64,000 nt of DNA from a virus (IMGVR_UViG_3300042502_001233:83125-147124), one strand, 5' to 3'; shown: positions 1 through 64,000, counted from the first letter of the stretch. Notes: a model not told the origin generated them from the sequence alone. Numbers and translations: made by a program.

Positions 1-66
1 ACCTAACTTTTTAATGATTTCATTTTTGTTAAATTGTATATTAACCTTAGTATCAGCTCTAACGCA
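1..66 (-). other. N-terminal start of an intein in the SbcC P-loop
   Basis: The codon at 66-64 is Cys165. It follows GGK of the Walker A motif, and the next residues are VRADTKVNIQFNKNE. Cys1 followed by a D-T-K-V segment is the usual intein block A pattern. Insertion before the P-loop Ser/Thr is a known intein site in ATPases. Only 22 residues are visible, so it is not known whether this intein is contiguous, split or contains an endonuclease. Confidence 0.72.
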
Positions 67-558
67 TTTACCACCTTGGTTAGCTGGAATAGAGTTAACG
101 ATAGTTAATCCATTTAAACGGCTAAAAGGTACGTAATTCTGTTCGCCAAAAGATAAGAAGTTATCAATCATAATCCATTTGATGGCCCATGATTTATGTT
201 GAATATTGTTTAGGTCAATATTTAGTTCACCGTTAACTCTTTCATCTAATGCAAGTATTCTTTTAAAATCAACATTTTTGTTATCTCTTTCAATAAGCTC
301 TTTCATAAGGGCTCTTTGATAACTTATGTCCATAATGTTTTCAATACCAGCACCTGTAATCTCAACCATATCGCCTTTGTCAGTTTTTCTGACTGGACGA
401 TAGATTACGTTGATATTGTTTTTGTTAACCCCGTACTTAGTAGCAAAGTAAGTTTTGATTCTATTCTTTGCTTCACGACTATAGTTGTGTGGTTGGTCTG
501 ACCATTCTACCTTAACTTTAGAATTTGGAGATAAAATTTTCATTTCGTTTTTCATCAT
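1..558 (-). CDS. sbcC: SbcC/gp46-like recombination nuclease ATPase, N-terminal part, interrupted by an intein (partial)
   Basis: The frame opens at a double ATG (558) and stays open for 186 codons to the window edge, so the 3' part lies outside. Residues 128-164 look like the start of an SMC/Rad50-type ATPase, with a DNFLSFGE segment leading to a P-loop that reads PANQGGK. Where Ser or Thr should follow the P-loop lysine, the sequence turns into CVRADTKVNI, which resembles the first block of an intein. About 120 residues precede the ATPase segment, a longer N-terminus than in T4 gp46. SbcC/gp46 works with SbcD/gp47 as a recombination nuclease, and an SbcD gene in two pieces lies nearby on the same strand. 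The gp46 assignment rests on the P-loop segment and this neighbourhood. A host-type promoter lies just upstream. Confidence 0.75.
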   Translation of the reverse strand, partial: MMKNEMKILSPNSKVKVEWSDQPHNYSREAKNRIKTYFATKYGVNKNNINVIYRPVRKTDKGDMVEITGAGIENIMDISYQRALMKELIERDNKNVDFKRILALDERVNGELNIDLNNIQHKSWAIKWIMIDNFLSFGEQNYVPFSRLNGLTIVNSIPANQGGKCVRADTKVNIQFNKNEIIKKLG

Positions 559-572
559 ATTTTTTTTTATAA

Positions 573-603
573 CAAATATACGAAATATTTATTAAAAATA
601 CAA
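573..603 (-). promoter_or_regulatory. Host-type (Bacteroidota) promoter for the SbcC gene
   Basis: On the minus strand this reads TTG, 20 bases, TATATTTG, matching the Bacteroidota -33/-7 promoter (TTG and TAnnTTTG). It ends 14 bases before the ATG at 558. The same layout with 19-20 bases of spacing recurs upstream of several other genes in the window. Confidence 0.7.
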
Positions 604-629
604 TTAAAATCGTATTTTTTAATAAAACT

Positions 630-639
630 AGATATTTAT
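630..639 (+). promoter_or_regulatory. AGATATTTAT element, plus-strand copy (putative phage late promoter)
   Basis: AGATATTTAT is followed by AAATAAAAAC, and the ATG of the small RHH gene lies 17 bases beyond. It is the only exact plus-strand copy noticed, and it fits the direction of the RHH/HNH pair. The overlapping TATAAATA equals the T4 late promoter consensus. Confidence 0.5.
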
Positions 640-655
640 AAATAAAAACATTATT

Positions 656-826
656 ATGAGAAAAAAACTAAATGAATCAGATAAAAAAGTAAAATTAACC
701 ACGACAATAAACCCTAAGCTATATAATATTATATATAATAGAGAAACAAACTTATCAAAATATATTGAAAAATTAGTTTATAATGATTTAATTAAAAATA
801 ACGAAATTGAAACTTTTTATTTATAA
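656..826 (+). CDS. Small ribbon-helix-helix-like DNA-binding protein
   Basis: A 56-codon gene running from ATG 656 to TAA 824-826. Residues 11-50 (VKLTTTINPKLYNII, then NLSKYIEKLVYNDLI) have the RHH layout: a short beta strand with alternating polar residues, a helix, a turn and a second helix, as in Arc, CopG and many antitoxins. Its stop overlaps the start of the HNH endonuclease gene as TAATG, so the two are probably co-translated. Both are on the plus strand, against the surrounding genes. An AGATATTTAT element lies 17 bases upstream. A role as repressor of the pair is inferred. It could also be an antitoxin-like remnant. Confidence 0.65.
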   Translation: MRKKLNESDKKVKLTTTINPKLYNIIYNRETNLSKYIEKLVYNDLIKNNEIETFYL

Positions 827-1338
827 TGGGGAAACCAAATCTATATAATACATACGAAGAACGATTGGAAGCTAGGAGAGAAACGGTAAGAGCTTATTAT
901 CAAAGAAATAAAGAAAAATGTGCTGAACGTAAAAAAATTTACAATCAAAAAAATAAAGTTGAATTGCAAAAGAAAAGAAACGAATATAGAAAAAAAAGAA
1001 AAGAAACTGATGAACTATATAAACTAACAAATTCAATTAGACGTAATATAAATAACGCATTTAAACGAAATGGGTATAATAAAACATCTAAAACATTTGA
1101 GTTATTATCTTGTTCTTTTGAAGAATTCAAAACATATCTTGAATCATCGTGGGAATCATGGATGAACTGGGATAATTATGGGTTATATAATGGAAAACCA
1201 AATTATGGTTGGGATATTGACCATATTATACCATCTTCTAGTGCAATGACAGAAGAGGAATTAATTAAATTAAACCATTTTACTAACCTACAACCACTTT
1301 GTAGTTATATTAATAGAAACATAAAAAGGGATTATTAA
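826..1338 (+). CDS. Free-standing HNH homing-type endonuclease
   Basis: 170 residues. The first 60 are very basic (runs such as RKKRKETDE) and probably helical, fitting DNA binding. The C-terminal half holds the HNH core: GWDIDHIIPSSSA near residues 128-140, then LNHFTNLQPLCSYINRNIK, giving the D-H, N and late-N pattern of HNH nucleases. It closely resembles a second gene in the window (7861-8466), which shares SCSFEEFKT and WDIDHIIP. Such free-standing nucleases cut related genomes lacking the insertion and spread by repair. It lies on the plus strand between the two partners of the SbcCD complex, behind an RHH gene whose stop overlaps its start. Confidence 0.85.
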   Translation: MGKPNLYNTYEERLEARRETVRAYYQRNKEKCAERKKIYNQKNKVELQKKRNEYRKKRKETDELYKLTNSIRRNINNAFKRNGYNKTSKTFELLSCSFEEFKTYLESSWESWMNWDNYGLYNGKPNYGWDIDHIIPSSSAMTEEELIKLNHFTNLQPLCSYINRNIKRDY

Positions 1339-1395
1339 GTTTATACCCAATATACTTTGATTTTAGAGTACTGTGAAATTAATTGTGTGTCTGTA

Positions 1396-1800
1396 TTACT
1401 CACCATATAAATCTTTTTTCTTTTTATTTTTTTCTTGTTCTAATTCTATTTTTAGTTTCTTGTGTTCGATTTCAAGGTCACCCAACTCTTTTAATGCTTT
1501 GTCTTTAGCCTCAGAAGCTAATTTACCGTTTTTGTTTAGTTTATCAATTTCTTTTGTTAGTTTTTGCATTTCTTTGTTGTCGGAAATAAAAACTTCTTTT
1601 TCAACCGTTACTTCCACAATCTTTTCAACCTCTACAATCTTTTCAACAATTTTTTCTTTTTGTTCAAAAGGTGTAGAACCAAACTTTGTAGCTGTAAAAC
1701 CTTGTTTTAAACACTTGGTAATAAACTCATCAATATTGGTTATGTTGTTGGCTCTACAGTAATCCCAGATTTCATCTTTAAGTTCTTTATTCACCTCCAT
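1396..1800 (-). CDS. Coiled-coil protein of unknown function
   Basis: 134 residues. The N-terminal 45 residues are a compact segment (NIDEFITKCLKQGFTATKFG). A short repeat follows, KIVEKIVEVEKIVEV, with Ile/Val and Glu/Lys alternating. The last 60 residues are charged heptad-like sequence rich in Lys, Glu and Leu, probably a coiled coil. The start overlaps the end of the 76-residue gene by 14 bases, so it belongs to the SbcD operon. I do not recognise the family. The position between sbcD and sbcC pieces suggests, but does not prove, a link to recombination. The HNH gene converges on it from the other side with no clear terminator between. Confidence 0.6.
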   Translation of the reverse strand: MEVNKELKDEIWDYCRANNITNIDEFITKCLKQGFTATKFGSTPFEQKEKIVEKIVEVEKIVEVTVEKEVFISDNKEMQKLTKEIDKLNKNGKLASEAKDKALKELGDLEIEHKKLKIELEQEKNKKKKDLYGE

Positions 1801-2017
1801 CTAACAAGCGTGTTACGTCTTCTTGCGTTTGGTGGAACAAACATATCTCTTGTGAGTGTTGGTCCACATATAGCGCTATAATTGGTTTGTCTACACGATA
1901 AATCATACTATCGTTATCACTAGGGTCTAAATACCCAACTTCTCCGTTCACAACTGACCATTCACCCATTTCCTCTGGTAATCCGTTAATGAACCCTTTT
2001 AGTTCGTTTAATGTCAT
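1787..2017 (-). CDS. Small acidic protein of unknown function
   Basis: 76 residues, beginning MTLNELKGFINGLPEEMGEW. It is acidic, with no cysteine cluster, signal peptide or membrane segment. Its ATG overlaps the stop of the SbcD C-terminal piece as TAATG, and its 3' end overlaps the next gene by 14 bases, so it is translated inside the same tightly packed operon. The MTLNELKGFINGLPE start is of a kind seen in small proteins of large phages that I cannot assign. No function is proposed. Confidence 0.6.
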   Translation of the reverse strand: MTLNELKGFINGLPEEMGEWSVVNGEVGYLDPSDNDSMIYRVDKPIIALYVDQHSQEICLFHQTQEDVTRLLDGGE

Positions 2018-2247
2018 TATAAATTTGTTATTACCTCTGTCCCGTTTTCGAGGTCTTCAAGGGATTTTATTTTAAATTGATAGTATGGTGATTTGTTATC
2101 AACATCGTGCTCTGTAAAGCTCTTAGAATCCAAATCCCACAATAAAAACCCATGTTTGGTTACATTCTCACCAAAGTTTTGTTGGATAAGACTAGAAGGC
2201 ATAACAACTGGTATTATTTTTTTAATTTTAATTTTCTTTTTTTCCAT
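2017..2247 (-). CDS. sbcD: SbcD/gp47 recombination nuclease, C-terminal piece
   Basis: The product contains PVVMPSSLIQQNFGE and then KHGFLLWDLD. This is the segment that in Mre11/SbcD proteins directly follows the last metal-binding motif and leads into the capping domain. That motif is at the end of the separate gene at 3197-3877. I chose ATG 2247 because its leader is A-rich; an in-frame ATG at 2274 would add nine residues. The chosen start gives a very basic N-terminus, MEKKKIKIKKI, fused directly to the conserved part. The start overlaps the 3' end of the endonuclease gene by 20 bases. Together the pieces are about as long as T4 gp47. No intein motif is visible at its N-terminus. Confidence 0.8.
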   Translation of the reverse strand: MEKKKIKIKKIIPVVMPSSLIQQNFGENVTKHGFLLWDLDSKSFTEHDVDNKSPYYQFKIKSLEDLENGTEVITNL

Positions 2248-3157
2248 ATTCTTTAATTTTATTAAATAAAACATACTTAAAATTTTTCTTTTTGATATCC
2301 GACTCCCAAAACCTAACCAAATTATAAGATTTGTCTTTAGCTAATTTATTTTTAAATTTATCATTTTCGACATTTATTTGTTGTGTTTCAGTTAATATAT
2401 CACTTTCATTATATTTTATTGGATTAACATGCCAATAATCACCATCAGCTTCTATTAACAAATTAAAATCGATTAGATAAAAATCATAAGTTTTAAATTT
2501 ATTTTCGTCATAATAAACATCATATTGTGTTTCAAATTTAACATTATTATCCATTAATAACTTACCAATTTTAACTTCAATACCGCTTTTTTTCATTTTT
2601 TTTAACCCATCTCTCATTAATTCAAATGACGTTTTACCGTATTTTTCTAAACATATGTTTTCCCTATTTTTTATTTGTTTTTCTAAAGTCAATATACATT
2701 CAACACCATATCGTTTTAAATTACTATTAATTCTTTTGTTATTAGATGTTTCATTAGTCCCCATCCAAAAACCATTATCCTCAAAGAATTTTTCTTGACC
2801 AATTTTTACTTTTTCTTTATGTTCTTCGGTTTCCCATAATTTTTTAACCCTTTCAGAATTCCATTTTTTCCATTCATCAGTATGTTTAATGTTATAAGCT
2901 GGGTTACCTTCTTTAAGATAAAGTTCTTTTTGGTGAGAATCTTTACAAACTCTAGAACAGTATTTTTTACCATTATCTATTTTATTTGGTAATACTTCAA
3001 ACTCTTTATCACATAATAAACAATTAATTTTAACTCTATCAACTTTTAACTTTTTATATCCAATATGTTGACATTCTATTGAACAATAAACTTTATTTTT
3101 AGTTTCTTTTTGACAATTTTTACAGTTATTCATTTCTCTAAATTTTTGTTGTATCAT
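2228..3157 (-). CDS. Vsr-like homing endonuclease with zinc knuckles, inserted in the SbcD gene
   Basis: 309 residues. The N-terminus carries two cysteine clusters, C12xxC15 with C25x3C29, and C46xxC49 with C67x3C71, which look like treble-clef zinc sites for DNA binding. The middle (residues 75-190) is basic and resembles nuclease-associated modular DNA-binding repeats. The C-terminus has a Vsr/PD-(D/E)XK-type core: KTYDFYLIDFNLLIEADGDYWH near residues 225-245, then a basic helix and LVRFWESDI. It sits exactly between the two coding pieces of SbcD and overlaps the downstream one by 20 bases. It is read as a free-standing homing nuclease whose insertion split the gene, as mobE split nrdA in Aeromonas phage Aeh1. 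Confidence 0.8.
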   Translation of the reverse strand: MIQQKFREMNNCKNCQKETKNKVYCSIECQHIGYKKLKVDRVKINCLLCDKEFEVLPNKIDNGKKYCSRVCKDSHQKELYLKEGNPAYNIKHTDEWKKWNSERVKKLWETEEHKEKVKIGQEKFFEDNGFWMGTNETSNNKRINSNLKRYGVECILTLEKQIKNRENICLEKYGKTSFELMRDGLKKMKKSGIEVKIGKLLMDNNVKFETQYDVYYDENKFKTYDFYLIDFNLLIEADGDYWHVNPIKYNESDILTETQQINVENDKFKNKLAKDKSYNLVRFWESDIKKKNFKYVLFNKIKEYGKKEN

Positions 3158-3196
3158 TATTTATTAATAAATACAACAACAAAACTAAAAAGATAA

Positions 3197-3877
3197 TTAT
3201 TCATCTAAAACCCACCCAATTTTTTCATATTCATATAATTCTTCTTCATATATTTCTTTAGTTTCCTTAAAAATTAAAACACCTCTTTTATGGATATCAC
3301 CGCACATAACCATGTCACAACCTTTAAATATATCTAAATTATAACCATGTTCTATTTCGTAACCAATATCTGTAGTTGAACCAACTAATGGACCATGAAA
3401 TAAACCTATATACGTTTTATCTTCACCAAACTGTACTCTAGCTGCTTCAATATCTGGCCTTGAATTACCTTCAAAAATTGAATATACACACCAAACAACG
3501 TTGTCATCCAAATAACATTTAGATTCTTTGAAATAGTTTATTTCTTTGTCTGGAAGGAATTGTACCATTGGTGTGATTGAATCCATACGGTCTTTGTTAT
3601 TCTCTAACAAATCGTGGTTTCCAGCTATCATAACCACTGGGGCTATTTCTTCTAGTTTTCTAAGAAACCACGTACCAAGCAATAATTGCTCGTTTGAAAT
3701 CACAATCTTTTGGTGAACCAAGTCACCAGCCACTACGATTCTAATTTCTTCTCTTTTGTAGTCAACCAATAAATCGGTTAAATCTGCCATAAGCGTTTTA
3801 AACACATCCAAGTACTCATCGTGCATTCGAAAAGTTCTTATGTGTATATCAGCTAAGTGAACTATCTTCTTTATCAT
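3197..3877 (-). CDS. sbcD: SbcD/gp47 recombination nuclease, N-terminal catalytic piece
   Basis: 226 residues with all metallophosphoesterase motifs of Mre11/SbcD in order: LADIHI (residues 8-13), VVAGDLVHQ, MIAGNHDL, LFHGPL and MCGDIHKR (about 191-198). The family continues from here into a conserved P-x-x-x-PSSLIQQNFGE segment, but this product ends 28 residues after GDIHKR with an unusual acidic tail, KEIYEEELYEYEKIGWVLDE. The missing segment is encoded downstream at 2017-2247, beyond an endonuclease gene. SbcD with SbcC/gp46 forms a nuclease that processes DNA ends for recombination-dependent replication. The tail has no intein signature, so reassembly, if it occurs, is probably non-covalent. 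The start overlaps the upstream small gene by 29 bases. Confidence 0.88.
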   Translation of the reverse strand: MIKKIVHLADIHIRTFRMHDEYLDVFKTLMADLTDLLVDYKREEIRIVVAGDLVHQKIVISNEQLLLGTWFLRKLEEIAPVVMIAGNHDLLENNKDRMDSITPMVQFLPDKEINYFKESKCYLDDNVVWCVYSIFEGNSRPDIEAARVQFGEDKTYIGLFHGPLVGSTTDIGYEIEHGYNLDIFKGCDMVMCGDIHKRGVLIFKETKEIYEEELYEYEKIGWVLDE

Positions 3878-4124
3878 TTTCTTCGTTGTATTTGTTTAAT
3901 TTATAAGTGTATTTATCCATAATACCTATTCTATCTAATAATTCTTCTCTATCCATTAATAAAATAGATGCGATGCTTTCATGTAATAAAGCTACAGCGA
4001 TAGCTTTGTCTGTACCATGTTTAATCTCATGAAGCAACGCTTCATGAAATTCATAATAACCATTATGAACTATTTTGTATAATTGTTCGTCGTTAAACGG
4101 TTCGTATAAACTTCTATTATACAT
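3849..4124 (-). CDS. Small protein of unknown function upstream of SbcD
   Basis: 91 residues, probably mostly helical (HEALLHEIKHGTDKAIAVAL, then HESIASILLMDREELLDRIG), ending in a charged tail. It overlaps the preceding nuclease gene by 8 bases and the SbcD piece by 29 bases, which implies translational coupling in one operon. There is no signal peptide, metal motif or membrane segment. I do not recognise the family. The tight packing in a recombination operon suggests an accessory role, by context only. Confidence 0.6.
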   Translation of the reverse strand: MYNRSLYEPFNDEQLYKIVHNGYYEFHEALLHEIKHGTDKAIAVALLHESIASILLMDREELLDRIGIMDKYTYKLNKYNEENDKEDSSLS

Positions 4125-4899
4125 TTTTCATAAGATTATAGTGGTGCATCTCAATAAGTTTTTTGGCCTCATGTTTAAGATACATTATTTGTATTTTTTG
4201 AAATGTCATCGTTGTTTTATCCCAATACCCAATACATATTTGTCTACATTTTCTGTGTGGAAATTCTAACTCATACATGTAAGCATATACACTCAACTGC
4301 AATGTATAAATTGACCATTGACATGCTTGTAAGTGGTCAAATGGTTTAAACAATGTTTCGTTTCCGAATGGGTTAAAGAAGTTGAATTCTCTGTTTGTTT
4401 TCCAATCCCAAACATCAAAAAAAGTGTCATCTATGTCAATAACTAAATCTGACATACCAGCCAACTCATATTGTTCAGCAAACATAATACGTTCTGGCCA
4501 CATTGCAATACCTTCATCTATTTTTAGAGCTTCAAACCCGTCAATAACTTTCTTTTCAAATTGTCCATCTTCATCATCTTTTGGGAAATACCATTTGTTG
4601 GCTAACAAATAACGTTCTACAATGTCGTGAACTTTGGTACCATATATATTGGCTTCGTCGTTAAGCATTTGCCAATAATCTAATATTTGTTGTTGGTTTA
4701 AACCTATATAACGTTCTTGTTTGACTGTGTCTAATTGATTGACAATAGCGGCCGATACAGCCTCAGCGTCAAAGTGTGGTTCGATTGATGTAAGTGTAGT
4801 AGTAACCGACTTGTAAATTTTACCAGTGGTCCTATGATGATATTTGTGTTCTATCGGTTCCAGATATACTGGACCTTCCCATAATTTTGCTTTACTCAT
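4117..4899 (-). CDS. PD-(D/E)XK (RecB/Cas4-type) nuclease
   Basis: 260 residues. Residues 85-95 (GTKVHDIVERYL) match the motif I helix of RecB-type nucleases. LAGMSDLVIDIDDTFFDVWDWKT (about 147-170) supplies the catalytic Asp and the D-x-K pair. Further on, HLQACQWSIYTLQLSVYAYM matches the Q-x6-Y motif that typifies RecB/Cas4/AddB nucleases. The iron-sulfur cysteines of Cas4 are absent. It probably trims DNA ends in phage recombination or replication, in keeping with SbcCD downstream and primase upstream. A host-type promoter lies 19 bases upstream of the ATG, so this gene starts an operon that runs through sbcD. Confidence 0.82.
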   Translation of the reverse strand: MSKAKLWEGPVYLEPIEHKYHHRTTGKIYKSVTTTLTSIEPHFDAEAVSAAIVNQLDTVKQERYIGLNQQQILDYWQMLNDEANIYGTKVHDIVERYLLANKWYFPKDDEDGQFEKKVIDGFEALKIDEGIAMWPERIMFAEQYELAGMSDLVIDIDDTFFDVWDWKTNREFNFFNPFGNETLFKPFDHLQACQWSIYTLQLSVYAYMYELEFPHRKCRQICIGYWDKTTMTFQKIQIMYLKHEAKKLIEMHHYNLMKNV

Positions 4900-4917
4900 T
4901 TATAATATTTTTTAATA

Positions 4918-4948
4918 CAAATATACTACAAAATTGTTTATTTTGCAA
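4918..4948 (-). promoter_or_regulatory. Host-type (Bacteroidota) promoter for the nuclease-sbcD operon
   Basis: Minus strand: TTG, 20 bases, TATATTTG, placed 19 bases before the ATG at 4899. It matches the TTG/TAnnTTTG consensus of Bacteroidota, with the same spacing as the copies near 573 and 41235. Confidence 0.72.
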
Positions 4949-4972
4949 CTTTTATATGAATTATTTACTTGG

Positions 4973-5911
4973 TTAATCTTTAAGTTTATGCGCGGTTTTT
5001 AAAAGTTTAACAATACCTTGGTTACCTAGTCTTTCGTATATCTTAGATGGGTCAAAACCTTCTGGTGGTCTAACTATCCTAACTCTACCTTCCAAATCAT
5101 AATTATCCAACTGCCTATATAGGTTTTGAGCATCTTGATAAGCGTCATCATCCAACACAACAACAACAAAAGACTTGGCTTTTTCTTGTAATAAATCAAA
5201 TAATTTGTCAGAAACATATTTACCCAGTAGAGGTATTGAGTTCGGGGTTACTATATGGTCTGTGACACCTTCAACCAAATAGATTGTTGCGTCCCAATTA
5301 ACTCTACCTTCATTGAAAACTATCTCTTGTTTTTCAGCGTCTGGGTTTAAGTATTTTATTTTTGTATATTTTTTGTCAAACCATCTGGCCACAAAATAGT
5401 TTAAGTTGTCGTCAACATCAAATGATGGAACGACAACTCTATTGTAAAAGTCTCCTTTGATTGTGTATCCTATGTCAAAATCTTTGATTATTTTATCTGT
5501 AATACCACGTTGATATAAATAATCTTTGGCTATTTCTGATTTGTAGTCTTTAAATGTACAGTCAGCTAGTTTCTTATAACCCTCTGGTAGTTTTACAACA
5601 ACTTTCTTCTGTTCTCTGTCTTTAAACTCATCAGGTTTTAATAAGAAATAATCCGCTAAATTTTTTTTGGTACCGTATTTTTTGATTAGTTTTGAAATGG
5701 GTCCATGCATGTGGTTTGTATCGTGACAAACCCAACAGTTATAAACACCTTTGTCGTAATTAAGTTCTAGGTTTCCTTTTCCGTCACCGTTGACCAAACC
5801 TTTTTCAGCTGAACAAGCTGGACAATCAAAAGCGATTTGCCCAGTATCCTCATTATGCTTTCTAGGGTCACCTAAAAATGATTCGAATATGTCTACCAAA
5901 TATAAACTCAT
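4973..5911 (-). CDS. 61: DNA primase (T4 gp61 / DnaG type)
   Basis: 312 residues. The N-terminus has a zinc ribbon: DCPACSAEKG near residue 30 and YNCWVCHD near residue 58. The C-terminal part is a TOPRIM domain, with the catalytic Glu in YLVEGVTDHI (about 212-221) and the metal-binding acidic motif in VVVVLDDDAY (about 250). This zinc ribbon plus TOPRIM layout is that of phage primases that make RNA primers for the lagging strand in partnership with a gp41-type helicase, which is encoded at 35963-37396. A host-type promoter lies directly upstream, overlapping the 3' end of the resolvase gene. Length is close to T4 gp61 (342). Confidence 0.87.
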   Translation of the reverse strand: MSLYLVDIFESFLGDPRKHNEDTGQIAFDCPACSAEKGLVNGDGKGNLELNYDKGVYNCWVCHDTNHMHGPISKLIKKYGTKKNLADYFLLKPDEFKDREQKKVVVKLPEGYKKLADCTFKDYKSEIAKDYLYQRGITDKIIKDFDIGYTIKGDFYNRVVVPSFDVDDNLNYFVARWFDKKYTKIKYLNPDAEKQEIVFNEGRVNWDATIYLVEGVTDHIVTPNSIPLLGKYVSDKLFDLLQEKAKSFVVVVLDDDAYQDAQNLYRQLDNYDLEGRVRIVRPPEGFDPSKIYERLGNQGIVKLLKTAHKLKD

Positions 5912-5916
5912 TTGGC

Positions 5917-5946
5917 AAAGATACTACTTTTTTAGGAAACTTGCAA
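5917..5946 (-). promoter_or_regulatory. Host-type (Bacteroidota) promoter for primase
   Basis: Minus strand: TTG, 19 bases, TATCTTTG, ending only about six bases before the primase ATG. The -33 part lies inside the last codons of the resolvase gene. So short a leader would make the mRNA nearly leaderless. Confidence 0.62.
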
Positions 5947-6579
5947 ATTACGTTTATTAATATACGCTAAACCACAAACATAAGCATCTGAAGTATCGAA
6001 TGTTTCCTTTTTAAGTTTGTTGTTTTTGTCATAGAACCAAGTTACTTGTGGTTCCAATTCAGCGACTTTTTCCCAAAGAACATATTTCTTATCCACATCA
6101 AATGGATAAGCGCCAAACAACACAGGAGCGTTTTTAGCGATTTGTTTTTCATTTAGGTCTGTTCCATCCTTTTTCTTGGTACGAACCGCCATAAGGTCTG
6201 GAAATGCGTATTTACGTGCATCGTATGATGATATGAACTCTGGTACAATTCCAAGAGTATCGTAAACGGATTTTGAAATCATTCCGTTGAAACGTAAAAG
6301 GGTTGCGATAGTATAAACGTTATTAGATTGTAAAAGCGGTTCTTCAATGATTACATTGGTGATGCCGAAATCAGCATAGTTAGATAAGAATTCTTTTTCG
6401 AAAATTTCTACTTTTCTAAATAATTCTTCCATTTTGCTTTCTGGTTTTGGTTTAACCTTAGGGGATACGTGGTGTAACAATTTCAATTCAAGTTTGTCAC
6501 CCAAGTCTTGAAATAATGCAATACCGATGGTTGAAGTTGACACGTCTAAAGCTAATAAAAATTCTGGTTCTTTTTCCAT
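5932..6579 (-). CDS. RuvC-like Holliday junction resolvase (RNase H fold)
   Basis: 215 residues with the acidic motifs of RuvC-family nucleases: LDVSTSTIGIALF (residues 11-23) carrying the first Asp, NVIIEEPLLQ (about 94-103) with the catalytic Glu, and FDTSDAYVCGLAY near the C-terminus with the last Asp. Such enzymes cut four-way junctions and release branched replicative DNA before packaging. T4 uses the unrelated gp49, so a RuvC-type enzyme here is a replacement. It is followed closely by primase, whose promoter overlaps its 3' end. No host-type promoter was seen upstream, so it may be transcribed with the tail genes to its right. Confidence 0.82.
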   Translation of the reverse strand: MEKEPEFLLALDVSTSTIGIALFQDLGDKLELKLLHHVSPKVKPKPESKMEELFRKVEIFEKEFLSNYADFGITNVIIEEPLLQSNNVYTIATLLRFNGMISKSVYDTLGIVPEFISSYDARKYAFPDLMAVRTKKKDGTDLNEKQIAKNAPVLFGAYPFDVDKKYVLWEKVAELEPQVTWFYDKNNKLKKETFDTSDAYVCGLAYINKRNLQVS

Positions 6580-6627
6580 ATTAAATTTTTATTACTAATT
6601 TAGACGTGTTTTTCAAAAAATAAAGTG

Positions 6628-7830
6628 TTACATAGTAATTTTTATCGATAAAGCTAAAAATTCATTAACATTTTTGGTAATGTGTCTATCCGTTTTAGCA
6701 ACAGCGATAAGATTTCCAATGTCATCATACAACCCAACTTCACTAATTCTAGGTGTATTTCCAGAGCTAAAAGTTTTGTTAGTTGTTGAAGCGAACTCAC
6801 CTCTATCTGCAATACAGTTGATTATTTGAAATACGTTTGTTGATACACTGTCTAAAGTTAATGTTGTTGCAGTTGAAGCTGATGTTGTAAAATTATTTAC
6901 TATTGTTGGATGTGTGATTACTATAAAACCTTTATCCAAATATGCTAAACCTACTATCGTATCACCAGTTTGACCAATATTAGTGTTGGTTTGCGCGTTA
7001 AATGTTTGTTTACCATTTAAACTAAATGGTCTGTTAAGTCCGTAACCTGTAGCCCAACTTAATGAAGGAACACCACCGTTAGGTCTTAATATATTGTCAG
7101 AAAATAACATAGCAATATTTTGACCAAATTGTTTTGTAGTAACGTTTGTTTCGGATATTGTATTATCTAAAACATTCAAAGCTTGTTGATTGCTTTCAAA
7201 GGTAGAATACAAAGTATATGTACCACCACTAGTTGGTAATTCTAATTTAACTGTTTTACCGTCTATACATTCACCAAATGTTGAATTGTTAATTGCTACA
7301 ACCAATATTTTATTTGTTGCAACACCACTATATGATGTATTTGAATAACCACCAAAATTTGTTGTTGTCGCTGTAAATAAATTGAAATCCGATGTTGTTA
7401 TTGGTAAACCAAAAGAACTGAACAAATTAACCATTTTATCACTAGTGTAATTTAAACTATTTATCACATTAAAACTAAGGTTTGTACCGCTAATTGTTGT
7501 TAAACCATTAGGTAATGTTTCCGAAAGAATGTTTACTGATTGTGACGATACTGGTTTGGTAATCATCCCACTAGTATTTAAAATTAATACAGACTTTAAG
7601 GCTACAGCTGATGCAGTGCTATTGCTTGTTGTGTTACCAAAACCTATGTTACCATTAATAGCTGGCACTTCACCAGTGTTTAACAACAAAGATGTTTGGT
7701 AATTTGCGTCTGAATCACCTAAACTAAAAGTTTTGATTAATGAATTATTGGTAGACACCATTCTTTGTCTACCTATTGGTGTTAACTTTGCTGTTAAACT
7801 AAGCGTTGTCGCTGTACTATTATATCCCAT
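6628..7830 (-). CDS. Tail or baseplate protein with collar-fibre-like ends (paralogue of the 708-residue protein)
   Basis: 400 residues, Ser/Thr/Asn-rich with little charge, as in fibre-like virion proteins. The N-terminus (LTAKLTPIGRQRM, then FSLGDSDANY) matches the start of the neighbouring 708-residue protein (IKLTQTGREQL, then WAIGDSELNY). The C-terminus (SEVGLYDDIGNLIAVAKTD) matches the end of the same protein (SEVGIYDSSKNLVCIGKL). Both ends resemble the P2-type tail-collar fibre layout, where a T-x-x-G start and an EIGLFD-x-x-G-x-LIAVG end are typical. The pair therefore looks like diverged duplicates with different middles, which suits parts contacting different partners or receptors. 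The HNH gene at 7861-8466 separates them. Confidence 0.65.
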   Translation of the reverse strand: MGYNSTATTLSLTAKLTPIGRQRMVSTNNSLIKTFSLGDSDANYQTSLLLNTGEVPAINGNIGFGNTTSNSTASAVALKSVLILNTSGMITKPVSSQSVNILSETLPNGLTTISGTNLSFNVINSLNYTSDKMVNLFSSFGLPITTSDFNLFTATTTNFGGYSNTSYSGVATNKILVVAINNSTFGECIDGKTVKLELPTSGGTYTLYSTFESNQQALNVLDNTISETNVTTKQFGQNIAMLFSDNILRPNGGVPSLSWATGYGLNRPFSLNGKQTFNAQTNTNIGQTGDTIVGLAYLDKGFIVITHPTIVNNFTTSASTATTLTLDSVSTNVFQIINCIADRGEFASTTNKTFSSGNTPRISEVGLYDDIGNLIAVAKTDRHITKNVNEFLALSIKITM

Positions 7831-7860
7831 TTTATATTTTATTAAAAATCCATACTTAAT

Positions 7861-8466
7861 TTATAAATTATTTCTTTTTACATCTCTGTTAATTTTGCTA
7901 CAAAGAGGTTGAAGGTTAAAATAATGATTAAGTTTTATTATATCTGTTTCATTTATTGCAGATGATAAAGGAATTATGTGGTCAATATCCCAACCAAACC
8001 CTTCTGTTCCATTGTATAAACCATGGTTATCCCAAGTCATCCAAGATTCAAATTTAGATTCCAAATGAGTTTTAAATTCCTCAAATGAACAACCTAATAT
8101 GTTTGCCGTTTTAGATGTTTTTTTAAATTTATATTTTTTAAACGAATTAGAAATTAGCGTTCTAATATTTTGAGTTAATTTATATAAACTGTCTATTTTT
8201 TTCCTATTTATTCTATAAATATTATTATTTATAATCTCTTTTTCTTTATTTTTTAAATAGTATTTTTTCCTATTTTCTTTAATTTTATTTGGATTATTAA
8301 TATTATATGTTTTAACGTATTGAATAGGTTTATCTGGGTTTTTTTCTATCCAACTTCTTTTTTGTTTGTAAACTTTTTCTTTATTATTAACCACATACTT
8401 CTTTCTAGCTAATTTTTTAGCTTCTTTTTTTTCAGCTTCTGTATGATATTTTTTTACTCGACCCAT
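7861..8466 (-). CDS. Free-standing HNH homing-type endonuclease
   Basis: 201 residues from ATG 8466, one base after the stop of the upstream tail gene (TAATATG); an ATG at 8478 would overlap that gene. The first 95 residues are basic and Asn/Lys-rich. The C-terminal half has the HNH core GWDIDHIIPLSSA and then LNHYFNLQPLCSKINRDVK. It is a paralogue of the nuclease at 826-1338, sharing the SCSFEEFKTHLES-like segment and the HNH core. It sits between two paralogous tail genes and is likely a mobile insertion using the translation of the gene in front of it. Confidence 0.85.
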   Translation of the reverse strand: MGRVKKYHTEAEKKEAKKLARKKYVVNNKEKVYKQKRSWIEKNPDKPIQYVKTYNINNPNKIKENRKKYYLKNKEKEIINNNIYRINRKKIDSLYKLTQNIRTLISNSFKKYKFKKTSKTANILGCSFEEFKTHLESKFESWMTWDNHGLYNGTEGFGWDIDHIIPLSSAINETDIIKLNHYFNLQPLCSKINRDVKRNNL

Positions 8467-8467
8467 A

Positions 8468-10594
8468 TTAAAAATCAAGAGATAATTCTATCATTATTGT
8501 GTTTCCATCACTTAAAGGAACTGGGTTAGATAGTTTACCAATACACACAAGGTTTTTACTACTATCATAAATCCCAACTTCTGAAACTTTTATAGTTGGC
8601 GGGTTAGTTGCTGCATCAGTACTTCTACTTGGATTAGATGTAGTGTCGAATTGACTCGCATTAACTCTAATGTCGAATATTGTTTTATATATTGTTGCTC
8701 CAATATATGTTGTTAAATTACCATAGAAAAATCTTTCGTCACCAAATTGTAAATCTGTCGGTGATGTGTTTGGTGTCATATTCAAAATACTAATAAGGTC
8801 AAAAGTTGTTGAACCAGTAGCTTTGTTTTTATCCAAGATAAATCCAATTGTTGATGAAGTTTGGTTTTCTAATAGTTTTGGGTCGATTGTTTCTCCAGCA
8901 ACGCTAGTTATAGCTGTTGTTGTAAAATCAGCAACTTTCCAACTATCTGAACTTGGTCTCATACCTGAATCACCTACTATTTGATAAACTAATTTGAATT
9001 TATCCGCATGGAAACCTAAACCATCATAACCAGCATCCTCAATTTTACGCATGTATGGTAATAAATCAGTTTCTTTAATTCTAAAAGCAATATCTTTAGA
9101 TGATTGTGTATTGTTGGTTATTTTTATATATTTTTGACATGGCATAGCTGTTTGTAACCCAGCATTTGCGTTGTTTTCTAATATGTAAGTTAAATACATT
9201 GTCTCACCAACATTCAAAGCACCGCTAGACGTTGTGCCAGTAGGTGCGTTAAGAACCGCTGCTAATTCTGGAAGTGTCCAGTTTCTGTTTGATTTATAAG
9301 ATATTGCTGACACAATTTCATCATCAGTAAACACAGCTATTTTTAATTGTGGATATATTTTACCAACAACTTGTGGTATTGATGGGGTAATATATTCTGG
9401 GTCTTCAATCAAGTCTATATATTCTAAATCAGTAGTGCCTAGTGTTTGAGTCGCACCAGTTGCTATAAACGCCATACCTTGAGAAGTACCACTGGCTGTT
9501 GATGCACTATACTTATGATACATCATGTCAGGGAAATATACTTTAAAATATTTACCATTAAGTGTATCGGTATAGAAAAACTCACCATACAAATTAGAAA
9601 TTGTATTATTTGTATAATGAAGGATAGATATTGATTTGCTTATTTCATCTGCATAACTTAAACCAACACCGTCACAATTTGTTGTACCTGTAGTTGCTGA
9701 AGAATCACATCCAAATCTTAAGAAAGGATATTTTTGACCTAAATAAGTGTAAGAACCGAATTTAGTGTAATCTTCGTAAGTCGTACCAGTTATACCAGCT
9801 GGTGATTCACACCATACGTTATTCATGTTCCATACTGGTACATCATCACAAGTTACGTTGTTTGCAGAATCAAAAGACAAAGTTCCAGTGTCCCAATATG
9901 CTGTTGTGTTACCAGTCGCTATTGTATCCCAAACTTCACCACCTCTATACACAATAATTTGTGAGTTAGATGAGTCGCCACTATAATTAGGTAAATTTCT
10001 ATCAACAGTTACTGATGTACTAGTTTTTGTTTTAACTTTAAACCATAAATTAGGTAAAGCTCTAGTGTTTTCGTTTACAATTAAACCACCACAATCATCA
10101 TTAGCAACTTTTATTAAAATTATATCACCAACACTAAACCCAGAGGTTGCAGTTAAATTTAAAACAGTACCACCAGTCAACACACTATTTGCTATGTTTT
10201 CTGTGTATGCTATGTAAGTACTACCAGTTAAAGTTGTGAATACATTACCATTACGCATAAAAAAACCTCTTTCATCAGCAGCATTATTTACAACCGCTTT
10301 AACTACGTTAAGAACTCCAGCATCAATAGTTTGTAATGGGTCTGTAGTTGTTGATGGTTTGATATAGTATTGAATGTTAGGTTCTCTATCTACTGGTCTT
10401 AAAACCATACTAGATGCTGATAAAGTCACGTTAGCTGAGTTGGTATCAACAACTTGCTCTCTTTCGTAATTAAGTTCAGAATCACCAATAGCCCAAAAAT
10501 TAAAATTTAATCTACCTAATGCTAATTGTTCTCTTCCAGTTTGTGTTAGTTTTATACTAACGAACGGACTTGTGCTTTTTATAATGTAACTCAT
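8468..10594 (-). CDS. Tail or baseplate protein with collar-fibre-like ends
   Basis: 708 residues, rich in Thr, Ser and Asn with beta-type composition. The N-terminus (SPFVSIKLTQTGREQLALG, then FWAIGDSELNYE) and the C-terminus (SEVGIYDSSKNLVCIGKL) are shared with the 400-residue protein, while the roughly 550 residues between are not. Its position between baseplate-type genes and the conserved ends suggest a fibre or fibre-attachment protein on the baseplate; this is inference. Two AGATATTTAT elements lie within 50 bases upstream of the start, suggesting late expression. Confidence 0.6.
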   Translation of the reverse strand: MSYIIKSTSPFVSIKLTQTGREQLALGRLNFNFWAIGDSELNYEREQVVDTNSANVTLSASSMVLRPVDREPNIQYYIKPSTTTDPLQTIDAGVLNVVKAVVNNAADERGFFMRNGNVFTTLTGSTYIAYTENIANSVLTGGTVLNLTATSGFSVGDIILIKVANDDCGGLIVNENTRALPNLWFKVKTKTSTSVTVDRNLPNYSGDSSNSQIIVYRGGEVWDTIATGNTTAYWDTGTLSFDSANNVTCDDVPVWNMNNVWCESPAGITGTTYEDYTKFGSYTYLGQKYPFLRFGCDSSATTGTTNCDGVGLSYADEISKSISILHYTNNTISNLYGEFFYTDTLNGKYFKVYFPDMMYHKYSASTASGTSQGMAFIATGATQTLGTTDLEYIDLIEDPEYITPSIPQVVGKIYPQLKIAVFTDDEIVSAISYKSNRNWTLPELAAVLNAPTGTTSSGALNVGETMYLTYILENNANAGLQTAMPCQKYIKITNNTQSSKDIAFRIKETDLLPYMRKIEDAGYDGLGFHADKFKLVYQIVGDSGMRPSSDSWKVADFTTTAITSVAGETIDPKLLENQTSSTIGFILDKNKATGSTTFDLISILNMTPNTSPTDLQFGDERFFYGNLTTYIGATIYKTIFDIRVNASQFDTTSNPSRSTDAATNPPTIKVSEVGIYDSSKNLVCIGKLSNPVPLSDGNTIMIELSLDF

Positions 10595-10599
10595 GTTTT

Positions 10600-10609
10600 A
10601 TAAATATCT
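10600..10609 (-). promoter_or_regulatory. AGATATTTAT element upstream of the 708-residue tail gene
   Basis: Exact minus-strand copy of AGATATTTAT followed by AAAACATG, only five bases from the start codon. Such closeness would give an almost leaderless mRNA if it is a promoter. Confidence 0.45.
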
Positions 10610-10627
10610 TTTGTTTTTATTTTAATA

Positions 10628-10637
10628 ATAAATATCT
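10628..10637 (-). promoter_or_regulatory. AGATATTTAT element (second copy)
   Basis: Second exact copy 18 bases further upstream, followed by TATTAAAAT and 33 bases from the ATG at 10594. Two copies in one 57-base gap argue against chance. Confidence 0.5.
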
Positions 10638-10651
10638 AATAGTAAATAATA

Positions 10652-12121
10652 TTAGTATGAATTTATCGAATTAGTTGTAATTGTTATAGGCACTGTTTCA
10701 CTGTAAACAATACTATTTAAAATATTACCACAAATCGTAGTATAATGTTTGGTGTTTTTAACTCTGTAATATAACTTTGTACCAGTTGTACCAGTTGCTA
10801 TAAACGAATTGTTATAATGTTGACCACCCGAAAAATAATCAGTATTTCCAGTATAATAAAACGAACCAAAATTAACATCTGAACTAACTTCTAAAGTAAA
10901 ATAACCATTATTGTTTGTTGGTGGGTTGGAAATATACCAACTGATAGTTGGGTTATTTGTATTTAACGCATTAACGACATCAATTACTGGAAAATAAACA
11001 ATTGTGATTATATCATTAACTACTATTTCACCTTCAAATATAATTCTTTTAGCGTTAGTTTTTGATTGGTAAAAATCAATACCATTTGCCAAGGTAATAC
11101 CATTTAACATTACAATCATAGTGCTAAAATTTTGCGGTGTTACTGAAGCATAGGCTTCATATTTGTTTGTGCTTGTGTTATAATAGATTAAATTATTACC
11201 TTGGTTGTTTGTAGCACCACTAACTATTGTAGTTGCCACGTTAATCACATCACTATTTAATACATTATCACCATTTGTTGTGTATATAATCGTAATTACA
11301 TCATCTTTGGTTGTATAACCACTTAATGTTACAAGAGTGTTATCCACAGTATAATCTAAATCTTTAGCCAATACCAATCCATTTAAAGTTAAAACAAAAC
11401 TACCATAATAATTGTTGGGGATTGTAACTACGTTTGTTGGGTATGGACCTTCATAATCTGGGTCTGAATTAATAGTCCCATCATCAACCCTTAATATTGT
11501 TTGAGATAGCGAACCACTACTGATATAATTACTACCATTTGACGTGAACAATGGAGTTTCAGCTTCTTTAAACGCAATAAAATAATAATCACTATTTCCG
11601 TTATATATACCATATTGTGTACCAAATACATTATTACCAGTGTATTGTTTTTTACCCATTTTATTCAAATAGTTAGTACACGCATCAAACGTATAGTAAC
11701 CTTTTATTATGTAATCACCATCCAAACTTAAATTAGTGACTGGGATTGATTGTGTTGTTGCACTAGTAGCGCTAAATGTTGAAAATTCTATGTTATTAGA
11801 TTTATAAACAGCCGTTGATGAAAAACCAGAAAAATTTGGATTATATTTATATACTTGATATTGAAAAACAGCATTGTTTTGAATAAAACTATTAGTGTTT
11901 GCTGTGAATATAAATGTCATTGGTATAGATGAAGTATCGGCAGATAAAATATATGTATTACCACTTGTTGAACCAGTGCAGTCTATTTTAGAAGCGCCAG
12001 AAACTGAAAAACTAGGCGCGTTAAATATGCACATATCTGAACTCATATTAAAACTATTTATATCTTTATTTCTAACACCGTTGTATTCGTTTTGTATGTA
12101 TATTCTCTCTTGATATCTCAT
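10652..12121 (-). CDS. Tail fibre-like virion protein with an internal repeat
   Basis: 489 residues. Two copies of a domain are visible at about residues 234-277 and 327-379. Each has a V-x-LNG-x-x-LA segment (FVLTLNGLVLAKDLDY and MIVMLNGITLANGIDF), an aromatic/acidic step and an ITI-x-Y end. This LNG/D-x-x-Y pattern is common in phage fibres and spikes as a small beta domain. The rest is Asn/Thr/Ser-rich. The start at 12121 touches the stop of the next gene (12121), so the two are coupled. The exact role in the tail is not known. Confidence 0.6.
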   Translation of the reverse strand: MRYQERIYIQNEYNGVRNKDINSFNMSSDMCIFNAPSFSVSGASKIDCTGSTSGNTYILSADTSSIPMTFIFTANTNSFIQNNAVFQYQVYKYNPNFSGFSSTAVYKSNNIEFSTFSATSATTQSIPVTNLSLDGDYIIKGYYTFDACTNYLNKMGKKQYTGNNVFGTQYGIYNGNSDYYFIAFKEAETPLFTSNGSNYISSGSLSQTILRVDDGTINSDPDYEGPYPTNVVTIPNNYYGSFVLTLNGLVLAKDLDYTVDNTLVTLSGYTTKDDVITIIYTTNGDNVLNSDVINVATTIVSGATNNQGNNLIYYNTSTNKYEAYASVTPQNFSTMIVMLNGITLANGIDFYQSKTNAKRIIFEGEIVVNDIITIVYFPVIDVVNALNTNNPTISWYISNPPTNNNGYFTLEVSSDVNFGSFYYTGNTDYFSGGQHYNNSFIATGTTGTKLYYRVKNTKHYTTICGNILNSIVYSETVPITITTNSINSY

Positions 12122-12891
12122 TATTCTGTAATTGTATTTGTTTCACAATTGTAATTAACATTGTCTGTTGCTTTATAGTAACCCAAACCAGTAAGTGGAC
12201 CACCAATACTTCCGTTACTGTAAACCAAGGACGTAGGAAAACCACTATTACTAGCTGTACTTAAAGAAAACACATCATTTTCTGGATATATCAAATAAAA
12301 ACCATTGTTGCTATTTGACCCTAAATTATATTCAACCAAAGATACTTGTGCTCTATAATTAACACCCAAATTCCAAAATGTTGTGTTTAAAAAATCCACA
12401 AAATCAGTGTATGTCAAACCAGTTGTTTTACCTGTACATGCTGATACGACTGTGTTGTTGGCTGGTATCCAATTTGCTGTTAATGAATTAACAGATGCAG
12501 ACAATGGTGTTGTTATTTTTTCAATACCATTTATTACAAAACTATTTATAGTAAAAATAACTGTGCTTGGACCAGGATAAATACCACAACTCAAACCCAT
12601 CATATAATCTGGGCTTTCTTGCATGTTGTACCATGTAGCTTTTTTGTTACATGTGCTAAAATTTAATTCTTGTACCACTTGATTATATTGAACTTGGTAA
12701 CCGAATAAGTTTGGAATGGTCAACGCAGCAGTTTCTTCAGTATTTGATAAATTTTGTAGGAAGGCAGTAAACCCATAAATTTGTATACAATCATTATTTT
12801 GAAGTTCAGCGTTTATTTTATTCGCATAGTTTATGTTACCAATTACATTGGTAACAAAATTCCCTTCTATATTCTTAATTAAGTTTAACAT
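12121..12891 (-). CDS. Virion protein, duplicate of the C-terminal domain of the 1137-residue protein
   Basis: 256 residues. From about residue 85 on it aligns with the last 180 residues of the large protein encoded at 13210-16623: ATWYNMQESPDYMMG against AGWYNMQDSPEFLMN, then ITTPLSA, VVSACTGKTTGLTYTDFVD against VVSACTGTTTGLTYTNFVD, and VSLVE. The two therefore come from a duplication. The first 85 residues are different. It is probably a beta-rich part of the tail or a receptor-contacting knob; function is not known. A nucleotidyltransferase-like gene lies between the two copies. Confidence 0.65.
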   Translation of the reverse strand: MLNLIKNIEGNFVTNVIGNINYANKINAELQNNDCIQIYGFTAFLQNLSNTEETAALTIPNLFGYQVQYNQVVQELNFSTCNKKATWYNMQESPDYMMGLSCGIYPGPSTVIFTINSFVINGIEKITTPLSASVNSLTANWIPANNTVVSACTGKTTGLTYTDFVDFLNTTFWNLGVNYRAQVSLVEYNLGSNSNNGFYLIYPENDVFSLSTASNSGFPTSLVYSNGSIGGPLTGLGYYKATDNVNYNCETNTITE

Positions 12892-12902
12892 ATTTATAAA
12901 TA

Positions 12903-13208
12903 TTATGGTATCATAATATTACCTAACTTATTTTCAGTAAAAAACACATTTACTTTTAAATTGGTTTTTTGTGATATTATATCATTCAAATTAACATTTG
13001 ATTTTCCTATTAAATTTACATCATAATCTGATTCTTCATCCCAAAACCCATGATTGAAGCTTCCAAAAATATATATGTTAAATTTATCGTTTAATGTTTC
13101 TTCAATCGATTGTTTTATCGATTTAAAATTGTTTTGTTTGTCTATTGGTAAATCTGAAAAATTTTCTAAAACACCTCTAAAAAACCTTTCTCTACCTTTA
13201 TGTATCAT
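12903..13208 (-). CDS. Minimal nucleotidyltransferase (MNT)-like protein
   Basis: 101 residues from ATG 13208, one base after the stop of the 1137-residue gene; longer starts at 13217 or 13292 would overlap that gene. The motif IYIFGSFNHGFWDEESDYDVNLIG (about residues 45-68) matches the GS-x10-SD-x-D signature of the polymerase-beta nucleotidyltransferase fold, with both metal-binding Asp residues. No fused second domain is present. Stand-alone MNT proteins include antitoxins of HEPN/MNT pairs and small nucleotide-transfer enzymes. There is no HEPN partner beside it. It looks like a moron-type insertion in a late tail operon. The substrate cannot be told. Confidence 0.6.
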   Translation of the reverse strand: MIHKGRERFFRGVLENFSDLPIDKQNNFKSIKQSIEETLNDKFNIYIFGSFNHGFWDEESDYDVNLIGKSNVNLNDIISQKTNLKVNVFFTENKLGNIMIP

Positions 13209-13209
13209 C

Positions 13210-16200
13210 TTATTCATTAATTTCTTCAGTAAAACAATTGTAATTATTGGTGCTTCTGTATAAGTAATAACTTGAATCAAAATCTTCAACAAACAAATTA
13301 TTATTAGTGTATGTTAATATTGCTGGTGTTGGTCCATCACTTGTCGTTGTTATTGTAAACACATCATTCGTTGGGAAGACAAGATACATACCATTACCAC
13401 TTTCGTTACCAATTGGTGTTCTTTCAACTAACGAAACTTCAGCTTTATAATCAACCCCAAAACTAACAAACATATTGTTTAATAAATCAACAAAGTTTGT
13501 ATAAGTTAAACCAGTTGTTGTACCCGTACATGCAGATACAACTAAATTATCAGCAGCAACCCAATTTGTTGTTGCGTTAGTGACGAAACCAGATAATGGT
13601 GTTGTTATATATTCAGCACCGTTTATCATAAAGCTTTGAATTATATAATTAAAATCTGTTGCTGCCGAAATTGGACCACATTTGAAGTGATTCATAAGGA
13701 ATTCTGGGCTATCTTGCATGTTATACCATCCAGCTGTTTTTTCACAAGACACAACGTCTTCACAAAAATCACTATATGAAATAATTGAATCACCGTTTAT
13801 AACGTTAACGTTACCAATAAATTCAGAACCATAGTTAAATTGAGACAAACATACTCTACTAAAAGTTGTTATATTTGAACCAGTATTTAAAGCTGTTGTT
13901 GGTACATTACCAGTTGGAATATTTCTAGTAGTAACCTCAACAGTAGCACATTGCCCAGAAGAACCGTTTATTGGACTTGGAACACCTAAAACGTTTAATG
14001 GGTCATTACAAAATATTGATGAATAAGGTTTATATTTTAATTTTTGTTGGTCGAACATGGTGTTTGTGTACACTTTAATACTACCCCATAATGTTGTTGA
14101 CGGAATAACTTGTTCAATAAGGTCATCCCAATAGGTTGTGATTAAATTACTAAACTCATCCATTTTGTAATAATCAAAACCTAAACTAGATGTAGCACAA
14201 TATTTATCGCTATTTAAATATCTATCATAAATCGCTCTAAGAGTTGGATAACCAGATAATATTTTTCTGGATTTTACATCTATAAAATCACCCATTAAAT
14301 ATTCAAAATTTTCAATAGTTTTTACTTCGGTAATGTTGTCAGTTAAATAGGTAGAAAAATCTATATTGTTATCACCATATGTAATAGTGTTAACATTACA
14401 ACAATTTTCGTTTGTGTAATCAATTGCGTTATTTTCTAAATATAAAGTCCCACCACCAAAAGGTGAGTTAACATAGGGAATCCAACCATCTTCTGGTGGG
14501 TTTAAACCAATACTAGGATTAGATGATATACTAGTAATATTACCCGATATTACTGGAGGTGTAACAAAATTAGAAGTTTGAGTGGCAACCCAATCAGAAC
14601 CATCGAAATATATTGTTAAATTTGAATTAAATATTGTAACTAGTTTTGTTGAAAACCATTTTTTTCCATTATATACACCCATATGTCGCATAGGGAAAAA
14701 ATTAGATTCTGTGTTAATAGATTCATTAATCCACCTCACTTGAATACATGTTGAACCAGTTAATAAACATGGGTTTTCACTCATATAACACCAAACATCA
14801 TATTCTACAGCTGATGCTATATTCATATTCAAATCAATTTCTTTGCTGTTGATAATTAATCTATCATCATTTACATCATATTCTGTTTGACGAATAGGGT
14901 TTGTATCAAATACGTTTGTGATGTTAAAGTCTCTATAATCGTATTCAGTGTTGTTTAACCATGATTTTTTGTTATCTATTATTTTGGTTAAATTAAAACC
15001 TGGAGATTCATTTAATAGTATTGTGGAAACGAAACTATCTTCACATTCTCTCTGTAAAGTTATTTGGTCTATTAAAAGACAAAATACACCACAACTATTG
15101 TTTATATTGATACTTAATTTTATTTTCTTATTAGCTATTTGTGAAATTAAATCATCACCAGTTAATAATTGGTCAAATGTAATCCAATTTGATGCTAATA
15201 CTGTTGGTGATAATGCTGCGTTAAACGAATCGTAATCACTAGTAGTATCGTAACCAGATTGAGCAAATAACTCGTCGTAAATTGCATTTTTAACTGTTTC
15301 ACAAACATTATCGTCTACAGTTTCTGGTAATTCTCCATTAGTGAATTCTGGATAAATCAATGGGGTACAACTATTTAGCGCTTCTGAAGCACCACAAACA
15401 TAAAACCCACTATCGCTAGGGTGTTGTGTTAACCAGTTATACAAGCTTGTTGTTTGCAACCCAAATAATTGTAATGGTTGTACTGGAGTTAATGTATTAT
15501 CATCATTAACCACGTCAATAGAAGCTGTTAATGTTAAATTTTCAAAATAATCTAAAATGTTTGTACAAGATGTGTCTACTATACCAATATCTATTGCTGA
15601 TATTTGACCATTTAATTCATTAACAATTGCATCTGATTTTTGTTTAAGTATAATATTCTCGTTAATAGTTTTTTTTAACTCTGTTTTAGCACCAAAAGGT
15701 GTATCACACTCAACAATAATTTGATTATTACCTTGTTTAGCTAAATCATTGTTTAAATTATACATTTCAATGACGTGTTTACAAGTGTAACTACTTGGGT
15801 CACCTTCAATAAACCCAACATAATTATTTTCACCAATTATTTTTCTCCAATATTCTAACCCATCATTTATTATACAAAAAGTAGCAACCCTAGTTGGTAA
15901 CGCAAAAGACATCGGTGCTAAATTACCAAATCCAGTTTTGCTAAACGCTGATTTTTGTTCACTATTTAAAGTTACTGTGTCAGCGCTAGTATTAGGTGCG
16001 ATATCTGGTGATATTTGTTTTGAATTAGCGTCATATGGAAATAAATCGCAAACAATTGAATAATTGGTTTTAGAATATTCATCGGCCAAAGATGATAATT
16101 TATACGAAATTTGTTCTGAGTTTGATGTTTCTTCAGCTAGTTTATTTTTTAACGATATAAGTTCTTCGTTCTGACTTGTAGGAGATGTTTTATTATTATT

Positions 16201-16623
16201 AACAATTACATTTACCAAATCCTCACAGTTAAATTTAATGAGATAATTAAATTTAACACGTAATGAGCAATTTTCATCACCACCAATATCAAAAATAGAC
16301 CCATCGTTACCTTTAGGGTTTAAAACTATTTTAATATTTTGAATAGATTCATTACATGAGTTACTTTTTTCACGCCATCTACATTTTTGTTCTTGTAAAT
16401 CAAAATAATAACCTTGAGAGGTTGTCGGTACTGAAGGGTTTGTTGGGTCAAAAGTATCTAAAACTTTACAACATGGTTCAGATAATATAAACGGTTGGGG
16501 TACATTATTAATTTGTGTATAAACTGATATAGTACCATCCGTATTTTTAATTATCGAAGTCCCTTGAGTTGCAAAATTTTTTTTACATTTTTTTGTTACC
16601 TCATCTAATGTGTATCTCGCCAT
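13210..16623 (-). CDS. Large virion (tail/baseplate) protein
   Basis: 1137 residues with many cysteines (for example CCKVLDTFDP near residue 48, and a CEKTAGWYNMQ segment near 960) and long Asn/Thr/Ser-rich beta-type stretches. The last 180 residues are duplicated in the 256-residue protein downstream. Residues 115-190 contain a heptad-like segment that may be helical. It lies among baseplate-type genes and is packed tightly with them. An ATAAATA-containing variant of the late element (16636-16645) precedes the ATG by 13 bases. No family recognised; a role in the tail is inferred from size, composition and neighbours. Confidence 0.6.
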   Translation of the reverse strand: MARYTLDEVTKKCKKNFATQGTSIIKNTDGTISVYTQINNVPQPFILSEPCCKVLDTFDPTNPSVPTTSQGYYFDLQEQKCRWREKSNSCNESIQNIKIVLNPKGNDGSIFDIGGDENCSLRVKFNYLIKFNCEDLVNVIVNNNKTSPTSQNEELISLKNKLAEETSNSEQISYKLSSLADEYSKTNYSIVCDLFPYDANSKQISPDIAPNTSADTVTLNSEQKSAFSKTGFGNLAPMSFALPTRVATFCIINDGLEYWRKIIGENNYVGFIEGDPSSYTCKHVIEMYNLNNDLAKQGNNQIIVECDTPFGAKTELKKTINENIILKQKSDAIVNELNGQISAIDIGIVDTSCTNILDYFENLTLTASIDVVNDDNTLTPVQPLQLFGLQTTSLYNWLTQHPSDSGFYVCGASEALNSCTPLIYPEFTNGELPETVDDNVCETVKNAIYDELFAQSGYDTTSDYDSFNAALSPTVLASNWITFDQLLTGDDLISQIANKKIKLSININNSCGVFCLLIDQITLQRECEDSFVSTILLNESPGFNLTKIIDNKKSWLNNTEYDYRDFNITNVFDTNPIRQTEYDVNDDRLIINSKEIDLNMNIASAVEYDVWCYMSENPCLLTGSTCIQVRWINESINTESNFFPMRHMGVYNGKKWFSTKLVTIFNSNLTIYFDGSDWVATQTSNFVTPPVISGNITSISSNPSIGLNPPEDGWIPYVNSPFGGGTLYLENNAIDYTNENCCNVNTITYGDNNIDFSTYLTDNITEVKTIENFEYLMGDFIDVKSRKILSGYPTLRAIYDRYLNSDKYCATSSLGFDYYKMDEFSNLITTYWDDLIEQVIPSTTLWGSIKVYTNTMFDQQKLKYKPYSSIFCNDPLNVLGVPSPINGSSGQCATVEVTTRNIPTGNVPTTALNTGSNITTFSRVCLSQFNYGSEFIGNVNVINGDSIISYSDFCEDVVSCEKTAGWYNMQDSPEFLMNHFKCGPISAATDFNYIIQSFMINGAEYITTPLSGFVTNATTNWVAADNLVVSACTGTTTGLTYTNFVDLLNNMFVSFGVDYKAEVSLVERTPIGNESGNGMYLVFPTNDVFTITTTSDGPTPAILTYTNNNLFVEDFDSSYYLYRSTNNYNCFTEEINE

Positions 16624-16672
16624 TTCTTTTTATTTATAAATATGTTTTTTTAATTTTTAATTTGGATAGTCA

Positions 16673-19348
16673 TCACACTCCAACTACTTCTGAAGGCATA
16701 AAATCCCAATCACAACATCTAGCCAAACCTTCAGCGCTATAAGCTTTATCTTGAAACATAGAGACCAAATTTGGGTAAAAAGCTAAATAAGCATTATCCA
16801 CTATTTTACAACCCATACCTTGCAACCCAGTATATGGGTCAATAATTTGAATAGGTGTAGTCCATTGTGTTGGACAGTTAGTTCCGTCAGCAGTAACCAA
16901 AGTCGACGCACCAAGACCATAAAGTGTGGTAAAATCTAAATAATATTGACCACTACCGACATTAGGGTATTCTTTTGGAACATTTTTTATAATCCAATTA
17001 CATGATACCATACAACCACAATTTGGTCTATTAAAACCACAACACACATAACCTGATTCAGACGCTACTAAATCATTAATAGACCCATCAACTACACCGA
17101 ATTCAGTATACATAGAGATACCACCTATTGTTTTACAACACTCTGACCCTATAAAAGAGGTTGTATTGGTTATTGGGATAGTGTTGCTAGTGTATATAGA
17201 ACCATCTGGATTGTATTGGTATAAATTGAAAACATAATACCCACTTTCATTAAGTTCTGGTTCTTTTTCAAATGGTGGACAAGCTAAAGGTGGTTCAACA
17301 CTTTTAGTCTTTTCTAAACAAATACTTAACATATCATCCTCATCAGTTGATGGACAACCACAAGCTGAAATAACTGTTTCTGGTTTTGGGTCAGTTTCTA
17401 TCGTTGTTATTGCTGTAACACAACCATCTAAATCACTACCATCAGTGTTGATAATATCTACATATATTTCCCCGTCATAATTAGTTATTTCACCATTATT
17501 GTAATTTGTGAATATATCGTAAGAACTTGTGGTTACCGTTTCAGAAGTTATTGTAAGTGGTGAAAAATTAGGTATAAGTGTTCTTAATTGTTCTAAATAA
17601 GCACTACCATTATCATAAGGACCAACGTGTGGGTTGTTACCTGTTTTAATGTCAATAACAGAATTAGCACCACCAGTTTCTCTATACCATAAACCAAAAT
17701 TTTGAAAGTACATATTTTCCGTATCAGGTAAAAATCTAGGGTACCCATCTGAATCAATAGGGTATTCTGAGATATCCGTTGAAAGCTCGTTTAATTCCAA
17801 AATAGTTATAAACTTTTCAACATCTATAGGTCCATCCGCTTTGTATATATATTCATTAAATTTTACCAAACCATTAGGTGTTCCGATGAATCTTAGTAAA
17901 AACTCAACACTTTTTCTAGCACCTTTAGATTTCCAAAGCCATGGTGAATTTAATATTATCCTACGCCACATTTCGATATCTGCTTCAACTGGAGTTAAAC
18001 CAGATGATTGACCACTGTAACTAGATTCACCGCTTCTAACATAATTGGATAATAAATCATTATTATTTATTGACGAGATAAGTTCCCAACCCAAAACTCT
18101 AGCCAAATCTTTTAAATATTTATCTGGCATGTTATCTAATTTATCATAAGTAACTGTGTTGGCAAAAGAAATACCATCAATAAATTTGTTTATATCATCA
18201 AAAGACCTACCATAAACATTTAAAAGTTTTGTAACTTTACCTTCAGATGTATCTTGTTGACGTTCATCCAAATAATAAGGCAACGTATCAAAACCAGTTA
18301 TAGCTTCAGTAACTAAAAATCTAGACATTAGGTTACTTCTAGTTAAATCATTGTTGTTTGCCAATTCTAACAAACCTGATACATAAGTAACATAATTGTC
18401 TGTGTCAAAATCCAAATTATAACCATCAGTTGTTGGCCACGTATATGATTTTGACGTATATAATAACACACCACTATCTGTTCTTATTGGAAATGAAAAT
18501 ATAGAAGTGTATTTTGGGTAAGTCATTCTATTTAACAGATAATATTCAAATTCATCTAAACCGTTGTAAAACAATTCTTCATAAATGTTTTTAGGTTTTA
18601 TATGATATGTAACTGTTTGTGGTACACCAGAAAATGGGTCACCTTTTACAACAAAATAAATATAATCATTTACCGTGTCAGTTGAACCTGTGAAATTAAC
18701 TACATCATACTCAACATTGTTTAAATAGATGCAGTATGCTCCATAGTTAACTGTTAGGTTTCTAAGGTCATTTGTTTCATTAAAAGTGTTTTCCAAAGTG
18801 CCAGTGGTCAAATAATTAATGTTGTAAATATTTTTGATAAAATTAACATTAATTCTAAAGGAAGCTTCATCTAAAAGGTGGTTATATGAATAATTTTCAT
18901 ACGTATTACCTTGAGATTGAATGAAATCTGAATTTAAATAAATTGGTGTAAGGTATAAGGCTGCTGGCCAAGACATGATAATTTTTTCCAACGCTACCCT
19001 AATGTATTCAGTCATAGAACCAAATTTAGCATAATAGTTTAAATTTGTTTTATCTAAGTTTAAATAAACACCAGTGTTATTGTTTAATAATGTTTCAGTT
19101 TGTGAAACATCTAAACCAATGTTTGATAAAGTAATAAAGTTGGAAAAACTATTTGTAATATAAGTTCTACTAAGTTTAGGGTCCAAGTTAGTGGTGATAG
19201 AAAAATTACCCATTGTAAACAATGGGGTTCCACCTTCACTAGTTAATTGTAAACCAACTAAATCTGGAGAAAAATTTCTATATTCTATATTACCATTGTA
19301 CAACTCTTTTTTAGCATACCCCGATACTTTAATTTTTTTATCGCTCAT
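16673..19348 (-). CDS. Baseplate protein with a tail-protein-I-like core
   Basis: 891 residues. The middle resembles P2 gpI-type baseplate proteins: PDKYLKDLARVLGWEL (about residue 407), then EMWRRIILNSPWLWKSKGAR and KSVEFLLRFIGTPNGLV (about 455-495). In gpI-like proteins a run of helices with a conserved Trp and G-T/A-R segment links the baseplate wedge to fibres. The C-terminal 230 residues are cysteine-rich (ACGCPSTDEDD, CCGFNRPNCGCMVSC), unusual for cytoplasmic assembly and possibly metal-bound or disulfide-linked in the particle. It lies nine bases downstream of the 309-residue gene. Confidence 0.65.
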   Translation of the reverse strand: MSDKKIKVSGYAKKELYNGNIEYRNFSPDLVGLQLTSEGGTPLFTMGNFSITTNLDPKLSRTYITNSFSNFITLSNIGLDVSQTETLLNNNTGVYLNLDKTNLNYYAKFGSMTEYIRVALEKIIMSWPAALYLTPIYLNSDFIQSQGNTYENYSYNHLLDEASFRINVNFIKNIYNINYLTTGTLENTFNETNDLRNLTVNYGAYCIYLNNVEYDVVNFTGSTDTVNDYIYFVVKGDPFSGVPQTVTYHIKPKNIYEELFYNGLDEFEYYLLNRMTYPKYTSIFSFPIRTDSGVLLYTSKSYTWPTTDGYNLDFDTDNYVTYVSGLLELANNNDLTRSNLMSRFLVTEAITGFDTLPYYLDERQQDTSEGKVTKLLNVYGRSFDDINKFIDGISFANTVTYDKLDNMPDKYLKDLARVLGWELISSINNNDLLSNYVRSGESSYSGQSSGLTPVEADIEMWRRIILNSPWLWKSKGARKSVEFLLRFIGTPNGLVKFNEYIYKADGPIDVEKFITILELNELSTDISEYPIDSDGYPRFLPDTENMYFQNFGLWYRETGGANSVIDIKTGNNPHVGPYDNGSAYLEQLRTLIPNFSPLTITSETVTTSSYDIFTNYNNGEITNYDGEIYVDIINTDGSDLDGCVTAITTIETDPKPETVISACGCPSTDEDDMLSICLEKTKSVEPPLACPPFEKEPELNESGYYVFNLYQYNPDGSIYTSNTIPITNTTSFIGSECCKTIGGISMYTEFGVVDGSINDLVASESGYVCCGFNRPNCGCMVSCNWIIKNVPKEYPNVGSGQYYLDFTTLYGLGASTLVTADGTNCPTQWTTPIQIIDPYTGLQGMGCKIVDNAYLAFYPNLVSMFQDKAYSAEGLARCCDWDFMPSEVVGV

Positions 19349-19356
19349 TACATAAA

Positions 19357-20286
19357 TTAAATTTGAGTTATATTATTAAATGTTTTTGTAAAATCTATAC
19401 TAGTTCTTTTGCTTCTAACTTCAAACAATGGTTTACCGCTAAATTGGTCTTTAATTTCATAAAGGTCGTATTGTTTGTAAATTTGATTACCAAAATTGTA
19501 AATTGTGTAAATACCGTCATCAAGACTTTTAGTTTGGTTACCAAACAACGCAAATGCCAATGTTTCAATATCATGTTCAACCATTTCAACTTCAATCATG
19601 ATTGGGTTAAAGAACGTATTTGTAATAATAACTGGTTGGTTTGGTTGCCCTATGAAAGGTAACGCATTTGGTTTAACATTGCTGGCAGATGCTGGTGATA
19701 CAGTCGCGAAAGTCAATGTTGAATTATCGTTAAATCTATAACGGATAGCTTTTTGATTACTGTTTGTTAAATTTTGGTTAACTGGTTCTGCTCTGTTGTT
19801 AGAAGTGATAACTCTAAAAAAGTTATTTACTTTAGAGTCAATTGGGTTGTTTGAATCTAAATACTCAATTCTATAACCAACCAAGCCATCATTTTCAAAT
19901 TTACTTTGAAAAGCTACTGGAATTTGTGATAAGTCAAAAACTAACCCTTTTATATCTGGATATGCTGATAACACTCCAACATCAACTATTGTAGTTCTAA
20001 TTTCAACTGGTTTAATTATTATCGTGTAAAACCCTTTATTACCAAATGTAGCTGTTGGTAATTTAAGTGTGTATAAACCACCAAAAATTTGAAACCCAGT
20101 TAAATTTGATTGGTCTTTCAATGATTGTGGTGTGTCTACTTTAAATAACATAGTTGTTGAATCATCAATTTTAGTTAATGTTGTATCACCAATTGTATCT
20201 CTACTAGCTGTATAATGATAAAAAATTTCCACATCTGTTGGTGAAATGTCTGCTGGTCTAACTATACCGTATGTTCCGCTTGCCAT
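19357..20286 (-). CDS. Probable virion protein of unknown function
   Basis: 309 residues, beginning MASGTYGIVRPADISPTDVE. It is rich in beta-type segments and ends in a basic stretch (EVRSKRTSIDF). No enzyme motif, signal peptide or membrane segment is visible. It lies between a 40-residue gene and the baseplate gene at 16673-19348 in a continuous late operon, so a structural role in the baseplate is likely from context only. Confidence 0.55.
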   Translation of the reverse strand: MASGTYGIVRPADISPTDVEIFYHYTASRDTIGDTTLTKIDDSTTMLFKVDTPQSLKDQSNLTGFQIFGGLYTLKLPTATFGNKGFYTIIIKPVEIRTTIVDVGVLSAYPDIKGLVFDLSQIPVAFQSKFENDGLVGYRIEYLDSNNPIDSKVNNFFRVITSNNRAEPVNQNLTNSNQKAIRYRFNDNSTLTFATVSPASASNVKPNALPFIGQPNQPVIITNTFFNPIMIEVEMVEHDIETLAFALFGNQTKSLDDGIYTIYNFGNQIYKQYDLYEIKDQFSGKPLFEVRSKRTSIDFTKTFNNITQI

Positions 20287-20297
20287 ATTTTATTTAT

Positions 20298-20420
20298 TTA
20301 ATTCTTTTTTATTTGTTTTGCCATTTCGTTAATTTCATACTCTGACATTTCTTGTAATTGTTCGATACATAATTTTCCGTGGTGAATCAAAAGGTAATGA
20401 TTATTGTGTTTCTCCATCAT
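20298..20420 (-). CDS. 40-residue protein of unknown function
   Basis: A short gene. Its ATG at 20420 overlaps the stop of the 297-residue gene within ATGATG, and its TAA lies 12 bases before the next start. The product begins MMEKHNNHYLLIHHGKLC and continues with an amphipathic helix (IEQLQEMSEYEINEMAKQIKK). It fills an otherwise empty 130-base gap in a tightly packed operon and uses the stop-start overlap seen elsewhere in the window, so it is probably translated. Function unknown. Confidence 0.5.
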   Translation of the reverse strand: MMEKHNNHYLLIHHGKLCIEQLQEMSEYEINEMAKQIKKN

Positions 20421-21310
20421 TGTTTATTTATTTTATAAAAACCATTTCCGTACCCACTTAATTGACCTAAATTTTTAATTTCGGAAAGTTTTAAATGTGA
20501 ATCCATAACACTAGTTGCACCTCTATCAATAAATACATCGTTTTGTAGTTCTGGTCTAGAAATTATTCCAAATAGAAACTCTTCTTTGGTCAAAGCTGAT
20601 AAAGATACGTTGGTTTGGTTCCACCCTTCACCAATATACCTAAAAGTTGTCAATGGTAAAGGGTTTGTGTCGCCATTAACTACTTGTGCCCTAGTAATAC
20701 CTGTATAATCTGCATATTGTAAACCGTATAGTTGGTTATTTTGGGCCAACGTAGAACCAGTTATAGCGTCAAAAACATATTTTGTTGGTTCACCGATAGA
20801 ATACACTTGATTTACACCGCTAACACTAACACCAGCATAATTAACATAACCTTCAGTCGATATATTAAATCCAGGTCTATACACATCCGTATATGTTACC
20901 GAAGAATAAGCTCTAACATCTAATAATTTACTATCAGTAGCACCAGTTATTGGTTTGTTACCAAAATAATAATAATAACTAGAATCTGAAAAACTTGGAT
21001 ACCTTAACGTAGCTCTTTCAGTAGGTGTTGCAAATAATGGTGATACATTAACATACATATTCGGTGTCATAAAAGGAAAAGTAAACCCAAGTCCTTGCAA
21101 TTTACTAATCAACAAACTATTATTTGGTGGTGTAATTGGAGTTGTTTTTTGGGTATATGATATATCTGTAAATAAACCCATATCATCAATATTTTGAGTA
21201 ATCATGATATTAAGATAAAATGTTGTCGCTGTCATAACACCCCATGTAGGGCTGCTAGCATTTCTATCTATGCTTTCTTCTAAAAGTATTTTTCTTTTTA
21301 TTATCTCCAT
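20417..21310 (-). CDS. Probable baseplate/virion protein
   Basis: 297 residues. The N-terminus (EIIKRKILLEESIDR) is charged, and the middle is Tyr/Ser/Thr-rich beta-type sequence. The C-terminus has a well-ordered segment, FIDRGATSVMDSHLKLSEIK, followed by LGQLSGYGNGFYKI, of a kind I associate with structural proteins of large myoviruses. Its start touches the stop of the 283-residue gene at 21310, and its stop overlaps the start of the 40-residue gene. A structural role is inferred; no enzymatic motif is seen. Confidence 0.55.
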   Translation of the reverse strand: MEIIKRKILLEESIDRNASSPTWGVMTATTFYLNIMITQNIDDMGLFTDISYTQKTTPITPPNNSLLISKLQGLGFTFPFMTPNMYVNVSPLFATPTERATLRYPSFSDSSYYYYFGNKPITGATDSKLLDVRAYSSVTYTDVYRPGFNISTEGYVNYAGVSVSGVNQVYSIGEPTKYVFDAITGSTLAQNNQLYGLQYADYTGITRAQVVNGDTNPLPLTTFRYIGEGWNQTNVSLSALTKEEFLFGIISRPELQNDVFIDRGATSVMDSHLKLSEIKNLGQLSGYGNGFYKINKQ

Positions 21311-22161
21311 TATATCGCTTTTACTTCATATAAATTAATTGTTGGTCCGTTACCAAAATAAGTTACGTTATTAACACCGATAGGGTTAATACCTTGGTAT
21401 TGGTCATCAACTTCATAATAATACCCAGTTAATGTTCTAGTTATCTTATATCTCGTATATAGTTCATGCACCAAATTTTCAATATTTTGTGGTGTGTTTT
21501 TAACCATTAAATTAGTTTTTTTACCTGTTTTAGCATTGTTGAATGATGCTTTCATAAATAAATACTTTGTTTCACCAATATTTAAACTATCTTTGTAATA
21601 ATATAAATGAAACCCCTCACCGAAACCTCTTTTGTTAATCAAAGGGTTTTCAACTGTGAATTTTATCGGTATTTGATTTATAGGTTTCGGTAAACCTGTA
21701 GATAAAACACCAGTAGTACTAGTTAATAAATCATCTGGGGCTAACCTACAAAATAAAGTTGTATAGGCAACCAAGTTTTGAACCATAGGGTCATCTGAAT
21801 CATAAAATGATAACCTTAAAAAACTTTGAGTAAACGAATTTTTACTAAATTTAACATCATCATAATTAAAACCAATATCACTATAAAAATTACCATAAAC
21901 ACCTACATTATTAAGTAATTTGATATCATATGTTAACGACGTAACTGGGTTGTCTGCTGGATTTATTGGTATAAACCTAACTCTATCATAATTTAAAATT
22001 GGGTTTATAGCGTTTTCGGTTTCGGTTTCAACAAAAACACGTTCTATTAGTTCGGCAGTATCAACTAATTGATATTTCATACTAATAGGTATGTTGATAG
22101 TAGTGGTTGTTGAACTACTAGGTATCGTTGAAAGATTTATTTTGTAATTATTAACATACAT
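21310..22161 (-). CDS. Probable baseplate/virion protein
   Basis: 283 residues, beginning MYVNNYKINLSTIPSSSTTTT. It contains alternating hydrophobic beta strands and a positively charged segment (KTGKKTNLMVKNTPQNIENL) near residue 215. It overlaps the upstream 597-residue gene by 11 bases and abuts the next gene, so it is part of one coupled late operon. No family recognised. The composition and neighbours fit a baseplate wedge or fibre-linking component. Confidence 0.55.
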   Translation of the reverse strand: MYVNNYKINLSTIPSSSTTTTINIPISMKYQLVDTAELIERVFVETETENAINPILNYDRVRFIPINPADNPVTSLTYDIKLLNNVGVYGNFYSDIGFNYDDVKFSKNSFTQSFLRLSFYDSDDPMVQNLVAYTTLFCRLAPDDLLTSTTGVLSTGLPKPINQIPIKFTVENPLINKRGFGEGFHLYYYKDSLNIGETKYLFMKASFNNAKTGKKTNLMVKNTPQNIENLVHELYTRYKITRTLTGYYYEVDDQYQGINPIGVNNVTYFGNGPTINLYEVKAI

Positions 22162-23944
22162 CGTCTGCTGAGTTTACTATAAATTTGTCTGTTATTCTAT
22201 CTCCAGATTTGTCTGAAGGGTATTTATCGTAAAATAAACCCCAAAGACCATATGGGTCTTGTCTTTTTATATTAAAACAATAATTTTGATACATATAATG
22301 AGAATTATTTAAAAATGGGTAATCCAAAGGTTTTTCCTCTGATTCGTTAAACCCAATTGGTAATAAATCTCTCCATATATAACTATCTACCGAAGTTTTA
22401 ATTGAGTAAATCGGTAATTCATCTACACTAGCTTCACCTTCTTCAACGTAGTTAGAAAATTCTCTAATTTTTATCAAATGATGTGCTTTATAGTAATAAC
22501 CTTCTTGTCTTGGACCTAAAGTTACTGTTGACGTTAAACCATTAGCTCTTACCATATTCATTGTAGGTGCTGTTTGCCTATTTATAGTATTAAATCTGTG
22601 ATGTACATCTGCCAAAACCGTTTCATTCAAAGTTGTTTTATTAAATTCAACCAAATCACCATAGAAGAATTGATTACCAATTTGTACGTTGTTTTCCAAA
22701 GGTGTATTTGAAACGTATGGTAATAGTGGTGCGTTATGGATTCTGTTAATTACTGGCACATCTCTCAAATAAGTTTGTGCGTTGGTTTGAGTTAAATTAA
22801 ATATAAATGGTGTTTCAATACCAGACTTAACTTGTGTAAATAAGAAATTACTATCTGTTTTTATCATTGTAAGATATAATTCACTTAGTGGTCTATTTAG
22901 GTTATCAGTCAATTCCGAAACATCAATATCTTCATTAAAAACAAATTGAATTATTTGGTCATTAAAAAAATTCTCACTAAATCCAGCTTGATATGTTTCA
23001 TAATCATCAGTTTCAATTACTGGTGAATTTTTTGTTTTTATTTTTGTAAATAATCTAAAATAATATTCAGATTCAACATCATTAACAATTTTTCTCATTC
23101 TAGAAGTGTTAGATATTGAACCAGTATTTGGTAGGTCAATCACAAAATAATAATCTTTTAAGTTTCCATTGTCTAAACCTGTTCTAATAACCACATGGTC
23201 ACCATTATAACCATTTGTACCAAAAATTCTAACTGTATCACCAATTTCTAAATTGTGTTTACAAGCCATACCTAACGCTGTCATATTTCTAGTTGATTGG
23301 ACCGCCAAAGTGTCATCAACAATTAACAAACCGTTACCATTGGTTGTGTCATAAACCATTTTATGTTTTGTGTCTGCACTAACTGGATATGTTATAGTCA
23401 ATTCCCAATTTTTAACAAAATTTGGAAGTGTAGCGCTAGGATTAGCTACAAATGGGTGATAGTCTGGTAAAAAAGAAAATCTTTCTCTTTTAGGTTCCAT
23501 ATCAAAATAATTACATAACGAAGCAGATGCTATATTTGGGTTATAATAACCAAACCAACCATCTTTTTCTTTTAAAAAAGTTTTAAAAGCTAAATCGTAA
23601 GTTAAATCTTCATCATCATTAACACTTTGGTCTCTTGGATATGAACGGTCTAAAAATAAACCCTCATTAAACCCAGCATAGGTATATAAGTTGTTATTGT
23701 TAGGGTCGTTTAGATTAAACAACGTATTACTAACCAAAGGGTTTATAGTACCAATTATTCTATAAAACGTACAACGTTCTCTTTCTGTGTCAAAACGTTT
23801 TGCCACATCAACAATCTCATTTATCTGATTGGTTGGTAATAATCTCTCATCACCAACCATGTTGATTTTTAAATATGTATCTGTGTTAACGTTATTTGCA
23901 GATGTTTGACTGTTTAGTCTATGTTGTGTTCTTTCTGTACTCAT
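22151..23944 (-). CDS. Large virion protein, probably baseplate
   Basis: 597 residues with no enzymatic motif seen. It is rich in aromatic and Asn/Asp residues and contains beta-type domains, for example a small SH3-like segment around GDTVRIFGTNGYNGDHVV (about residue 230), a fold often used as an adaptor in phage baseplates. It follows the 1524-residue protein by 11 bases and overlaps the next gene by 11 bases. A structural role is inferred from the operon. Confidence 0.55.
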   Translation of the reverse strand: MSTERTQHRLNSQTSANNVNTDTYLKINMVGDERLLPTNQINEIVDVAKRFDTERERCTFYRIIGTINPLVSNTLFNLNDPNNNNLYTYAGFNEGLFLDRSYPRDQSVNDDEDLTYDLAFKTFLKEKDGWFGYYNPNIASASLCNYFDMEPKRERFSFLPDYHPFVANPSATLPNFVKNWELTITYPVSADTKHKMVYDTTNGNGLLIVDDTLAVQSTRNMTALGMACKHNLEIGDTVRIFGTNGYNGDHVVIRTGLDNGNLKDYYFVIDLPNTGSISNTSRMRKIVNDVESEYYFRLFTKIKTKNSPVIETDDYETYQAGFSENFFNDQIIQFVFNEDIDVSELTDNLNRPLSELYLTMIKTDSNFLFTQVKSGIETPFIFNLTQTNAQTYLRDVPVINRIHNAPLLPYVSNTPLENNVQIGNQFFYGDLVEFNKTTLNETVLADVHHRFNTINRQTAPTMNMVRANGLTSTVTLGPRQEGYYYKAHHLIKIREFSNYVEEGEASVDELPIYSIKTSVDSYIWRDLLPIGFNESEEKPLDYPFLNNSHYMYQNYCFNIKRQDPYGLWGLFYDKYPSDKSGDRITDKFIVNSADDVC

Positions 23945-23955
23945 TTTTAATTAGA

Positions 23956-26900
23956 TTAAATTGGTGATGTTGTTGTAAATTGGCAACCAGAACTATCTGT
24001 TAGTACTGAAGACACAGCACCACCAGATGTTGGTGCTAGATAGCCTGGGAAAGTTGTTTGGTTTATCGACCCAACCCCACCAACTGGTGCTGGACCTTGA
24101 TAAGGTACTGGTCCAGAGAAACCAGTGTAAGGTGGTAAACCACCTGTTATATACACCCAATATCTACTAAACCCACTAGGTATACTAGAATTAGTTTGTT
24201 TAAGCCATTGAGCTGTCATAGCTTGTGTTGGCAATTGAATAGATGGTAATGTAATCGAGTTTGATTCACAACCAACGTTATCAATAACTTTAACTATAGT
24301 TACTGCCACATTACTAGTGTTAGGTGGTAATTGAAACGGACATAGAATTTCTTGTAAATTGTTTGATACAGTAGTTGTAAACACTGGGTTTGGGTTAGCA
24401 ACGCTTGGAGTTGGAAAAACCGTTGAGGTAGCACCAACTAATGCTGTTAACTTATATTCAACAAGATATGGTGCTCTATATGTCATACCTAATGCTAATT
24501 GGTTGATAGCAAATTTGAATTTAACTTTTCCAATAATACATTGCGCTGAGTTATTAATCGCAACACCTGTTATATAATCTGTAGTACTAATTTCCAAAGG
24601 CATCAATGGTACTTTAACTTCATTTTTTGTAATCGAATAAAAATCACTAAAACAAGTACCAGCTGGGTTACAAATTCTAATTCTAAGTTCAGTATTAAAA
24701 CTAACATTTGATGGTGAAGCTGGATAATTAACTGTATAATTCAAACCACCAATTGAAGTTGCGATTAAAGGCGTTTGTGATAGGTTAAATGTAGGATTAC
24801 CATTTTCATCTTCTTCACCATCTTTACTTGTTTGAACATAAACAACCCCACCAAATGCTGGTAAATAAGCAGCAGCGCTAGATGTTGTCAATGCGAAAGT
24901 TATTGTATGAACTAATGGGTCACATTGTTTTTTTAATATATCAGCATTAGCCAACTCAATCTCCATTTCAGGGTTTTGTGTTGTCAAAGTATATGTTGAT
25001 GTAACACTTTGACCTGCAATGTCGGTGGCTATCGCTGTATAAGTACCAACGGTAAGACCGCTAATATTAAAACCAACAATAGATGAATCATCTACACTAT
25101 TAGTTGTAGTGACAAATATTGGTTGATTACCACCTAAAACTGTATAGGTTGCGGTTCCAGAATCATCTCCAAAACATAATGGGTTTACTGTTGATACACT
25201 CAAAGAAATTGGTGTTGCCCCACCAACTGCTAAGTTTGGTATAGTTACTGAATCACCATTTGAATCGGTTACTACTATATAATAACCAACACCAGTGGTT
25301 CCAGATGTAATATCTACACACAATCCACCAATAATTATTGGTGTAGTAGTAACTAGTTGTGGTGACGTTGAACCGTTTATTGGCACTATTGAATCATTAC
25401 TATGGTGAACGACGTAATAATATGTACCACTACCACCACCTATAGGTGATAAACTTATTTCACCATTACACGTAGCACCAGAACTATCTCTAATAACATA
25501 TGCATCAGCGTACAACGGTGTTGGACCTGATATTGTAAATGTTTGTGAAATAAGTGTCCCATTTGTGTCCTGAACAGTTATAATATAATCACCATCAGCT
25601 AAATTACCAATAATTGTTAAATTTCCAGTAGGTGATTCAATAACTGTACCAGTAATAAATGTTGCGTTAGGTCCACTAATAGTATATGTGTAACTTGTAC
25701 TAACACCATTAATAATCGAGAACGAAAAAGCACCATCGGTTGATGTGTTAGTGGTTGTTGCCGTAGTGCTGACAATTTTAATCAAAAACTCTTGGGTTAC
25801 TTCAGGGAAGCATCTTGTGAAAAATTTACTATTCATAAGGTCTAACCCAGTTGAACCAGGAACAATACCAAAATAAAAATAATATGAATGTTCTGGTTGT
25901 GAAAAACTAGAGTTTGTGTAACCACTACCTCTAAATTTCAAATAATCAGAACCATTAGCTCGTATTGTTGGTTGACTTGGATTACAGAATTCATTACCAC
26001 CAAAATTATACGTACTACAATTTGGTAAGTTAAAATCTGTAGAGTATGGATAGTTAGTAAACATGTTGTTTGTTGAAATATTCAAACCAAACAACACATC
26101 TCTAACAAATCTACTGTTACTTTCAATTTCTTGTGAACCAATAATATAATCTGGAAGTATATCGTTCCCATTAGGAGCTATATCTATTTCATCTAAATCA
26201 ACACCAAATTCACAAATATGTCTAAAGTTTAAACATTGTCTATAATCAGACGTTAAACCAGCACAACTAATGTCAAAAAACAACCCTTCATTACCACCAA
26301 TATCAACCTGACCAGAGGTTTCAATAATTCTTGCAGTTTCATCATACTCGTCTAATATAGGTGGCATTTTAAATGTTGTTGGTACTAAAAATGGTTGTAT
26401 TTTAGGTATACCTTGCCAGTCACAATTAAATACCGAACCTAAATTTGTTATTTCAGTTGCGTATAATTTAAACGCACCATTTTTTGTTGTTGGAGCATAG
26501 TAAAATTCACCTTTATATTTTTTTATTACACCTTCTCTAAAAGTAATACTTTTTAATTCATTTTGTGAATCACCACCACCATTATAACATGTATCCAAAG
26601 CTACTTTTGTAACACAATTACTACCAGAGCAATCATTACTACAATATTTTTCTCTACGTCTTCGTCTTTTATATTTTAATAAATAAGCATATAGCGTTCC
26701 ATTTATCCAATCATTATAAAAATCAAATTGAAATAAATTCATAGCTCTAGCTAACTCAAACGCAACACAATTTGATAATTCAAATAAATCATCGTAAATT
26801 TTTGTGGGTGTACCAGCAGCACCAGCTTGTATTAATGCTTCTCGTCTACCATTCCTATCAGAACACCCAGGTATAAACAAAGCTGAACTTTCATCATCAA

Positions 26901-28530
26901 AAGGACATGTAGCAAAAATACATGGGACCCAATAACTTTTATTACACCAATTTGGTCTTTTTATAACACCACCTAAACCTATAAATTTTAATATACGCCT
27001 AATCGTTTTAATTATAGTACAAATAAGTCCAATAATAGCGTTAACAATAATCATAATAAGGTTAAGTATAGTTACAACAACTTTATTTATAATAAAAATA
27101 ACAAATTCCAAAACTTTCATTATCAAACAAATAATAAAAAATAATGGATTAAATTGTGTGTTGATTTTTGAATATGGAAATGGGTTTTTATCACCAACAC
27201 AACTATCAATATCTTTGATAGCTACCATATTCCTATTTTTTACTGGTTTAACCAATACCGAGTTGGCTCTTTGAAATCTAGTAATAAAATTTGAAACAGT
27301 GTATATTTTATTCCAATACATATCTCTGAAACTAGAGTCTTGTGTTTCAGTACTAAATTCATAATCTATTTCATTAACCGATTTAGGGTTGTGTGGAACT
27401 AGATATTTTGCTCTAGTTCTAAGTCTTCCTAGGCTACCAGTTTCATCCAAGGATATTTTAAATCTAACACTTGTTCTAGTTGGAATACCTTTATTTGGGT
27501 CCTCGGATGGTACTAAATCTCCAAATTCGTTGGTTACTAGGTAATCTAAATTCATAGGTATTTGATACGCCCAAGCTCCCTTGTCGTCAATAAGTTTACC
27601 ACCTTCAATATCTAATTTTTCAATATTTCCATCAATATTTTTTCTAATCATTTCAATAGTACCCTCACCCGTAGATTGTTTACACAATTCACCCATATCT
27701 CTTCTAGGTCTACAGTTTTTATTAACACTATTTTTTTCGTTGTCACCAAAAATACTACCAGTAAAAATAGCACACGGTTTAATGTTGTAATTTAAATCAA
27801 TATCTAAACGAGAAATACCTAATTCACAAGAATTTACATCACCCCAAAAAGGTTGTACATTAACTGATGAATTGGCTGATTTTATTTGAACTAAATTATC
27901 TAAATTTGTACCACCTTTAAACTTTGTAGAACTGTCAAACATAGCAACTGGTGAACCTTGGCTTATACTATCATAAGGTCTTTGAGATGCAATACCCATA
28001 TCTGAAATATCAACATCAACGTGTACTGCATGATTACCTACTGGTAAACCAAAAAACATAAAATCACCAGCGTAATTTGTGGTTGTTGTAAATTTATAGT
28101 ATTTACAATAAACATCTAAAAGAGTTGAATTATCTAATATTTCTCTTTTGGTTGGAAAGGTACCGACTGGTGTAAAACATTCATTATCTGTTTCTGAATT
28201 TCTTGGTAAAAGATTATATCTAATACCTTCTGAATCTTTATCTGTTAGAACCTCATACGGATATAAACCTTTTATTTCAGGGTTGTTAATATCTACATCA
28301 TCAATTGGAATGAATATACTAACTTTGGCGTTTGGCACTCCAAAACCACTGTTAATTATTACTCTACCAACAACAACACCATAATCAGAACAAAAATTTC
28401 TATAAGCTTCTTCCTGAGATATTTTCAAAGAAAGAACTTCAATAAAATCAAATTCTTGGTCTAGTTTTACTTTTAAATATTTATCTGAACCATCTGGTGT
28501 GGTTCTAATTCTAATTGTTTTATTTGACAT
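23956..28530 (-). CDS. 1524-residue tail protein with carboxypeptidase-regulatory-like, hydrophobic and SprB-like repeat regions
   Basis: Three regions stand out. Residues 50-180 look like carboxypeptidase-regulatory/Ig-like beta domains (VVVGRVIINSGFGVPNAKV, then NYAGDFMFFGLPVGNHAVHV). Residues 460-523 are almost entirely hydrophobic (FFIICLIMKVLEFVIFIINK, then TILNLIMIIVNAIIGLICTI) and end in a basic segment, so they could span a membrane two or three times. Residues 930-1195 hold about three Ig-like units; the last has PLCFGDDSGTATYTVLGG and GLTVGTYTAIATDIAGQS, close to the SprB repeat of Bacteroidota gliding adhesins (C-x-G-x-x-DG, then GLxxGTYTVxVTDxxG). The gene lies in the baseplate operon beside gp6. 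It may form a host-contacting, possibly membrane-interacting, tail part; that role is inferred. Confidence 0.65.
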   Translation of the reverse strand: MSNKTIRIRTTPDGSDKYLKVKLDQEFDFIEVLSLKISQEEAYRNFCSDYGVVVGRVIINSGFGVPNAKVSIFIPIDDVDINNPEIKGLYPYEVLTDKDSEGIRYNLLPRNSETDNECFTPVGTFPTKREILDNSTLLDVYCKYYKFTTTTNYAGDFMFFGLPVGNHAVHVDVDISDMGIASQRPYDSISQGSPVAMFDSSTKFKGGTNLDNLVQIKSANSSVNVQPFWGDVNSCELGISRLDIDLNYNIKPCAIFTGSIFGDNEKNSVNKNCRPRRDMGELCKQSTGEGTIEMIRKNIDGNIEKLDIEGGKLIDDKGAWAYQIPMNLDYLVTNEFGDLVPSEDPNKGIPTRTSVRFKISLDETGSLGRLRTRAKYLVPHNPKSVNEIDYEFSTETQDSSFRDMYWNKIYTVSNFITRFQRANSVLVKPVKNRNMVAIKDIDSCVGDKNPFPYSKINTQFNPLFFIICLIMKVLEFVIFIINKVVVTILNLIMIIVNAIIGLICTIIKTIRRILKFIGLGGVIKRPNWCNKSYWVPCIFATCPFDDESSALFIPGCSDRNGRREALIQAGAAGTPTKIYDDLFELSNCVAFELARAMNLFQFDFYNDWINGTLYAYLLKYKRRRRREKYCSNDCSGSNCVTKVALDTCYNGGGDSQNELKSITFREGVIKKYKGEFYYAPTTKNGAFKLYATEITNLGSVFNCDWQGIPKIQPFLVPTTFKMPPILDEYDETARIIETSGQVDIGGNEGLFFDISCAGLTSDYRQCLNFRHICEFGVDLDEIDIAPNGNDILPDYIIGSQEIESNSRFVRDVLFGLNISTNNMFTNYPYSTDFNLPNCSTYNFGGNEFCNPSQPTIRANGSDYLKFRGSGYTNSSFSQPEHSYYFYFGIVPGSTGLDLMNSKFFTRCFPEVTQEFLIKIVSTTATTTNTSTDGAFSFSIINGVSTSYTYTISGPNATFITGTVIESPTGNLTIIGNLADGDYIITVQDTNGTLISQTFTISGPTPLYADAYVIRDSSGATCNGEISLSPIGGGSGTYYYVVHHSNDSIVPINGSTSPQLVTTTPIIIGGLCVDITSGTTGVGYYIVVTDSNGDSVTIPNLAVGGATPISLSVSTVNPLCFGDDSGTATYTVLGGNQPIFVTTTNSVDDSSIVGFNISGLTVGTYTAIATDIAGQSVTSTYTLTTQNPEMEIELANADILKKQCDPLVHTITFALTTSSAAAYLPAFGGVVYVQTSKDGEEDENGNPTFNLSQTPLIATSIGGLNYTVNYPASPSNVSFNTELRIRICNPAGTCFSDFYSITKNEVKVPLMPLEISTTDYITGVAINNSAQCIIGKVKFKFAINQLALGMTYRAPYLVEYKLTALVGATSTVFPTPSVANPNPVFTTTVSNNLQEILCPFQLPPNTSNVAVTIVKVIDNVGCESNSITLPSIQLPTQAMTAQWLKQTNSSIPSGFSRYWVYITGGLPPYTGFSGPVPYQGPAPVGGVGSINQTTFPGYLAPTSGGAVSSVLTDSSGCQFTTTSPI

Positions 28531-28903
28531 TACTTATTTCTGTTATATCTTCTACGTTTACCGCATCAAATTCGTCTTCATCGAATTCTTCATCATCTTC
28601 GTAAATTTCTTCTTCATCATCTTCGTTATCAAAGGGGTCAAAACTCTCGTTCATGAATGAAAGTTTACTTGATACACCAGCAATTAATTTTTTTAAATCT
28701 ACTTGTTTATTTAAAACTAACATTTCAAACATAAACCAAAGAACAAAAGCATTTATAATTGGCATCATTAAAACTGCTAATGAAAACCCTAATGTTTTTG
28801 TAATAATTTTTACAATTATGTCTAATCCGTCTATTTTTGAAATTTCAATTGGTCCTAACGCACTTGTTTTTTTAGCGTTTTTAGTGTTACATCCACATCC
28901 CAT
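28520..28903 (-). CDS. Small membrane protein with an acidic tail
   Basis: 127 residues. It starts MGCGCNTKNAKK. A hydrophobic segment of about 30 residues follows (VKIITKTLGFSLAVLMMPII, then NAFVLWFMFEMLVL; residues 31-62), and the last 45 residues are extremely acidic (DNEDDEEEIYEDDEEFDEDE). The start of the 1524-residue tail gene overlaps its end by 11 bases, so the two are translated together, and that partner also has a long hydrophobic stretch. It could be a membrane-anchored assembly factor, an inhibitor or a virion component. No family recognised. Confidence 0.6.
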   Translation of the reverse strand: MGCGCNTKNAKKTSALGPIEISKIDGLDIIVKIITKTLGFSLAVLMMPIINAFVLWFMFEMLVLNKQVDLKKLIAGVSSKLSFMNESFDPFDNEDDEEEIYEDDEEFDEDEFDAVNVEDITEISNVK

Positions 28904-28968
28904 ATTAACTTTTTTTATTTATTTGTTATCCACAAATATAGTTATTATCTATGAATAAGGAAAGGTTA

Positions 28969-30789
28969 TTATTTAACTCTAACCATGATATCTGTGTTTG
29001 GAAATTTTATTTCAAACATTGATGTTGGTTCACCGAAAATAGTGTAGTCACCACTGATGTCCACTTGTCTAGTTTCTGTATCTAAATAAGGTTGTGAAAT
29101 CTCATTTAAACTATATTTACCGCTACCAACTTTATTATACACTCTAAGGTCGATAACATTAAGTACACCACCAACATTGTTTATTGTTTCAATTAACGGT
29201 GAAAGATAAATATTATCACCCATATCAAATTTATTGATATCCATATAATCTTTAACATTTGTAATTACTTCTGTAATAATTTGCGATTGTGGCATTTTTT
29301 TGTCAACATATAAATCAATCTCAAAACCTAAATTGATTATCTTACCGTTACTAACTGAAATATAATCGTTTAACATTCTGTAATCTGACAAATATGTTGC
29401 TATGTTTTCTCTAAGAGCGCTAGTTGATTCATTACTTAATTTACTTGAAGCGTCTAACCCCATAACATAAACTTTTACCTTGTTTTGTTCTTCAAAAACA
29501 CCACATCTGAATGGTACACCGAATTGACCTGGCATTAGACCTATTCTAGATTGATAATCTTTGATTGTTACAGCTCTATTTTGTGCAGAAAAATTATATT
29601 TAACCATATATCTTATTTCTTCAACACTTGGTCCATTTCTACCCCCTAACGCTGGAAACGCATTATTGACTACTAATGAATTTCTAACAGCAGCATTTAT
29701 TGATTGATTACTACCATTTACACTCATATTAATAATACCAACATTTCTTAAAACGTTTGGTCCAACGTTTGTGTCCGAACCACCACCAATCCTATATTTA
29801 ATATACATAGTTGTGTTAGCTGTTGGTGTTTCCCCTAATGAACTATTGTTGATAATATTACCAATTTGATTAACCAAAGGAATATTTGTATCAAAATCAG
29901 AAAGACTTGATGTATCTTTGGTACCTGCTCCAAATATTAATTTTGTGAAACCTAAATCTGTATATTCACTAATAAATTTTTTTGTTATTGTTACCCATTT
30001 TCCTGGTTTTACACCAGAATTATCGGTTACCCTAGAATAATCTTCAATAAAAACTTTATTCTCAGCCAAAGCATCAACTTCGAACCATCTGTTGTCAAAA
30101 TTATAAAATTGACTAAATGAAGGTTCTGTGTTAAAGTTTGTACCATCAAGCGTAATAACCGATTCTATTGAAATAACATTATTTTCTGGTAATACTATTT
30201 CGAAAAACGGTCTAACATCATTGATATTTATTACTTTTTTATAGGTTCTTGAGTAACCGTTAGTTACTATTTCTCTTTTGGTTATTGTATAGTTTGACAA
30301 CACACCGTTAGAATTAAAATTTGGTAAAATAATTCTGTTTGGTATGCCGTTTATATTGAATGGATTACTAAAATCAATATCGTTTGTGGTTTCAAAAATT
30401 TTACCACCACCAGATACTTGCGAACCAGCTCTAAGTAGTGGAGCATAAGATATATCAAAAGTATCACCTAAAACTGGGAGTGTAACGCTAAAATCAACTA
30501 TTGTTACACTTGGACGTTTTCCTGGTATTTTTAACCCAAAGGTTCTAGCCATTGACAATACTGATTTTCTTTCTTTTGCGTAATCAATTTGTGTTTCTTG
30601 GAACATTCTATCGGTGTTATACGATAACATGTCTCCAACGGCCGCATTTAGTTCTAACAACATCATACCGACTGATGCGTCATTAAAATCGCTAAGCACC
30701 TCTGGGTAATATTGTTTTACCATATCTACCAACCCAGCTCTAATATCGGCATAGTTTCTAGATGCGTAATTTATTCCTGTATTTGCCAT
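28969..30789 (-). CDS. 6: Baseplate wedge protein (T4 gp6 / baseplate J type)
   Basis: 606 residues, near the 660 of T4 gp6. The N-terminal 80 residues (NYADIRAGLVDMVKQYYPEV, DFNDASVGMMLLELNA, then DMLSYNTDRMFQETQI) match the start of gp6/baseplate J proteins, where these helices form the inner ring of the wedge. The middle is beta-rich, and the C-terminal 150 residues include VEEIRYMVKYNFSAQNRAVT and KDYQ, another hallmark of the family. It is followed by the tail genes and preceded at eight bases by gp25, the same pairing as in most contractile-tail systems. Confidence 0.88.
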   Translation of the reverse strand: MANTGINYASRNYADIRAGLVDMVKQYYPEVLSDFNDASVGMMLLELNAAVGDMLSYNTDRMFQETQIDYAKERKSVLSMARTFGLKIPGKRPSVTIVDFSVTLPVLGDTFDISYAPLLRAGSQVSGGGKIFETTNDIDFSNPFNINGIPNRIILPNFNSNGVLSNYTITKREIVTNGYSRTYKKVININDVRPFFEIVLPENNVISIESVITLDGTNFNTEPSFSQFYNFDNRWFEVDALAENKVFIEDYSRVTDNSGVKPGKWVTITKKFISEYTDLGFTKLIFGAGTKDTSSLSDFDTNIPLVNQIGNIINNSSLGETPTANTTMYIKYRIGGGSDTNVGPNVLRNVGIINMSVNGSNQSINAAVRNSLVVNNAFPALGGRNGPSVEEIRYMVKYNFSAQNRAVTIKDYQSRIGLMPGQFGVPFRCGVFEEQNKVKVYVMGLDASSKLSNESTSALRENIATYLSDYRMLNDYISVSNGKIINLGFEIDLYVDKKMPQSQIITEVITNVKDYMDINKFDMGDNIYLSPLIETINNVGGVLNVIDLRVYNKVGSGKYSLNEISQPYLDTETRQVDISGDYTIFGEPTSMFEIKFPNTDIMVRVK

Positions 30790-30796
30790 AATAAAA

Positions 30797-31183
30797 TTAT
30801 AAATTTATTGTTAAAATGTCTGATGATTCAAAAACTCCATCAGTTATTGTGTATTGTATTGTTACAACAACAGCGTATTCGTTATCTGGTGACTCCTCTA
30901 TTAGTAAATCATCCATCTGAAGATTAGGTAAGTATTTTTGAATTTCGTTGCTTATATCGGTTTTAATCGCTTCAAACGTAATACCGTCTTCAGGTTCAAA
31001 AATGAATTTTAATAAATCTGTCCCAAAATCTGGTAAATATAATCTCTGACCTTTTCTGGTTAATAATAAATGAAGTAAATCAGCTTTAATTGCTTCGTTG
31101 TCGGTGTTGTTTAAATCTAAGAAAAATCCTTGTCTACTATCTTTAAATGGGAAATTAATATTTATGAATCTACCTGTTGCCAT
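30797..31183 (-). CDS. 25: Baseplate wedge protein (T4 gp25 type)
   Basis: 128 residues, matching the GPW/gp25 family over its length: INFPFKDSRQGFFLDLNNTD, AIKADLLHLLLTRKGQRLY and LPDFGTDLLKFIFEP (residues 40-62), then a C-terminal beta segment. gp25 is the sheath-like wedge component that starts sheath assembly on the baseplate, bound to gp6, whose gene follows directly. A weak variant of the AGATATTTAT element (ATATTTAT, about 31195-31205) lies upstream, and the nrdA terminator lies to its right, so gp25 begins the left tail operon. Confidence 0.9.
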   Translation of the reverse strand: MATGRFININFPFKDSRQGFFLDLNNTDNEAIKADLLHLLLTRKGQRLYLPDFGTDLLKFIFEPEDGITFEAIKTDISNEIQKYLPNLQMDDLLIEESPDNEYAVVVTIQYTITDGVFESSDILTINL

Positions 31184-31245
31184 ATTGTTCTTTATTTGAT
31201 AAATATTATAATAAAGTATTTTTATAAGTAAATATGTGAAATAAA

Positions 31246-31272
31246 AAAAGGGTCCTTATTTAGGACCCTTTT
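31246..31272 (-). terminator. Hairpin terminator after nrdA
   Basis: Stem GGGTCC/GGACCC with loop TTATTTA, extended by A-tracts pairing with T-tracts on both sides, so it can work in both directions. It lies 26 bases past the stop of the nrdA C-terminal gene and separates the nucleotide-metabolism operon from the gp25/gp6 operon. Confidence 0.85.
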
Positions 31273-31297
31273 AAATAAATAAAATGAAAAATGAAAA

Positions 31298-32395
31298 TTA
31301 AGTTGAGCAACCGAAACATTCAAACTGGCTATCTTTTGGTTTTTCAGGTTGATTTGCAATTTGGCTACTAGCTAGTTTTGAATTTGCTTCTAATTTTGAT
31401 TTTGTTCTAGTATAATATACACCAGTCTTTAGACCACCTTTCCAAGCATACATAAGTGCACTAGCTATTTTACCGTATTTTGCATCAGAATGATATACGT
31501 TTAATGATTGTGATTGGTCAACATATTTGTTTCTGATGATTGATAAATCTAACAATACTCTTTGAGAAATTTCCCAAACATCTTTGTATCTAAATCTTAT
31601 TTCTTCTGGTATTTCCACAATGTTTTGGATACTACCTTGGTTTTTAATGACTTTGTCAATAATAGTTGAAGTCCAAAGATTATTTTCAATTAGTTCATTA
31701 ACCAAATATTTGTTAACAACCAAAAACTCACCTTGACCTACTCTTCTTGTAAATAAGTTAGCTGTGGCTGGTTCAAAAGATTCAAATACACCTAACAAAA
31801 TTGCTGAAGACGCTGTTGGCATCAATCCTAACAATAAACTGTTGTACATTGGAATTGCTTCTCCTTCTGCTTTTGGTGACCACCCTTCAATATATGTTTC
31901 ACCTTTTGAATAACGACTGCCTTCCCACGCTGGATAGTTTTCACCTTTTTCTTCAGCCAATAACATAGATTCAATAACAGCTGTTTTATACATTGTTTCG
32001 AATATATCGTTATTCCATTGTTTAGCTTCTTCACTTTCAAAAGCAATTTTCTTTTTAGCAAAGAAATCAGCCAACCCAGCAACACCAATAGCCAAAGCTC
32101 TTTGGTCCATTCCAGCTTTCTCACTCCAACTGTCACTCCATTTGTTTTTGTCGATTACTTGGTTAAGCGCTCTAACCAAAACTCTAGTTGTCTGTGCAAT
32201 TGTTTCCAATGTATCGTGTTCGGCCAAATTAACTGATGCCAACGTACATTGTGGTGTGTATTTTGGTTTAGACGCTTGCATTACCTCAATACAATTGTGC
32301 ACCAATATATCATTAGCGAAAAAATTATGATTATCTTTTATTGTTAAATCATAAACTGGTAACTTTGTTTCTATTTTTTTTATTTTAATCCCCAT
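31298..32395 (-). CDS. nrdA: Ribonucleotide reductase large subunit, C-terminal part, led by a split-intein C fragment
   Basis: 365 residues. Residues 1-34 are the C-terminal intein fragment: YDLTIKDNHNFFANDILVHN ends in the block F/G pattern with the terminal His-Asn. The extein starts with CIEVMQASKPKY, where the Cys is the +1 splicing nucleophile and also the thiyl-radical cysteine of class I reductases (E. coli Cys439, in SNLC-x-E). PQCTLASVNL carries the second redox cysteine (E. coli Cys462), and the C-terminus ends FECFGCST, the CxxC that exchanges electrons with thioredoxin or glutaredoxin. Spliced to the 387-residue N-extein from 33494-34975 it gives a 718-residue enzyme. Its ATG follows the endonuclease stop by one base, implying translational coupling. 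Confidence 0.92.
   Translation of the reverse strand: MGIKIKKIETKLPVYDLTIKDNHNFFANDILVHNCIEVMQASKPKYTPQCTLASVNLAEHDTLETIAQTTRVLVRALNQVIDKNKWSDSWSEKAGMDQRALAIGVAGLADFFAKKKIAFESEEAKQWNNDIFETMYKTAVIESMLLAEEKGENYPAWEGSRYSKGETYIEGWSPKAEGEAIPMYNSLLLGLMPTASSAILLGVFESFEPATANLFTRRVGQGEFLVVNKYLVNELIENNLWTSTIIDKVIKNQGSIQNIVEIPEEIRFRYKDVWEISQRVLLDLSIIRNKYVDQSQSLNVYHSDAKYGKIASALMYAWKGGLKTGVYYTRTKSKLEANSKLASSQIANQPEKPKDSQFECFGCST
32294..32395 (-). other. Split intein, C-terminal fragment (34 residues)
   Basis: Encodes MGIKIKKIETKLPVYDLTIK and then DNHNFFANDILVHN. The NFFAND-x-LVHN ending is the same as in the fast phage split intein NrdJ-1 described from metagenomic fractured genes. The start is basic (GIKIKK), which suits pairing with the acidic N fragment. 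The +1 extein residue is Cys. Confidence 0.92.
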
Positions 32396-32396
32396 A

Positions 32397-33437
32397 TTAA
32401 TTTATTATTTCATTTATATTTGTTAATATTTTTTGTAGATAAATGTATTTTATATTATTTTCACTACAATATTTTTTAGCCGCTTTAATTTTCATTTCTT
32501 CATTTATTTTTCCTTTTTCACCTCTAATAAACCCTTTAATTTCTAATAATATTTTATGACCTTCATATTCAATAAGAAAATCTGGCAAATAAAGAGTACC
32601 ATCTTCTTTTTGTATATAAAACGATTCATAACTATATTTAATTCCATTTAGTTCTAAAAATTCTATTGTCTTTAACTCCCAAGAACTTCTATATCTAACA
32701 ATAGTTTTATTTAAACAATTTTTAACTTTAATAAAACCAGTTTTAAAAAACTTTGTTTTACCCATATTTTCATTTCTAACAATACTAATACTTGATATTA
32801 TGGACATCATTTCTGGATAAATTTTTTCCACATTTTCATCAGTTATTACAACATTTTTAAGTTTATCTCTAAAATTCAAATACGTTGATTCATCTAAATA
32901 TTTATCAGATTTTAAAAATTTTTTAAGTTTTTTTATTTTAAAGTCTTTTGATTTTCTATTATTAGAATTAATTAATTTATATAATTCTTTTATTTCACTA
33001 TCTGTCTTATATAAAACATCTATTTTTTTATTTCTTAAAACCTTTATCTTAAAATCAATACTAGAATTTTGTTTTCTTTTTGTTTCTCTAAAATTATCAC
33101 CTCTATTAATACCCTTCATTTTAATCTTCATATTTTCTGAATGTTCTGGTCTTAATTTATTTCTAAAACTAGAACCTTTCATAAAATTAGTTAAATTATC
33201 AGGCCAACCAAATCTACTACCTTTCCATATTTTTAAATTATCGTTTTTAGAATGTTTATTTTTAAAATCATTAAAAGTTAAAATATTATCTAGATATAAG
33301 TTTTTTAAAGCTTTGTATTTTTCATCATTACCATTTGTTATTTTTGTAATATAATTTATTAATTCAATTTCAAATAAATTAATAAAACATTCGTTATTTA
33401 TTAAATCTTTTAATTTTGTTTGTTTTTTTATTATCAT
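32397..33437 (-). CDS. PD-(D/E)XK homing-type endonuclease between the split-intein halves
   Basis: 346 residues, very Lys/Asn-rich and AT-rich. Residues 1-230 are basic, with a short modular DNA-binding-like segment (SSFRNKLRPEHSENMKIKMKG, about residues 88-108). The C-terminal domain has the core of phage PD-(D/E)XK homing nucleases: YRSSWELKTIEFLELNGI, LYLPDFLIEYEGHKILLEIK (catalytic Asp and E-x-K, about 285-305), then KKYCSENNIKYIYLQ. It is a separate gene placed precisely between the intein N and C genes, one base ahead of the latter. An AGATATTTAT element 15 bases upstream gives it its own probable promoter. This arrangement matches the fractured genes with split inteins reported from environmental phages. 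Confidence 0.85.
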   Translation of the reverse strand: MIIKKQTKLKDLINNECFINLFEIELINYITKITNGNDEKYKALKNLYLDNILTFNDFKNKHSKNDNLKIWKGSRFGWPDNLTNFMKGSSFRNKLRPEHSENMKIKMKGINRGDNFRETKRKQNSSIDFKIKVLRNKKIDVLYKTDSEIKELYKLINSNNRKSKDFKIKKLKKFLKSDKYLDESTYLNFRDKLKNVVITDENVEKIYPEMMSIISSISIVRNENMGKTKFFKTGFIKVKNCLNKTIVRYRSSWELKTIEFLELNGIKYSYESFYIQKEDGTLYLPDFLIEYEGHKILLEIKGFIRGEKGKINEEMKIKAAKKYCSENNIKYIYLQKILTNINEIIN

Positions 33438-33451
33438 AATCAGTTTTTCTA

Positions 33452-33461
33452 ATAAATATCT
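33452..33461 (-). promoter_or_regulatory. AGATATTTAT element upstream of the endonuclease inside nrdA
   Basis: Exact copy on the minus strand, followed by TAGAAAAAC, 15 bases upstream of the endonuclease ATG. It would let the nuclease and the nrdA C-terminal gene be transcribed separately from the nrdA N-terminal gene. Confidence 0.5.
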
Positions 33462-33493
33462 AAAATTATTATAAAAACCAATTTATGTATAGG

Positions 33494-34975
33494 TTATTGT
33501 AAAATTTTTAATATATCTGTTTCAAATAAATCTTTAGCCATTACATACCCTCTATTAATAGTATAAATTTGATGTTCTGGGGTACAAATTATCTTTTTAT
33601 TTGATTCATAATCTGTTATCTCTAACACGTCAGCATTTTTGTTTGTCATAGCAGAAGCTAGTAACTCTTTATATTCAACAACATTGTTTTCAATATTAAA
33701 AGATTTTACCAAAATATTTTTATTTTCTTTAAATAATTCATTTAATGTTTTAATATCAGTTCTATGTTCTTCACCTTCTAAAATTATATCAATCAACGAA
33801 TCTTCTGAGATACATAAGTTTGATTGTTTAATAGGGCCTATGTTATCTTGCATGTTACGTTTGTTCGCGTTATCTTTGAACATTACGTAAGGTCTACCAC
33901 TTTCAACTTGTGATTTAACAATAGCATCAAAAATATCTTTAGGGTTAACTTTTTTACCCAACCCTAAATCAACAGCTTTTTGGTATTCAGCGTTGAATTT
34001 CTCACCATGTAAATTATATAACGGTTTTAAACCAGCTTTTTTAATGTCGTTAGGACAGAACAAATACCAATCCTCACCTTTCTCCAATTTTTCCATAAAC
34101 AAGTCGTTTACGATAATTGAAGTAAACAAATCTTTTGTTCTTAATTCAGCAGAACCAATAGGTAATGTTAATTCTAAGAAATCTATGATATCTCTATGCC
34201 ATAATGACAAATACAATGCACAACTTCCAGAACGAGAACCTTGTTTGTAAAACCTCATTTTAGCTTGCACCATATCAGCTAATCTAACAACACCACCAGC
34301 ATTACCTTGAAAAGACTCTACAATGCTTTCTTTACTACGAAGTGGGTCAATTAATAATCCAATACCAGAACCTTCTTTAGATGCCGAAGAAATCTTCTTA
34401 AGGGTTTCTTCGATACCTTCAAATGAATCATCTTCTAAGTGTGTAAGGTTACAGCTAATCATACCGTTTCTTTTAGGTATACCAGCGTTTGTATACGTAG
34501 GTGTGGCAAAGTTACCTCTTTTAGATTTTAATTCTTCTAATAATTCTTCTCTGTCAGCTTCATTATCTTCATGTAAATGCATAGCTACTCTTTCGTACAT
34601 ACATGAAGGTAATTCTAATGGAGTTTTCTTTTCATCTCTCATTGAGTATTTACTCAAAAAAGTTGTAGCGGCAAAGAAGTCGTAGGTTAAATCTACTGGT
34701 TGTAATTCTTTACCTATTAATTTTGATTGGCGACTTAATAAAATACGACCACCCAGCAATGAATAGTCTGGGTGTTGTATAATTTTATCAGCAGCTTTGA
34801 AAGCGATAATCTCGTCGATTTCAGTTGTTGTGATGTTATCCGTAATCAATGGAATAACCTCTTGGAACAAAACGTCAGAATCAATTTTCAACCCTTTGGC
34901 TTGTGTTTTGATTCTCGTTAAAATTTTGTTAGGCGTAAAAGCCTGTGTCGATTTGTCTCTTTTTTGTATTTTCAT
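33494..34975 (-). CDS. nrdA: Ribonucleotide reductase large subunit, N-terminal part, with a split-intein N fragment
   Basis: 493 residues: 387 of reductase plus 106 of intein. The N-terminus is an ATP-cone-like regulatory domain (KRDKSTQAFTPNKILTRIKT, residues 4-23). MISCNLTHLEDDS holds the first redox cysteine (E. coli Cys225). The reductase part ends NIGPIKQSNL, exactly before the catalytic cysteine, and the next residue is the intein Cys1. The intein N fragment includes the block B motif CTPEHQIYT. Reductase makes dNTPs for phage replication; the small subunit gene lies 13 bases upstream. Without trans-splicing neither part would be active, so splicing is expected. Confidence 0.92.
   Translation of the reverse strand: MKIQKRDKSTQAFTPNKILTRIKTQAKGLKIDSDVLFQEVIPLITDNITTTEIDEIIAFKAADKIIQHPDYSLLGGRILLSRQSKLIGKELQPVDLTYDFFAATTFLSKYSMRDEKKTPLELPSCMYERVAMHLHEDNEADREELLEELKSKRGNFATPTYTNAGIPKRNGMISCNLTHLEDDSFEGIEETLKKISSASKEGSGIGLLIDPLRSKESIVESFQGNAGGVVRLADMVQAKMRFYKQGSRSGSCALYLSLWHRDIIDFLELTLPIGSAELRTKDLFTSIIVNDLFMEKLEKGEDWYLFCPNDIKKAGLKPLYNLHGEKFNAEYQKAVDLGLGKKVNPKDIFDAIVKSQVESGRPYVMFKDNANKRNMQDNIGPIKQSNLCISEDSLIDIILEGEEHRTDIKTLNELFKENKNILVKSFNIENNVVEYKELLASAMTNKNADVLEITDYESNKKIICTPEHQIYTINRGYVMAKDLFETDILKILQ
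33497..33814 (-). other. Split intein, N-terminal fragment (106 residues)
   Basis: Starts with Cys1 (CISEDSLIDIILEGEEHRTD) and has the block B signature CTPEHQIYT near its end. It stops at DILKILQ without a C-terminal intein part, which is on the gene at 31298-32395. The acidic start region contrasts with the basic C fragment. A block structure like NrdJ-1 is seen, but the residues differ. Confidence 0.9.
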
Positions 34976-34988
34976 ATTTATATTTTAA

Positions 34989-35942
34989 TTAGAAGTCTTC
35001 ATCAAACATACCATCAGTAGTTGTAGGTATTTCAACTCTTGTGTATTCACCATCTCTTTTCTCAAAGAAATTGTTTTTTGCCGATAAACCAATTCTGGCC
35101 ATGTAATCCAACGGGTTTGTTACGTTGAATTCTAAATCACAACCAAAATCGTTAAGAACGATATCTGTTACGTATTGTACATAACGAACCATATCATCTT
35201 TGGTCATACCTTGTAAACCATCTGGCATGCTGTCTTCAACAAAAACCTTTTCAATTTCATAACACCCTAAGATGATATTTCTTAATTCTTCTTTTGAAAG
35301 TTTATAATCATCTTTCAAATAATTTTTGTATAAGTTAAGTGCAAACTCATAATGGAATGTTTCATCTCTAAGGATTAATTCATTCATACCACCCAATCCA
35401 GGCATTTTATTCTTGCTTCTAAACCAAAACACACCAGAGAATACACTAGCAAATGAAATCCCTTCAACACAAGCAAAAGCCACAAGTCTGTGACCAAAAG
35501 ATGGGTGATGAATCCAATCTTCAGCCCATGAAGCTTTTTTAGCAACCGCTTGGTTGTTTTCCATGGAATTAAATAATTCATCTCTTTCGATAAGGTTTTT
35601 TATGTATGTTTCAATCAATAAAGAATAACCATTCGCATGAACTTGTTCGATAAATGTTTGATGTCCATAGAAGTATTGTGCTTCTAATAATTCAACTTCA
35701 TTTAAGAAGTTTGTTGCTAAGTTATCAATAACCAAACCATCTGATATAGCAAAAAATGCTAAAATATTTTTTAGATAAATTTTTTCAGCATCTTTCAACC
35801 CATCAAAATCATCCTTACTTAAATCTATTTCTTCCGCAACCCATGTTTGGGCTTCGGCTTTTTTATACATTTGCCACAAGTCATTATGTATGACTGGGAA
35901 AATGGAATACCTTTTTTTTAGTGTACTGTCTTTTAAATACAT
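34989..35942 (-). CDS. nrdB: Ribonucleotide reductase small subunit (class Ia)
   Basis: 317 residues with the di-iron/tyrosyl radical ligands: an acidic ligand in AEEIDLSKDDFDGL, the E-x-x-H-x-x-x-Y pattern in FIEQVHANGYSLLIE (Glu and His ligands, radical Tyr three residues on), Glu near LIERDELFN, and DETFHYEFALNL with the last Glu/His pair. The length is lower than E. coli NrdB (376), as is usual for phage. It lies 13 bases before nrdA and about 20 bases after the helicase gene in one operon. It supplies the radical passed to the active-site cysteine of the spliced large subunit. Confidence 0.93.
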   Translation of the reverse strand: MYLKDSTLKKRYSIFPVIHNDLWQMYKKAEAQTWVAEEIDLSKDDFDGLKDAEKIYLKNILAFFAISDGLVIDNLATNFLNEVELLEAQYFYGHQTFIEQVHANGYSLLIETYIKNLIERDELFNSMENNQAVAKKASWAEDWIHHPSFGHRLVAFACVEGISFASVFSGVFWFRSKNKMPGLGGMNELILRDETFHYEFALNLYKNYLKDDYKLSKEELRNIILGCYEIEKVFVEDSMPDGLQGMTKDDMVRYVQYVTDIVLNDFGCDLEFNVTNPLDYMARIGLSAKNNFFEKRDGEYTRVEIPTTTDGMFDEDF

Positions 35943-35962
35943 TTTGTTAATTTTTTTATTTG

Positions 35963-37396
35963 TTATTCTTCTGTTAATTTTATTGAATTAAGCATATCCG
36001 TACTCAATATATTAGTTCGAGCACCCATAACCTCATTAATTCTTTTTTGACTAAATTCTGCTTTGTCTTGTTTGTGTTCACTATTGGTTCTAGCTCCTTT
36101 GCTATCCCCCATATCAATTTGAATACTAGCGTTATCAAATCTGATATCTGTAAAAACAACACCATCTTTACCAAAACGAGATTTAAGAATAGCCATAGTC
36201 GCTGTTCCGTCCTCTTTTTGGTCTAGTGTTTTGGCGATTGACACAATAAAGTGACCAATTTGCCCTTTTTTAATAGAACCACCCATTTGATTAGCATGTA
36301 CTACGTCAGCACCAATAGATGTTCTATTACCTTGTACTGCGGTCCAACCAGCGATATCTAGCTCTGACAACAAACTTTCGTACTGTCTCATTACACTACC
36401 TTCTCCAGCGTTTATATCATCAAATTTTCTTGATGGTTCAACACAATCAATATAGTCCAACAACACCATATCTGGTTTAAAACCTTGTGCTGTTAATTTT
36501 CTGATGTATTGTCTAATCACTGGCATAGTTGTACCATCACTTGAAAACTTTTTAAGTTTTAACCCACCTTTTTTAGCTTTGATTTCAGCATCCATTTTGG
36601 CCGCCATTTCATAAATCTCTTCTTTGTGTAAAGACAAACTATTCAAGTCGTGGTTTGACCAACAAGATAAATGTTTTCTTTGAATTACCTTAGGGTTGTC
36701 TTCAAAAAAGATTTGTAAAACTTTATAACCCATGTTAACCGCTGTATTGGCTAATTTTGTCATCATGGTTGTCTTACCAACACCAAACGGTGCTAATATA
36801 ACACCTAATTCTGTTTTTGATAAACCACCATCCATAATTTCATCTAACCCTTTAATACCAGTTGGGATTGGTTTTCTGAAATCGTCTATAAGAACGTCTT
36901 TAATGTTGTCAAAGATATCCATACCATCATCTTTCATATCACCGTGTTCCAAAGCTTTACGAAGCTTTGACTCACATTCGTGATAATCATTGATATCACC
37001 TCTATCAATGATTTTAGAAATCTCTTCGATTGTTTTCTTAACTTCTTTGTACTTACAAAAATTCATAGCGATTTCTTGTATTTTTAAAGAATCGTTTAAA
37101 TCACTTTCTTCTATTTTTCTAAGTTGTCTACCAATTTGTTTAAGAACCATATCTGATTTAATTCCATCATATAATCTAATTTCTAAACTTGGTATATCTA
37201 GGTTAACTTCATCAATAGTTTTAGCATCTTTAATAGCTGCTACAATAGTTTTTAGAGCTGGGTCTTTAAAATAGTTTGGACTTACAATGTCCAAAATTGA
37301 ATTAGCAAATTTTCTATCGCTAAGTATTTGCGCTATCAGCTTAATCTGATACGTATCCCCTAAATATGAAAAATCGCTCGTGTCTACTCTAATCAT
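35963..37396 (-). CDS. 41: Replicative DNA helicase (T4 gp41 / DnaB type)
   Basis: 477 residues, the same size as T4 gp41 (475). The N-terminal 150 residues are helical (QIKLIAQILSDRKFANSILD). The RecA-type motor has Walker A APFGVGKTTM (about residues 199-208), Walker B MVLLDYID (about 306-313) and a downstream QGNRTSIGADVV sensor-like segment. DnaB-type hexamers open the fork with the gp61-like primase encoded at 4973-5911. A 12-base-pair hairpin between this gene and the 171-residue gene upstream may limit readthrough. No separate promoter was seen. Confidence 0.92.
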   Translation of the reverse strand: MIRVDTSDFSYLGDTYQIKLIAQILSDRKFANSILDIVSPNYFKDPALKTIVAAIKDAKTIDEVNLDIPSLEIRLYDGIKSDMVLKQIGRQLRKIEESDLNDSLKIQEIAMNFCKYKEVKKTIEEISKIIDRGDINDYHECESKLRKALEHGDMKDDGMDIFDNIKDVLIDDFRKPIPTGIKGLDEIMDGGLSKTELGVILAPFGVGKTTMMTKLANTAVNMGYKVLQIFFEDNPKVIQRKHLSCWSNHDLNSLSLHKEEIYEMAAKMDAEIKAKKGGLKLKKFSSDGTTMPVIRQYIRKLTAQGFKPDMVLLDYIDCVEPSRKFDDINAGEGSVMRQYESLLSELDIAGWTAVQGNRTSIGADVVHANQMGGSIKKGQIGHFIVSIAKTLDQKEDGTATMAILKSRFGKDGVVFTDIRFDNASIQIDMGDSKGARTNSEHKQDKAEFSQKRINEVMGARTNILSTDMLNSIKLTEE

Positions 37397-37440
37397 TTTT
37401 ACCCTTATCTTATTTTTAAAAACTTTGTTATTAATAAATA

Positions 37441-37471
37441 TGATAAAGTAGTATCAACTACTACTTTATCA
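37441..37471 (-). terminator. 12-base-pair hairpin between the 171-residue gene and helicase
   Basis: Perfect inverted repeat TGATAAAGTAGT/ACTACTTTATCA around a 7-base loop. It includes the stop codon of the 171-residue gene, and the following minus-strand bases (TATTTATTAATAA) are only partly U-rich, so it may be a weak terminator, an attenuator or an RNA-stabilising end. Confidence 0.5.
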
Positions 37472-37976
37472 AAAAATCTTTTTGAGATTTTTCCCAAACC
37501 TCTGTTTTACTGTCAATCGTGTATTTTTTTAAACTTAAATATTGTCTAATTTCACTCATAATCTCTGGAATTATTTCTCTAACATCAACCGCATATCTAA
37601 TTTTTGGTTGAAACAGATTTCCACTGAATTCAGATTTAGCTACAGTACGTTCATCCACTTTAATTTCGAATTGGAAATTGTCTTTCTTGTCAGAACCATT
37701 TCTAGCCGAATCTTCGTTTTGTAAGAAATAAGGATTGTAAGTATCCCATAAATAGGTTATTGATTTTCTCTTCAAGTGTCTTGGTATGATACCTTGAGAA
37801 CTGTAATCACCATTATTTACACCAGTTATAGCGTTCATAAGGTCTTTTAATTCTATAGATTTTAATGAATCTTCATTAAAATCATAGATGTTGAAGTAAC
37901 GTTGACATATAATGTTTTCGTTAATGTAAAGTACGAATTGAAATCTCAATTCTTCATTTTTAATGTATTCACTCAT
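37461..37976 (-). CDS. Protein of unknown function in the replication operon
   Basis: 171 residues starting MSEYIKNEELRFQFVLYINE. It has mixed alpha/beta composition with a DVREIIPEIMSEIRQYLSLK helix near the C-terminus and no enzyme motif, signal peptide or membrane segment. It sits between the FEN-like exonuclease (five bases away) and the helicase, with its stop codon in a strong hairpin. In T4 this neighbourhood contains small replication accessory proteins, but I cannot match this one to gp59, gp40 or another known protein. Confidence 0.6.
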   Translation of the reverse strand: MSEYIKNEELRFQFVLYINENIICQRYFNIYDFNEDSLKSIELKDLMNAITGVNNGDYSSQGIIPRHLKRKSITYLWDTYNPYFLQNEDSARNGSDKKDNFQFEIKVDERTVAKSEFSGNLFQPKIRYAVDVREIIPEIMSEIRQYLSLKKYTIDSKTEVWEKSQKDFLIK

Positions 37977-37980
37977 TTTT

Positions 37981-39033
37981 TTAAAATATTAAATTTTCTC
38001 TTTGTTTTAGTTGTTTAAATGGTGTTAGATAATCTTCATATCTGCTTTCACCAATAGTTATTCTTAACCCATCCTCGTTTATGTATTTGAATACTTTTTG
38101 GATATCTCTAACTGGTTCGTGTAACGTGCCTTCCATTAGATTATGTAATTCCTCGATACCGTCTTCGGTCATCATGGGTTGTTTTAGATTAACCAGAGCG
38201 TAGTTGATTTCGTAGATGTTTTCTCCTTGAACTCCATCAGTTACTCGGTTAATAATGTTGTCTAGTGCGACAAGCGGTTTCTGTTTTTTTGTTTTTCTTT
38301 GTTCTTGTAGTTGTTCTGCTTTTTCTAAAATTTCGGTTAAACTTACTTTTCTTTCACTCAATTCTGGAAATAGATTTACCAATGTTTTGGTTCCTACCCC
38401 TCGAATACCTTTTATACTATCAGCCGTATCACCAGTCATTAATTTGACCAACGCAGCATTTTCGTAATAATAACAAAAATACGAAGAAAAATTGGATTTA
38501 TCAACATATTGTTTGAAATTTAAAAAATAAATTCTAACATTGTCGTCAATCAATTGAGCCATATCACTATCGTTCGTACAAATGGTTATTTTCTCGTTTT
38601 CTTTTTTGTTTAGGCAGTAATAAGCAATAAAATCATCACTTTCTATTATTTCGTGTTTTAATTGTCTAACATATAACTCGTTTAGATACTCATAAGCGCG
38701 CTCTCTTTGCGATAATTCGGATTCATCGATAGGATGTGTCCCATTGATGTAATCTTTGCCTCTATCGCTCTTATATGGATGATAAATTTCATATCTTAGT
38801 TTACCGCTAAAATTTCCATCCCAAAATACATAGACTCTATGGTATAAATCTTCAGTTAACAACATTCTAAGTGTTGTCATGAATTGAAATAAACCACCTA
38901 TGTGTTGGCCGTGAATGTTGTAGGAGTCTTTGGCTCCGAAAAACCCTGTTTTAAACAGGGCGTTTCCGTCAACCAATAGAGTATTTTGTGTTTTTTTAAC
39001 TATTTCACCAGTTCTTGGTGGTCTTTTGTTCAT
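37981..39033 (-). CDS. 5'-3' exonuclease of the FEN / T4 RNase H family
   Basis: 350 residues. The motifs of the FEN fold appear in order: LLVDGNALFKTGFFGA (residues 18-33, first Asp), VYVFWDGNFSGKLRYEIY (about 68-85), IESDDFIAYYCLNKK and ICTNDSDMAQLID (acidic metal ligands), then LMTGDTADSIKGIRGVGTKT (helix-hairpin-helix, about 207-226). The family removes RNA primers and flaps from lagging-strand fragments; T4 RNase H (305 residues) is the closest comparison. It lies between uvsX and the 171-residue gene in the replication operon. Confidence 0.9.
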   Translation of the reverse strand: MNKRPPRTGEIVKKTQNTLLVDGNALFKTGFFGAKDSYNIHGQHIGGLFQFMTTLRMLLTEDLYHRVYVFWDGNFSGKLRYEIYHPYKSDRGKDYINGTHPIDESELSQRERAYEYLNELYVRQLKHEIIESDDFIAYYCLNKKENEKITICTNDSDMAQLIDDNVRIYFLNFKQYVDKSNFSSYFCYYYENAALVKLMTGDTADSIKGIRGVGTKTLVNLFPELSERKVSLTEILEKAEQLQEQRKTKKQKPLVALDNIINRVTDGVQGENIYEINYALVNLKQPMMTEDGIEELHNLMEGTLHEPVRDIQKVFKYINEDGLRITIGESRYEDYLTPFKQLKQRENLIF

Positions 39034-39056
39034 TATGAACTTTTTAAAGGTTAATA

Positions 39057-40166
39057 CTATTGTTTTTCGTAGGCATCTGATTCTAGTTCAATTTCTTTAA
39101 CTGCGAAATCTTCAAAAGTAGTACCTAACTTTTCGTTTATGAAATCTTTTTGAGATTTAACATAATCGTTCTTTTCAGCTGGATTAACAAATCCGTGTGG
39201 TGTAGAACAAATAGAACCCAATTGTTCTATTCCGTTAACGTGATTTTTAACACATTTTATGTCAGTCATAACACCGAATTGGTAATTTCTACCAGAGTTA
39301 ACCGCTTCCAATTTTTTAGCTGATGATGTTGACATACCTCCCATGTGGAAAATCAATCTAACACCATATTTGAATCCTTCACCACCATTGTGCATTACAG
39401 TTGGTTGTCCAACAGCGTTTGGTCTTAACCAAATCTTTTGTACAGTAACAAATGTGTTAATGAACGGTGATGTCTCTCTTCTTGACGCTGGAATTCTAAA
39501 GTTAAGAATACTTTCAAAGCTTCTTTTCAATGCACCAGCTGTCCATTGGTTGTTGTTTGTGTTTGATACAGCGCCTTCGTAACATCCAATTGAACCAATT
39601 GAATCCCATACAAACGTGATGTTCATGTTTAGTTCACCTCTTGCTTGTTGGTCCATCAATTCATTCATGGCTCTAGCAATATCCTCAACAACTGGGATAA
39701 ATCTTTGAGGTGATTGTGTCATTTTACCAGATTTGTAGTCGAAATTCGCATACATATCTACTAAATCTTGACCACCTAGATAAATAAAATCTTCGCCTTC
39801 GTAGTTGATAAGACCAGTTTCCTCGTCTACAGTTTCTTCATATTTGAAACCTACTAATCTAGCGTGTTCCCAGTTAAAACTACCTTCGGTGTCAAATATT
39901 ACAATGTAATCACCTAGTAGTTGTGCACCAGCAATAGTTTCATAGATACTCGTTGATTTACCTACATCGGAGAACCCTCTAAATTGAGAGGTGTAACCTC
40001 TCGGAACTCCAGGCAATCCAACAGCATCATGAAAAGCTTTTTTGAAAGGAATCCAACTCATTTCTTTTTCTTTAACGTTTTGTTTGCCTAATCCTAACGC
40101 GGCTTTGACAGACTTATTACTAAATGGTTTTTTTTCGATTGGTTTCTTTTCTGGTTTTTTACTCAT
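39057..40166 (-). CDS. uvsX: UvsX/RecA-type recombinase
   Basis: 369 residues (T4 UvsX 391). The P-loop reads RGFSDVGKSTSIYE (about residues 64-77), and VIFDTEGSFNWEHARLVGF follows (about 92-110). The hydrophobic Walker B strand is ITFVWDSIGSIG (about 184-195). The N-terminal 35 residues are basic (KKPEKKPIEKKPFSNK). The protein forms filaments on single-stranded DNA and drives strand invasion in recombination-dependent replication, working with gp32 (upstream gene) and SbcCD. An A/T-rich leader with a TATAAATA element precedes the ATG, and a terminator separates it from gene 32. Confidence 0.88.
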   Translation of the reverse strand: MSKKPEKKPIEKKPFSNKSVKAALGLGKQNVKEKEMSWIPFKKAFHDAVGLPGVPRGYTSQFRGFSDVGKSTSIYETIAGAQLLGDYIVIFDTEGSFNWEHARLVGFKYEETVDEETGLINYEGEDFIYLGGQDLVDMYANFDYKSGKMTQSPQRFIPVVEDIARAMNELMDQQARGELNMNITFVWDSIGSIGCYEGAVSNTNNNQWTAGALKRSFESILNFRIPASRRETSPFINTFVTVQKIWLRPNAVGQPTVMHNGGEGFKYGVRLIFHMGGMSTSSAKKLEAVNSGRNYQFGVMTDIKCVKNHVNGIEQLGSICSTPHGFVNPAEKNDYVKSQKDFINEKLGTTFEDFAVKEIELESDAYEKQ

Positions 40167-40203
40167 TTTTTTGTTTTATTTATAAAATTGTTATTTTAGA
40201 ACA

Positions 40204-40231
40204 AAAAAGAGCCAATTTCTCAGCTCTTTTT
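40204..40231 (-). terminator. Hairpin terminator after gene 32
   Basis: Stem AAAAAGAGC/GCTCTTTTT with a 10-base loop, so minus-strand RNA ends in a U-run. It lies about 58 bases past the gene 32 stop and isolates gene 32 from uvsX. Confidence 0.8.
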
Positions 40232-40288
40232 GTTTGTTTACCAGTTTAATATCTAGAAAGTTTAAAAAGGTAGAATTATTTTACCGTT

Positions 40289-41185
40289 CTAAAAGGGCAA
40301 ATCGTCTTCGTCTTCATCAGAGGTAACGCTAACTTCTTTAGCAACTGGTTCAGCTGCTTTCATAGTAGATTTTACGTTTTCCACACCCATAGTTAATTCA
40401 GACTCTAATTTTGCGTTCTCGTCAGCTTTAGCAGCGTCTTTAGCAACCCAACGTTTTTCGTCTTTGTCCCATACTGGTGTTTCACCTTTTACGATTAAAT
40501 ACAAGTAGTCGTAATTTCTAACAGAATATACGTCTTCCCATGTTCTTTCGTCAGAAGACCATTCAGCCATTTGTGCTGCGTTTTCTGACAGCGGACTTGA
40601 GTCCAAAGCTTGGATACCAGATACTACTGGAACGTCATTTTGATTTCTGTTAAGTGTGATTACTAAGTCACGACCAGTCTCTGGGTCTGTAATGTCTTTT
40701 TTCAAAGCACTCCATGCTGCAAAGATTTTGTCGTAAACTCCTTCTTTACGGAAATCGTGGTTAAATCTCCAGAATTTAACACCATCTGCTTCGTTGTCTC
40801 TGTCGATAACTTTAACAACATACATTAAACGTGCGTTAAATTTTTTAGCTAACTCTTTGTCAGAATCTTTTCCAGTCGCTTGTAATGCAGCTCTAGCTTC
40901 GCAGAAAGGACAGTCTTCACCTTTTTCATGTTTCAAACAAGGGTAAGTTTTCCATTCACCATCTACTAATACTTTATGTGCATGCATTTCAACGAAAGGT
41001 GTTCCCCCATTGGTTGCTGGTAATATACGAATTGTTTTTGTACCAGTTTTAACTCCTTTTTCTAAAAAAGTGTTAAAGTAGTTTTTCAAATCGTAAGTTT
41101 TTGCTTCTGTTTTTTCGTACTTCGGAGCATTGTTCTTTTCGTACTGTGCCAACATTTCAGCTAAGGCATTTTTTTGTTCACTCAT
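40289..41185 (-). CDS. 32: Single-stranded DNA-binding protein (T4 gp32 type)
   Basis: 298 residues (T4 gp32: 301). It has the gp32 zinc site: HAHKVLVDGEWKTYPCLKHE and GEDCPFCEA (about residues 67-95), giving the His/Cys3 arrangement. The N-terminal 40 residues are charged, for cooperativity. The C-terminus is a short acidic tail ending DEDEDDLPF, as in SSB-type proteins, used to bind replication partners. It coats single strands at forks and in recombination. Two tandem host-type promoters lie upstream and a strong terminator downstream, so it is a single-gene unit, fitting its high expression in T4-like phages. Confidence 0.92.
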   Translation of the reverse strand: MSEQKNALAEMLAQYEKNNAPKYEKTEAKTYDLKNYFNTFLEKGVKTGTKTIRILPATNGGTPFVEMHAHKVLVDGEWKTYPCLKHEKGEDCPFCEARAALQATGKDSDKELAKKFNARLMYVVKVIDRDNEADGVKFWRFNHDFRKEGVYDKIFAAWSALKKDITDPETGRDLVITLNRNQNDVPVVSGIQALDSSPLSENAAQMAEWSSDERTWEDVYSVRNYDYLYLIVKGETPVWDKDEKRWVAKDAAKADENAKLESELTMGVENVKSTMKAAEPVAKEVSVTSDEDEDDLPF

Positions 41186-41234
41186 TTTTAAAATTTATAT
41201 ATATTTACGTTATTTTCTTTGTTTGTAAGTTATG

Positions 41235-41265
41235 CAAATATACTAATTAAATTAACAAAAGTCAA
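41235..41265 (-). promoter_or_regulatory. Host-type promoter P1 of gene 32
   Basis: Minus strand: TTG, 20 bases, TATATTTG, 49 bases before the ATG at 41185. It matches the Bacteroidota consensus. Confidence 0.72.
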
Positions 41266-41321
41266 TATTTAAAATAGTATTTTTTTACTAATGATTTAAG
41301 TTTTTTTCAAAACTATTTTTA

Positions 41322-41352
41322 CAAATATACGAATGTTTTTATCAAGTTGCAA
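41322..41352 (-). promoter_or_regulatory. Host-type promoter P2 of gene 32
   Basis: Second copy with the same 20-base spacing (TTG, then TATATTTG), 87 bases upstream of P1. The tandem arrangement suits strong or staged expression of gene 32. Confidence 0.7.
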
Positions 41353-41384
41353 TATTTTTTATGAATATTTTTTAAAATAAAAAA

Positions 41385-41401
41385 AGCCCCTATTAGGGGC
41401 T
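41385..41401 (-). terminator. Hairpin terminator after the 267-residue gene
   Basis: Stem AGCCCC/GGGGCT with a 5-base loop, followed on the minus strand by TTTTTTTATTTT. It lies 20 bases past the stop of the gene at 41421-42224 and just upstream of the gene 32 promoters. Confidence 0.82.
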
Positions 41402-41420
41402 CTTATTATAATTTATTTGG

Positions 41421-42224
41421 TTAAATATCTTCTTCTTCATAATCGTCAGCATCAAAACTATTTCTTATTGACGAATCACTGTAGGTTGAATCTATATCAT
41501 CTTTTGTCAACACATATTCTTTTGGTTTGTCATCTTTACTCATTACATCATAAGCACCTTCTTTATCACTCCAATAATCAGTTAACTTTTGAGAATATGG
41601 GTAAGAACTCAATGAACGCATTTCTAGTTTTTCAACTGGTGTTGGGTTTCTTTTGATTATTTCTTTTTCCAAACCATCTATTTTAGCTGTAACCGCATCC
41701 ATTCTACCTAATTTATTTTCCAAATCAGCTAATTTCTGCATCAATACTTGCGCTACTTTGCTAGATTCTTTTTCAGCGTTTTCAGCCGCTTCTTTTGCTT
41801 CTTCAGTTCCTTTTACAATTTGAGATACATCTATTTCAACAGAATCATCAGCTGGTTCTTCCATCGCTGGCTCGGCTGGTATGTCTTCAGCGCTTGGTTC
41901 TGCTGGTGCTTCATCACCACCAAAGCCAAAGTCTAAATCATCCTCAGCTGGTGTTTCATCTGCTGGCGCTTCTGCATCTACTGGTGTTTCATCTGAAAGG
42001 CCAGTTTCCCCACCCATATCATTAACATCACCACCTTCAGCAGCATCTTGATTTGGGTCTGGAGCGTTAGGGTCTTCATCCGCTTCTTCCAAGTCAGTTC
42101 CTAGAATAAGTGGTTTTTCGTAATCAGACGTTTCTTTCTCAGTATAAAAACTATATTCATTCAACAGTCTGAATCTTTTAAGTTCTTCGTTAAGTAATTC
42201 AGGGTTTAACTTAGTTTTTTTCAT
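41421..42224 (-). CDS. Acidic protein of unknown function
   Basis: 267 residues. The N-terminus is NPELLNEELKRFRLLNEYSF. Residues 45-130 are low-complexity and extremely acidic (repeats of Glu/Asp/Ala/Pro such as PAEPSAEDIPAEP), and residues 130-180 look like a coiled coil (EEAKEAAENAEKESSKVAQV, then LMQKLADLENKLGRMD). The C-terminus is acidic again. The layout resembles scaffold or core proteins of phage heads, but nothing decides this. Its ATG overlaps the stop of the 66-residue gene as TAATG. A terminator follows. Confidence 0.6.
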   Translation of the reverse strand: MKKTKLNPELLNEELKRFRLLNEYSFYTEKETSDYEKPLILGTDLEEADEDPNAPDPNQDAAEGGDVNDMGGETGLSDETPVDAEAPADETPAEDDLDFGFGGDEAPAEPSAEDIPAEPAMEEPADDSVEIDVSQIVKGTEEAKEAAENAEKESSKVAQVLMQKLADLENKLGRMDAVTAKIDGLEKEIIKRNPTPVEKLEMRSLSSYPYSQKLTDYWSDKEGAYDVMSKDDKPKEYVLTKDDIDSTYSDSSIRNSFDADDYEEEDI

Positions 42225-42424
42225 TAGAATAATAATTGTCTACCGTCTTCTGTTATAATTTTTTTGTTGATTCTTTCTAGAATACTTTTATCACCTTTGA
42301 TTACACACACACCAGAGCTGCAATCTAAATTTGGGTCTTGGTTTTCAGTGTTAAGGAAACCTTTTAAAGCATCGTTAAGCTCATCAGATTTTTTTATTTG
42401 TTGTGTATTTTTTGATTGTTCCAT
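42224..42424 (-). CDS. Small protein of unknown function with a CSSGVC motif
   Basis: 66 residues. Residues 33-40 contain LDCSSGVC, two cysteines four residues apart, and the C-terminus reads RINKKIITEDGRQLLF. The stop overlaps the next ATG as TAATG, so it is translated with the 267-residue protein. An AGATATTTAT element lies 35 bases upstream of the start. I do not recognise the family. Confidence 0.55.
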   Translation of the reverse strand: MEQSKNTQQIKKSDELNDALKGFLNTENQDPNLDCSSGVCVIKGDKSILERINKKIITEDGRQLLF

Positions 42425-42458
42425 AATTACTATTATTAAATATATTTTATGTTTTAAT

Positions 42459-42468
42459 ATAAATATCT
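42459..42468 (-). promoter_or_regulatory. AGATATTTAT element upstream of the 66/267-residue gene pair
   Basis: Exact minus-strand copy followed by ATTAAAACA, just past the stop of the gene at 42477-42878. It would start a transcript ending at the terminator at 41385-41401. Confidence 0.5.
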
Positions 42469-42476
42469 AAAAATCA

Positions 42477-42878
42477 TTAAAAAACTCTGTTTATATTAAA
42501 AAGACATAGTTTATTATCGTTTATTAATATGAATTTATTCTGATATTCGGACCAATCTAGTTTAACGTTCTTATTATCCATATTTCCTATTGAATCTGGG
42601 TATTTTTCTTCAATAAGTTTGTTCAACGCATTTATGGTATATAAAGCATTGCCTTTTTTGTGTATAATTACAGCGTTAGGAAATAAATTTTTAAGGTTTA
42701 ATTGTTTACCATCCTCAATGGTTAACCTAAAAGTGATAATAACCTTTGATTCATCATCAAGGTTTTCGAAACAGAAAACTTTTTCTTTTTCGATGTTAAA
42801 TTTGTTTTTTAAATAGCTAAGGAACCATTCAACCCTTTCAGGAAATATGAATGACGCTAGTAATATTGTTCTGTCCAT
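42477..42878 (-). CDS. Protein of unknown function
   Basis: 133 residues, beginning MDRTILLASFIFPERVEWFL, with a mixed alpha/beta pattern and a segment FPNAVIIHKKGNALYTINAL (about 67-86). No catalytic, metal-binding or membrane motif seen. It overlaps the preceding gene by 41 bases, more than usual here, so the two are clearly in one operon driven by the host-type promoter near 43472. No family recognised. Confidence 0.55.
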   Translation of the reverse strand: MDRTILLASFIFPERVEWFLSYLKNKFNIEKEKVFCFENLDDESKVIITFRLTIEDGKQLNLKNLFPNAVIIHKKGNALYTINALNKLIEEKYPDSIGNMDNKNVKLDWSEYQNKFILINDNKLCLFNINRVF

Positions 42879-43467
42879 GTTTAATAGAATATAAATAAGG
42901 TATAAATCGATACTGATTATCGAAATCCTCTATCGTATTTTTATATTCTATAAATATATCCTCATGTACCAAAAACACTGAGCTTAAAGAGATTATTTTA
43001 GTTTTTATTTTTTCAATGTTCATTCCAATATATTCTAACAATCTCAAATCAACTCCAAATATAAAATTATCACTGTATATGTATATCATTTTACCATTGA
43101 TATAGGTTATTTTATTTTCTAAGGAATAAATTTTTTTTAGTATTTTAACCAAAGCCCTTGGTTTATATTGTATTGGGTCTACAAACACATATGATACTTT
43201 TTCGAACAAATCTTTGTAAACCATGTATACAAAATGAAACACATCTTCTCTAAATTTATCTCGACCTTCAGTTGGTGTGCATGTCCAATACAAGTTGTCT
43301 TTGATGTGCATTTCCATAACATCAAAATCTGGGTAGTGTTTGTTTACATATGTAAAACTAATAATCAACGTTGGTAATCCATGGATTATTTCATCCATGG
43401 ATTTAACCACATTAAAGTCTTCTGAGACGTTGATTTTGTTGTTTGTTACTATATTCGCAATTTTCAT
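42838..43467 (-). CDS. Protein of unknown function
   Basis: 209 residues, beginning MKIANIVTNNKINVSEDFNV. It contains alternating hydrophobic strands (TLIISFTYVN, MIYIYSDNFIFGVDL), suggesting an alpha/beta fold, and no recognised active-site motif. It is the first gene after a host-type promoter five bases upstream of its ATG, so it is probably early or middle expressed, unlike the large tail gene that ends just before it. Confidence 0.55.
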   Translation of the reverse strand: MKIANIVTNNKINVSEDFNVVKSMDEIIHGLPTLIISFTYVNKHYPDFDVMEMHIKDNLYWTCTPTEGRDKFREDVFHFVYMVYKDLFEKVSYVFVDPIQYKPRALVKILKKIYSLENKITYINGKMIYIYSDNFIFGVDLRLLEYIGMNIEKIKTKIISLSSVFLVHEDIFIEYKNTIEDFDNQYRFIPYLYSIKHGQNNITSVIHIS

Positions 43468-43471
43468 AATG

Positions 43472-43501
43472 CAAATATACGAAATTAAACTGGTTTTTCA
43501 A
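43472..43501 (-). promoter_or_regulatory. Host-type promoter at the 3' end of the 2124-residue gene
   Basis: Minus strand: TTG, 19 bases, TATATTTG, ending about five bases before the ATG at 43467. Its -33 end lies inside the last codons of the large hub gene. It separates the non-structural genes to its left from the late tail genes to its right. Confidence 0.65.
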
Positions 43502-46500
43502 ATATTTTTGCTTCAGTTTTTCTTCTAGTGACTAAACCTGGTAAAACACCTTGTCCTTTTCCTGTTATTGGTCCAGCTGCAATTTGACTGGCCGCTTGTT
43601 TAAAATTATTTTTAGTGATTGATTCAACTATACCCCTACTTTTTAACGTACCAGCTCCAGAATTATACGAATAAGACATAATAGCAGCTTTTTGATTATC
43701 GTTTAATTTATCCCAATTTTTTTGACCTAATACTCCAATTATACTTTTTTTAAACCTATTGTTTATATCATAAGTTAAAGTAAGCTGGGCTTGTACTTTT
43801 GTAAATGTTGTTGAATATGTAACTTTTGATGGTTGAGTACCTTCACTGACTATAATATTATCAGTACCGTAACCACCTCTCCATGTACCACTATCTTTTT
43901 TAGCTTTTGCCACATAACCTTCAAAACTTATAATTATAAGTTTTGACCTTTCAACCCAATCACCAGTTAAACTATTTATAATTTCTGAATTAGGAACACC
44001 ACTAACACCACCATCTCCTGATGAAATGTATTTAAAATCACATTCATTTTCCAAATATACAGCTTCTTTATTATCAACACCTTTAGGGTTTTTAACAACT
44101 GGTTTATATCCTGAATCTAATTTTGGTGTATAACCATATGTTGATGGTAATTTATTATATAAACATTTTGCTGATGTACCATGATATTCGAAATGCCAAT
44201 ATTCATCAACATTACTTTTATCTCTTAAAGTTGTTGGAATAATGAAACCGTACTTCCAAGAATTATCTAAGAACCATTTTAACGATGGGTTGTACTCTAA
44301 ACTAAAACCTTCTTTATTAGCATCAGTATCAATAGGTGCCCATTGGCCTACTTTAAGATAAGTTCCATTTTTTTGGGGTGCGAATAATAAATCAACAGCT
44401 ATACCCCATGAATGATTTGATGTACCAGCTTCTGCTACATCACCTGGATTTCCACCATCTTTAATATTCTTATTATACAATTCTTGTTGATATTCATAAG
44501 ACCTATATAAACTTGTAATACCCACATATTTTTTATTTATAGTTGGGTAACCCTCAGCTTTTGCAAATTTAACAAATTCTGTTAACATTTCAGTTAAAGC
44601 TGGAACAGCTTCGGTTATCATTTTTCTTCTTTCTTTAGGCACATTTTGTGCAACATCTTTAATATCTTCAACGGTTACCAATTTAATATTACCAACTTCT
44701 ACATTACCATTAGAACCACCATTTTCGATAATTGTTCTAACGATTGGTGGGAAACTTCCAGCCACAGCACCACTACTAGCATTACCAGCCCCAGCTACGT
44801 TCAACGTTTCAATTAGTGCCATGTATGCATCAGCAACGTCTATAATTGGTGTTTCAGCAGCTCTAATTCTAACACCAGTAAAATTTGTTGACATATTGTT
44901 AGGTTTTATACTATGTTTAACACGTGTAATCATATAAGCACCATGAAACATAGGTATATTGTCTAATTGAAAATACATCATAGGTTGAACCATAGCGTTA
45001 CCCATCATTTCAACTTCAGCACTGTAACTTCTAACTGAATAAACGTTATACATATTTTGACCACCGACACTCATATTAGTGTTAGACCCTTTCATTGATA
45101 TGTCTTGAACTATCTTTATAGATTCTTCACTTTCTGAAAACTCACTCTGGTCTAAAGTAATATCTTTAAATAAATTTTGGTTTTGTTGACCATATCTTAC
45201 AACAAAAACTGGTAGTGCGTCTTCATATGGTTTACCATTATTATTCGCTAACGGACTACTATAATCTGGTGGTATTGAACTACTTAAATTAACACCATCA
45301 CATCTTATATCAAAACCATCGTTAGTATAGTTTGTTGAGGCATCTTTTAAATCTAAATTTTTAGATTTTTGACCAACATAAACACACACAAAAGAAGGAC
45401 CGCAAGATTTTATTGGTTCTTCGTACATACTTATTGGTTTAAACATAGTTTCTAAAACTTTATCGTCATGAAAATTAATAAACGTTGGTAAAGCAATAAA
45501 ATCAAATTTGTTATCACCTAATAACCCTGAAATAATTTCATATGCAGATGTGTTTGGGAAATCTTGTAATTTGTCGTTTAACGGTATTGGATTTATAAAT
45601 AGCTCATCACCAATATCTCTAAAGGACCTATTTACAAATCTGAAACTATCTATTAACCTAGCTTTTGTTCTTCCAAACCTACTAGCCATGGCCAAATCAG
45701 TTTGCTTTCTGTTACCTTCGTTATTATCATTTTCACCACATTGAAAAATGATGTTATCTGGATTTGTTACACCACCTAACCATTTATCATAAATGTTTTT
45801 ACAACTTCTATATAACATTAATTTTATGTCGTTTAGATTAGTTGTGTTGAAAATTTCATTTAACGCTGCATCTTTTTCTGTTGCTGTGCTATAACCTTCG
45901 GTTAATGCTGATAACTCAGTTGTCAATGTTTTAAAATACATGTCATAATTAGTGTTGCTAGCGTAAATTGGATAACGTAAATCTTTTAAGTCACTACCAC
46001 TAGTTCCAAAATTTTCTGTCTTAGGGCCACGCCAAATTCGATAACCTGTGTTTGCAATTATAACCTCTTCTTTGGTCAAAGCTGTTAATAAATTTGTGAC
46101 TGCGGTCGAATCATCATTTAATTCTAAAAATAAAGTCAATGATGAAGTTTGTTTTGAAAGGTTAATTATATTATAGTTTTTATAATTTATTAAATTATTA
46201 GTAATTTGAGATGGTAATATACGCGCTTGGTTATTTTTTGGGTTTGATGTATTATACAATGAATCAACAAACGCACAAAATTGTGTTACTGGTTTGTTTT
46301 CATCCCATATTTCTAAATTTTTACGAAGTGTATCAAAAGATGTGTATTCACTAGTACCATTTACAAAATCAAAAAATATTTTTTTAAATTCTTCTTTTAC
46401 TTGATTAGGTAAATTTACTAATACATCAGTTGATTTTATTTTATTAGCTGAACGTCCAACAGTTCTTGGTAAATAGTTACCGTTAAGTTCTGTAGCGTCA

Positions 46501-49500
46501 TATTTAGGTGAAGCACTACTACCACAAGTCGTTTTCCATACAATAGGGTCTTCTTTACCTCTACCACCACCAGTAATAAAATCACCGTCAATAATTGGGT
46601 CTTCCGTTGACATCCACCATAACATACCACCGATAAAAGCACACCAAAGTCTTGGTGTATGCACAAAACCACCTCTAACATCAAATAAGTGTCTTAATTC
46701 TTTTGGAAATAAAGGATTATTATCTAAAATTTCATCACCTAAATTAAACGGTAGTGTATTTAAAAAAATTAAAGCTTTTGTGTATTTACCACTAATATTG
46801 TTTATAAAGGTGTTATTGTTTTTTTTCATTCTAGAATTAGCTTGTAAATAGTACCATTTACTACCAAACAAACTAAGTGTATTTTTATCTGTTCCTGAAC
46901 TTATTGAACCGTACACAAAACCATGTTCAATATATGGGTAACTGATTTTATATTTACCAGTATTTGGGTTTACTAAATTATTAAATAATTCTCTATTATT
47001 TTTTCTACCAGAGTGTAGTAATAATTTATCATCTCTAGAATCAACCTTAACTTCAGACAACATACTACTATAAAATTCATTTGAAGCTAAATACGATGAA
47101 GTATTTGGTTTAAAATCATATATACTAGTCAGTGTTTTATTGTTAGGTAATTTTTGTTGCTTTGCTGAATCTTTTCTAGTGTAACTTAAACCATAGTCTT
47201 TGTCTGGTGAATAAAACACATACATAAGTGGTAACCCATTTAAAGCTGTGTTATCACCATAATTCATATTTACAAATTCTTGTATTCCATAACTACCACC
47301 AAAACAATTAAACCCAGCTTGTGAAATTTCACCATTTTTTAATTGTTCTAAATTAATGATAGATTCAGTTTTAATACTAGTATCTATAAGTTGTTCTGTT
47401 GTAGTAAATTCAGATGGTGTAAACATTCTAACATAAATACCACCATCAATTAACTTTCTATTTTTAGCGCCAGTTACAGCTACCGAGTTATAGTTAGTTA
47501 AAAAATTCTCAGTACTACTAAGTTCTTTTAAAGTATCTCTTGTATCTTCATTTTCATAAGAACCATTATCTACTATATATGAATAGTTAGTTGTTTTTAC
47601 AGCACCAGGTGTTCCAACTGTTGGTATTGTCGTATCGGGAATATAAACTGTTTGGTCTAGATTAGCAACTGTGATTTTTTTTGTTGATGAACCACCAATT
47701 ATTTTATCGTTAAAATCACCACTTATTGGTAACACTCTAATTTCTTTACTTGGGTTATTACCAACAAATAAATAATTATAGATATAACCATTTGGTGTTG
47801 ATGTAATTACTTTTCTAGGTTTATCGTTTATAACACCAGTAACATCTTTGATTGTATCAGGTTTAATATTTTTCAACAAATTTTTTAATGCTGGTTGAGC
47901 TGCGGATGCAATTGCATTGGCTTCAATTTTAGCCATTGTTTGAATTTCTTCAGGTGTTAAATATTTCTCATCGTTGGTATAACCTAAAAATATCATAGCT
48001 CTAATTAACATAAGTCTTTTAACAGCTTCTAAAGAAATTAATTCACTTCTTTGATAAGGGTTTTTTTGATAACCAAACAATCTAGTGTCTAATATGTTTG
48101 ATGGAAACCAATTTATTTCTTCTCCAGCAGCCAATGCGTCAGCTTTATTTTCTGTTTCATTGGCAGTCAAAAATGCTTGCAACAAATCTTCAATAAATTT
48201 AATTTCATCTATTGAAAGTTTACTATCAATAACTGGGTTTGAACCTAAATATTTTTCAACATATGTGTTTGTTTTTGCATCGTATTCTGAATAATCTGGC
48301 CAAGGAAAATATTTTTTACCTTTAAGTTGAACATCTGTTATATCTGTTTTGGTTGTTTTTGATGTTTCAGAGAAAACTTTTTCTAATTCCGCGGTTCTAT
48401 CTACGTTGTTTTCAGCATTTTGAGAAACATTATATATTGTTTCAATAAATACTTCAATCAATCCAGTAAATATTTCTATAATATTTCTAACTGTTGGGTC
48501 GAAACCAAGTTCCGAGGTTATCTCATCTTTAATTTCGTTAGCTAAAGATTTATTTGAGATTTCAACATTAGAATCTAATTTAGTTTTCTCTTTTTCTAAT
48601 AAATCAATAGTTTGTCTCAAATCATATATTCTAAATTTAAAACTATCATTAAATGTCATATAATCGTTAACATATATTAATGCATCTCTTTTGAATTTTA
48701 TTAATTCTTCACCTGTAATACTAGTGTCAATCCTTTCATTACTATTAGCGTTTAATAAAGGTATTGTTAAATCTGGAACATAAGTAATAGGTAAAAAATC
48801 ACTTTCGTTTAATTTAAGACCAGTAATGTTTAAATCGTTATATTTTTTTATATAGGTTTTTACATTAGTGTCTAAATCTTGGTACATTTTTCTTTGGTCT
48901 GACGTAAAGTCAGCATTTTTTGTAACAATAAACCTATAACTAGCTTCATCTTCAGATTTTTTTTCAATACCTATTGTTGAAAATGTTGTGAATTCACTTA
49001 AAATACTGTTTAATATTTCTTTACCCTCAGAAAAAGAATTTAAAATTTTTGAACTATTAGAATTTAAAGCTAATTTTTGAATAGCCGCGTCTATCTGACC
49101 AACTTTTATTTTTAAATCAACCAAATTTAAAATAGGTACGTCTCTACCGTCGTTGTAGTTTTTAAATTTTTCAGCGCCAATTTTTGTAAAAGGTATCGCT
49201 TTTAAAAACCCAACCAACATGTCAGATAACATTGCATACGTGTAACCGATAAAATTACATTTAATTTCAAAATTACCTGTTTGTGAATTAAATTTTGATG
49301 TAAATTTAATCATATGTAAACAATACGTTACTGGTTGACCATAATATCCTTTAACCTCTAATTCAAATAAAGGGTATGGTAATTGAAAAAAAGCAGCGTA
49401 TGGGTTATTTACATCAGTATTAGAAATATCTGATTCATTTTGAAAAATAGAGCTACCTCTTACGTCAATAAAATCAACTGTAATTTGTGGTGCAAAAGAT

Positions 49501-49859
49501 GAATTAAAATCAATATCGATATTGGTAATACCCAACGTTTCAGTATTTATAGTACCTTGTTCAAAAACTGTTGTTAAATCAGTATATTTTGTTGTTAAAA
49601 CTTTTTTACCGTTTATATCACTTCCTTCAATAAAATTAAGTCTGATAGTGTTTGTTGTTTGAACAGCACCTTTATCATCTTTAGCTGAAAGAACTGTACG
49701 CCCTTTTCTGTATGTTGATAATTTTACTGAAATATTTAAATCTTCAGTTTGAACCGAACGATTCATAGATGAAGGGTACCCGTAAAAATCATTAGGGTCT
49801 ATTATTTTTGTTCTATTTCCACCGCTACAACCTATTTTAGTTATGTTACTATTCTCCAT
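43485..49859 (-). CDS. 2124-residue tail hub protein with M15 peptidase and GH24 lysozyme domains
   Basis: Residues 90-220 look like a tail-hub-type fold with phage-type beta segments (YPLFELEVKGYYGQPVTYCL). At residues 1775-1890 lies an M15/VanY-type peptidase: YVGITSLYRS, then SNHSWGIAVDLL (zinc His and Asp) and DEYWHFEYHG (final His). At about 1965-2120 lies a GH24 lysozyme: ISFEGYVAKAK, then GTWRGGYGTD, giving the Glu/Asp/Thr triad of T4 lysozyme, and KAAIMSYSYNSGAG. A hub ending in two wall-cutting domains would puncture the envelope by cleaving both peptide and glycan bonds; T4 gp5 carries only a lysozyme. No cleavage site between domains was noticed. Confidence 0.85.
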   Translation of the reverse strand: MENSNITKIGCSGGNRTKIIDPNDFYGYPSSMNRSVQTEDLNISVKLSTYRKGRTVLSAKDDKGAVQTTNTIRLNFIEGSDINGKKVLTTKYTDLTTVFEQGTINTETLGITNIDIDFNSSFAPQITVDFIDVRGSSIFQNESDISNTDVNNPYAAFFQLPYPLFELEVKGYYGQPVTYCLHMIKFTSKFNSQTGNFEIKCNFIGYTYAMLSDMLVGFLKAIPFTKIGAEKFKNYNDGRDVPILNLVDLKIKVGQIDAAIQKLALNSNSSKILNSFSEGKEILNSILSEFTTFSTIGIEKKSEDEASYRFIVTKNADFTSDQRKMYQDLDTNVKTYIKKYNDLNITGLKLNESDFLPITYVPDLTIPLLNANSNERIDTSITGEELIKFKRDALIYVNDYMTFNDSFKFRIYDLRQTIDLLEKEKTKLDSNVEISNKSLANEIKDEITSELGFDPTVRNIIEIFTGLIEVFIETIYNVSQNAENNVDRTAELEKVFSETSKTTKTDITDVQLKGKKYFPWPDYSEYDAKTNTYVEKYLGSNPVIDSKLSIDEIKFIEDLLQAFLTANETENKADALAAGEEINWFPSNILDTRLFGYQKNPYQRSELISLEAVKRLMLIRAMIFLGYTNDEKYLTPEEIQTMAKIEANAIASAAQPALKNLLKNIKPDTIKDVTGVINDKPRKVITSTPNGYIYNYLFVGNNPSKEIRVLPISGDFNDKIIGGSSTKKITVANLDQTVYIPDTTIPTVGTPGAVKTTNYSYIVDNGSYENEDTRDTLKELSSTENFLTNYNSVAVTGAKNRKLIDGGIYVRMFTPSEFTTTEQLIDTSIKTESIINLEQLKNGEISQAGFNCFGGSYGIQEFVNMNYGDNTALNGLPLMYVFYSPDKDYGLSYTRKDSAKQQKLPNNKTLTSIYDFKPNTSSYLASNEFYSSMLSEVKVDSRDDKLLLHSGRKNNRELFNNLVNPNTGKYKISYPYIEHGFVYGSISSGTDKNTLSLFGSKWYYLQANSRMKKNNNTFINNISGKYTKALIFLNTLPFNLGDEILDNNPLFPKELRHLFDVRGGFVHTPRLWCAFIGGMLWWMSTEDPIIDGDFITGGGRGKEDPIVWKTTCGSSASPKYDATELNGNYLPRTVGRSANKIKSTDVLVNLPNQVKEEFKKIFFDFVNGTSEYTSFDTLRKNLEIWDENKPVTQFCAFVDSLYNTSNPKNNQARILPSQITNNLINYKNYNIINLSKQTSSLTLFLELNDDSTAVTNLLTALTKEEVIIANTGYRIWRGPKTENFGTSGSDLKDLRYPIYASNTNYDMYFKTLTTELSALTEGYSTATEKDAALNEIFNTTNLNDIKLMLYRSCKNIYDKWLGGVTNPDNIIFQCGENDNNEGNRKQTDLAMASRFGRTKARLIDSFRFVNRSFRDIGDELFINPIPLNDKLQDFPNTSAYEIISGLLGDNKFDFIALPTFINFHDDKVLETMFKPISMYEEPIKSCGPSFVCVYVGQKSKNLDLKDASTNYTNDGFDIRCDGVNLSSSIPPDYSSPLANNNGKPYEDALPVFVVRYGQQNQNLFKDITLDQSEFSESEESIKIVQDISMKGSNTNMSVGGQNMYNVYSVRSYSAEVEMMGNAMVQPMMYFQLDNIPMFHGAYMITRVKHSIKPNNMSTNFTGVRIRAAETPIIDVADAYMALIETLNVAGAGNASSGAVAGSFPPIVRTIIENGGSNGNVEVGNIKLVTVEDIKDVAQNVPKERRKMITEAVPALTEMLTEFVKFAKAEGYPTINKKYVGITSLYRSYEYQQELYNKNIKDGGNPGDVAEAGTSNHSWGIAVDLLFAPQKNGTYLKVGQWAPIDTDANKEGFSLEYNPSLKWFLDNSWKYGFIIPTTLRDKSNVDEYWHFEYHGTSAKCLYNKLPSTYGYTPKLDSGYKPVVKNPKGVDNKEAVYLENECDFKYISSGDGGVSGVPNSEIINSLTGDWVERSKLIIISFEGYVAKAKKDSGTWRGGYGTDNIIVSEGTQPSKVTYSTTFTKVQAQLTLTYDINNRFKKSIIGVLGQKNWDKLNDNQKAAIMSYSYNSGAGTLKSRGIVESITKNNFKQAASQIAAGPITGKGQGVLPGLVTRRKTEAKIFEKPV

Positions 49860-50169
49860 ATAGTGTTTTATGTATTGAAACTTGAGTTATATATCTTGAT
49901 AAAGCGTCTTCATAAGGAAATGGTATAGTAATCAATGTGTTATCTGGAATATCAAATTCTAAACCACCAAATTCTTGATTAGCTTGCATTATTAACCAAC
50001 CGCTATATGGGTTATTATAATACATGTTACTGATTTTGTCAAGTCTTGTTACACCTTGTTTGTAAACAAGTGTTTTATCTGTATTTTTTAACGGTATTGT
50101 AATACCTGGAATTGGTTTAACTTCTGAGTTAACTTTGAACCCTCTATATCTGTCGTAATATTGCGCCAT
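49849..50169 (-). CDS. 53: Baseplate wedge protein (T4 gp53 type)
   Basis: 106 residues. The region VTRLDKISNMYYNNPYSGWL and IMQANQEFGGLEFDIPDNTL (about 39-79) fits the LysM-like part of T4 gp53, where a Trp in a WLIM step and a short turn are typical. gp53 binds gp6 and gp25 in the baseplate wedge. It overlaps the start of the 2124-residue hub gene by 11 bases, so the two are coupled. T4 gp53 is 196 residues, so this is a shortened version or only the conserved core. Confidence 0.75.
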   Translation of the reverse strand: MAQYYDRYRGFKVNSEVKPIPGITIPLKNTDKTLVYKQGVTRLDKISNMYYNNPYSGWLIMQANQEFGGLEFDIPDNTLITIPFPYEDALSRYITQVSIHKTLYGE

Positions 50170-50197
50170 TTTTGTTTTATTTATTTTTTTTTGTATT

Positions 50198-53100
50198 TTA
50201 TGTATTAGTTGTTCTGTTTACACTAGCTGAATAATACCCTATAGAACTTTTAGAATCTGAAACATCCCAATTAAATGACAAACTGTAACGTTCATCACTA
50301 GTATCATTTTTAGCAGCTAACAAGAATTTTAATTCTCTATTTTTTAACGGTATTTCCAAAACCCAGTTTTTATCTGTTGGTGAAACAGTTACTTCGGATT
50401 TACCTTTGAAAATTGTTGAATTATCATCTTTCCTTTTACCAGTTACAAAAAAGTTTATATTATCAATATTTGTGGAATTTAACCTTACTAAAGATAACCT
50501 TCCTTTGTAATTTTTATCCTCAGATAACGAAAATTTAAGGTTAGGTTTATCTTCTGGTGGGTAGAACCCTAAACCAATTTGAAGAATATCATCACCTTCA
50601 GAAAGTTCTTGATAACTTTCTATTTTAACACATTTAATAACTTCTTCATCTGTACCAGTTACTGTTGTTGCGGTTGTTGAACTTAATGTTGGTTGCGTTG
50701 AATTTTCAACACCACTATTAACTTTTTCTTCAGCTTTAACTTGGTCAACTTCTTTATTATTTTCATTAATAATATTTTCAGATATTATTATTTCTTCTGG
50801 TGAATATATCTTAGGTGTAAAATCATTATTAATGTAAAAATCACTTAAAGGAGCTTCTACTTTTTTAGTTTCTAAAACACCATCTTTATTTTTCTCAGTT
50901 ACAGTCCATGAAGGTCTATTCTTAGATAGATAATCAGCTCTTGTGTCGTAAACATGTGTGTTTGCAAAATAGTTAAATGATAATGCATTTTGTAATTTGT
51001 TAATTGGTCCGAATAAACTTGAACCACCTAAAAATTTAAACGAAATATCAACGTTAGCAATCATTGGTTGAACACCAATACCTTCTGGGTTTAAATCCCA
51101 AACCAATGGTTCATAATCAATGTTTACATTTTCCATAATTATTTTTGTGTTATAGAAATCACCAATTCTCAATATACAAACTGGAGCTCTACCAAATGCT
51201 AAATTATTAGCGCCTTGTTGTTCAAGTGTTGGGCCTTGTCTAGTACATTGTAATAAAAATGTCAATCTAGAATTTAAACCTTCTGGTGTTGTTGAGTGAA
51301 ACGCTGGGTGAAAATATCTAATTTTTTCTCGAATAGAATCAAATACAAATTTATTTCCAGGTATTTCTTGACCAGTAGCTGGGTCTGTATAACTTTCCAT
51401 CATACGTTCAAAATAATTACATTCAGTATAAAATTTATTTAAAATTTCTTTTTTTATTTGTGTACGTTCTATTTTAGTTATTGGTTCTGGTTGTAAAGCT
51501 TTTTCTTTCTCAGCAGCAAACTCTGGGTCGTATTCAACAGTTATTTCAACAAATCTGTCCAATTTACATTCTAAAATATCTGTTGGTGGGTCTGGGTATT
51601 GAGCTGTTTGTATTGGGCAACCTGAACTTGTTTTAGCTTCAAATGTAGCTGTTTTAAATCTTTTACCTACATCAGAAGCTTCTATACCAGCACCCCATTT
51701 TTTCTTTAATTCTTTAATAATATATTCAGCTCTTTTTTTAGCTAATGTATTATTTGAATCTTTATTACCTTGTGGACTTGCATATCCTTTAACTCTTATA
51801 GTACAATACTTACATTCATTTTTAAGATATTCAACCATAGCAGTGTTGTAGTCTGGGTCGTAATAACCAAAATACTTTTTACCGTTAATATCGTATTCTT
51901 TGCCTTTATAACTGCTCCAATTTAAACCAAAATTATATCTGTCATCCCAATTTCTAGTAACACCATTTACATCTACTTGTGTTATATTACTAGGGTATAA
52001 CCCTATCCCATAACCAACACCATTAGCATTAGTTGTATAATCAATAGCAGTAGCTAAACCACTAGGTGTACTTCCACTTAACCCGTTCTCATAATTTTCA
52101 AATTGGTCTAGCTCAAAATTATCATTAGGGAAATATACATTTAATTTTGCCGTTGGTGGTTTTGGCGAATCTTGTTTAGGTTGGTCAACAACAACGTTTT
52201 TATTTATAACGGCATTTATTTCTTTTACTGTTAAATTCCTAATCATACCTTCAGTCGGGTCAACACAACCAGCAAAGTACGAAGCAATATAATTATCATC
52301 AGGACCATTTTGGCCTCTAAAAGCATTGTAGTAGCTTGGGTGGTCTACAATCACTTTAAACGACAAAGTACCACTTCTTTCTGTGTTGTTGTATGTATAT
52401 ACTGGTTCACCTCTACCAATAAATTTGTTTGATTCCCAATCCAAAGTATTGTTTTCAGTGAATTGAATATCATATGGTGGAAACCACATAATTCTACCTT
52501 TTTTTCCAGTTGTTAAATCACCTGGTCCTTTTTCACATTGTGGTAAATCATTATAAGGGTCCCCAGCCCATGCTAAGTTTTCAATACTAAACATAAATTT
52601 TTTAGGGTCTGTCGGTACATCGTCAATATATGGTGCTATTTTAACAAAACCAGCATCACCCAAGACGCTGTTTTCAGTTTTAAATCTATAAGGTGCTTTG
52701 GTCCTATCGTATAAAGGTTTGTGTCTAATAAGTTTATTAACACTATCATATCTATCTAAAGTTGTCCAACTTCTACAGAAGTTATTTTCAGCTTCAGCTC
52801 CAGATGAATTTACACGACCAGTTTCTAAATCGTATCTACCAGATGCTAACACAGCACTACCCTTTGATACACCATTGTTGTTGGCTGTTTGAATTTGAGT
52901 TGAATTAACACCCATCTCACCCTTAACAGTAACAAGACTTTTCATACCTACACTGTTGAATAAAGTTTGAGTTTTAATCAACAATGATTTTTTATCACCT
53001 TGAATTAAATCAAAACTAGATACATTGTTAACAGCGCTTCCATTATCGCTAGTCCAACTAAATGGAATTGAACTAACTACTCTATTATCATAACCATAAA

Positions 53101-54475
53101 AGCCGTTATTACCAGGTGAAGGATTTGTTAATGTTTCTTCAGGACTTTCAAAACCAGAATTAGAAACCATTGCTTCTCTATTATAACTAATTTGTGGAAT
53201 TATTTCACCTTTATTCCAAAATTTATCAACATTACCAGATTTACTGTAAGCATATACTTTTGTATCGGCAGATTTAACTGCTGGTCGACCTTTATTATCA
53301 TTATAAGCTGGAACGTACCCATTTCTAAAAGGGTTAGTTGAACTATTTATAGCTCCGTTAGCCATCACATTGCTAATCAAAGATTTTATCTGACCTTTAC
53401 CTGTGTTTAAAATCATTGCGTTAGCTCTGTCTATGTTTGCTATATCACCATTTTCAGATTGAAAAATTGAGCCTGAGTCATCCAAATAACTTCTTGGTAT
53501 TTGAAAACCTAATATATTAGCCGCTGTATTTAATAATCTACCACCAGTAGATTGAGCAACTGTAATCTTGTAGTTAGGTCTAAACGCTGGTGCTGAACCA
53601 TCTTTAATAAGATTTAAAATATTTTCACCAATATTCAATCTACCCAACAAATCTTGTTGTACATTGAATGCTGCATTGTTTGCTAATGCCAACGCTAATT
53701 GTTGTCCACCGATAGTTCCTAATTTTGTGTCGTTTAACAAACCAGTTGCCCCTAACACTCTACCAGCCAAAGAACTTCTAATATCAAAGTTTGGTACAAC
53801 ACTACCGTTGGTACCTATACCTACACCTTGACCGTTTAATACACTACCTAATATATTAACAACTGCGTTTCCACCTGTACCACCTTGATTTAAACCACCG
53901 AACACATCTAGATACCCTGGGATTTGTTGAGATATATCTAAAGGTTGATAATCAATAAAAGAAGCCATATCAATTTGTTTTGATTCATCTAAATATAAAT
54001 TTTTGATTACATTGGCTTTTTTGTAATTTGCTTCTGTTGTTTTAGCTAAAATACCATATTGTTCAATTTGTGGGTTATCACCTGTTGGATATGGTAAGTT
54101 ACCACCTAGAGGCCATTCAGAGTTGATATAATCAGTGTTTAGTATATCAGGTATGTAATTGATACTTTCTACATTGTTTGCAACGCTAGGGTCATTTTGA
54201 AAGGTATTATATATAACATTCAAATCTTTAAACAACAAACCATTGGTAATTAAAGGTAAACCAATTGGAACTGTAAGAGCACCACTACCTACCATAGTAT
54301 CTAATACTGGTTCACCAATACGTGGACTACCATTAATTGAAGTTGATATGAAAGGATATTGTGGTGCTAAGTTTAAATTCAATAAAAAATCACGAATACC
54401 ATAAGTAACTGCGATATCATTGATGTTGTTTTTTGTAGTTGGTGTAGGTGCACCTTGATTATAAAATATAGGCAT
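50198..54475 (-). CDS. 1425-residue baseplate/hub-like protein with an OmpA-like domain
   Basis: Residues 660-715 contain WFPPYDIQFTENNTLDWE, then GRGEPVYTYNNTERSGTLSF, typical of phage tail hub or LysM-adaptor proteins. Residues 885-960 are OmpA-like: YCTIRVKGYASPQGNKDSNN and LAKKRAEYIIKELKKKWG match the G-x-x-D/N, N-x-x-L-x-x-x-RA pattern of peptidoglycan-binding domains. A second hub-like segment, FKFLGGSSLFGPINKL, lies near residue 1155. The rest is Asn/Ser/Thr-rich. It lies directly upstream of gp53 and the lytic hub. A wall-binding tail component is a reasonable guess. A late-element variant (54493-54502) lies 18 bases upstream of the ATG. Confidence 0.7.
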   Translation of the reverse strand: MPIFYNQGAPTPTTKNNINDIAVTYGIRDFLLNLNLAPQYPFISTSINGSPRIGEPVLDTMVGSGALTVPIGLPLITNGLLFKDLNVIYNTFQNDPSVANNVESINYIPDILNTDYINSEWPLGGNLPYPTGDNPQIEQYGILAKTTEANYKKANVIKNLYLDESKQIDMASFIDYQPLDISQQIPGYLDVFGGLNQGGTGGNAVVNILGSVLNGQGVGIGTNGSVVPNFDIRSSLAGRVLGATGLLNDTKLGTIGGQQLALALANNAAFNVQQDLLGRLNIGENILNLIKDGSAPAFRPNYKITVAQSTGGRLLNTAANILGFQIPRSYLDDSGSIFQSENGDIANIDRANAMILNTGKGQIKSLISNVMANGAINSSTNPFRNGYVPAYNDNKGRPAVKSADTKVYAYSKSGNVDKFWNKGEIIPQISYNREAMVSNSGFESPEETLTNPSPGNNGFYGYDNRVVSSIPFSWTSDNGSAVNNVSSFDLIQGDKKSLLIKTQTLFNSVGMKSLVTVKGEMGVNSTQIQTANNNGVSKGSAVLASGRYDLETGRVNSSGAEAENNFCRSWTTLDRYDSVNKLIRHKPLYDRTKAPYRFKTENSVLGDAGFVKIAPYIDDVPTDPKKFMFSIENLAWAGDPYNDLPQCEKGPGDLTTGKKGRIMWFPPYDIQFTENNTLDWESNKFIGRGEPVYTYNNTERSGTLSFKVIVDHPSYYNAFRGQNGPDDNYIASYFAGCVDPTEGMIRNLTVKEINAVINKNVVVDQPKQDSPKPPTAKLNVYFPNDNFELDQFENYENGLSGSTPSGLATAIDYTTNANGVGYGIGLYPSNITQVDVNGVTRNWDDRYNFGLNWSSYKGKEYDINGKKYFGYYDPDYNTAMVEYLKNECKYCTIRVKGYASPQGNKDSNNTLAKKRAEYIIKELKKKWGAGIEASDVGKRFKTATFEAKTSSGCPIQTAQYPDPPTDILECKLDRFVEITVEYDPEFAAEKEKALQPEPITKIERTQIKKEILNKFYTECNYFERMMESYTDPATGQEIPGNKFVFDSIREKIRYFHPAFHSTTPEGLNSRLTFLLQCTRQGPTLEQQGANNLAFGRAPVCILRIGDFYNTKIIMENVNIDYEPLVWDLNPEGIGVQPMIANVDISFKFLGGSSLFGPINKLQNALSFNYFANTHVYDTRADYLSKNRPSWTVTEKNKDGVLETKKVEAPLSDFYINNDFTPKIYSPEEIIISENIINENNKEVDQVKAEEKVNSGVENSTQPTLSSTTATTVTGTDEEVIKCVKIESYQELSEGDDILQIGLGFYPPEDKPNLKFSLSEDKNYKGRLSLVRLNSTNIDNINFFVTGKRKDDNSTIFKGKSEVTVSPTDKNWVLEIPLKNRELKFLLAAKNDTSDERYSLSFNWDVSDSKSSIGYYSASVNRTTNT

Positions 54476-54549
54476 AATATTTCTTTTTATATATAAATAC
54501 TATAGTACCAAAAAAGTTTAGAAAATAAATGGTTGATAAGTCTTTAAAA

Positions 54550-54657
54550 ACAAAAAAGGCGCAATTCGCGCCAATTTTTAATTTATCAGTATAATATATA
54601 ATTTATTATTATATTATATTATATTTATTATATTTTATTTATTATTATTATATTTTA
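54550..54657 (-). ncRNA. Candidate small RNA between a host-type promoter and a terminator
   Basis: A host-type promoter (54664-54694) points left, and 85-100 bases on comes the terminator at 54558-54572. Between them the sequence is nearly pure A/T (54581-54660) with no open reading frame of note. The transcript would be about 108 bases, ending in a strong GC hairpin with a U-run. It may be a small RNA or a decoy/attenuated leader. No homologue is known to me. Confidence 0.4.
54558..54572 (-). terminator. Hairpin terminator upstream of the 1425-residue gene
   Basis: Stem GGCGC/GCGCC around AATTC, flanked by A-runs and T-runs so it can act in both directions. It is the most GC-rich spot in this gap. 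It lies between the tape measure gene and the 1425-residue gene. Confidence 0.85.
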
Positions 54658-54663
54658 TATATA

Positions 54664-54694
54664 CAAAAATACGATTTTTTTCCCACAAAGTCAA
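54664..54694 (-). promoter_or_regulatory. Host-type promoter with no gene before the next terminator
   Basis: Minus strand: TTG, 20 bases, TATTTTTG. It matches the TTG/TAnnTTTG pattern with the same spacing as the others. The first downstream signal is a terminator, not a gene, hence the small-RNA reading. Confidence 0.5.
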
Positions 54695-54751
54695 GTTATC
54701 TCAACTAATTTTTTTAATTATTTTATATATAATTGATAATCAATAAATTAA

Positions 54752-57244
54752 TTATCCAGCTATTTTACCATTTTTATTCATTTCCAATTGAGAATTAACC
54801 ATACTAGCGATTTGAGTTCTAAAAGCTGTGGTTTTCATAATTTCCAGGGCTATTGCATTTGTTCCTGGTATATTTATATTGATATTACCACTAACATTCA
54901 TATCACCATGTTCAACTTCCATTTTTGAAGATTGATTACTTTGTTGATTGATTGCTCTATCAGCTGGTCCATATGGTTCCATAGATAAAAATCTTTCTTT
55001 ATTAGGTATCGGTGTTATTTTACCATTTTCTAACACTCCTCTACCTTTAGAAAATTCAGCCCCTAACCCTTTTCTAGGTGCAAATACAGCATCGTTTTGT
55101 GGTTCACTAAAATATTCATTATAAGCACCGATACCACCACCAATTAAACCACCAGCCAAAGCACCCCATGGACCGAACATCATACCAAGTGCTGCTCCTT
55201 GTAACGCAGCGCTACCAACACCCATACCTTTACCCATAGCATCATTAGGGTCATCTCTTTTACCTCTTAAATAATCAACACCCATACCAGCAGCACCTAA
55301 ACCTAAACCAGCACCCATTTTAGCACCAGTACCCCATTTATTTAATTTTGTGGCTTCTCTAGCAGAAGCAAATCTACCAGCACCCATACTTCTCATAGTT
55401 CCATAATCCTTACCAAACCCAGTACCACCTCTATTACTAGCAGCACCACCCATAGAAAACATACCAGGAGAAGCACCACCACCAGAAAAACCTTTTGTAC
55501 CTATATTAAAACCTTTAGCCAAAGCTAATCCGTTAGCAAACCATGTTGCTAATTTTAACGCCCCCCACGTAGCTAAAATACCTGTAGGTCCTAAAACATC
55601 GGCAATAGTAAATATTATTTTACCAGCAGTAACGACAAATTCACCAACTGTTTTAGCAATAGTTTCAATTTTTTCACCCCATTTATTTTCTTCCCATTTA
55701 TCAGTTAATTCATTAAATTCTGGTAATAATTTTTTATTTATTGTATCAACAAAAGGTAATAAATAAATTTTTATACCATTAACAAAATTAGTAAAAGCTT
55801 CATCAAATGTTAGAGCTTGTTCTGCCCTTTCTTTCATATCAGCTTTTTGTTTCATATCAATTGCTAAAATTTCTTTATCAGTTGTAGTTAAAGCGCTAAT
55901 AAGTTTTGCTTGACCTTTAACCATAACAGTAGCTTTTCCATCTTTAAATTCAGCTGTGTTTGCAATAAATTCTTGTAATTCTGGACTAACACCACCAACT
56001 TGAGCTTTTATTTTACTCAACTTGAATGCTGCTTTACCAGCTTCAACCAATTTTTCATATTCTAAACCTGTTTGTTGTGCAACTATTTTTAATCTGTGCA
56101 TTTCCATAGCACCCATTTCAATACTACCATCTTTTCCAAAACTCATAGATTGTTTTGCAGCGTTTGCAATCTCTTCAGTCAAACCTTCCATATCATTACG
56201 AGCCATATACATCAAATGAAACGGGTCAGCCATTTGTGCCCATGCACCACCCATAACTTGCAATTGTGCTGACATATCAACAGCGCCTTCAATATCAAAT
56301 AGTTTATCAGCCATTCCACCAGCGAATTCCATATCAACACCTAGTTTACTAGCTGTCATAGCCATTTTAGCCAAACCTTTAACACCGTCTTTAAAACGAT
56401 ATTTATTTAACATTTTAATGTTTCCAGCAATGTTTTTGATTACCTTTGAAGCGTTAAGACCCATAGCGTGAGAATCATTCAAAGTTTGATTCATAAAATC
56501 ACCAGTTTTTTCAGCTGAAATACCTTGTTTGTCCATATCTGCCGCCATTCTAGCAGCACCTTCAGCACCCAAATCAGCAAACTTGGATAGTTGACCCAAA
56601 GCAACAAGACTTTTTTCATTCATTTGAACACTTCTACCTAGTTCTTCACTATAATCAGATTGTATTTTAGATAAATCTTGAATTGTAACACCAATTTTTG
56701 ATGTTTTTTTAGATGCATCAAGAATATTTTTTCTAAACCCTTCAGATTGGTTAGATAAAACACCCATAGACATTGCTGAATTTTTAATTGCTTTTTCCAT
56801 TTCAAAAAGACCTAAAGATTTTACGACACCTTTTAAATTATTGAATAAATTAAAAGATGTTTTTAAAGCAGCGGCAGTGGTTAAAGAAACTTTATTAGCA
56901 TCTTTAAGGGCAGAATTATATATTTGACCTTGTTTTTTTAATTTTTCATTTTGCTTATCAAGTAAAATTAATTTTTCTCTATCAATGTCTAATTGATTTT
57001 GTTGTTCTTGAGTCAAAATTAAAGTATTGGCTTTTATTTTATCATCAATATCTTTAATTTTTTGTCTTAAATCATTTGTTAATTTAATACTTTTATTATA
57101 AGTTTTTTGTAACTCAGAATATTTTTTAATATTTTCAATATAAGAATCATAGCTACTATTAATTTCTTTTCTTAAATCAGCTTCCTTTTCTATATAATAA
57201 AGAGCATCTATTGCTTCTTGTTGTGCTTTAGTTTTTTTAGCCAT
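54752..57244 (-). CDS. Tail tape measure protein
   Basis: 830 residues. Residues 1-130 are a long charged coiled coil (NKSIKLTNDLRQKIKDIDDK), and residues 140-500 are helical, with repeated Ala/Gly/Met-rich segments (AKMAMTASKLGVDMEFAGGM). A hydrophobic pair follows (FVVTAGKIIFTIADVLGPTG and ILATWGALKLATWFANGLAL; about 545-585), then glycine-rich sequence around 605-730 (GAALGMMFGPWGALAGGLIG). Tape measure proteins fill the tail tube, set its length and leave the tip on DNA entry. The position downstream of the tail tube and chaperone genes is the classical one. By the usual rule of about 0.15 nm per residue the tail would be near 125 nm. Confidence 0.85.
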   Translation of the reverse strand: MAKKTKAQQEAIDALYYIEKEADLRKEINSSYDSYIENIKKYSELQKTYNKSIKLTNDLRQKIKDIDDKIKANTLILTQEQQNQLDIDREKLILLDKQNEKLKKQGQIYNSALKDANKVSLTTAAALKTSFNLFNNLKGVVKSLGLFEMEKAIKNSAMSMGVLSNQSEGFRKNILDASKKTSKIGVTIQDLSKIQSDYSEELGRSVQMNEKSLVALGQLSKFADLGAEGAARMAADMDKQGISAEKTGDFMNQTLNDSHAMGLNASKVIKNIAGNIKMLNKYRFKDGVKGLAKMAMTASKLGVDMEFAGGMADKLFDIEGAVDMSAQLQVMGGAWAQMADPFHLMYMARNDMEGLTEEIANAAKQSMSFGKDGSIEMGAMEMHRLKIVAQQTGLEYEKLVEAGKAAFKLSKIKAQVGGVSPELQEFIANTAEFKDGKATVMVKGQAKLISALTTTDKEILAIDMKQKADMKERAEQALTFDEAFTNFVNGIKIYLLPFVDTINKKLLPEFNELTDKWEENKWGEKIETIAKTVGEFVVTAGKIIFTIADVLGPTGILATWGALKLATWFANGLALAKGFNIGTKGFSGGGASPGMFSMGGAASNRGGTGFGKDYGTMRSMGAGRFASAREATKLNKWGTGAKMGAGLGLGAAGMGVDYLRGKRDDPNDAMGKGMGVGSAALQGAALGMMFGPWGALAGGLIGGGIGAYNEYFSEPQNDAVFAPRKGLGAEFSKGRGVLENGKITPIPNKERFLSMEPYGPADRAINQQSNQSSKMEVEHGDMNVSGNININIPGTNAIALEIMKTTAFRTQIASMVNSQLEMNKNGKIAG

Positions 57245-57250
57245 AATCTA

Positions 57251-58225
57251 TTATTGTTGTTTAGTTTGTGTTGGTTTATACCCGTCTGAATATAAAAACT
57301 TAATATTTACATCTTTTTGTCTAGCTTCTTTTATTTTACCATTTATATCATTATAGTTTTTAGCAATATCACATAAATAAACATCTTGTTCTGATAATTT
57401 TTCTTTAACATAAATCGTAAATCCAACTTTACCGTTAGTTAATACTTTGTATTTATAATCTTTTTCGTCAAATGAGAATTTTTTATTAACAGCTTCATAA
57501 GTTCCACCTCTTTCTAATTCGAAAGTTTTAGTTTTTCCTTGAGCATTTTCATAATATATCGTAATATCTTCAGAAACCACACTAAATAAAGCGGTTCTAC
57601 CAACAATAAATCCGTCACCCAACTCCCTATTTAATTTATTGGAATGAAAACTTGAAAAGAAATTCAATGCGTTTCTAACACCTTCACCTTCTGCTTTTTT
57701 ACCCATTAATTCGGAAACAAAAGATTCCCACCATGGCGTATGTTGCATTAATTTTTTTAATTCTGGGTCATTAATTAAAGCATTATAAACCGTACCAGGT
57801 ATGTATTTATTTTCTTCACCAGAAGTTTCTGGGTTTTCCCCATTAACATTAGGTTGTTGTTGTTGTTGTTGTTGAGTTTGATTAACATTACCACCCAAGT
57901 TTTCTAGTGCGTTAAGTTGAAAAGGTGTATCAACAACTTCTTGTTTTTTAGAATTATATATTTTAAAATTAATCATTTTAGTTGTTTGATTATATGAATT
58001 TACATTGAATGTTACCTTGTCACCTTTTTCAGTCTCACCCATCACATTACCGTTTGTTGGGTCTGTGTTTACAACTTTTACTTTAAGTATTGAATTAACA
58101 CCTTTAAACGATAAAATATCACCTATTTTAGCTTGTTTAATAGTATTGTTAATATCAGCAGATTCAGTTAATTGACTTTGTAATCTAGAATATTGCTCTT
58201 CAGTTATGATTAATTTTTTTGCCAT
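57251..58225 (-). CDS. Protein of unknown function next to the tape measure
   Basis: 324 residues, starting MAKKLIITEEQYSRLQSQLT. Residues 117-123 are a run of seven Gln, encoded by a CAA repeat, inside a low-complexity linker. The N-terminal part has an SH3-like beta pattern (KIGDILSFKGVNSILKVKVV), and the C-terminal part an alpha/beta pattern without a known motif. It starts seven bases before the tape measure gene and is separated from the chaperone pair by a terminator and an AGATATTTAT element, so it begins the tape measure transcript. No function assigned; a tail assembly role is inferred from position. Confidence 0.55.
   Translation of the reverse strand: MAKKLIITEEQYSRLQSQLTESADINNTIKQAKIGDILSFKGVNSILKVKVVNTDPTNGNVMGETEKGDKVTFNVNSYNQTTKMINFKIYNSKKQEVVDTPFQLNALENLGGNVNQTQQQQQQQPNVNGENPETSGEENKYIPGTVYNALINDPELKKLMQHTPWWESFVSELMGKKAEGEGVRNALNFFSSFHSNKLNRELGDGFIVGRTALFSVVSEDITIYYENAQGKTKTFELERGGTYEAVNKKFSFDEKDYKYKVLTNGKVGFTIYVKEKLSEQDVYLCDIAKNYNDINGKIKEARQKDVNIKFLYSDGYKPTQTKQQ
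57853..57876 (-). repeat. CAA trinucleotide repeat (polyglutamine)
   Basis: A tandem run of the triplet encodes seven Gln in the 324-residue protein. Such runs can slip during replication and vary in length among isolates. Confidence 0.7.
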
Positions 58226-58242
58226 AATAAAATTCTTTAATT

Positions 58243-58252
58243 ATAAATATCT
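58243..58252 (-). promoter_or_regulatory. AGATATTTAT element upstream of the 324-residue/tape measure operon
   Basis: Exact minus-strand copy followed by AATTAAAGA, 18 bases before the ATG at 58225, just past a terminator. The terminator-element-gene order strongly suggests a promoter. Confidence 0.58.
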
Positions 58253-58263
58253 TATAAAATAAA

Positions 58264-58284
58264 AATCCCCAAAAAATGGGGATT
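58264..58284 (-). terminator. Hairpin terminator after the chaperone pair
   Basis: Stem AATCCCC/GGGGATT with a 7-base loop, then a U-run on the minus strand. It lies two bases past the stop of the downstream chaperone frame (58287). Confidence 0.82.
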
Positions 58285-58286
58285 TA

Positions 58287-58556
58287 TTAATTGAGTGGTA
58301 TATTACCAGATTTCATTCTTGATTTTAATGCGTCTCCAGAAATGCTTGTTTTTCTATTACCCTTGCTGTTGGTTTGGTTTTTCTGTATGTTTTCAACCTC
58401 TTCTTGTCTTTCAACGTTTTGTTTCATCAATAAACTTAAAAAGAATCTTCTTTCATAAGTCGGCATACACAGTACATCTGTGTAAGACATTTTTAAATGT
58501 TGCATACAAATATAAACCTCTTCTAATAACGGAACTTTATAGCTTGATGTTAGGCC
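58287..58556 (-). CDS. Second frame of the tail assembly chaperone (probable +1 frameshift product)
   Basis: About 89 residues, starting GLTSSYKVPLLEEVYICMQ and continuing MSYTDVLCMPTYERRFFLSL. The frame overlaps the 3' end of the 429-residue gene and has no plausible start of its own. The only upstream in-frame ATG (58616) would begin with the antisense-like MRLLGVGLWPPFFHL inside the other gene, and no ATG lies near the overlap. A run of seven T at 58563-58557 sits exactly where the upper frame reads FFW. A +1 slip there joins NFNFF to GLTSSYK, giving a fusion of about 512 residues. Tail assembly chaperones between tube and tape measure often use such frameshifts. A sequencing error in the T-run is the alternative. 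Confidence 0.6.
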   Translation of the reverse strand, partial: GLTSSYKVPLLEEVYICMQHLKMSYTDVLCMPTYERRFFLSLLMKQNVERQEEVENIQKNQTNSKGNRKTSISGDALKSRMKSGNIPLN

Positions 58557-59826
58557 AAAAAAAGTTGAAGTTAAGTGGAAGAAAGGTGGCCACAGACCCA
58601 CCCCCAGGAGTCTCAACCTCTATATTCAAATCAATACCAGATTCAATAGAATCAACATATGCATCAAATGCTCTAGCATCAGATATTCTCATAGAATTAG
58701 CGATGTCTCTAATCATTCCTCTATCTCTACTACCGTTTACTTCAACAATCATTCTTTCTAATCTATATGTATTTGAATTATTTACTGGGATGTTTCTTTC
58801 TTTTTCATCGGTAACAATTTTTTCGATAGCATCTACATCACCCATAGTCAACAATCTGAATTTAATTTCAGCTTTGGTCAAAGGTAATTGAAAATAAAAC
58901 AATCCTTCTTCATCTGGATTTTCATTTAACTCTATTGTTTTTAACTCATTAAGGTTAATTTCAGTATCAAAAGGTTCGCTTAACTCATCCAACAAAGTAA
59001 CTGGATACATTTCACCATATGCTGTAGCTCTTAACCACAACATAATAGCATTTCTATCACCAGGCAATAAATCTTTATATCTAAGCGTCGGTTCCAATAT
59101 CTTTCTGTTGATAAGAATCTCTAAAAACTCCCCGCTTTGAAGTAAGTTTGGACTTGTAAGAATGTTTTCATCCGCTGTAGTCATATACGCTAACCTTACA
59201 CTCTCTTTTTTGTTTTTGTACAATTTACCTTTTGAAGGTAACGGAATAACGTCAAATGGTGCGTTGTAGTTAGGTTGACTCAATTCTAGAATATAAGGGT
59301 CAACACCAGTTTGTGAAGTCACAAAAGGTTCTATTCTAGGTTGTGTAATAGCTGGTGAAGACGGTTGTGGTGTGTTGTAACCACTTGGTTGATTTGTTTG
59401 CATATTTGTTGTTGTATTATATTGTCTATTCATTGCTTCTTCAGACATTTTTTGATAGTTTTGAGTTTGTTGTCTATTTTTAGCTAATTGTTCATCTCTC
59501 AGTTTCATCAAATCTTCGTTTGGGTCTTTTTGAGTTACAAATCTAGTAGTCTGTCTTTCAGATAACGCTGGGTCTTTAACAACACCAACAGTGTTTTTCA
59601 TTTCTAATTGAGCGGCTGTTCTAGCCATCATCATTTCAACACTATTGTTTTGGTTTAGATAATTGTATTGTTCTCCTTCAACGTTTTCAGGAACTTTTAC
59701 TGATGAATAAATTTGATTTACTACTTGTGATTTTTCTGCTTCATACGCGGCCAATTTTGATTGTTCTTCTGCTGCGTTTTGTATTTGTGATTGCGAAGGA
59801 ATCACGTTAGGTCTTTTTTCTGACAT
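58537..59826 (-). CDS. Tail/baseplate assembly chaperone-like protein (T4 gp26-type family)
   Basis: 429 residues. Residues 1-175 are polar and Gln/Asn-rich (MSEKRPNVIPSQSQIQNAAE). From about 190 a conserved-looking domain begins: DVIPLPSKGKLYKNKKESVR, then TTADENILTSPNLLQSGEF and LLPGDRNAIMLWLRATAYGE. The C-terminus has a conserved-looking PLNFNFFWP ending. This pattern (PLPSKGKLY, DR-x-x-LLxLR-x-x-YG, FFWP end) is that of T4 gp26-like baseplate hub or tail assembly proteins. It lies between the tail tube and tape measure genes, the standard chaperone position, and its last codons overlap a second frame that may be reached by frameshifting. A late-element variant lies about 35 bases upstream. 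Confidence 0.7.
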   Translation of the reverse strand: MSEKRPNVIPSQSQIQNAAEEQSKLAAYEAEKSQVVNQIYSSVKVPENVEGEQYNYLNQNNSVEMMMARTAAQLEMKNTVGVVKDPALSERQTTRFVTQKDPNEDLMKLRDEQLAKNRQQTQNYQKMSEEAMNRQYNTTTNMQTNQPSGYNTPQPSSPAITQPRIEPFVTSQTGVDPYILELSQPNYNAPFDVIPLPSKGKLYKNKKESVRLAYMTTADENILTSPNLLQSGEFLEILINRKILEPTLRYKDLLPGDRNAIMLWLRATAYGEMYPVTLLDELSEPFDTEINLNELKTIELNENPDEEGLFYFQLPLTKAEIKFRLLTMGDVDAIEKIVTDEKERNIPVNNSNTYRLERMIVEVNGSRDRGMIRDIANSMRISDARAFDAYVDSIESGIDLNIEVETPGGGSVATFLPLNFNFFWPNIKL

Positions 59827-59910
59827 ATTAAAACTTGTTTATTTTTTATTATAACATTCAAAAATAAATATATAAAAATAAATTTTTTTGTAAATAGGTA
59901 TAAAATAAAA

Positions 59911-59934
59911 AAAACCATCTATATAGATGGTTTT
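59911..59934 (-). terminator. Hairpin terminator after the tail tube gene
   Basis: Stem AAAACCATCT/AGATGGTTTT with a 4-base loop, followed by a U-run on the minus strand (TTTTTTTTATTTT). It lies 50 bases past the tail tube stop and allows the tube to be expressed at a different level from the chaperone. Confidence 0.85.
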
Positions 59935-59983
59935 GATATTTATGTTTGTAAAAATTTGTAACTTCTTGATAATCAAATAGTTT

Positions 59984-60472
59984 TTAAAACAAAAGTATGG
60001 CGCGGTCAAACCTTAACGTTGCAGTAATCTCTGCGATACCGTCATCCTCGAATGATAAGTCACCAAAACCAACGTTTGTTAACATAGTACCATCCAATAA
60101 CCATTTCTCGATTACAACACCTGTAGGGTCAAGCATTTCTAACTCTACTGGACGTTTGTAACCAGCAGCATAACCTTGACGGCCAGTGATTGATTCAGAG
60201 TGAAGACGAACCCACTCCATAATTGCTTGTGAAGCAGATGGACCAATTGGGTCACGGAAAGTAACGTCTATCGCCTCCCAAGTAAATCTACCGATAACCC
60301 ATGTAGATGTGTTAAGGAAAGGGATTTCTACCTCATTTTGTGTGATAGAAGGTCTAGAAGCAGAAGATAACCACCATTGTTGGATACCTAAATCTGCTGG
60401 GAATGTAATTAACCAACGATTCTTTTTCTTAGGTTCGTATGGTAAGGGCATTTTCATTAATAAATCAGCCAT
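59984..60472 (-). CDS. 19: Tail tube protein (T4 gp19 type)
   Basis: 162 residues (T4 gp19: 163). The N-terminus PYEPKKKNRWLITFPADLGI and the middle STWVIGRFTWEAIDVTFRDP fit the gp19/tube family, with a long beta-rich body and a C-terminal DLSFEDDGIAEITATLRFDR strand pair. Tube subunits stack into the rigid inner channel around the tape measure. The gene lies just ahead of the chaperone and is the highest-GC stretch of the window, with codon choice unlike its neighbours, which fits a very highly expressed protein. An AGATATTTAT element lies about 60 bases upstream. Confidence 0.88.
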   Translation of the reverse strand: MADLLMKMPLPYEPKKKNRWLITFPADLGIQQWWLSSASRPSITQNEVEIPFLNTSTWVIGRFTWEAIDVTFRDPIGPSASQAIMEWVRLHSESITGRQGYAAGYKRPVELEMLDPTGVVIEKWLLDGTMLTNVGFGDLSFEDDGIAEITATLRFDRAILLF

Positions 60473-60531
60473 ATTTTCTTGTTTTTTATTATATTTATTA
60501 GTATATTTGTATACTATTATGTTATTTTATA

Positions 60532-60541
60532 ATAAATATCT
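60532..60541 (-). promoter_or_regulatory. AGATATTTAT element upstream of the tail tube gene
   Basis: Exact minus-strand copy, followed by TATAAAATA, 60 bases before the ATG at 60472. It lies back to back with the start of the plus-strand endonuclease gene at 60557, so it can only serve the tail tube. Confidence 0.55.
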
Positions 60542-60556
60542 AAAACTAAAAAAAAA

Positions 60557-61987
60557 ATGAATAAAAAAGAAAAATTTATAAATAAAGCAATAATTAAATT
60601 TGGTGATAAATTTAATTATGAAGAAATTGATTATATTGATTCTACAAAAAAAATAAAAATAAAATGTAATAAACATGACTTATTTTTCTATCAATCCCCG
60701 TCTGAACATTTAAGGGGTAAAAATTCTTGTAATGAATGTACTAGAAACCCTAAAGTTAACACAAATTATTTTGTTCAAAAATCAAAAGAAATTCATGGTG
60801 ATAAATATGATTATTCATTAACTAACTATATTGATTCATCAACAAAAGTAGATGTTATATGTAAAGAACATGGTGTTTTTAGTGTATTACCAAATAACCA
60901 CTACAAACAAAATTGTCCAAAATGTAAAGAAAAAGATAGATATTTAACAACTAAAGATTTTATTGATAAAGCATGTACCTTACATAATAAATATGATTAT
61001 TCTGAAACAGAATATATGAATTCAAAAACTAAAATTAATATAAATTGCAAAGAACATGGTGTTTTTAAACAAATTCCCAACGACCATTTAAATGGGAAAG
61101 GTTGTCCAAAATGTGGTTTAGCTTATAATAAAATGGAAGATGAAATAAAAGAATTTATTAAATCTTTAAACATAAATATTATAGAAAATTCAAAACAAAT
61201 AATATCACCGTTAGAATTAGATATATTTATACCATCACATAATTTAGCTATTGAGTTTGATGGTTTATATTGGCATTCTGAAGTTTATAAAGATAAAAAT
61301 TATCATTTAAAAAAAACTGAACTTTGTCAAAGTAAAAATATTAGGTTAATTCATATATTTGAAGATGAATGGTTATCTAAAAAAGAAATAGTTAAATCTA
61401 GATTAAAAAATATGTTAGGTTTAACACCAAATAAAATATATGGTAGAAAATGTGTTATAACAAAAGTTACAGCTAAAGAAACTAAAATATTTTTAGAAAA
61501 TAATCACATACAAGGTAACGTTAATTCTAAAGTTAGGTTAGGGTTATATTATAATAATGAATTGGTTAGTCTTATGACATTTGGCGGGTTAAGAAAAAAC
61601 CTAGGGAATACATCAAACGAAAATAAATATGAGCTGTTTAGATTTTGTAATTTATCTAATCATATAATAATTGGTGGTGCAGATAAGTTGCTTAAATATT
61701 TTATCAAACATTATAAACCAAAAGAAATAATTAGCTACGCTGACAGAAGATGGTCACAAGGTGATTTATATAATAAATTAAATTTTATTTTTTCACATAA
61801 CACAAAACCAAATTATTTTTATTTGGTTAACGATAAAAGGGAAAATAGATTTAATTATAGAAAAGATATATTGGTCAAAGAAGGTTTTGATAAAAACAAA
61901 ACAGAACATGGTATAATGTTAGAAAGAAAATTATATAGAATATATGATTGTGGTAGTATGTGTTTTAAAATTAAAATGACCGATTAA
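60557..61987 (+). CDS. Vsr-like homing-type endonuclease with three zinc-knuckle repeats
   Basis: 476 residues. Residues 1-190 are three repeats of about 60 residues. Each has a GDKYDYS-x-x-x-Y-like segment (HGDKYDYSLTNYIDSSTKV; HNKYDYSETEYMNSKTKI), an I-x-C-x-x-HG/D-x-F step and a CPKC or CNEC knuckle, typical of treble-clef DNA-binding repeats in phage nucleases. At 210-240 a PD-(D/E)XK/Vsr-type core follows: LELDIFIPSHNLAIEFDGLYW, then HSE. The C-terminal 230 residues form another domain (ITKVTAKETKIFLENNHIQG) like those at the ends of Hef-type free-standing nucleases. It lies on the plus strand between the tail tube gene and the large 657-residue gene, ending in a palindromic terminator. 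A mobile element is the best reading. Confidence 0.8.
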   Translation: MNKKEKFINKAIIKFGDKFNYEEIDYIDSTKKIKIKCNKHDLFFYQSPSEHLRGKNSCNECTRNPKVNTNYFVQKSKEIHGDKYDYSLTNYIDSSTKVDVICKEHGVFSVLPNNHYKQNCPKCKEKDRYLTTKDFIDKACTLHNKYDYSETEYMNSKTKININCKEHGVFKQIPNDHLNGKGCPKCGLAYNKMEDEIKEFIKSLNINIIENSKQIISPLELDIFIPSHNLAIEFDGLYWHSEVYKDKNYHLKKTELCQSKNIRLIHIFEDEWLSKKEIVKSRLKNMLGLTPNKIYGRKCVITKVTAKETKIFLENNHIQGNVNSKVRLGLYYNNELVSLMTFGGLRKNLGNTSNENKYELFRFCNLSNHIIIGGADKLLKYFIKHYKPKEIISYADRRWSQGDLYNKLNFIFSHNTKPNYFYLVNDKRENRFNYRKDILVKEGFDKNKTEHGIMLERKLYRIYDCGSMCFKIKMTD

Positions 61988-61998
61988 TCGGTCATTTT
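61973..61998. terminator. Perfect 26-base palindrome between converging genes
   Basis: AAAATGACCGATTAATCGGTCATTTT is its own reverse complement. It overlaps the stop of the plus-strand endonuclease and lies just past the stop of the minus-strand gene at 62001. It forms a hairpin with a U-run in both directions, so it is a bidirectional terminator. Confidence 0.8.
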
Positions 61999-62000
61999 AT

Positions 62001-64000
62001 TTAACTTAACATAATTTTTTTTATTCTATTTAATTCTTCCATCAATTTATAGTTCTCATTTAAATCCATACTGTATTGACCTTTATCATTTGGTTGAGGT
62101 TCAGCACTAGTTTGAGATGGATTTTTTTGTCTAGGCGCTGCACTAACATTTCGTTTTGTTTGTTTAGTTTTACTTTGTTTACCACTAGCAGCAGCTTGTT
62201 TTCTAAGTTTAACCATGTATTGAAACAACGCTATTGAATCATCCAAAAATTGTAATAAATGTTTTTTAAATTTCTTTCTGTCTTGAGCATTTTTTTCGAA
62301 TTGTGTTCTAGCAGCATTAGGGTCGGCTTCATTCATTTTACCAATACCACCTAATTTATCAATTAGACCAGATTGTTTGTATTTACCAGTGTATATTGTT
62401 TTGAATATATCATTGATAAAGTTAGCCATATTTTGATATGCTTGTTGGTTTACAGTTACTATGTTGAACATTTTATTAAAATCAGTCTTAACTATAGGGT
62501 TTTGTCTAAATCTTTCCAAAAATTGGTCAAAAACTTTATCACCAGTTGGTTTAAGGTTTCTAATTTTATTTCTTAACTGTTCAACTCTGTTTAATAAATT
62601 TTCAAATTCTACAACTCTAGTTGGGCTAACGTTTTTGTTCAAAAACTTAACCAAAGCTTTATCTCTAAAGTATTTTGCTTCATCCAACATCTCTTCATCC
62701 AACAATGCTTCAGCTAAAGTATTTTTAGGTCCTTTACCAAATTTTTTCTCACTGTTAACAATAAAACCAAATAAATTACGTAAAGAGTTGTATAAATCAT
62801 CATTCATTGCTCCATCAGCGCTATTATCAGTTTTTGTTGTTTTTTGTTTTCCAGTATCTACTCCAGTTCCAGTGTCTACTCCTGTATCTACACCAGTTCC
62901 AGTATCTACACCAGTATCTGTACCAGTATCTACACCAGTATCTGTACCAGTATCGTTTCCTGTTTCATCACCTGTTGGGGCTGGTATCAAACCAACACCA
63001 CCATCTAACCCACGCATAGATTGATACAACGCGTTAAGTGTTGCAGCTCTTGATGATTTTTGACCTTTCATTCTAACCAATTTAACAGCAGCACCAGTAG
63101 CTAACAACCCAATACCAACACCAGCTAACACAGGACCTAAACCTATTAACTTACCAGCTAACGCAGTACCAGCTCCTTTTACAAGCGTTTTAGTTGCTTG
63201 TTTAACAACAATAGTTGCAAAGAATTTAGCAGAACTAGATACACCAAATAGGTTTTGTCCACCACTCATACTACCAAAAGTTTGGTCAGCTTTGTTGAAT
63301 AAATCACCCATACTAGCTTGAGGGTTAGAACTAATCATTTGTTGTAATTTTTGCATTTGACCCATTGAGTCGCCACCACCATTACCATCAAACATGTGAC
63401 TAACGTTTTCTGAACCAAATTTGTCAACAAATTGCTGCATATCAGCACCAGTTTTAATATCTTTACCCATTAACTTACTAGCCCAATGAACAAAACCTTG
63501 TTTGTCATCTGGTCCACCAGTAATATCTTGAGTTATAGCTGGTGTTCTAACTATTTTATCACCACCACCTAGTACCGTTTCTAACCAAGTTTTAAACCAT
63601 TCAGTTTGAGCCATCCATCCTAATGCACCTAACGCAGCACCAGTTCCAGCCAATATCAATGGTAATTTGTTAGATTTAAGGGTATCCATCCTTGTACTAT
63701 CAAAATCTTCACCATCACCTCTTTTAGCTTGTAATTTAGACCTAATATCACCAGAATCTAAAGGGTCTTCGTCAGGGGCTACGTCTTCATAATCAACATC
63801 TTCAATATCGTTATTTGATTTATAGTTACCAGCACTACCTTGTCCACTAACTTTTGGCCCAGTAGTACCCATTTGTGAATTACCAGTTCTAGCTGGAAGA
63901 GCTTCATCTATACCAAAATATTCATCAATTTGACACATTTGTTCTTCATCAAGGTCATATTCTTCATTCATCAAATCATCTTCACCTAGTTTGTCTTCAC
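62001..64000 (-). CDS. Large protein with hydrophobic segments and a TGTDTG repeat (5' end outside the window)
   Basis: The frame is open to the window edge (EDKLGEDDLMNEEYDL at the 5' side), so the ATG at 63971 is probably internal and the gene is partial. In the visible part, residues 105-120 (LPLILAGTGAALGALGWMAQ) and about 250-290 (AGKLIGLGPVLAGVGIGLLA) are hydrophobic and may span a membrane. A low-complexity TG-x-DTG repeat lies near residue 340. The last 150 residues are charged and helical, ending LNENYKLMEELNRIKKIMLS. Rich in Gly/Ala/Gln, it may be an internal head protein or a tail component. No family recognised. Confidence 0.6.
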   Translation of the reverse strand, partial: EDKLGEDDLMNEEYDLDEEQMCQIDEYFGIDEALPARTGNSQMGTTGPKVSGQGSAGNYKSNNDIEDVDYEDVAPDEDPLDSGDIRSKLQAKRGDGEDFDSTRMDTLKSNKLPLILAGTGAALGALGWMAQTEWFKTWLETVLGGGDKIVRTPAITQDITGGPDDKQGFVHWASKLMGKDIKTGADMQQFVDKFGSENVSHMFDGNGGGDSMGQMQKLQQMISSNPQASMGDLFNKADQTFGSMSGGQNLFGVSSSAKFFATIVVKQATKTLVKGAGTALAGKLIGLGPVLAGVGIGLLATGAAVKLVRMKGQKSSRAATLNALYQSMRGLDGGVGLIPAPTGDETGNDTGTDTGVDTGTDTGVDTGTGVDTGVDTGTGVDTGKQKTTKTDNSADGAMNDDLYNSLRNLFGFIVNSEKKFGKGPKNTLAEALLDEEMLDEAKYFRDKALVKFLNKNVSPTRVVEFENLLNRVEQLRNKIRNLKPTGDKVFDQFLERFRQNPIVKTDFNKMFNIVTVNQQAYQNMANFINDIFKTIYTGKYKQSGLIDKLGGIGKMNEADPNAARTQFEKNAQDRKKFKKHLLQFLDDSIALFQYMVKLRKQAAASGKQSKTKQTKRNVSAAPRQKNPSQTSAEPQPNDKGQYSMDLNENYKLMEELNRIKKIMLS
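62851..62970 (-). repeat. Minisatellite coding TG-x-DTG repeats
   Basis: Tandem imperfect units of about 18 bases encode alternating TGTDTG and TGVDTG motifs in the large protein (about seven units). They form an extended, acidic, flexible linker that may vary in copy number. Confidence 0.75.

What the first reader, a model, noticed from the sequence alone, without database searches (positions are those of the whole stretch)
31298..34975. Ribonucleotide reductase made by trans-splicing of a split intein, with an endonuclease gene between the halves
Seen: the upstream gene ends in reductase sequence QSNL directly before intein Cys1 and contains CTPEHQIYT. The downstream gene begins with a 34-residue intein C fragment ending NFFANDILVHN and resumes at CIEVMQ. 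Between them is a complete PD-(D/E)XK endonuclease gene. Known: fractured genes with split inteins and free-standing nucleases were reported from environmental phages, and the fast intein NrdJ-1 has a closely similar C-terminal motif. The cut lies exactly before the thiyl-radical cysteine, so that cysteine is both +1 splicing nucleophile and catalytic residue. Inference: dNTP synthesis in infection depends on splicing.
Basis: partly seen in the sequence, partly recalled or inferred. Interest (0 to 1): 0.9.

Follow-up and report, generated by a model that had tools for sequence, protein, structure and literature searches.

The report
Phage reductase rebuilt by split intein
A giant phage's DNA-building-block enzyme is encoded as two separate proteins that almost certainly stitch themselves together with a split intein exactly at the enzyme's radical-carrying cysteine, with a homing-endonuclease gene lying between the halves; this is a clear new example of a known but little-tested kind of selfish element.

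Summary
In a 362-kb phage record, nrdA is split into two genes: 33494-34975 (387-residue N-extein plus 106-residue IntN) and 31298-32395 (34-residue IntC plus 331-residue C-extein), with a 346-aa nuclease gene (32397-33437) between them. The joined intein matches solved NrdJ-1 at E = 3.6e-21. Splicing would give a 718-residue NrdA joined at Leu|Cys; that Cys aligns with human RRM1 Cys429 (E. coli Cys439), the thiyl-radical residue. Near relatives (99% aa) carry an uninterrupted nrdA at exactly this point. In a 71-sequence tree, nine occupied alleles sit singly among 62 empty ones, so the insert is mobile. I found 71 distinct related inserts: 61 before the radical Cys, 10 one codon later, all with Cys+1, although close empty relatives have Ile at the later position. 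This argues that splicing is under selection. The nuclease is PD-(D/E)XK of the T7-endonuclease-I/TnsA kind, not Vsr-like. The arrangement is the 'fractured gene' reported from metagenomes in 2009: a new member of a known kind. That dNTP synthesis depends on splicing is untested. More unusual: this phage carries at least three further fractured genes, and one relative's nrdA has three inteins and three polypeptides.

The parts
33815..34975 (-). nrdA N-extein (residues 1-387): ATP cone, all-alpha domain and first half of the RNR barrel, ending KQSNL
   Evidence: PF03477, PF00317, PF02867; alignment to human RRM1 up to SNLC
33497..33814 (-). Split-intein N fragment (106 aa), Cys1 at 33812-33814, block B CTPEHQIYT
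   Evidence: TIGR01445 25.6 bits over cut-off 24.5; NrdJ-1 8ubs E=2.7e-13 with P0001; C1 and TPxH invariant in 7 relatives
33438..33483 (-). Predicted RNA hairpin ending at the nuclease start codon (possible translational control)
   Evidence: MFE -9.7 kcal/mol, z -2.5 here; same position z -11.1 in L155 and -4.0 in L006; 33 of 59 related inserts z < -3. Weak for the window on its own
32397..33437 (-). Free-standing putative homing endonuclease (346 aa); C-terminal PD-(D/E)XK domain about residues 233-346 with E254, P285-D286, E299-x-K301
   Evidence: PF05367 2.3e-5, PF08722 2.2e-5, both just below gathering; catalytic residues invariant in 9 relatives; domain pLDDT about 90; TnsA/Bax1 among best fold matches, E 3-7e-3
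32294..32395 (-). Split-intein C fragment (34 aa), blocks F and G, ending in catalytic His-Asn
   Evidence: TIGR01443 35.3 bits, cut-off 15.6; NrdJ-1 alignment HNFFANDILVH
31298..32293 (-). nrdA C-extein (331 aa); first codon 32291-32293 is the thiyl-radical Cys and the +1 splicing nucleophile; ends FECFGCST
   Evidence: PF02867 204-523; aligned to human RRM1 427-745
34989..35942 (-). nrdB, small RNR subunit, intact neighbour
   Evidence: PF00268 8.2e-80

Best explanation
This is a mobile 'fractured gene' element in nrdA. Shown by sequence: two precursors, NrdA-N::IntN and IntC::NrdA-C, with complete intein catalytic residues, and a complete nuclease gene between them at a site that is empty in close relatives. 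Inferred chemistry: IntN and IntC associate and fold; Cys1 attacks the Leu-Cys1 bond (N-to-S shift); the thioester moves to Cys+1, which is the RNR radical cysteine; Asn34 cyclises and releases IntC; an S-to-N shift gives a seamless 718-residue NrdA (...QSNLCIEVMQ...) that works with the adjacent NrdB. Inferred mobility: the PD-(D/E)XK nuclease cuts intein-less nrdA alleles around the near-invariant active-site codons during co-infection, and repair copies in the whole insert. The radical-cysteine codon is a good home because it already supplies the +1 nucleophile and cannot be mutated away.
For: Intein identity. Junction residue equals RRM1 Cys429. Exact empty site in relatives: L007 has 99% aa identity in both exteins and about 95-96% DNA identity in the flanks, and contiguous SNL|CIEVM. 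Scattered occupancy: nine occupied alleles need nine separate changes on starred branches among 62 empty ones. The same insert with the same nuclease family occurs in L006, L155, L156-L159 and, with another nuclease, in the cultured Yersinia phage TG1. All 61 site-A inserts keep Cys+1 and Cys-x-Glu. In the shifted site-B inserts position 440 is always Cys, whereas 58 of 62 empty relatives have Ile, which is expected only if the +1 nucleophile is needed. dN/dS is 0.11-0.19 for IntN and 0.19-0.34 for the nuclease.
Against: No experiment shows splicing, cutting or homing. No co-conversion footprint was found in the flanks against L007. Synonymous divergence in the dN/dS comparisons is near saturation, so those ratios are rough. 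The nuclease matches Pfam families only below gathering thresholds and fold matches have E above 1e-3.
Confidence: 0.93

Rival explanations
1. Genes-in-pieces without splicing: the two polypeptides associate non-covalently into an active RNR, as in Aeromonas phage Aeh1, and the intein pieces are vestigial tails.
For: Aeh1 NrdA split by mobE is fully active as two peptides (PMC2988022; PMC3653736), and the general arrangement is alike.
Against: Here both tails are a complete intein with Cys1, TPxH, HN and Cys+1, conserved across 61 inserts with dN/dS well below 1. Every shifted insert has Cys at 440. An unspliced C half would keep the radical Cys behind a 34-residue tail.
Confidence: 0.04
2. 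The insert is removed at RNA level as a nuclease-bearing intron.
For: Many phage nrdA/nrdB genes carry group I introns with nucleases (PMC3653736; PMC7344957).
Against: No Rfam intron match on either strand. The empty-site junction coincides with codons bounding intein blocks; the N half has its own stop and the C half its own start, as in L155 and L006.
Confidence: 0.01
3. A decaying or mis-assembled nrdA.
For: The gene is in pieces; only one other contig overlaps it at 100% (L004/L085).
Against: RNR domains and C-terminal cysteines intact; same layout in independent contigs and a cultured phage.
Confidence: 0.01
4. The split is also used as a control switch (an addition to the best explanation, not exclusive of it): RNR becomes active only when both halves are made and spliced, and the C half, starting 1 nt after the nuclease stop, is tied to nuclease expression behind a hairpin.
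For: Hairpin directly before the nuclease start in the window, L155 and L006 and in most related inserts; TATAAATA in 11 of 50 upstream stretches against 1.6 expected; nuclease stop and IntC start nearly touch; T4 nucleases are held back by such hairpins until late promoters fire (PMC2988022).
Against: RNR is normally needed early; the hairpin is weak in the window and it lacks TATAAATA; scattered occupancy shows phages do without the element.
Confidence: 0.08

Closest known systems
Fractured genes with split inteins (Dassa et al. 2009, NAR 37:2560; paper not held, content from own knowledge and from PMC3653736)
   Same: Conserved DNA-metabolism enzyme broken by a split intein with a free-standing endonuclease gene between the halves; environmental phages; nrdA among the hosts (7 nrdA, 2 nrdJ in ocean metagenomes per PMC3653736)
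   Different: Nuclease here is T7-endonuclease-I/TnsA-like PD-(D/E)XK, not the Vsr-related family that, from memory, was found in half of the 2009 loci; genome context and empty alleles are available here
NrdJ-1 split intein
   Same: Closest solved intein (8ubs, E 3.6e-21); similar split position (about 105 N residues); same HNFFANDILVH block; same active-site loop of an RNR
   Different: Class II NrdJ host (from its name and own knowledge); junction NPC|SEI lies after the catalytic Cys and uses Ser+1 (PMC13123727); here the junction lies before it and uses Cys+1
Aeromonas phage Aeh1 split nrdA (mobE)
   Same: Nuclease gene breaks phage nrdA in two
   Different: No intein; two chains stay separate (PMC2988022)
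cis inteins with LAGLIDADG nuclease in phage NrdA (e.g. ICP1, PMC10448857; L074 here)
   Same: Same gene; L074 has the same site before the radical Cys
   Different: Single contiguous gene, nuclease inside the intein
Pseudomonas jumbo phage MIJ3 split PolB intein (PMC6892783)
   Same: Phage split intein with a nuclease gene between the halves
   Different: DNA polymerase host, HNH nuclease, different intein blocks

Membership tests
Intein (protein-splicing domain) | Nucleophile at residue 1 and block B TxxH in the N fragment | tested here: met
   Cys1, CTPEH; TIGR01445 over cut-off; invariant in 7 relatives
Intein (protein-splicing domain) | Block F/G with terminal His-Asn and Cys/Ser/Thr at +1 | tested here: met
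   NHNFFANDILVHN|C; TIGR01443 35.3 bits
Intein (protein-splicing domain) | Demonstrated splicing | not testable with these tools
   Needs co-expression and mass spectrometry
Fractured gene (split intein + free-standing endonuclease) | Conserved enzyme interrupted, halves bearing IntN and IntC, continuous in relatives | tested here: met
   PF02867 halves; empty alleles
Fractured gene (split intein + free-standing endonuclease) | Separate endonuclease ORF between the halves | tested here: met
   32397-33437; PD-(D/E)XK residues invariant
Vsr-related homing endonuclease family of Dassa 2009 | Vsr-like (EDxHD) nuclease core | tested here: not met
   E-PD-ExK pattern aligned with T7 endonuclease I; TnsA/Bax1 fold matches, no Vsr among the 50 listed
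NrdJ-1 allele | Insertion after the catalytic Cys with Ser+1 | tested here: not met
   Class I NrdA, insertion before the Cys, Cys+1; NrdJ-1 exteins from PMC13123727
Homing endonuclease | Scattered occupancy of a fixed site | tested here: met
   Nine isolated occupied alleles, nine changes forced
Homing endonuclease | Cuts the empty allele | not testable with these tools
   Needs purified protein and target DNA
Group I/II intron | Catalytic RNA core | tested here: not met
   No Rfam intron match in 30500-37500

The most novel reading that the evidence does not exclude
Splitting of nrdA at the radical cysteine has become a post-translational timer of phage dNTP synthesis: the C half is coupled to a hairpin-controlled, late-expressed nuclease, so RNR forms only when both halves are made and spliced; and in some relatives nrdA is built from three polypeptides by several orthogonal splicing reactions at catalytic residues.
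Probability: 0.08. Interest if true: 0.8.

Novelty: new member of a known kind. Interest (0 to 1): 0.5.

Why it matters
It supplies a natural test of fractured genes: near-identical phages with and without the element, a nine-event scatter on a tree, and natural +1 substitutions that track occupancy. It points to new candidate fast split inteins for protein ligation (61 Cys+1 alleles at one site), and shows that the radical cysteine of ribonucleotide reductase is a recurrent landing site for selfish elements. The cultured Yersinia phage TG1 makes the question directly testable.

Tried and rejected
Co-conversion footprint around the insert: mismatch density near the junction is not clearly different from elsewhere; not used as evidence. 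Late promoter TATAAATA in the window's own hairpin: absent. Searching phage records with the nuclease protein: no match. First nuclease profile including distant L132 gave poor patterns. Structure with 3 sequences was poor (pLDDT 62); 9 sequences gave a usable C-terminal domain. Intron in Rfam: none. Dassa 2009 full text not held. Intein scan of GTDB genomes gave mostly weaker hits in MAGs, not followed.

Full report
OBSERVATION. On the minus strand nrdB (34989-35942) is followed by an nrdA 5' half (33494-34975), a 346-aa ORF (32397-33437) and an nrdA 3' half (31298-32395). The 5' half contains ATP cone, all-alpha domain and the first part of the barrel (PF02867 2-213) and the 3' half the rest (204-523). 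The 5' half ends with 106 residues that match intein N domains and the 3' half begins with 34 residues that match intein C domains. Joined, these match solved NrdJ-1 at E = 3.6e-21, with gp41-1-like inteins next. The exteins sum to 718 residues. Every sequence detail in the finding is correct.

THE JUNCTION. Alignment to human RRM1 puts the Cys at the junction on Cys429, from both halves; by established knowledge that is E. coli Cys439, the thiyl-radical residue. The N precursor carries intein Cys1 in that place and the C precursor carries the real one as +1 residue. NrdJ-1, by contrast, splices NPC|SEI (PMC13123727), one codon further on and with Ser+1.

EMPTY SITES. Scans of IMG/VR with both halves gave about 120 usable loci. 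At this point most have an uninterrupted gene. L007 shares 99% of residues and about 95-96% of flanking DNA with the window and reads straight through SNL-CIEVM. Among 74 distinct flanks from the other contigs, 65 are empty and nine occupied; the occupied ones fall into three kinds: the window's kind (L006); a split intein one codon later (SNLC|C...HN|CEI) with a GIY-YIG nuclease, or in L005 no nuclease but still two genes; and a contiguous LAGLIDADG intein at the window's site (L074). On a tree of 71 exteins (quick method) the nine occupied alleles, window included, lie singly among 62 empty ones, and starred branches force nine changes. The element is therefore mobile or repeatedly lost; with a nuclease inside, homing is the economical reading (inference).

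IS SPLICING UNDER SELECTION? After removing duplicates and adding the above, 71 distinct inserts were classified: 61 at the window's site, all with Cys at +1 followed by x-Glu, and 10 one codon later, all with Cys at +1. In the window's own NrdA clade that later position is Ile in 58 of 62 empty alleles and Cys in one, so Cys there accompanies the intein. This is difficult to explain unless the +1 nucleophile is used; the Cys may travel with the insert, but the six close cases are separate events on the tree. dN/dS (Nei-Gojobori, rough because dS is high) is 0.11-0.19 for IntN and 0.19-0.34 for the nuclease, lowest in the catalytic domain.

THE NUCLEASE. PF05367 (T7 endonuclease I) and PF08722 (TnsA N) match just below their thresholds; the only PDB sequence match is T7 endonuclease I, E 0.7. 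In nine relatives E254, P285-D286, E299 and K301 are invariant, in line with T7 endonuclease I's catalytic residues as aligned. The C-terminal domain is predicted with pLDDT about 90; the best fold matches are mostly PD-(D/E)XK enzymes, among them TnsA and Bax1, E 3-7e-3. A KLRPEHSENMKIKMKG stretch resembles NUMOD3; this is by eye and unconfirmed for the window protein. Other inserts at the same site carry GIY-YIG (17 of 49 scanned match PF01541) or HNH (3 of 49) nucleases, so different nucleases have used the same split-intein niche.

CONTROL ELEMENTS. A hairpin ends at the nuclease start codon in the window (z -2.5), L155 (z -11.1) and L006 (z -4.0); 33 of 59 related inserts have z below -3, not all independent. 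TATAAATA occurs in 11 of 50 upstream stretches against 1.6 expected, though not in the window. This is the hairpin-plus-late-promoter arrangement described for T4 I-TevI, segB and Aeh1 mobE (PMC2988022). The C half starts 1 nt after the nuclease stop.

GENOME. The 362,018-bp record has one nrdA place and no nrdD. It is not certified complete. It holds at least six further inteins: fractured RNA-ligase-like, gp46/SbcC-like and ClpB-like genes, each with a separate probable nuclease between the halves, and contiguous inteins in terminase, DNA polymerase and a glycosyltransferase-like gene.

COMPARISON. This meets every tested defining feature of a fractured gene as summarised in PMC3653736 and known to me from Dassa et al. 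2009. It is not the NrdJ-1 allele and its nuclease is not Vsr-like. A cultured phage, Yersinia phage TG1, has the same layout at the same codon, annotated as two RNR genes and a homing endonuclease. What remains unshown is splicing, homing and any dependence of dNTP supply on splicing.

Noticed in passing
L127 (IMGVR 3300002307_002134), nrdA 981-7849: One nrdA carries three inteins: a contiguous LAGLIDADG intein at MIS|C..HN|CNLTHL (Cys225-equivalent), a split intein next to the radical Cys with GIY-YIG-type nuclease, and a split intein at PTAS|C..HN|SAILL with another nuclease; NrdA would be made from three polypeptides.
   Followed up: partly
L014:5001-10612: nrdA fractured twice (radical-Cys site and PTAS|S site): three nrdA pieces plus two nuclease genes; L062, L129, L130 have only the second fracture.
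   Followed up: partly
L143:4856-7380 (phage record about 24.9-27.4 kb): Same phage: RNA-ligase-like gene fractured in its KLDG motif by a split intein (..LEKLDG.. / ..GILVHN|SLIQ) with a nuclease having a Vsr-like EVNGDFWH motif between.
   Followed up: partly
L144:3577-7683 (phage record about 79.6-83.7 kb; N half reaches window 1-558, minus strand): Same phage: gp46/SbcC-like ATPase fractured at its Walker A motif (GGK|CVRAD / VSHN|TTLT), unusually short N intein piece (about 28 aa), Vsr-like nuclease between.
   Followed up: partly
L146:2261-7594 (phage record about 234.3-239.6 kb): Same phage: ClpB-like AAA+ gene fractured at Walker A (GVGK|CICGD / LSHN|TMLAK), short N intein piece, nuclease plus an extra ORF between.
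   Followed up: partly
L145:5597-8596; L147:939-5774; L148:3428-5578: Same phage: contiguous inteins in terminase large subunit (LAGLIDADG), a DNA polymerase and a glycosyltransferase-like gene.
   Followed up: no
L132:2915-6026: Class II NrdJ fractured before its catalytic Cys (GTNP|C..HN|CGEI) with an intein C piece 68% identical to the window's and a PD-(D/E)XK nuclease: same niche across RNR classes.
   Followed up: partly
L005:5001-7584 and L163, L184, L200, L205, L215, L231: Split inteins with the nuclease gene lost or reduced (insert about 400-490 bp) yet still two genes: apparent end stage of fracturing.
   Followed up: partly
L123 nrdA: Intein-free gene with Cys at position 440 (SNLCCEIL), where relatives have Ile: possible scar of a lost intein.
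   Followed up: no
L058:492-2222: Neighbouring DnaB-like helicase gene apparently fractured by a split intein (FANDIYTHN|SAINSTIVESDQMGG) with a DUF559-like nuclease upstream.
   Followed up: no
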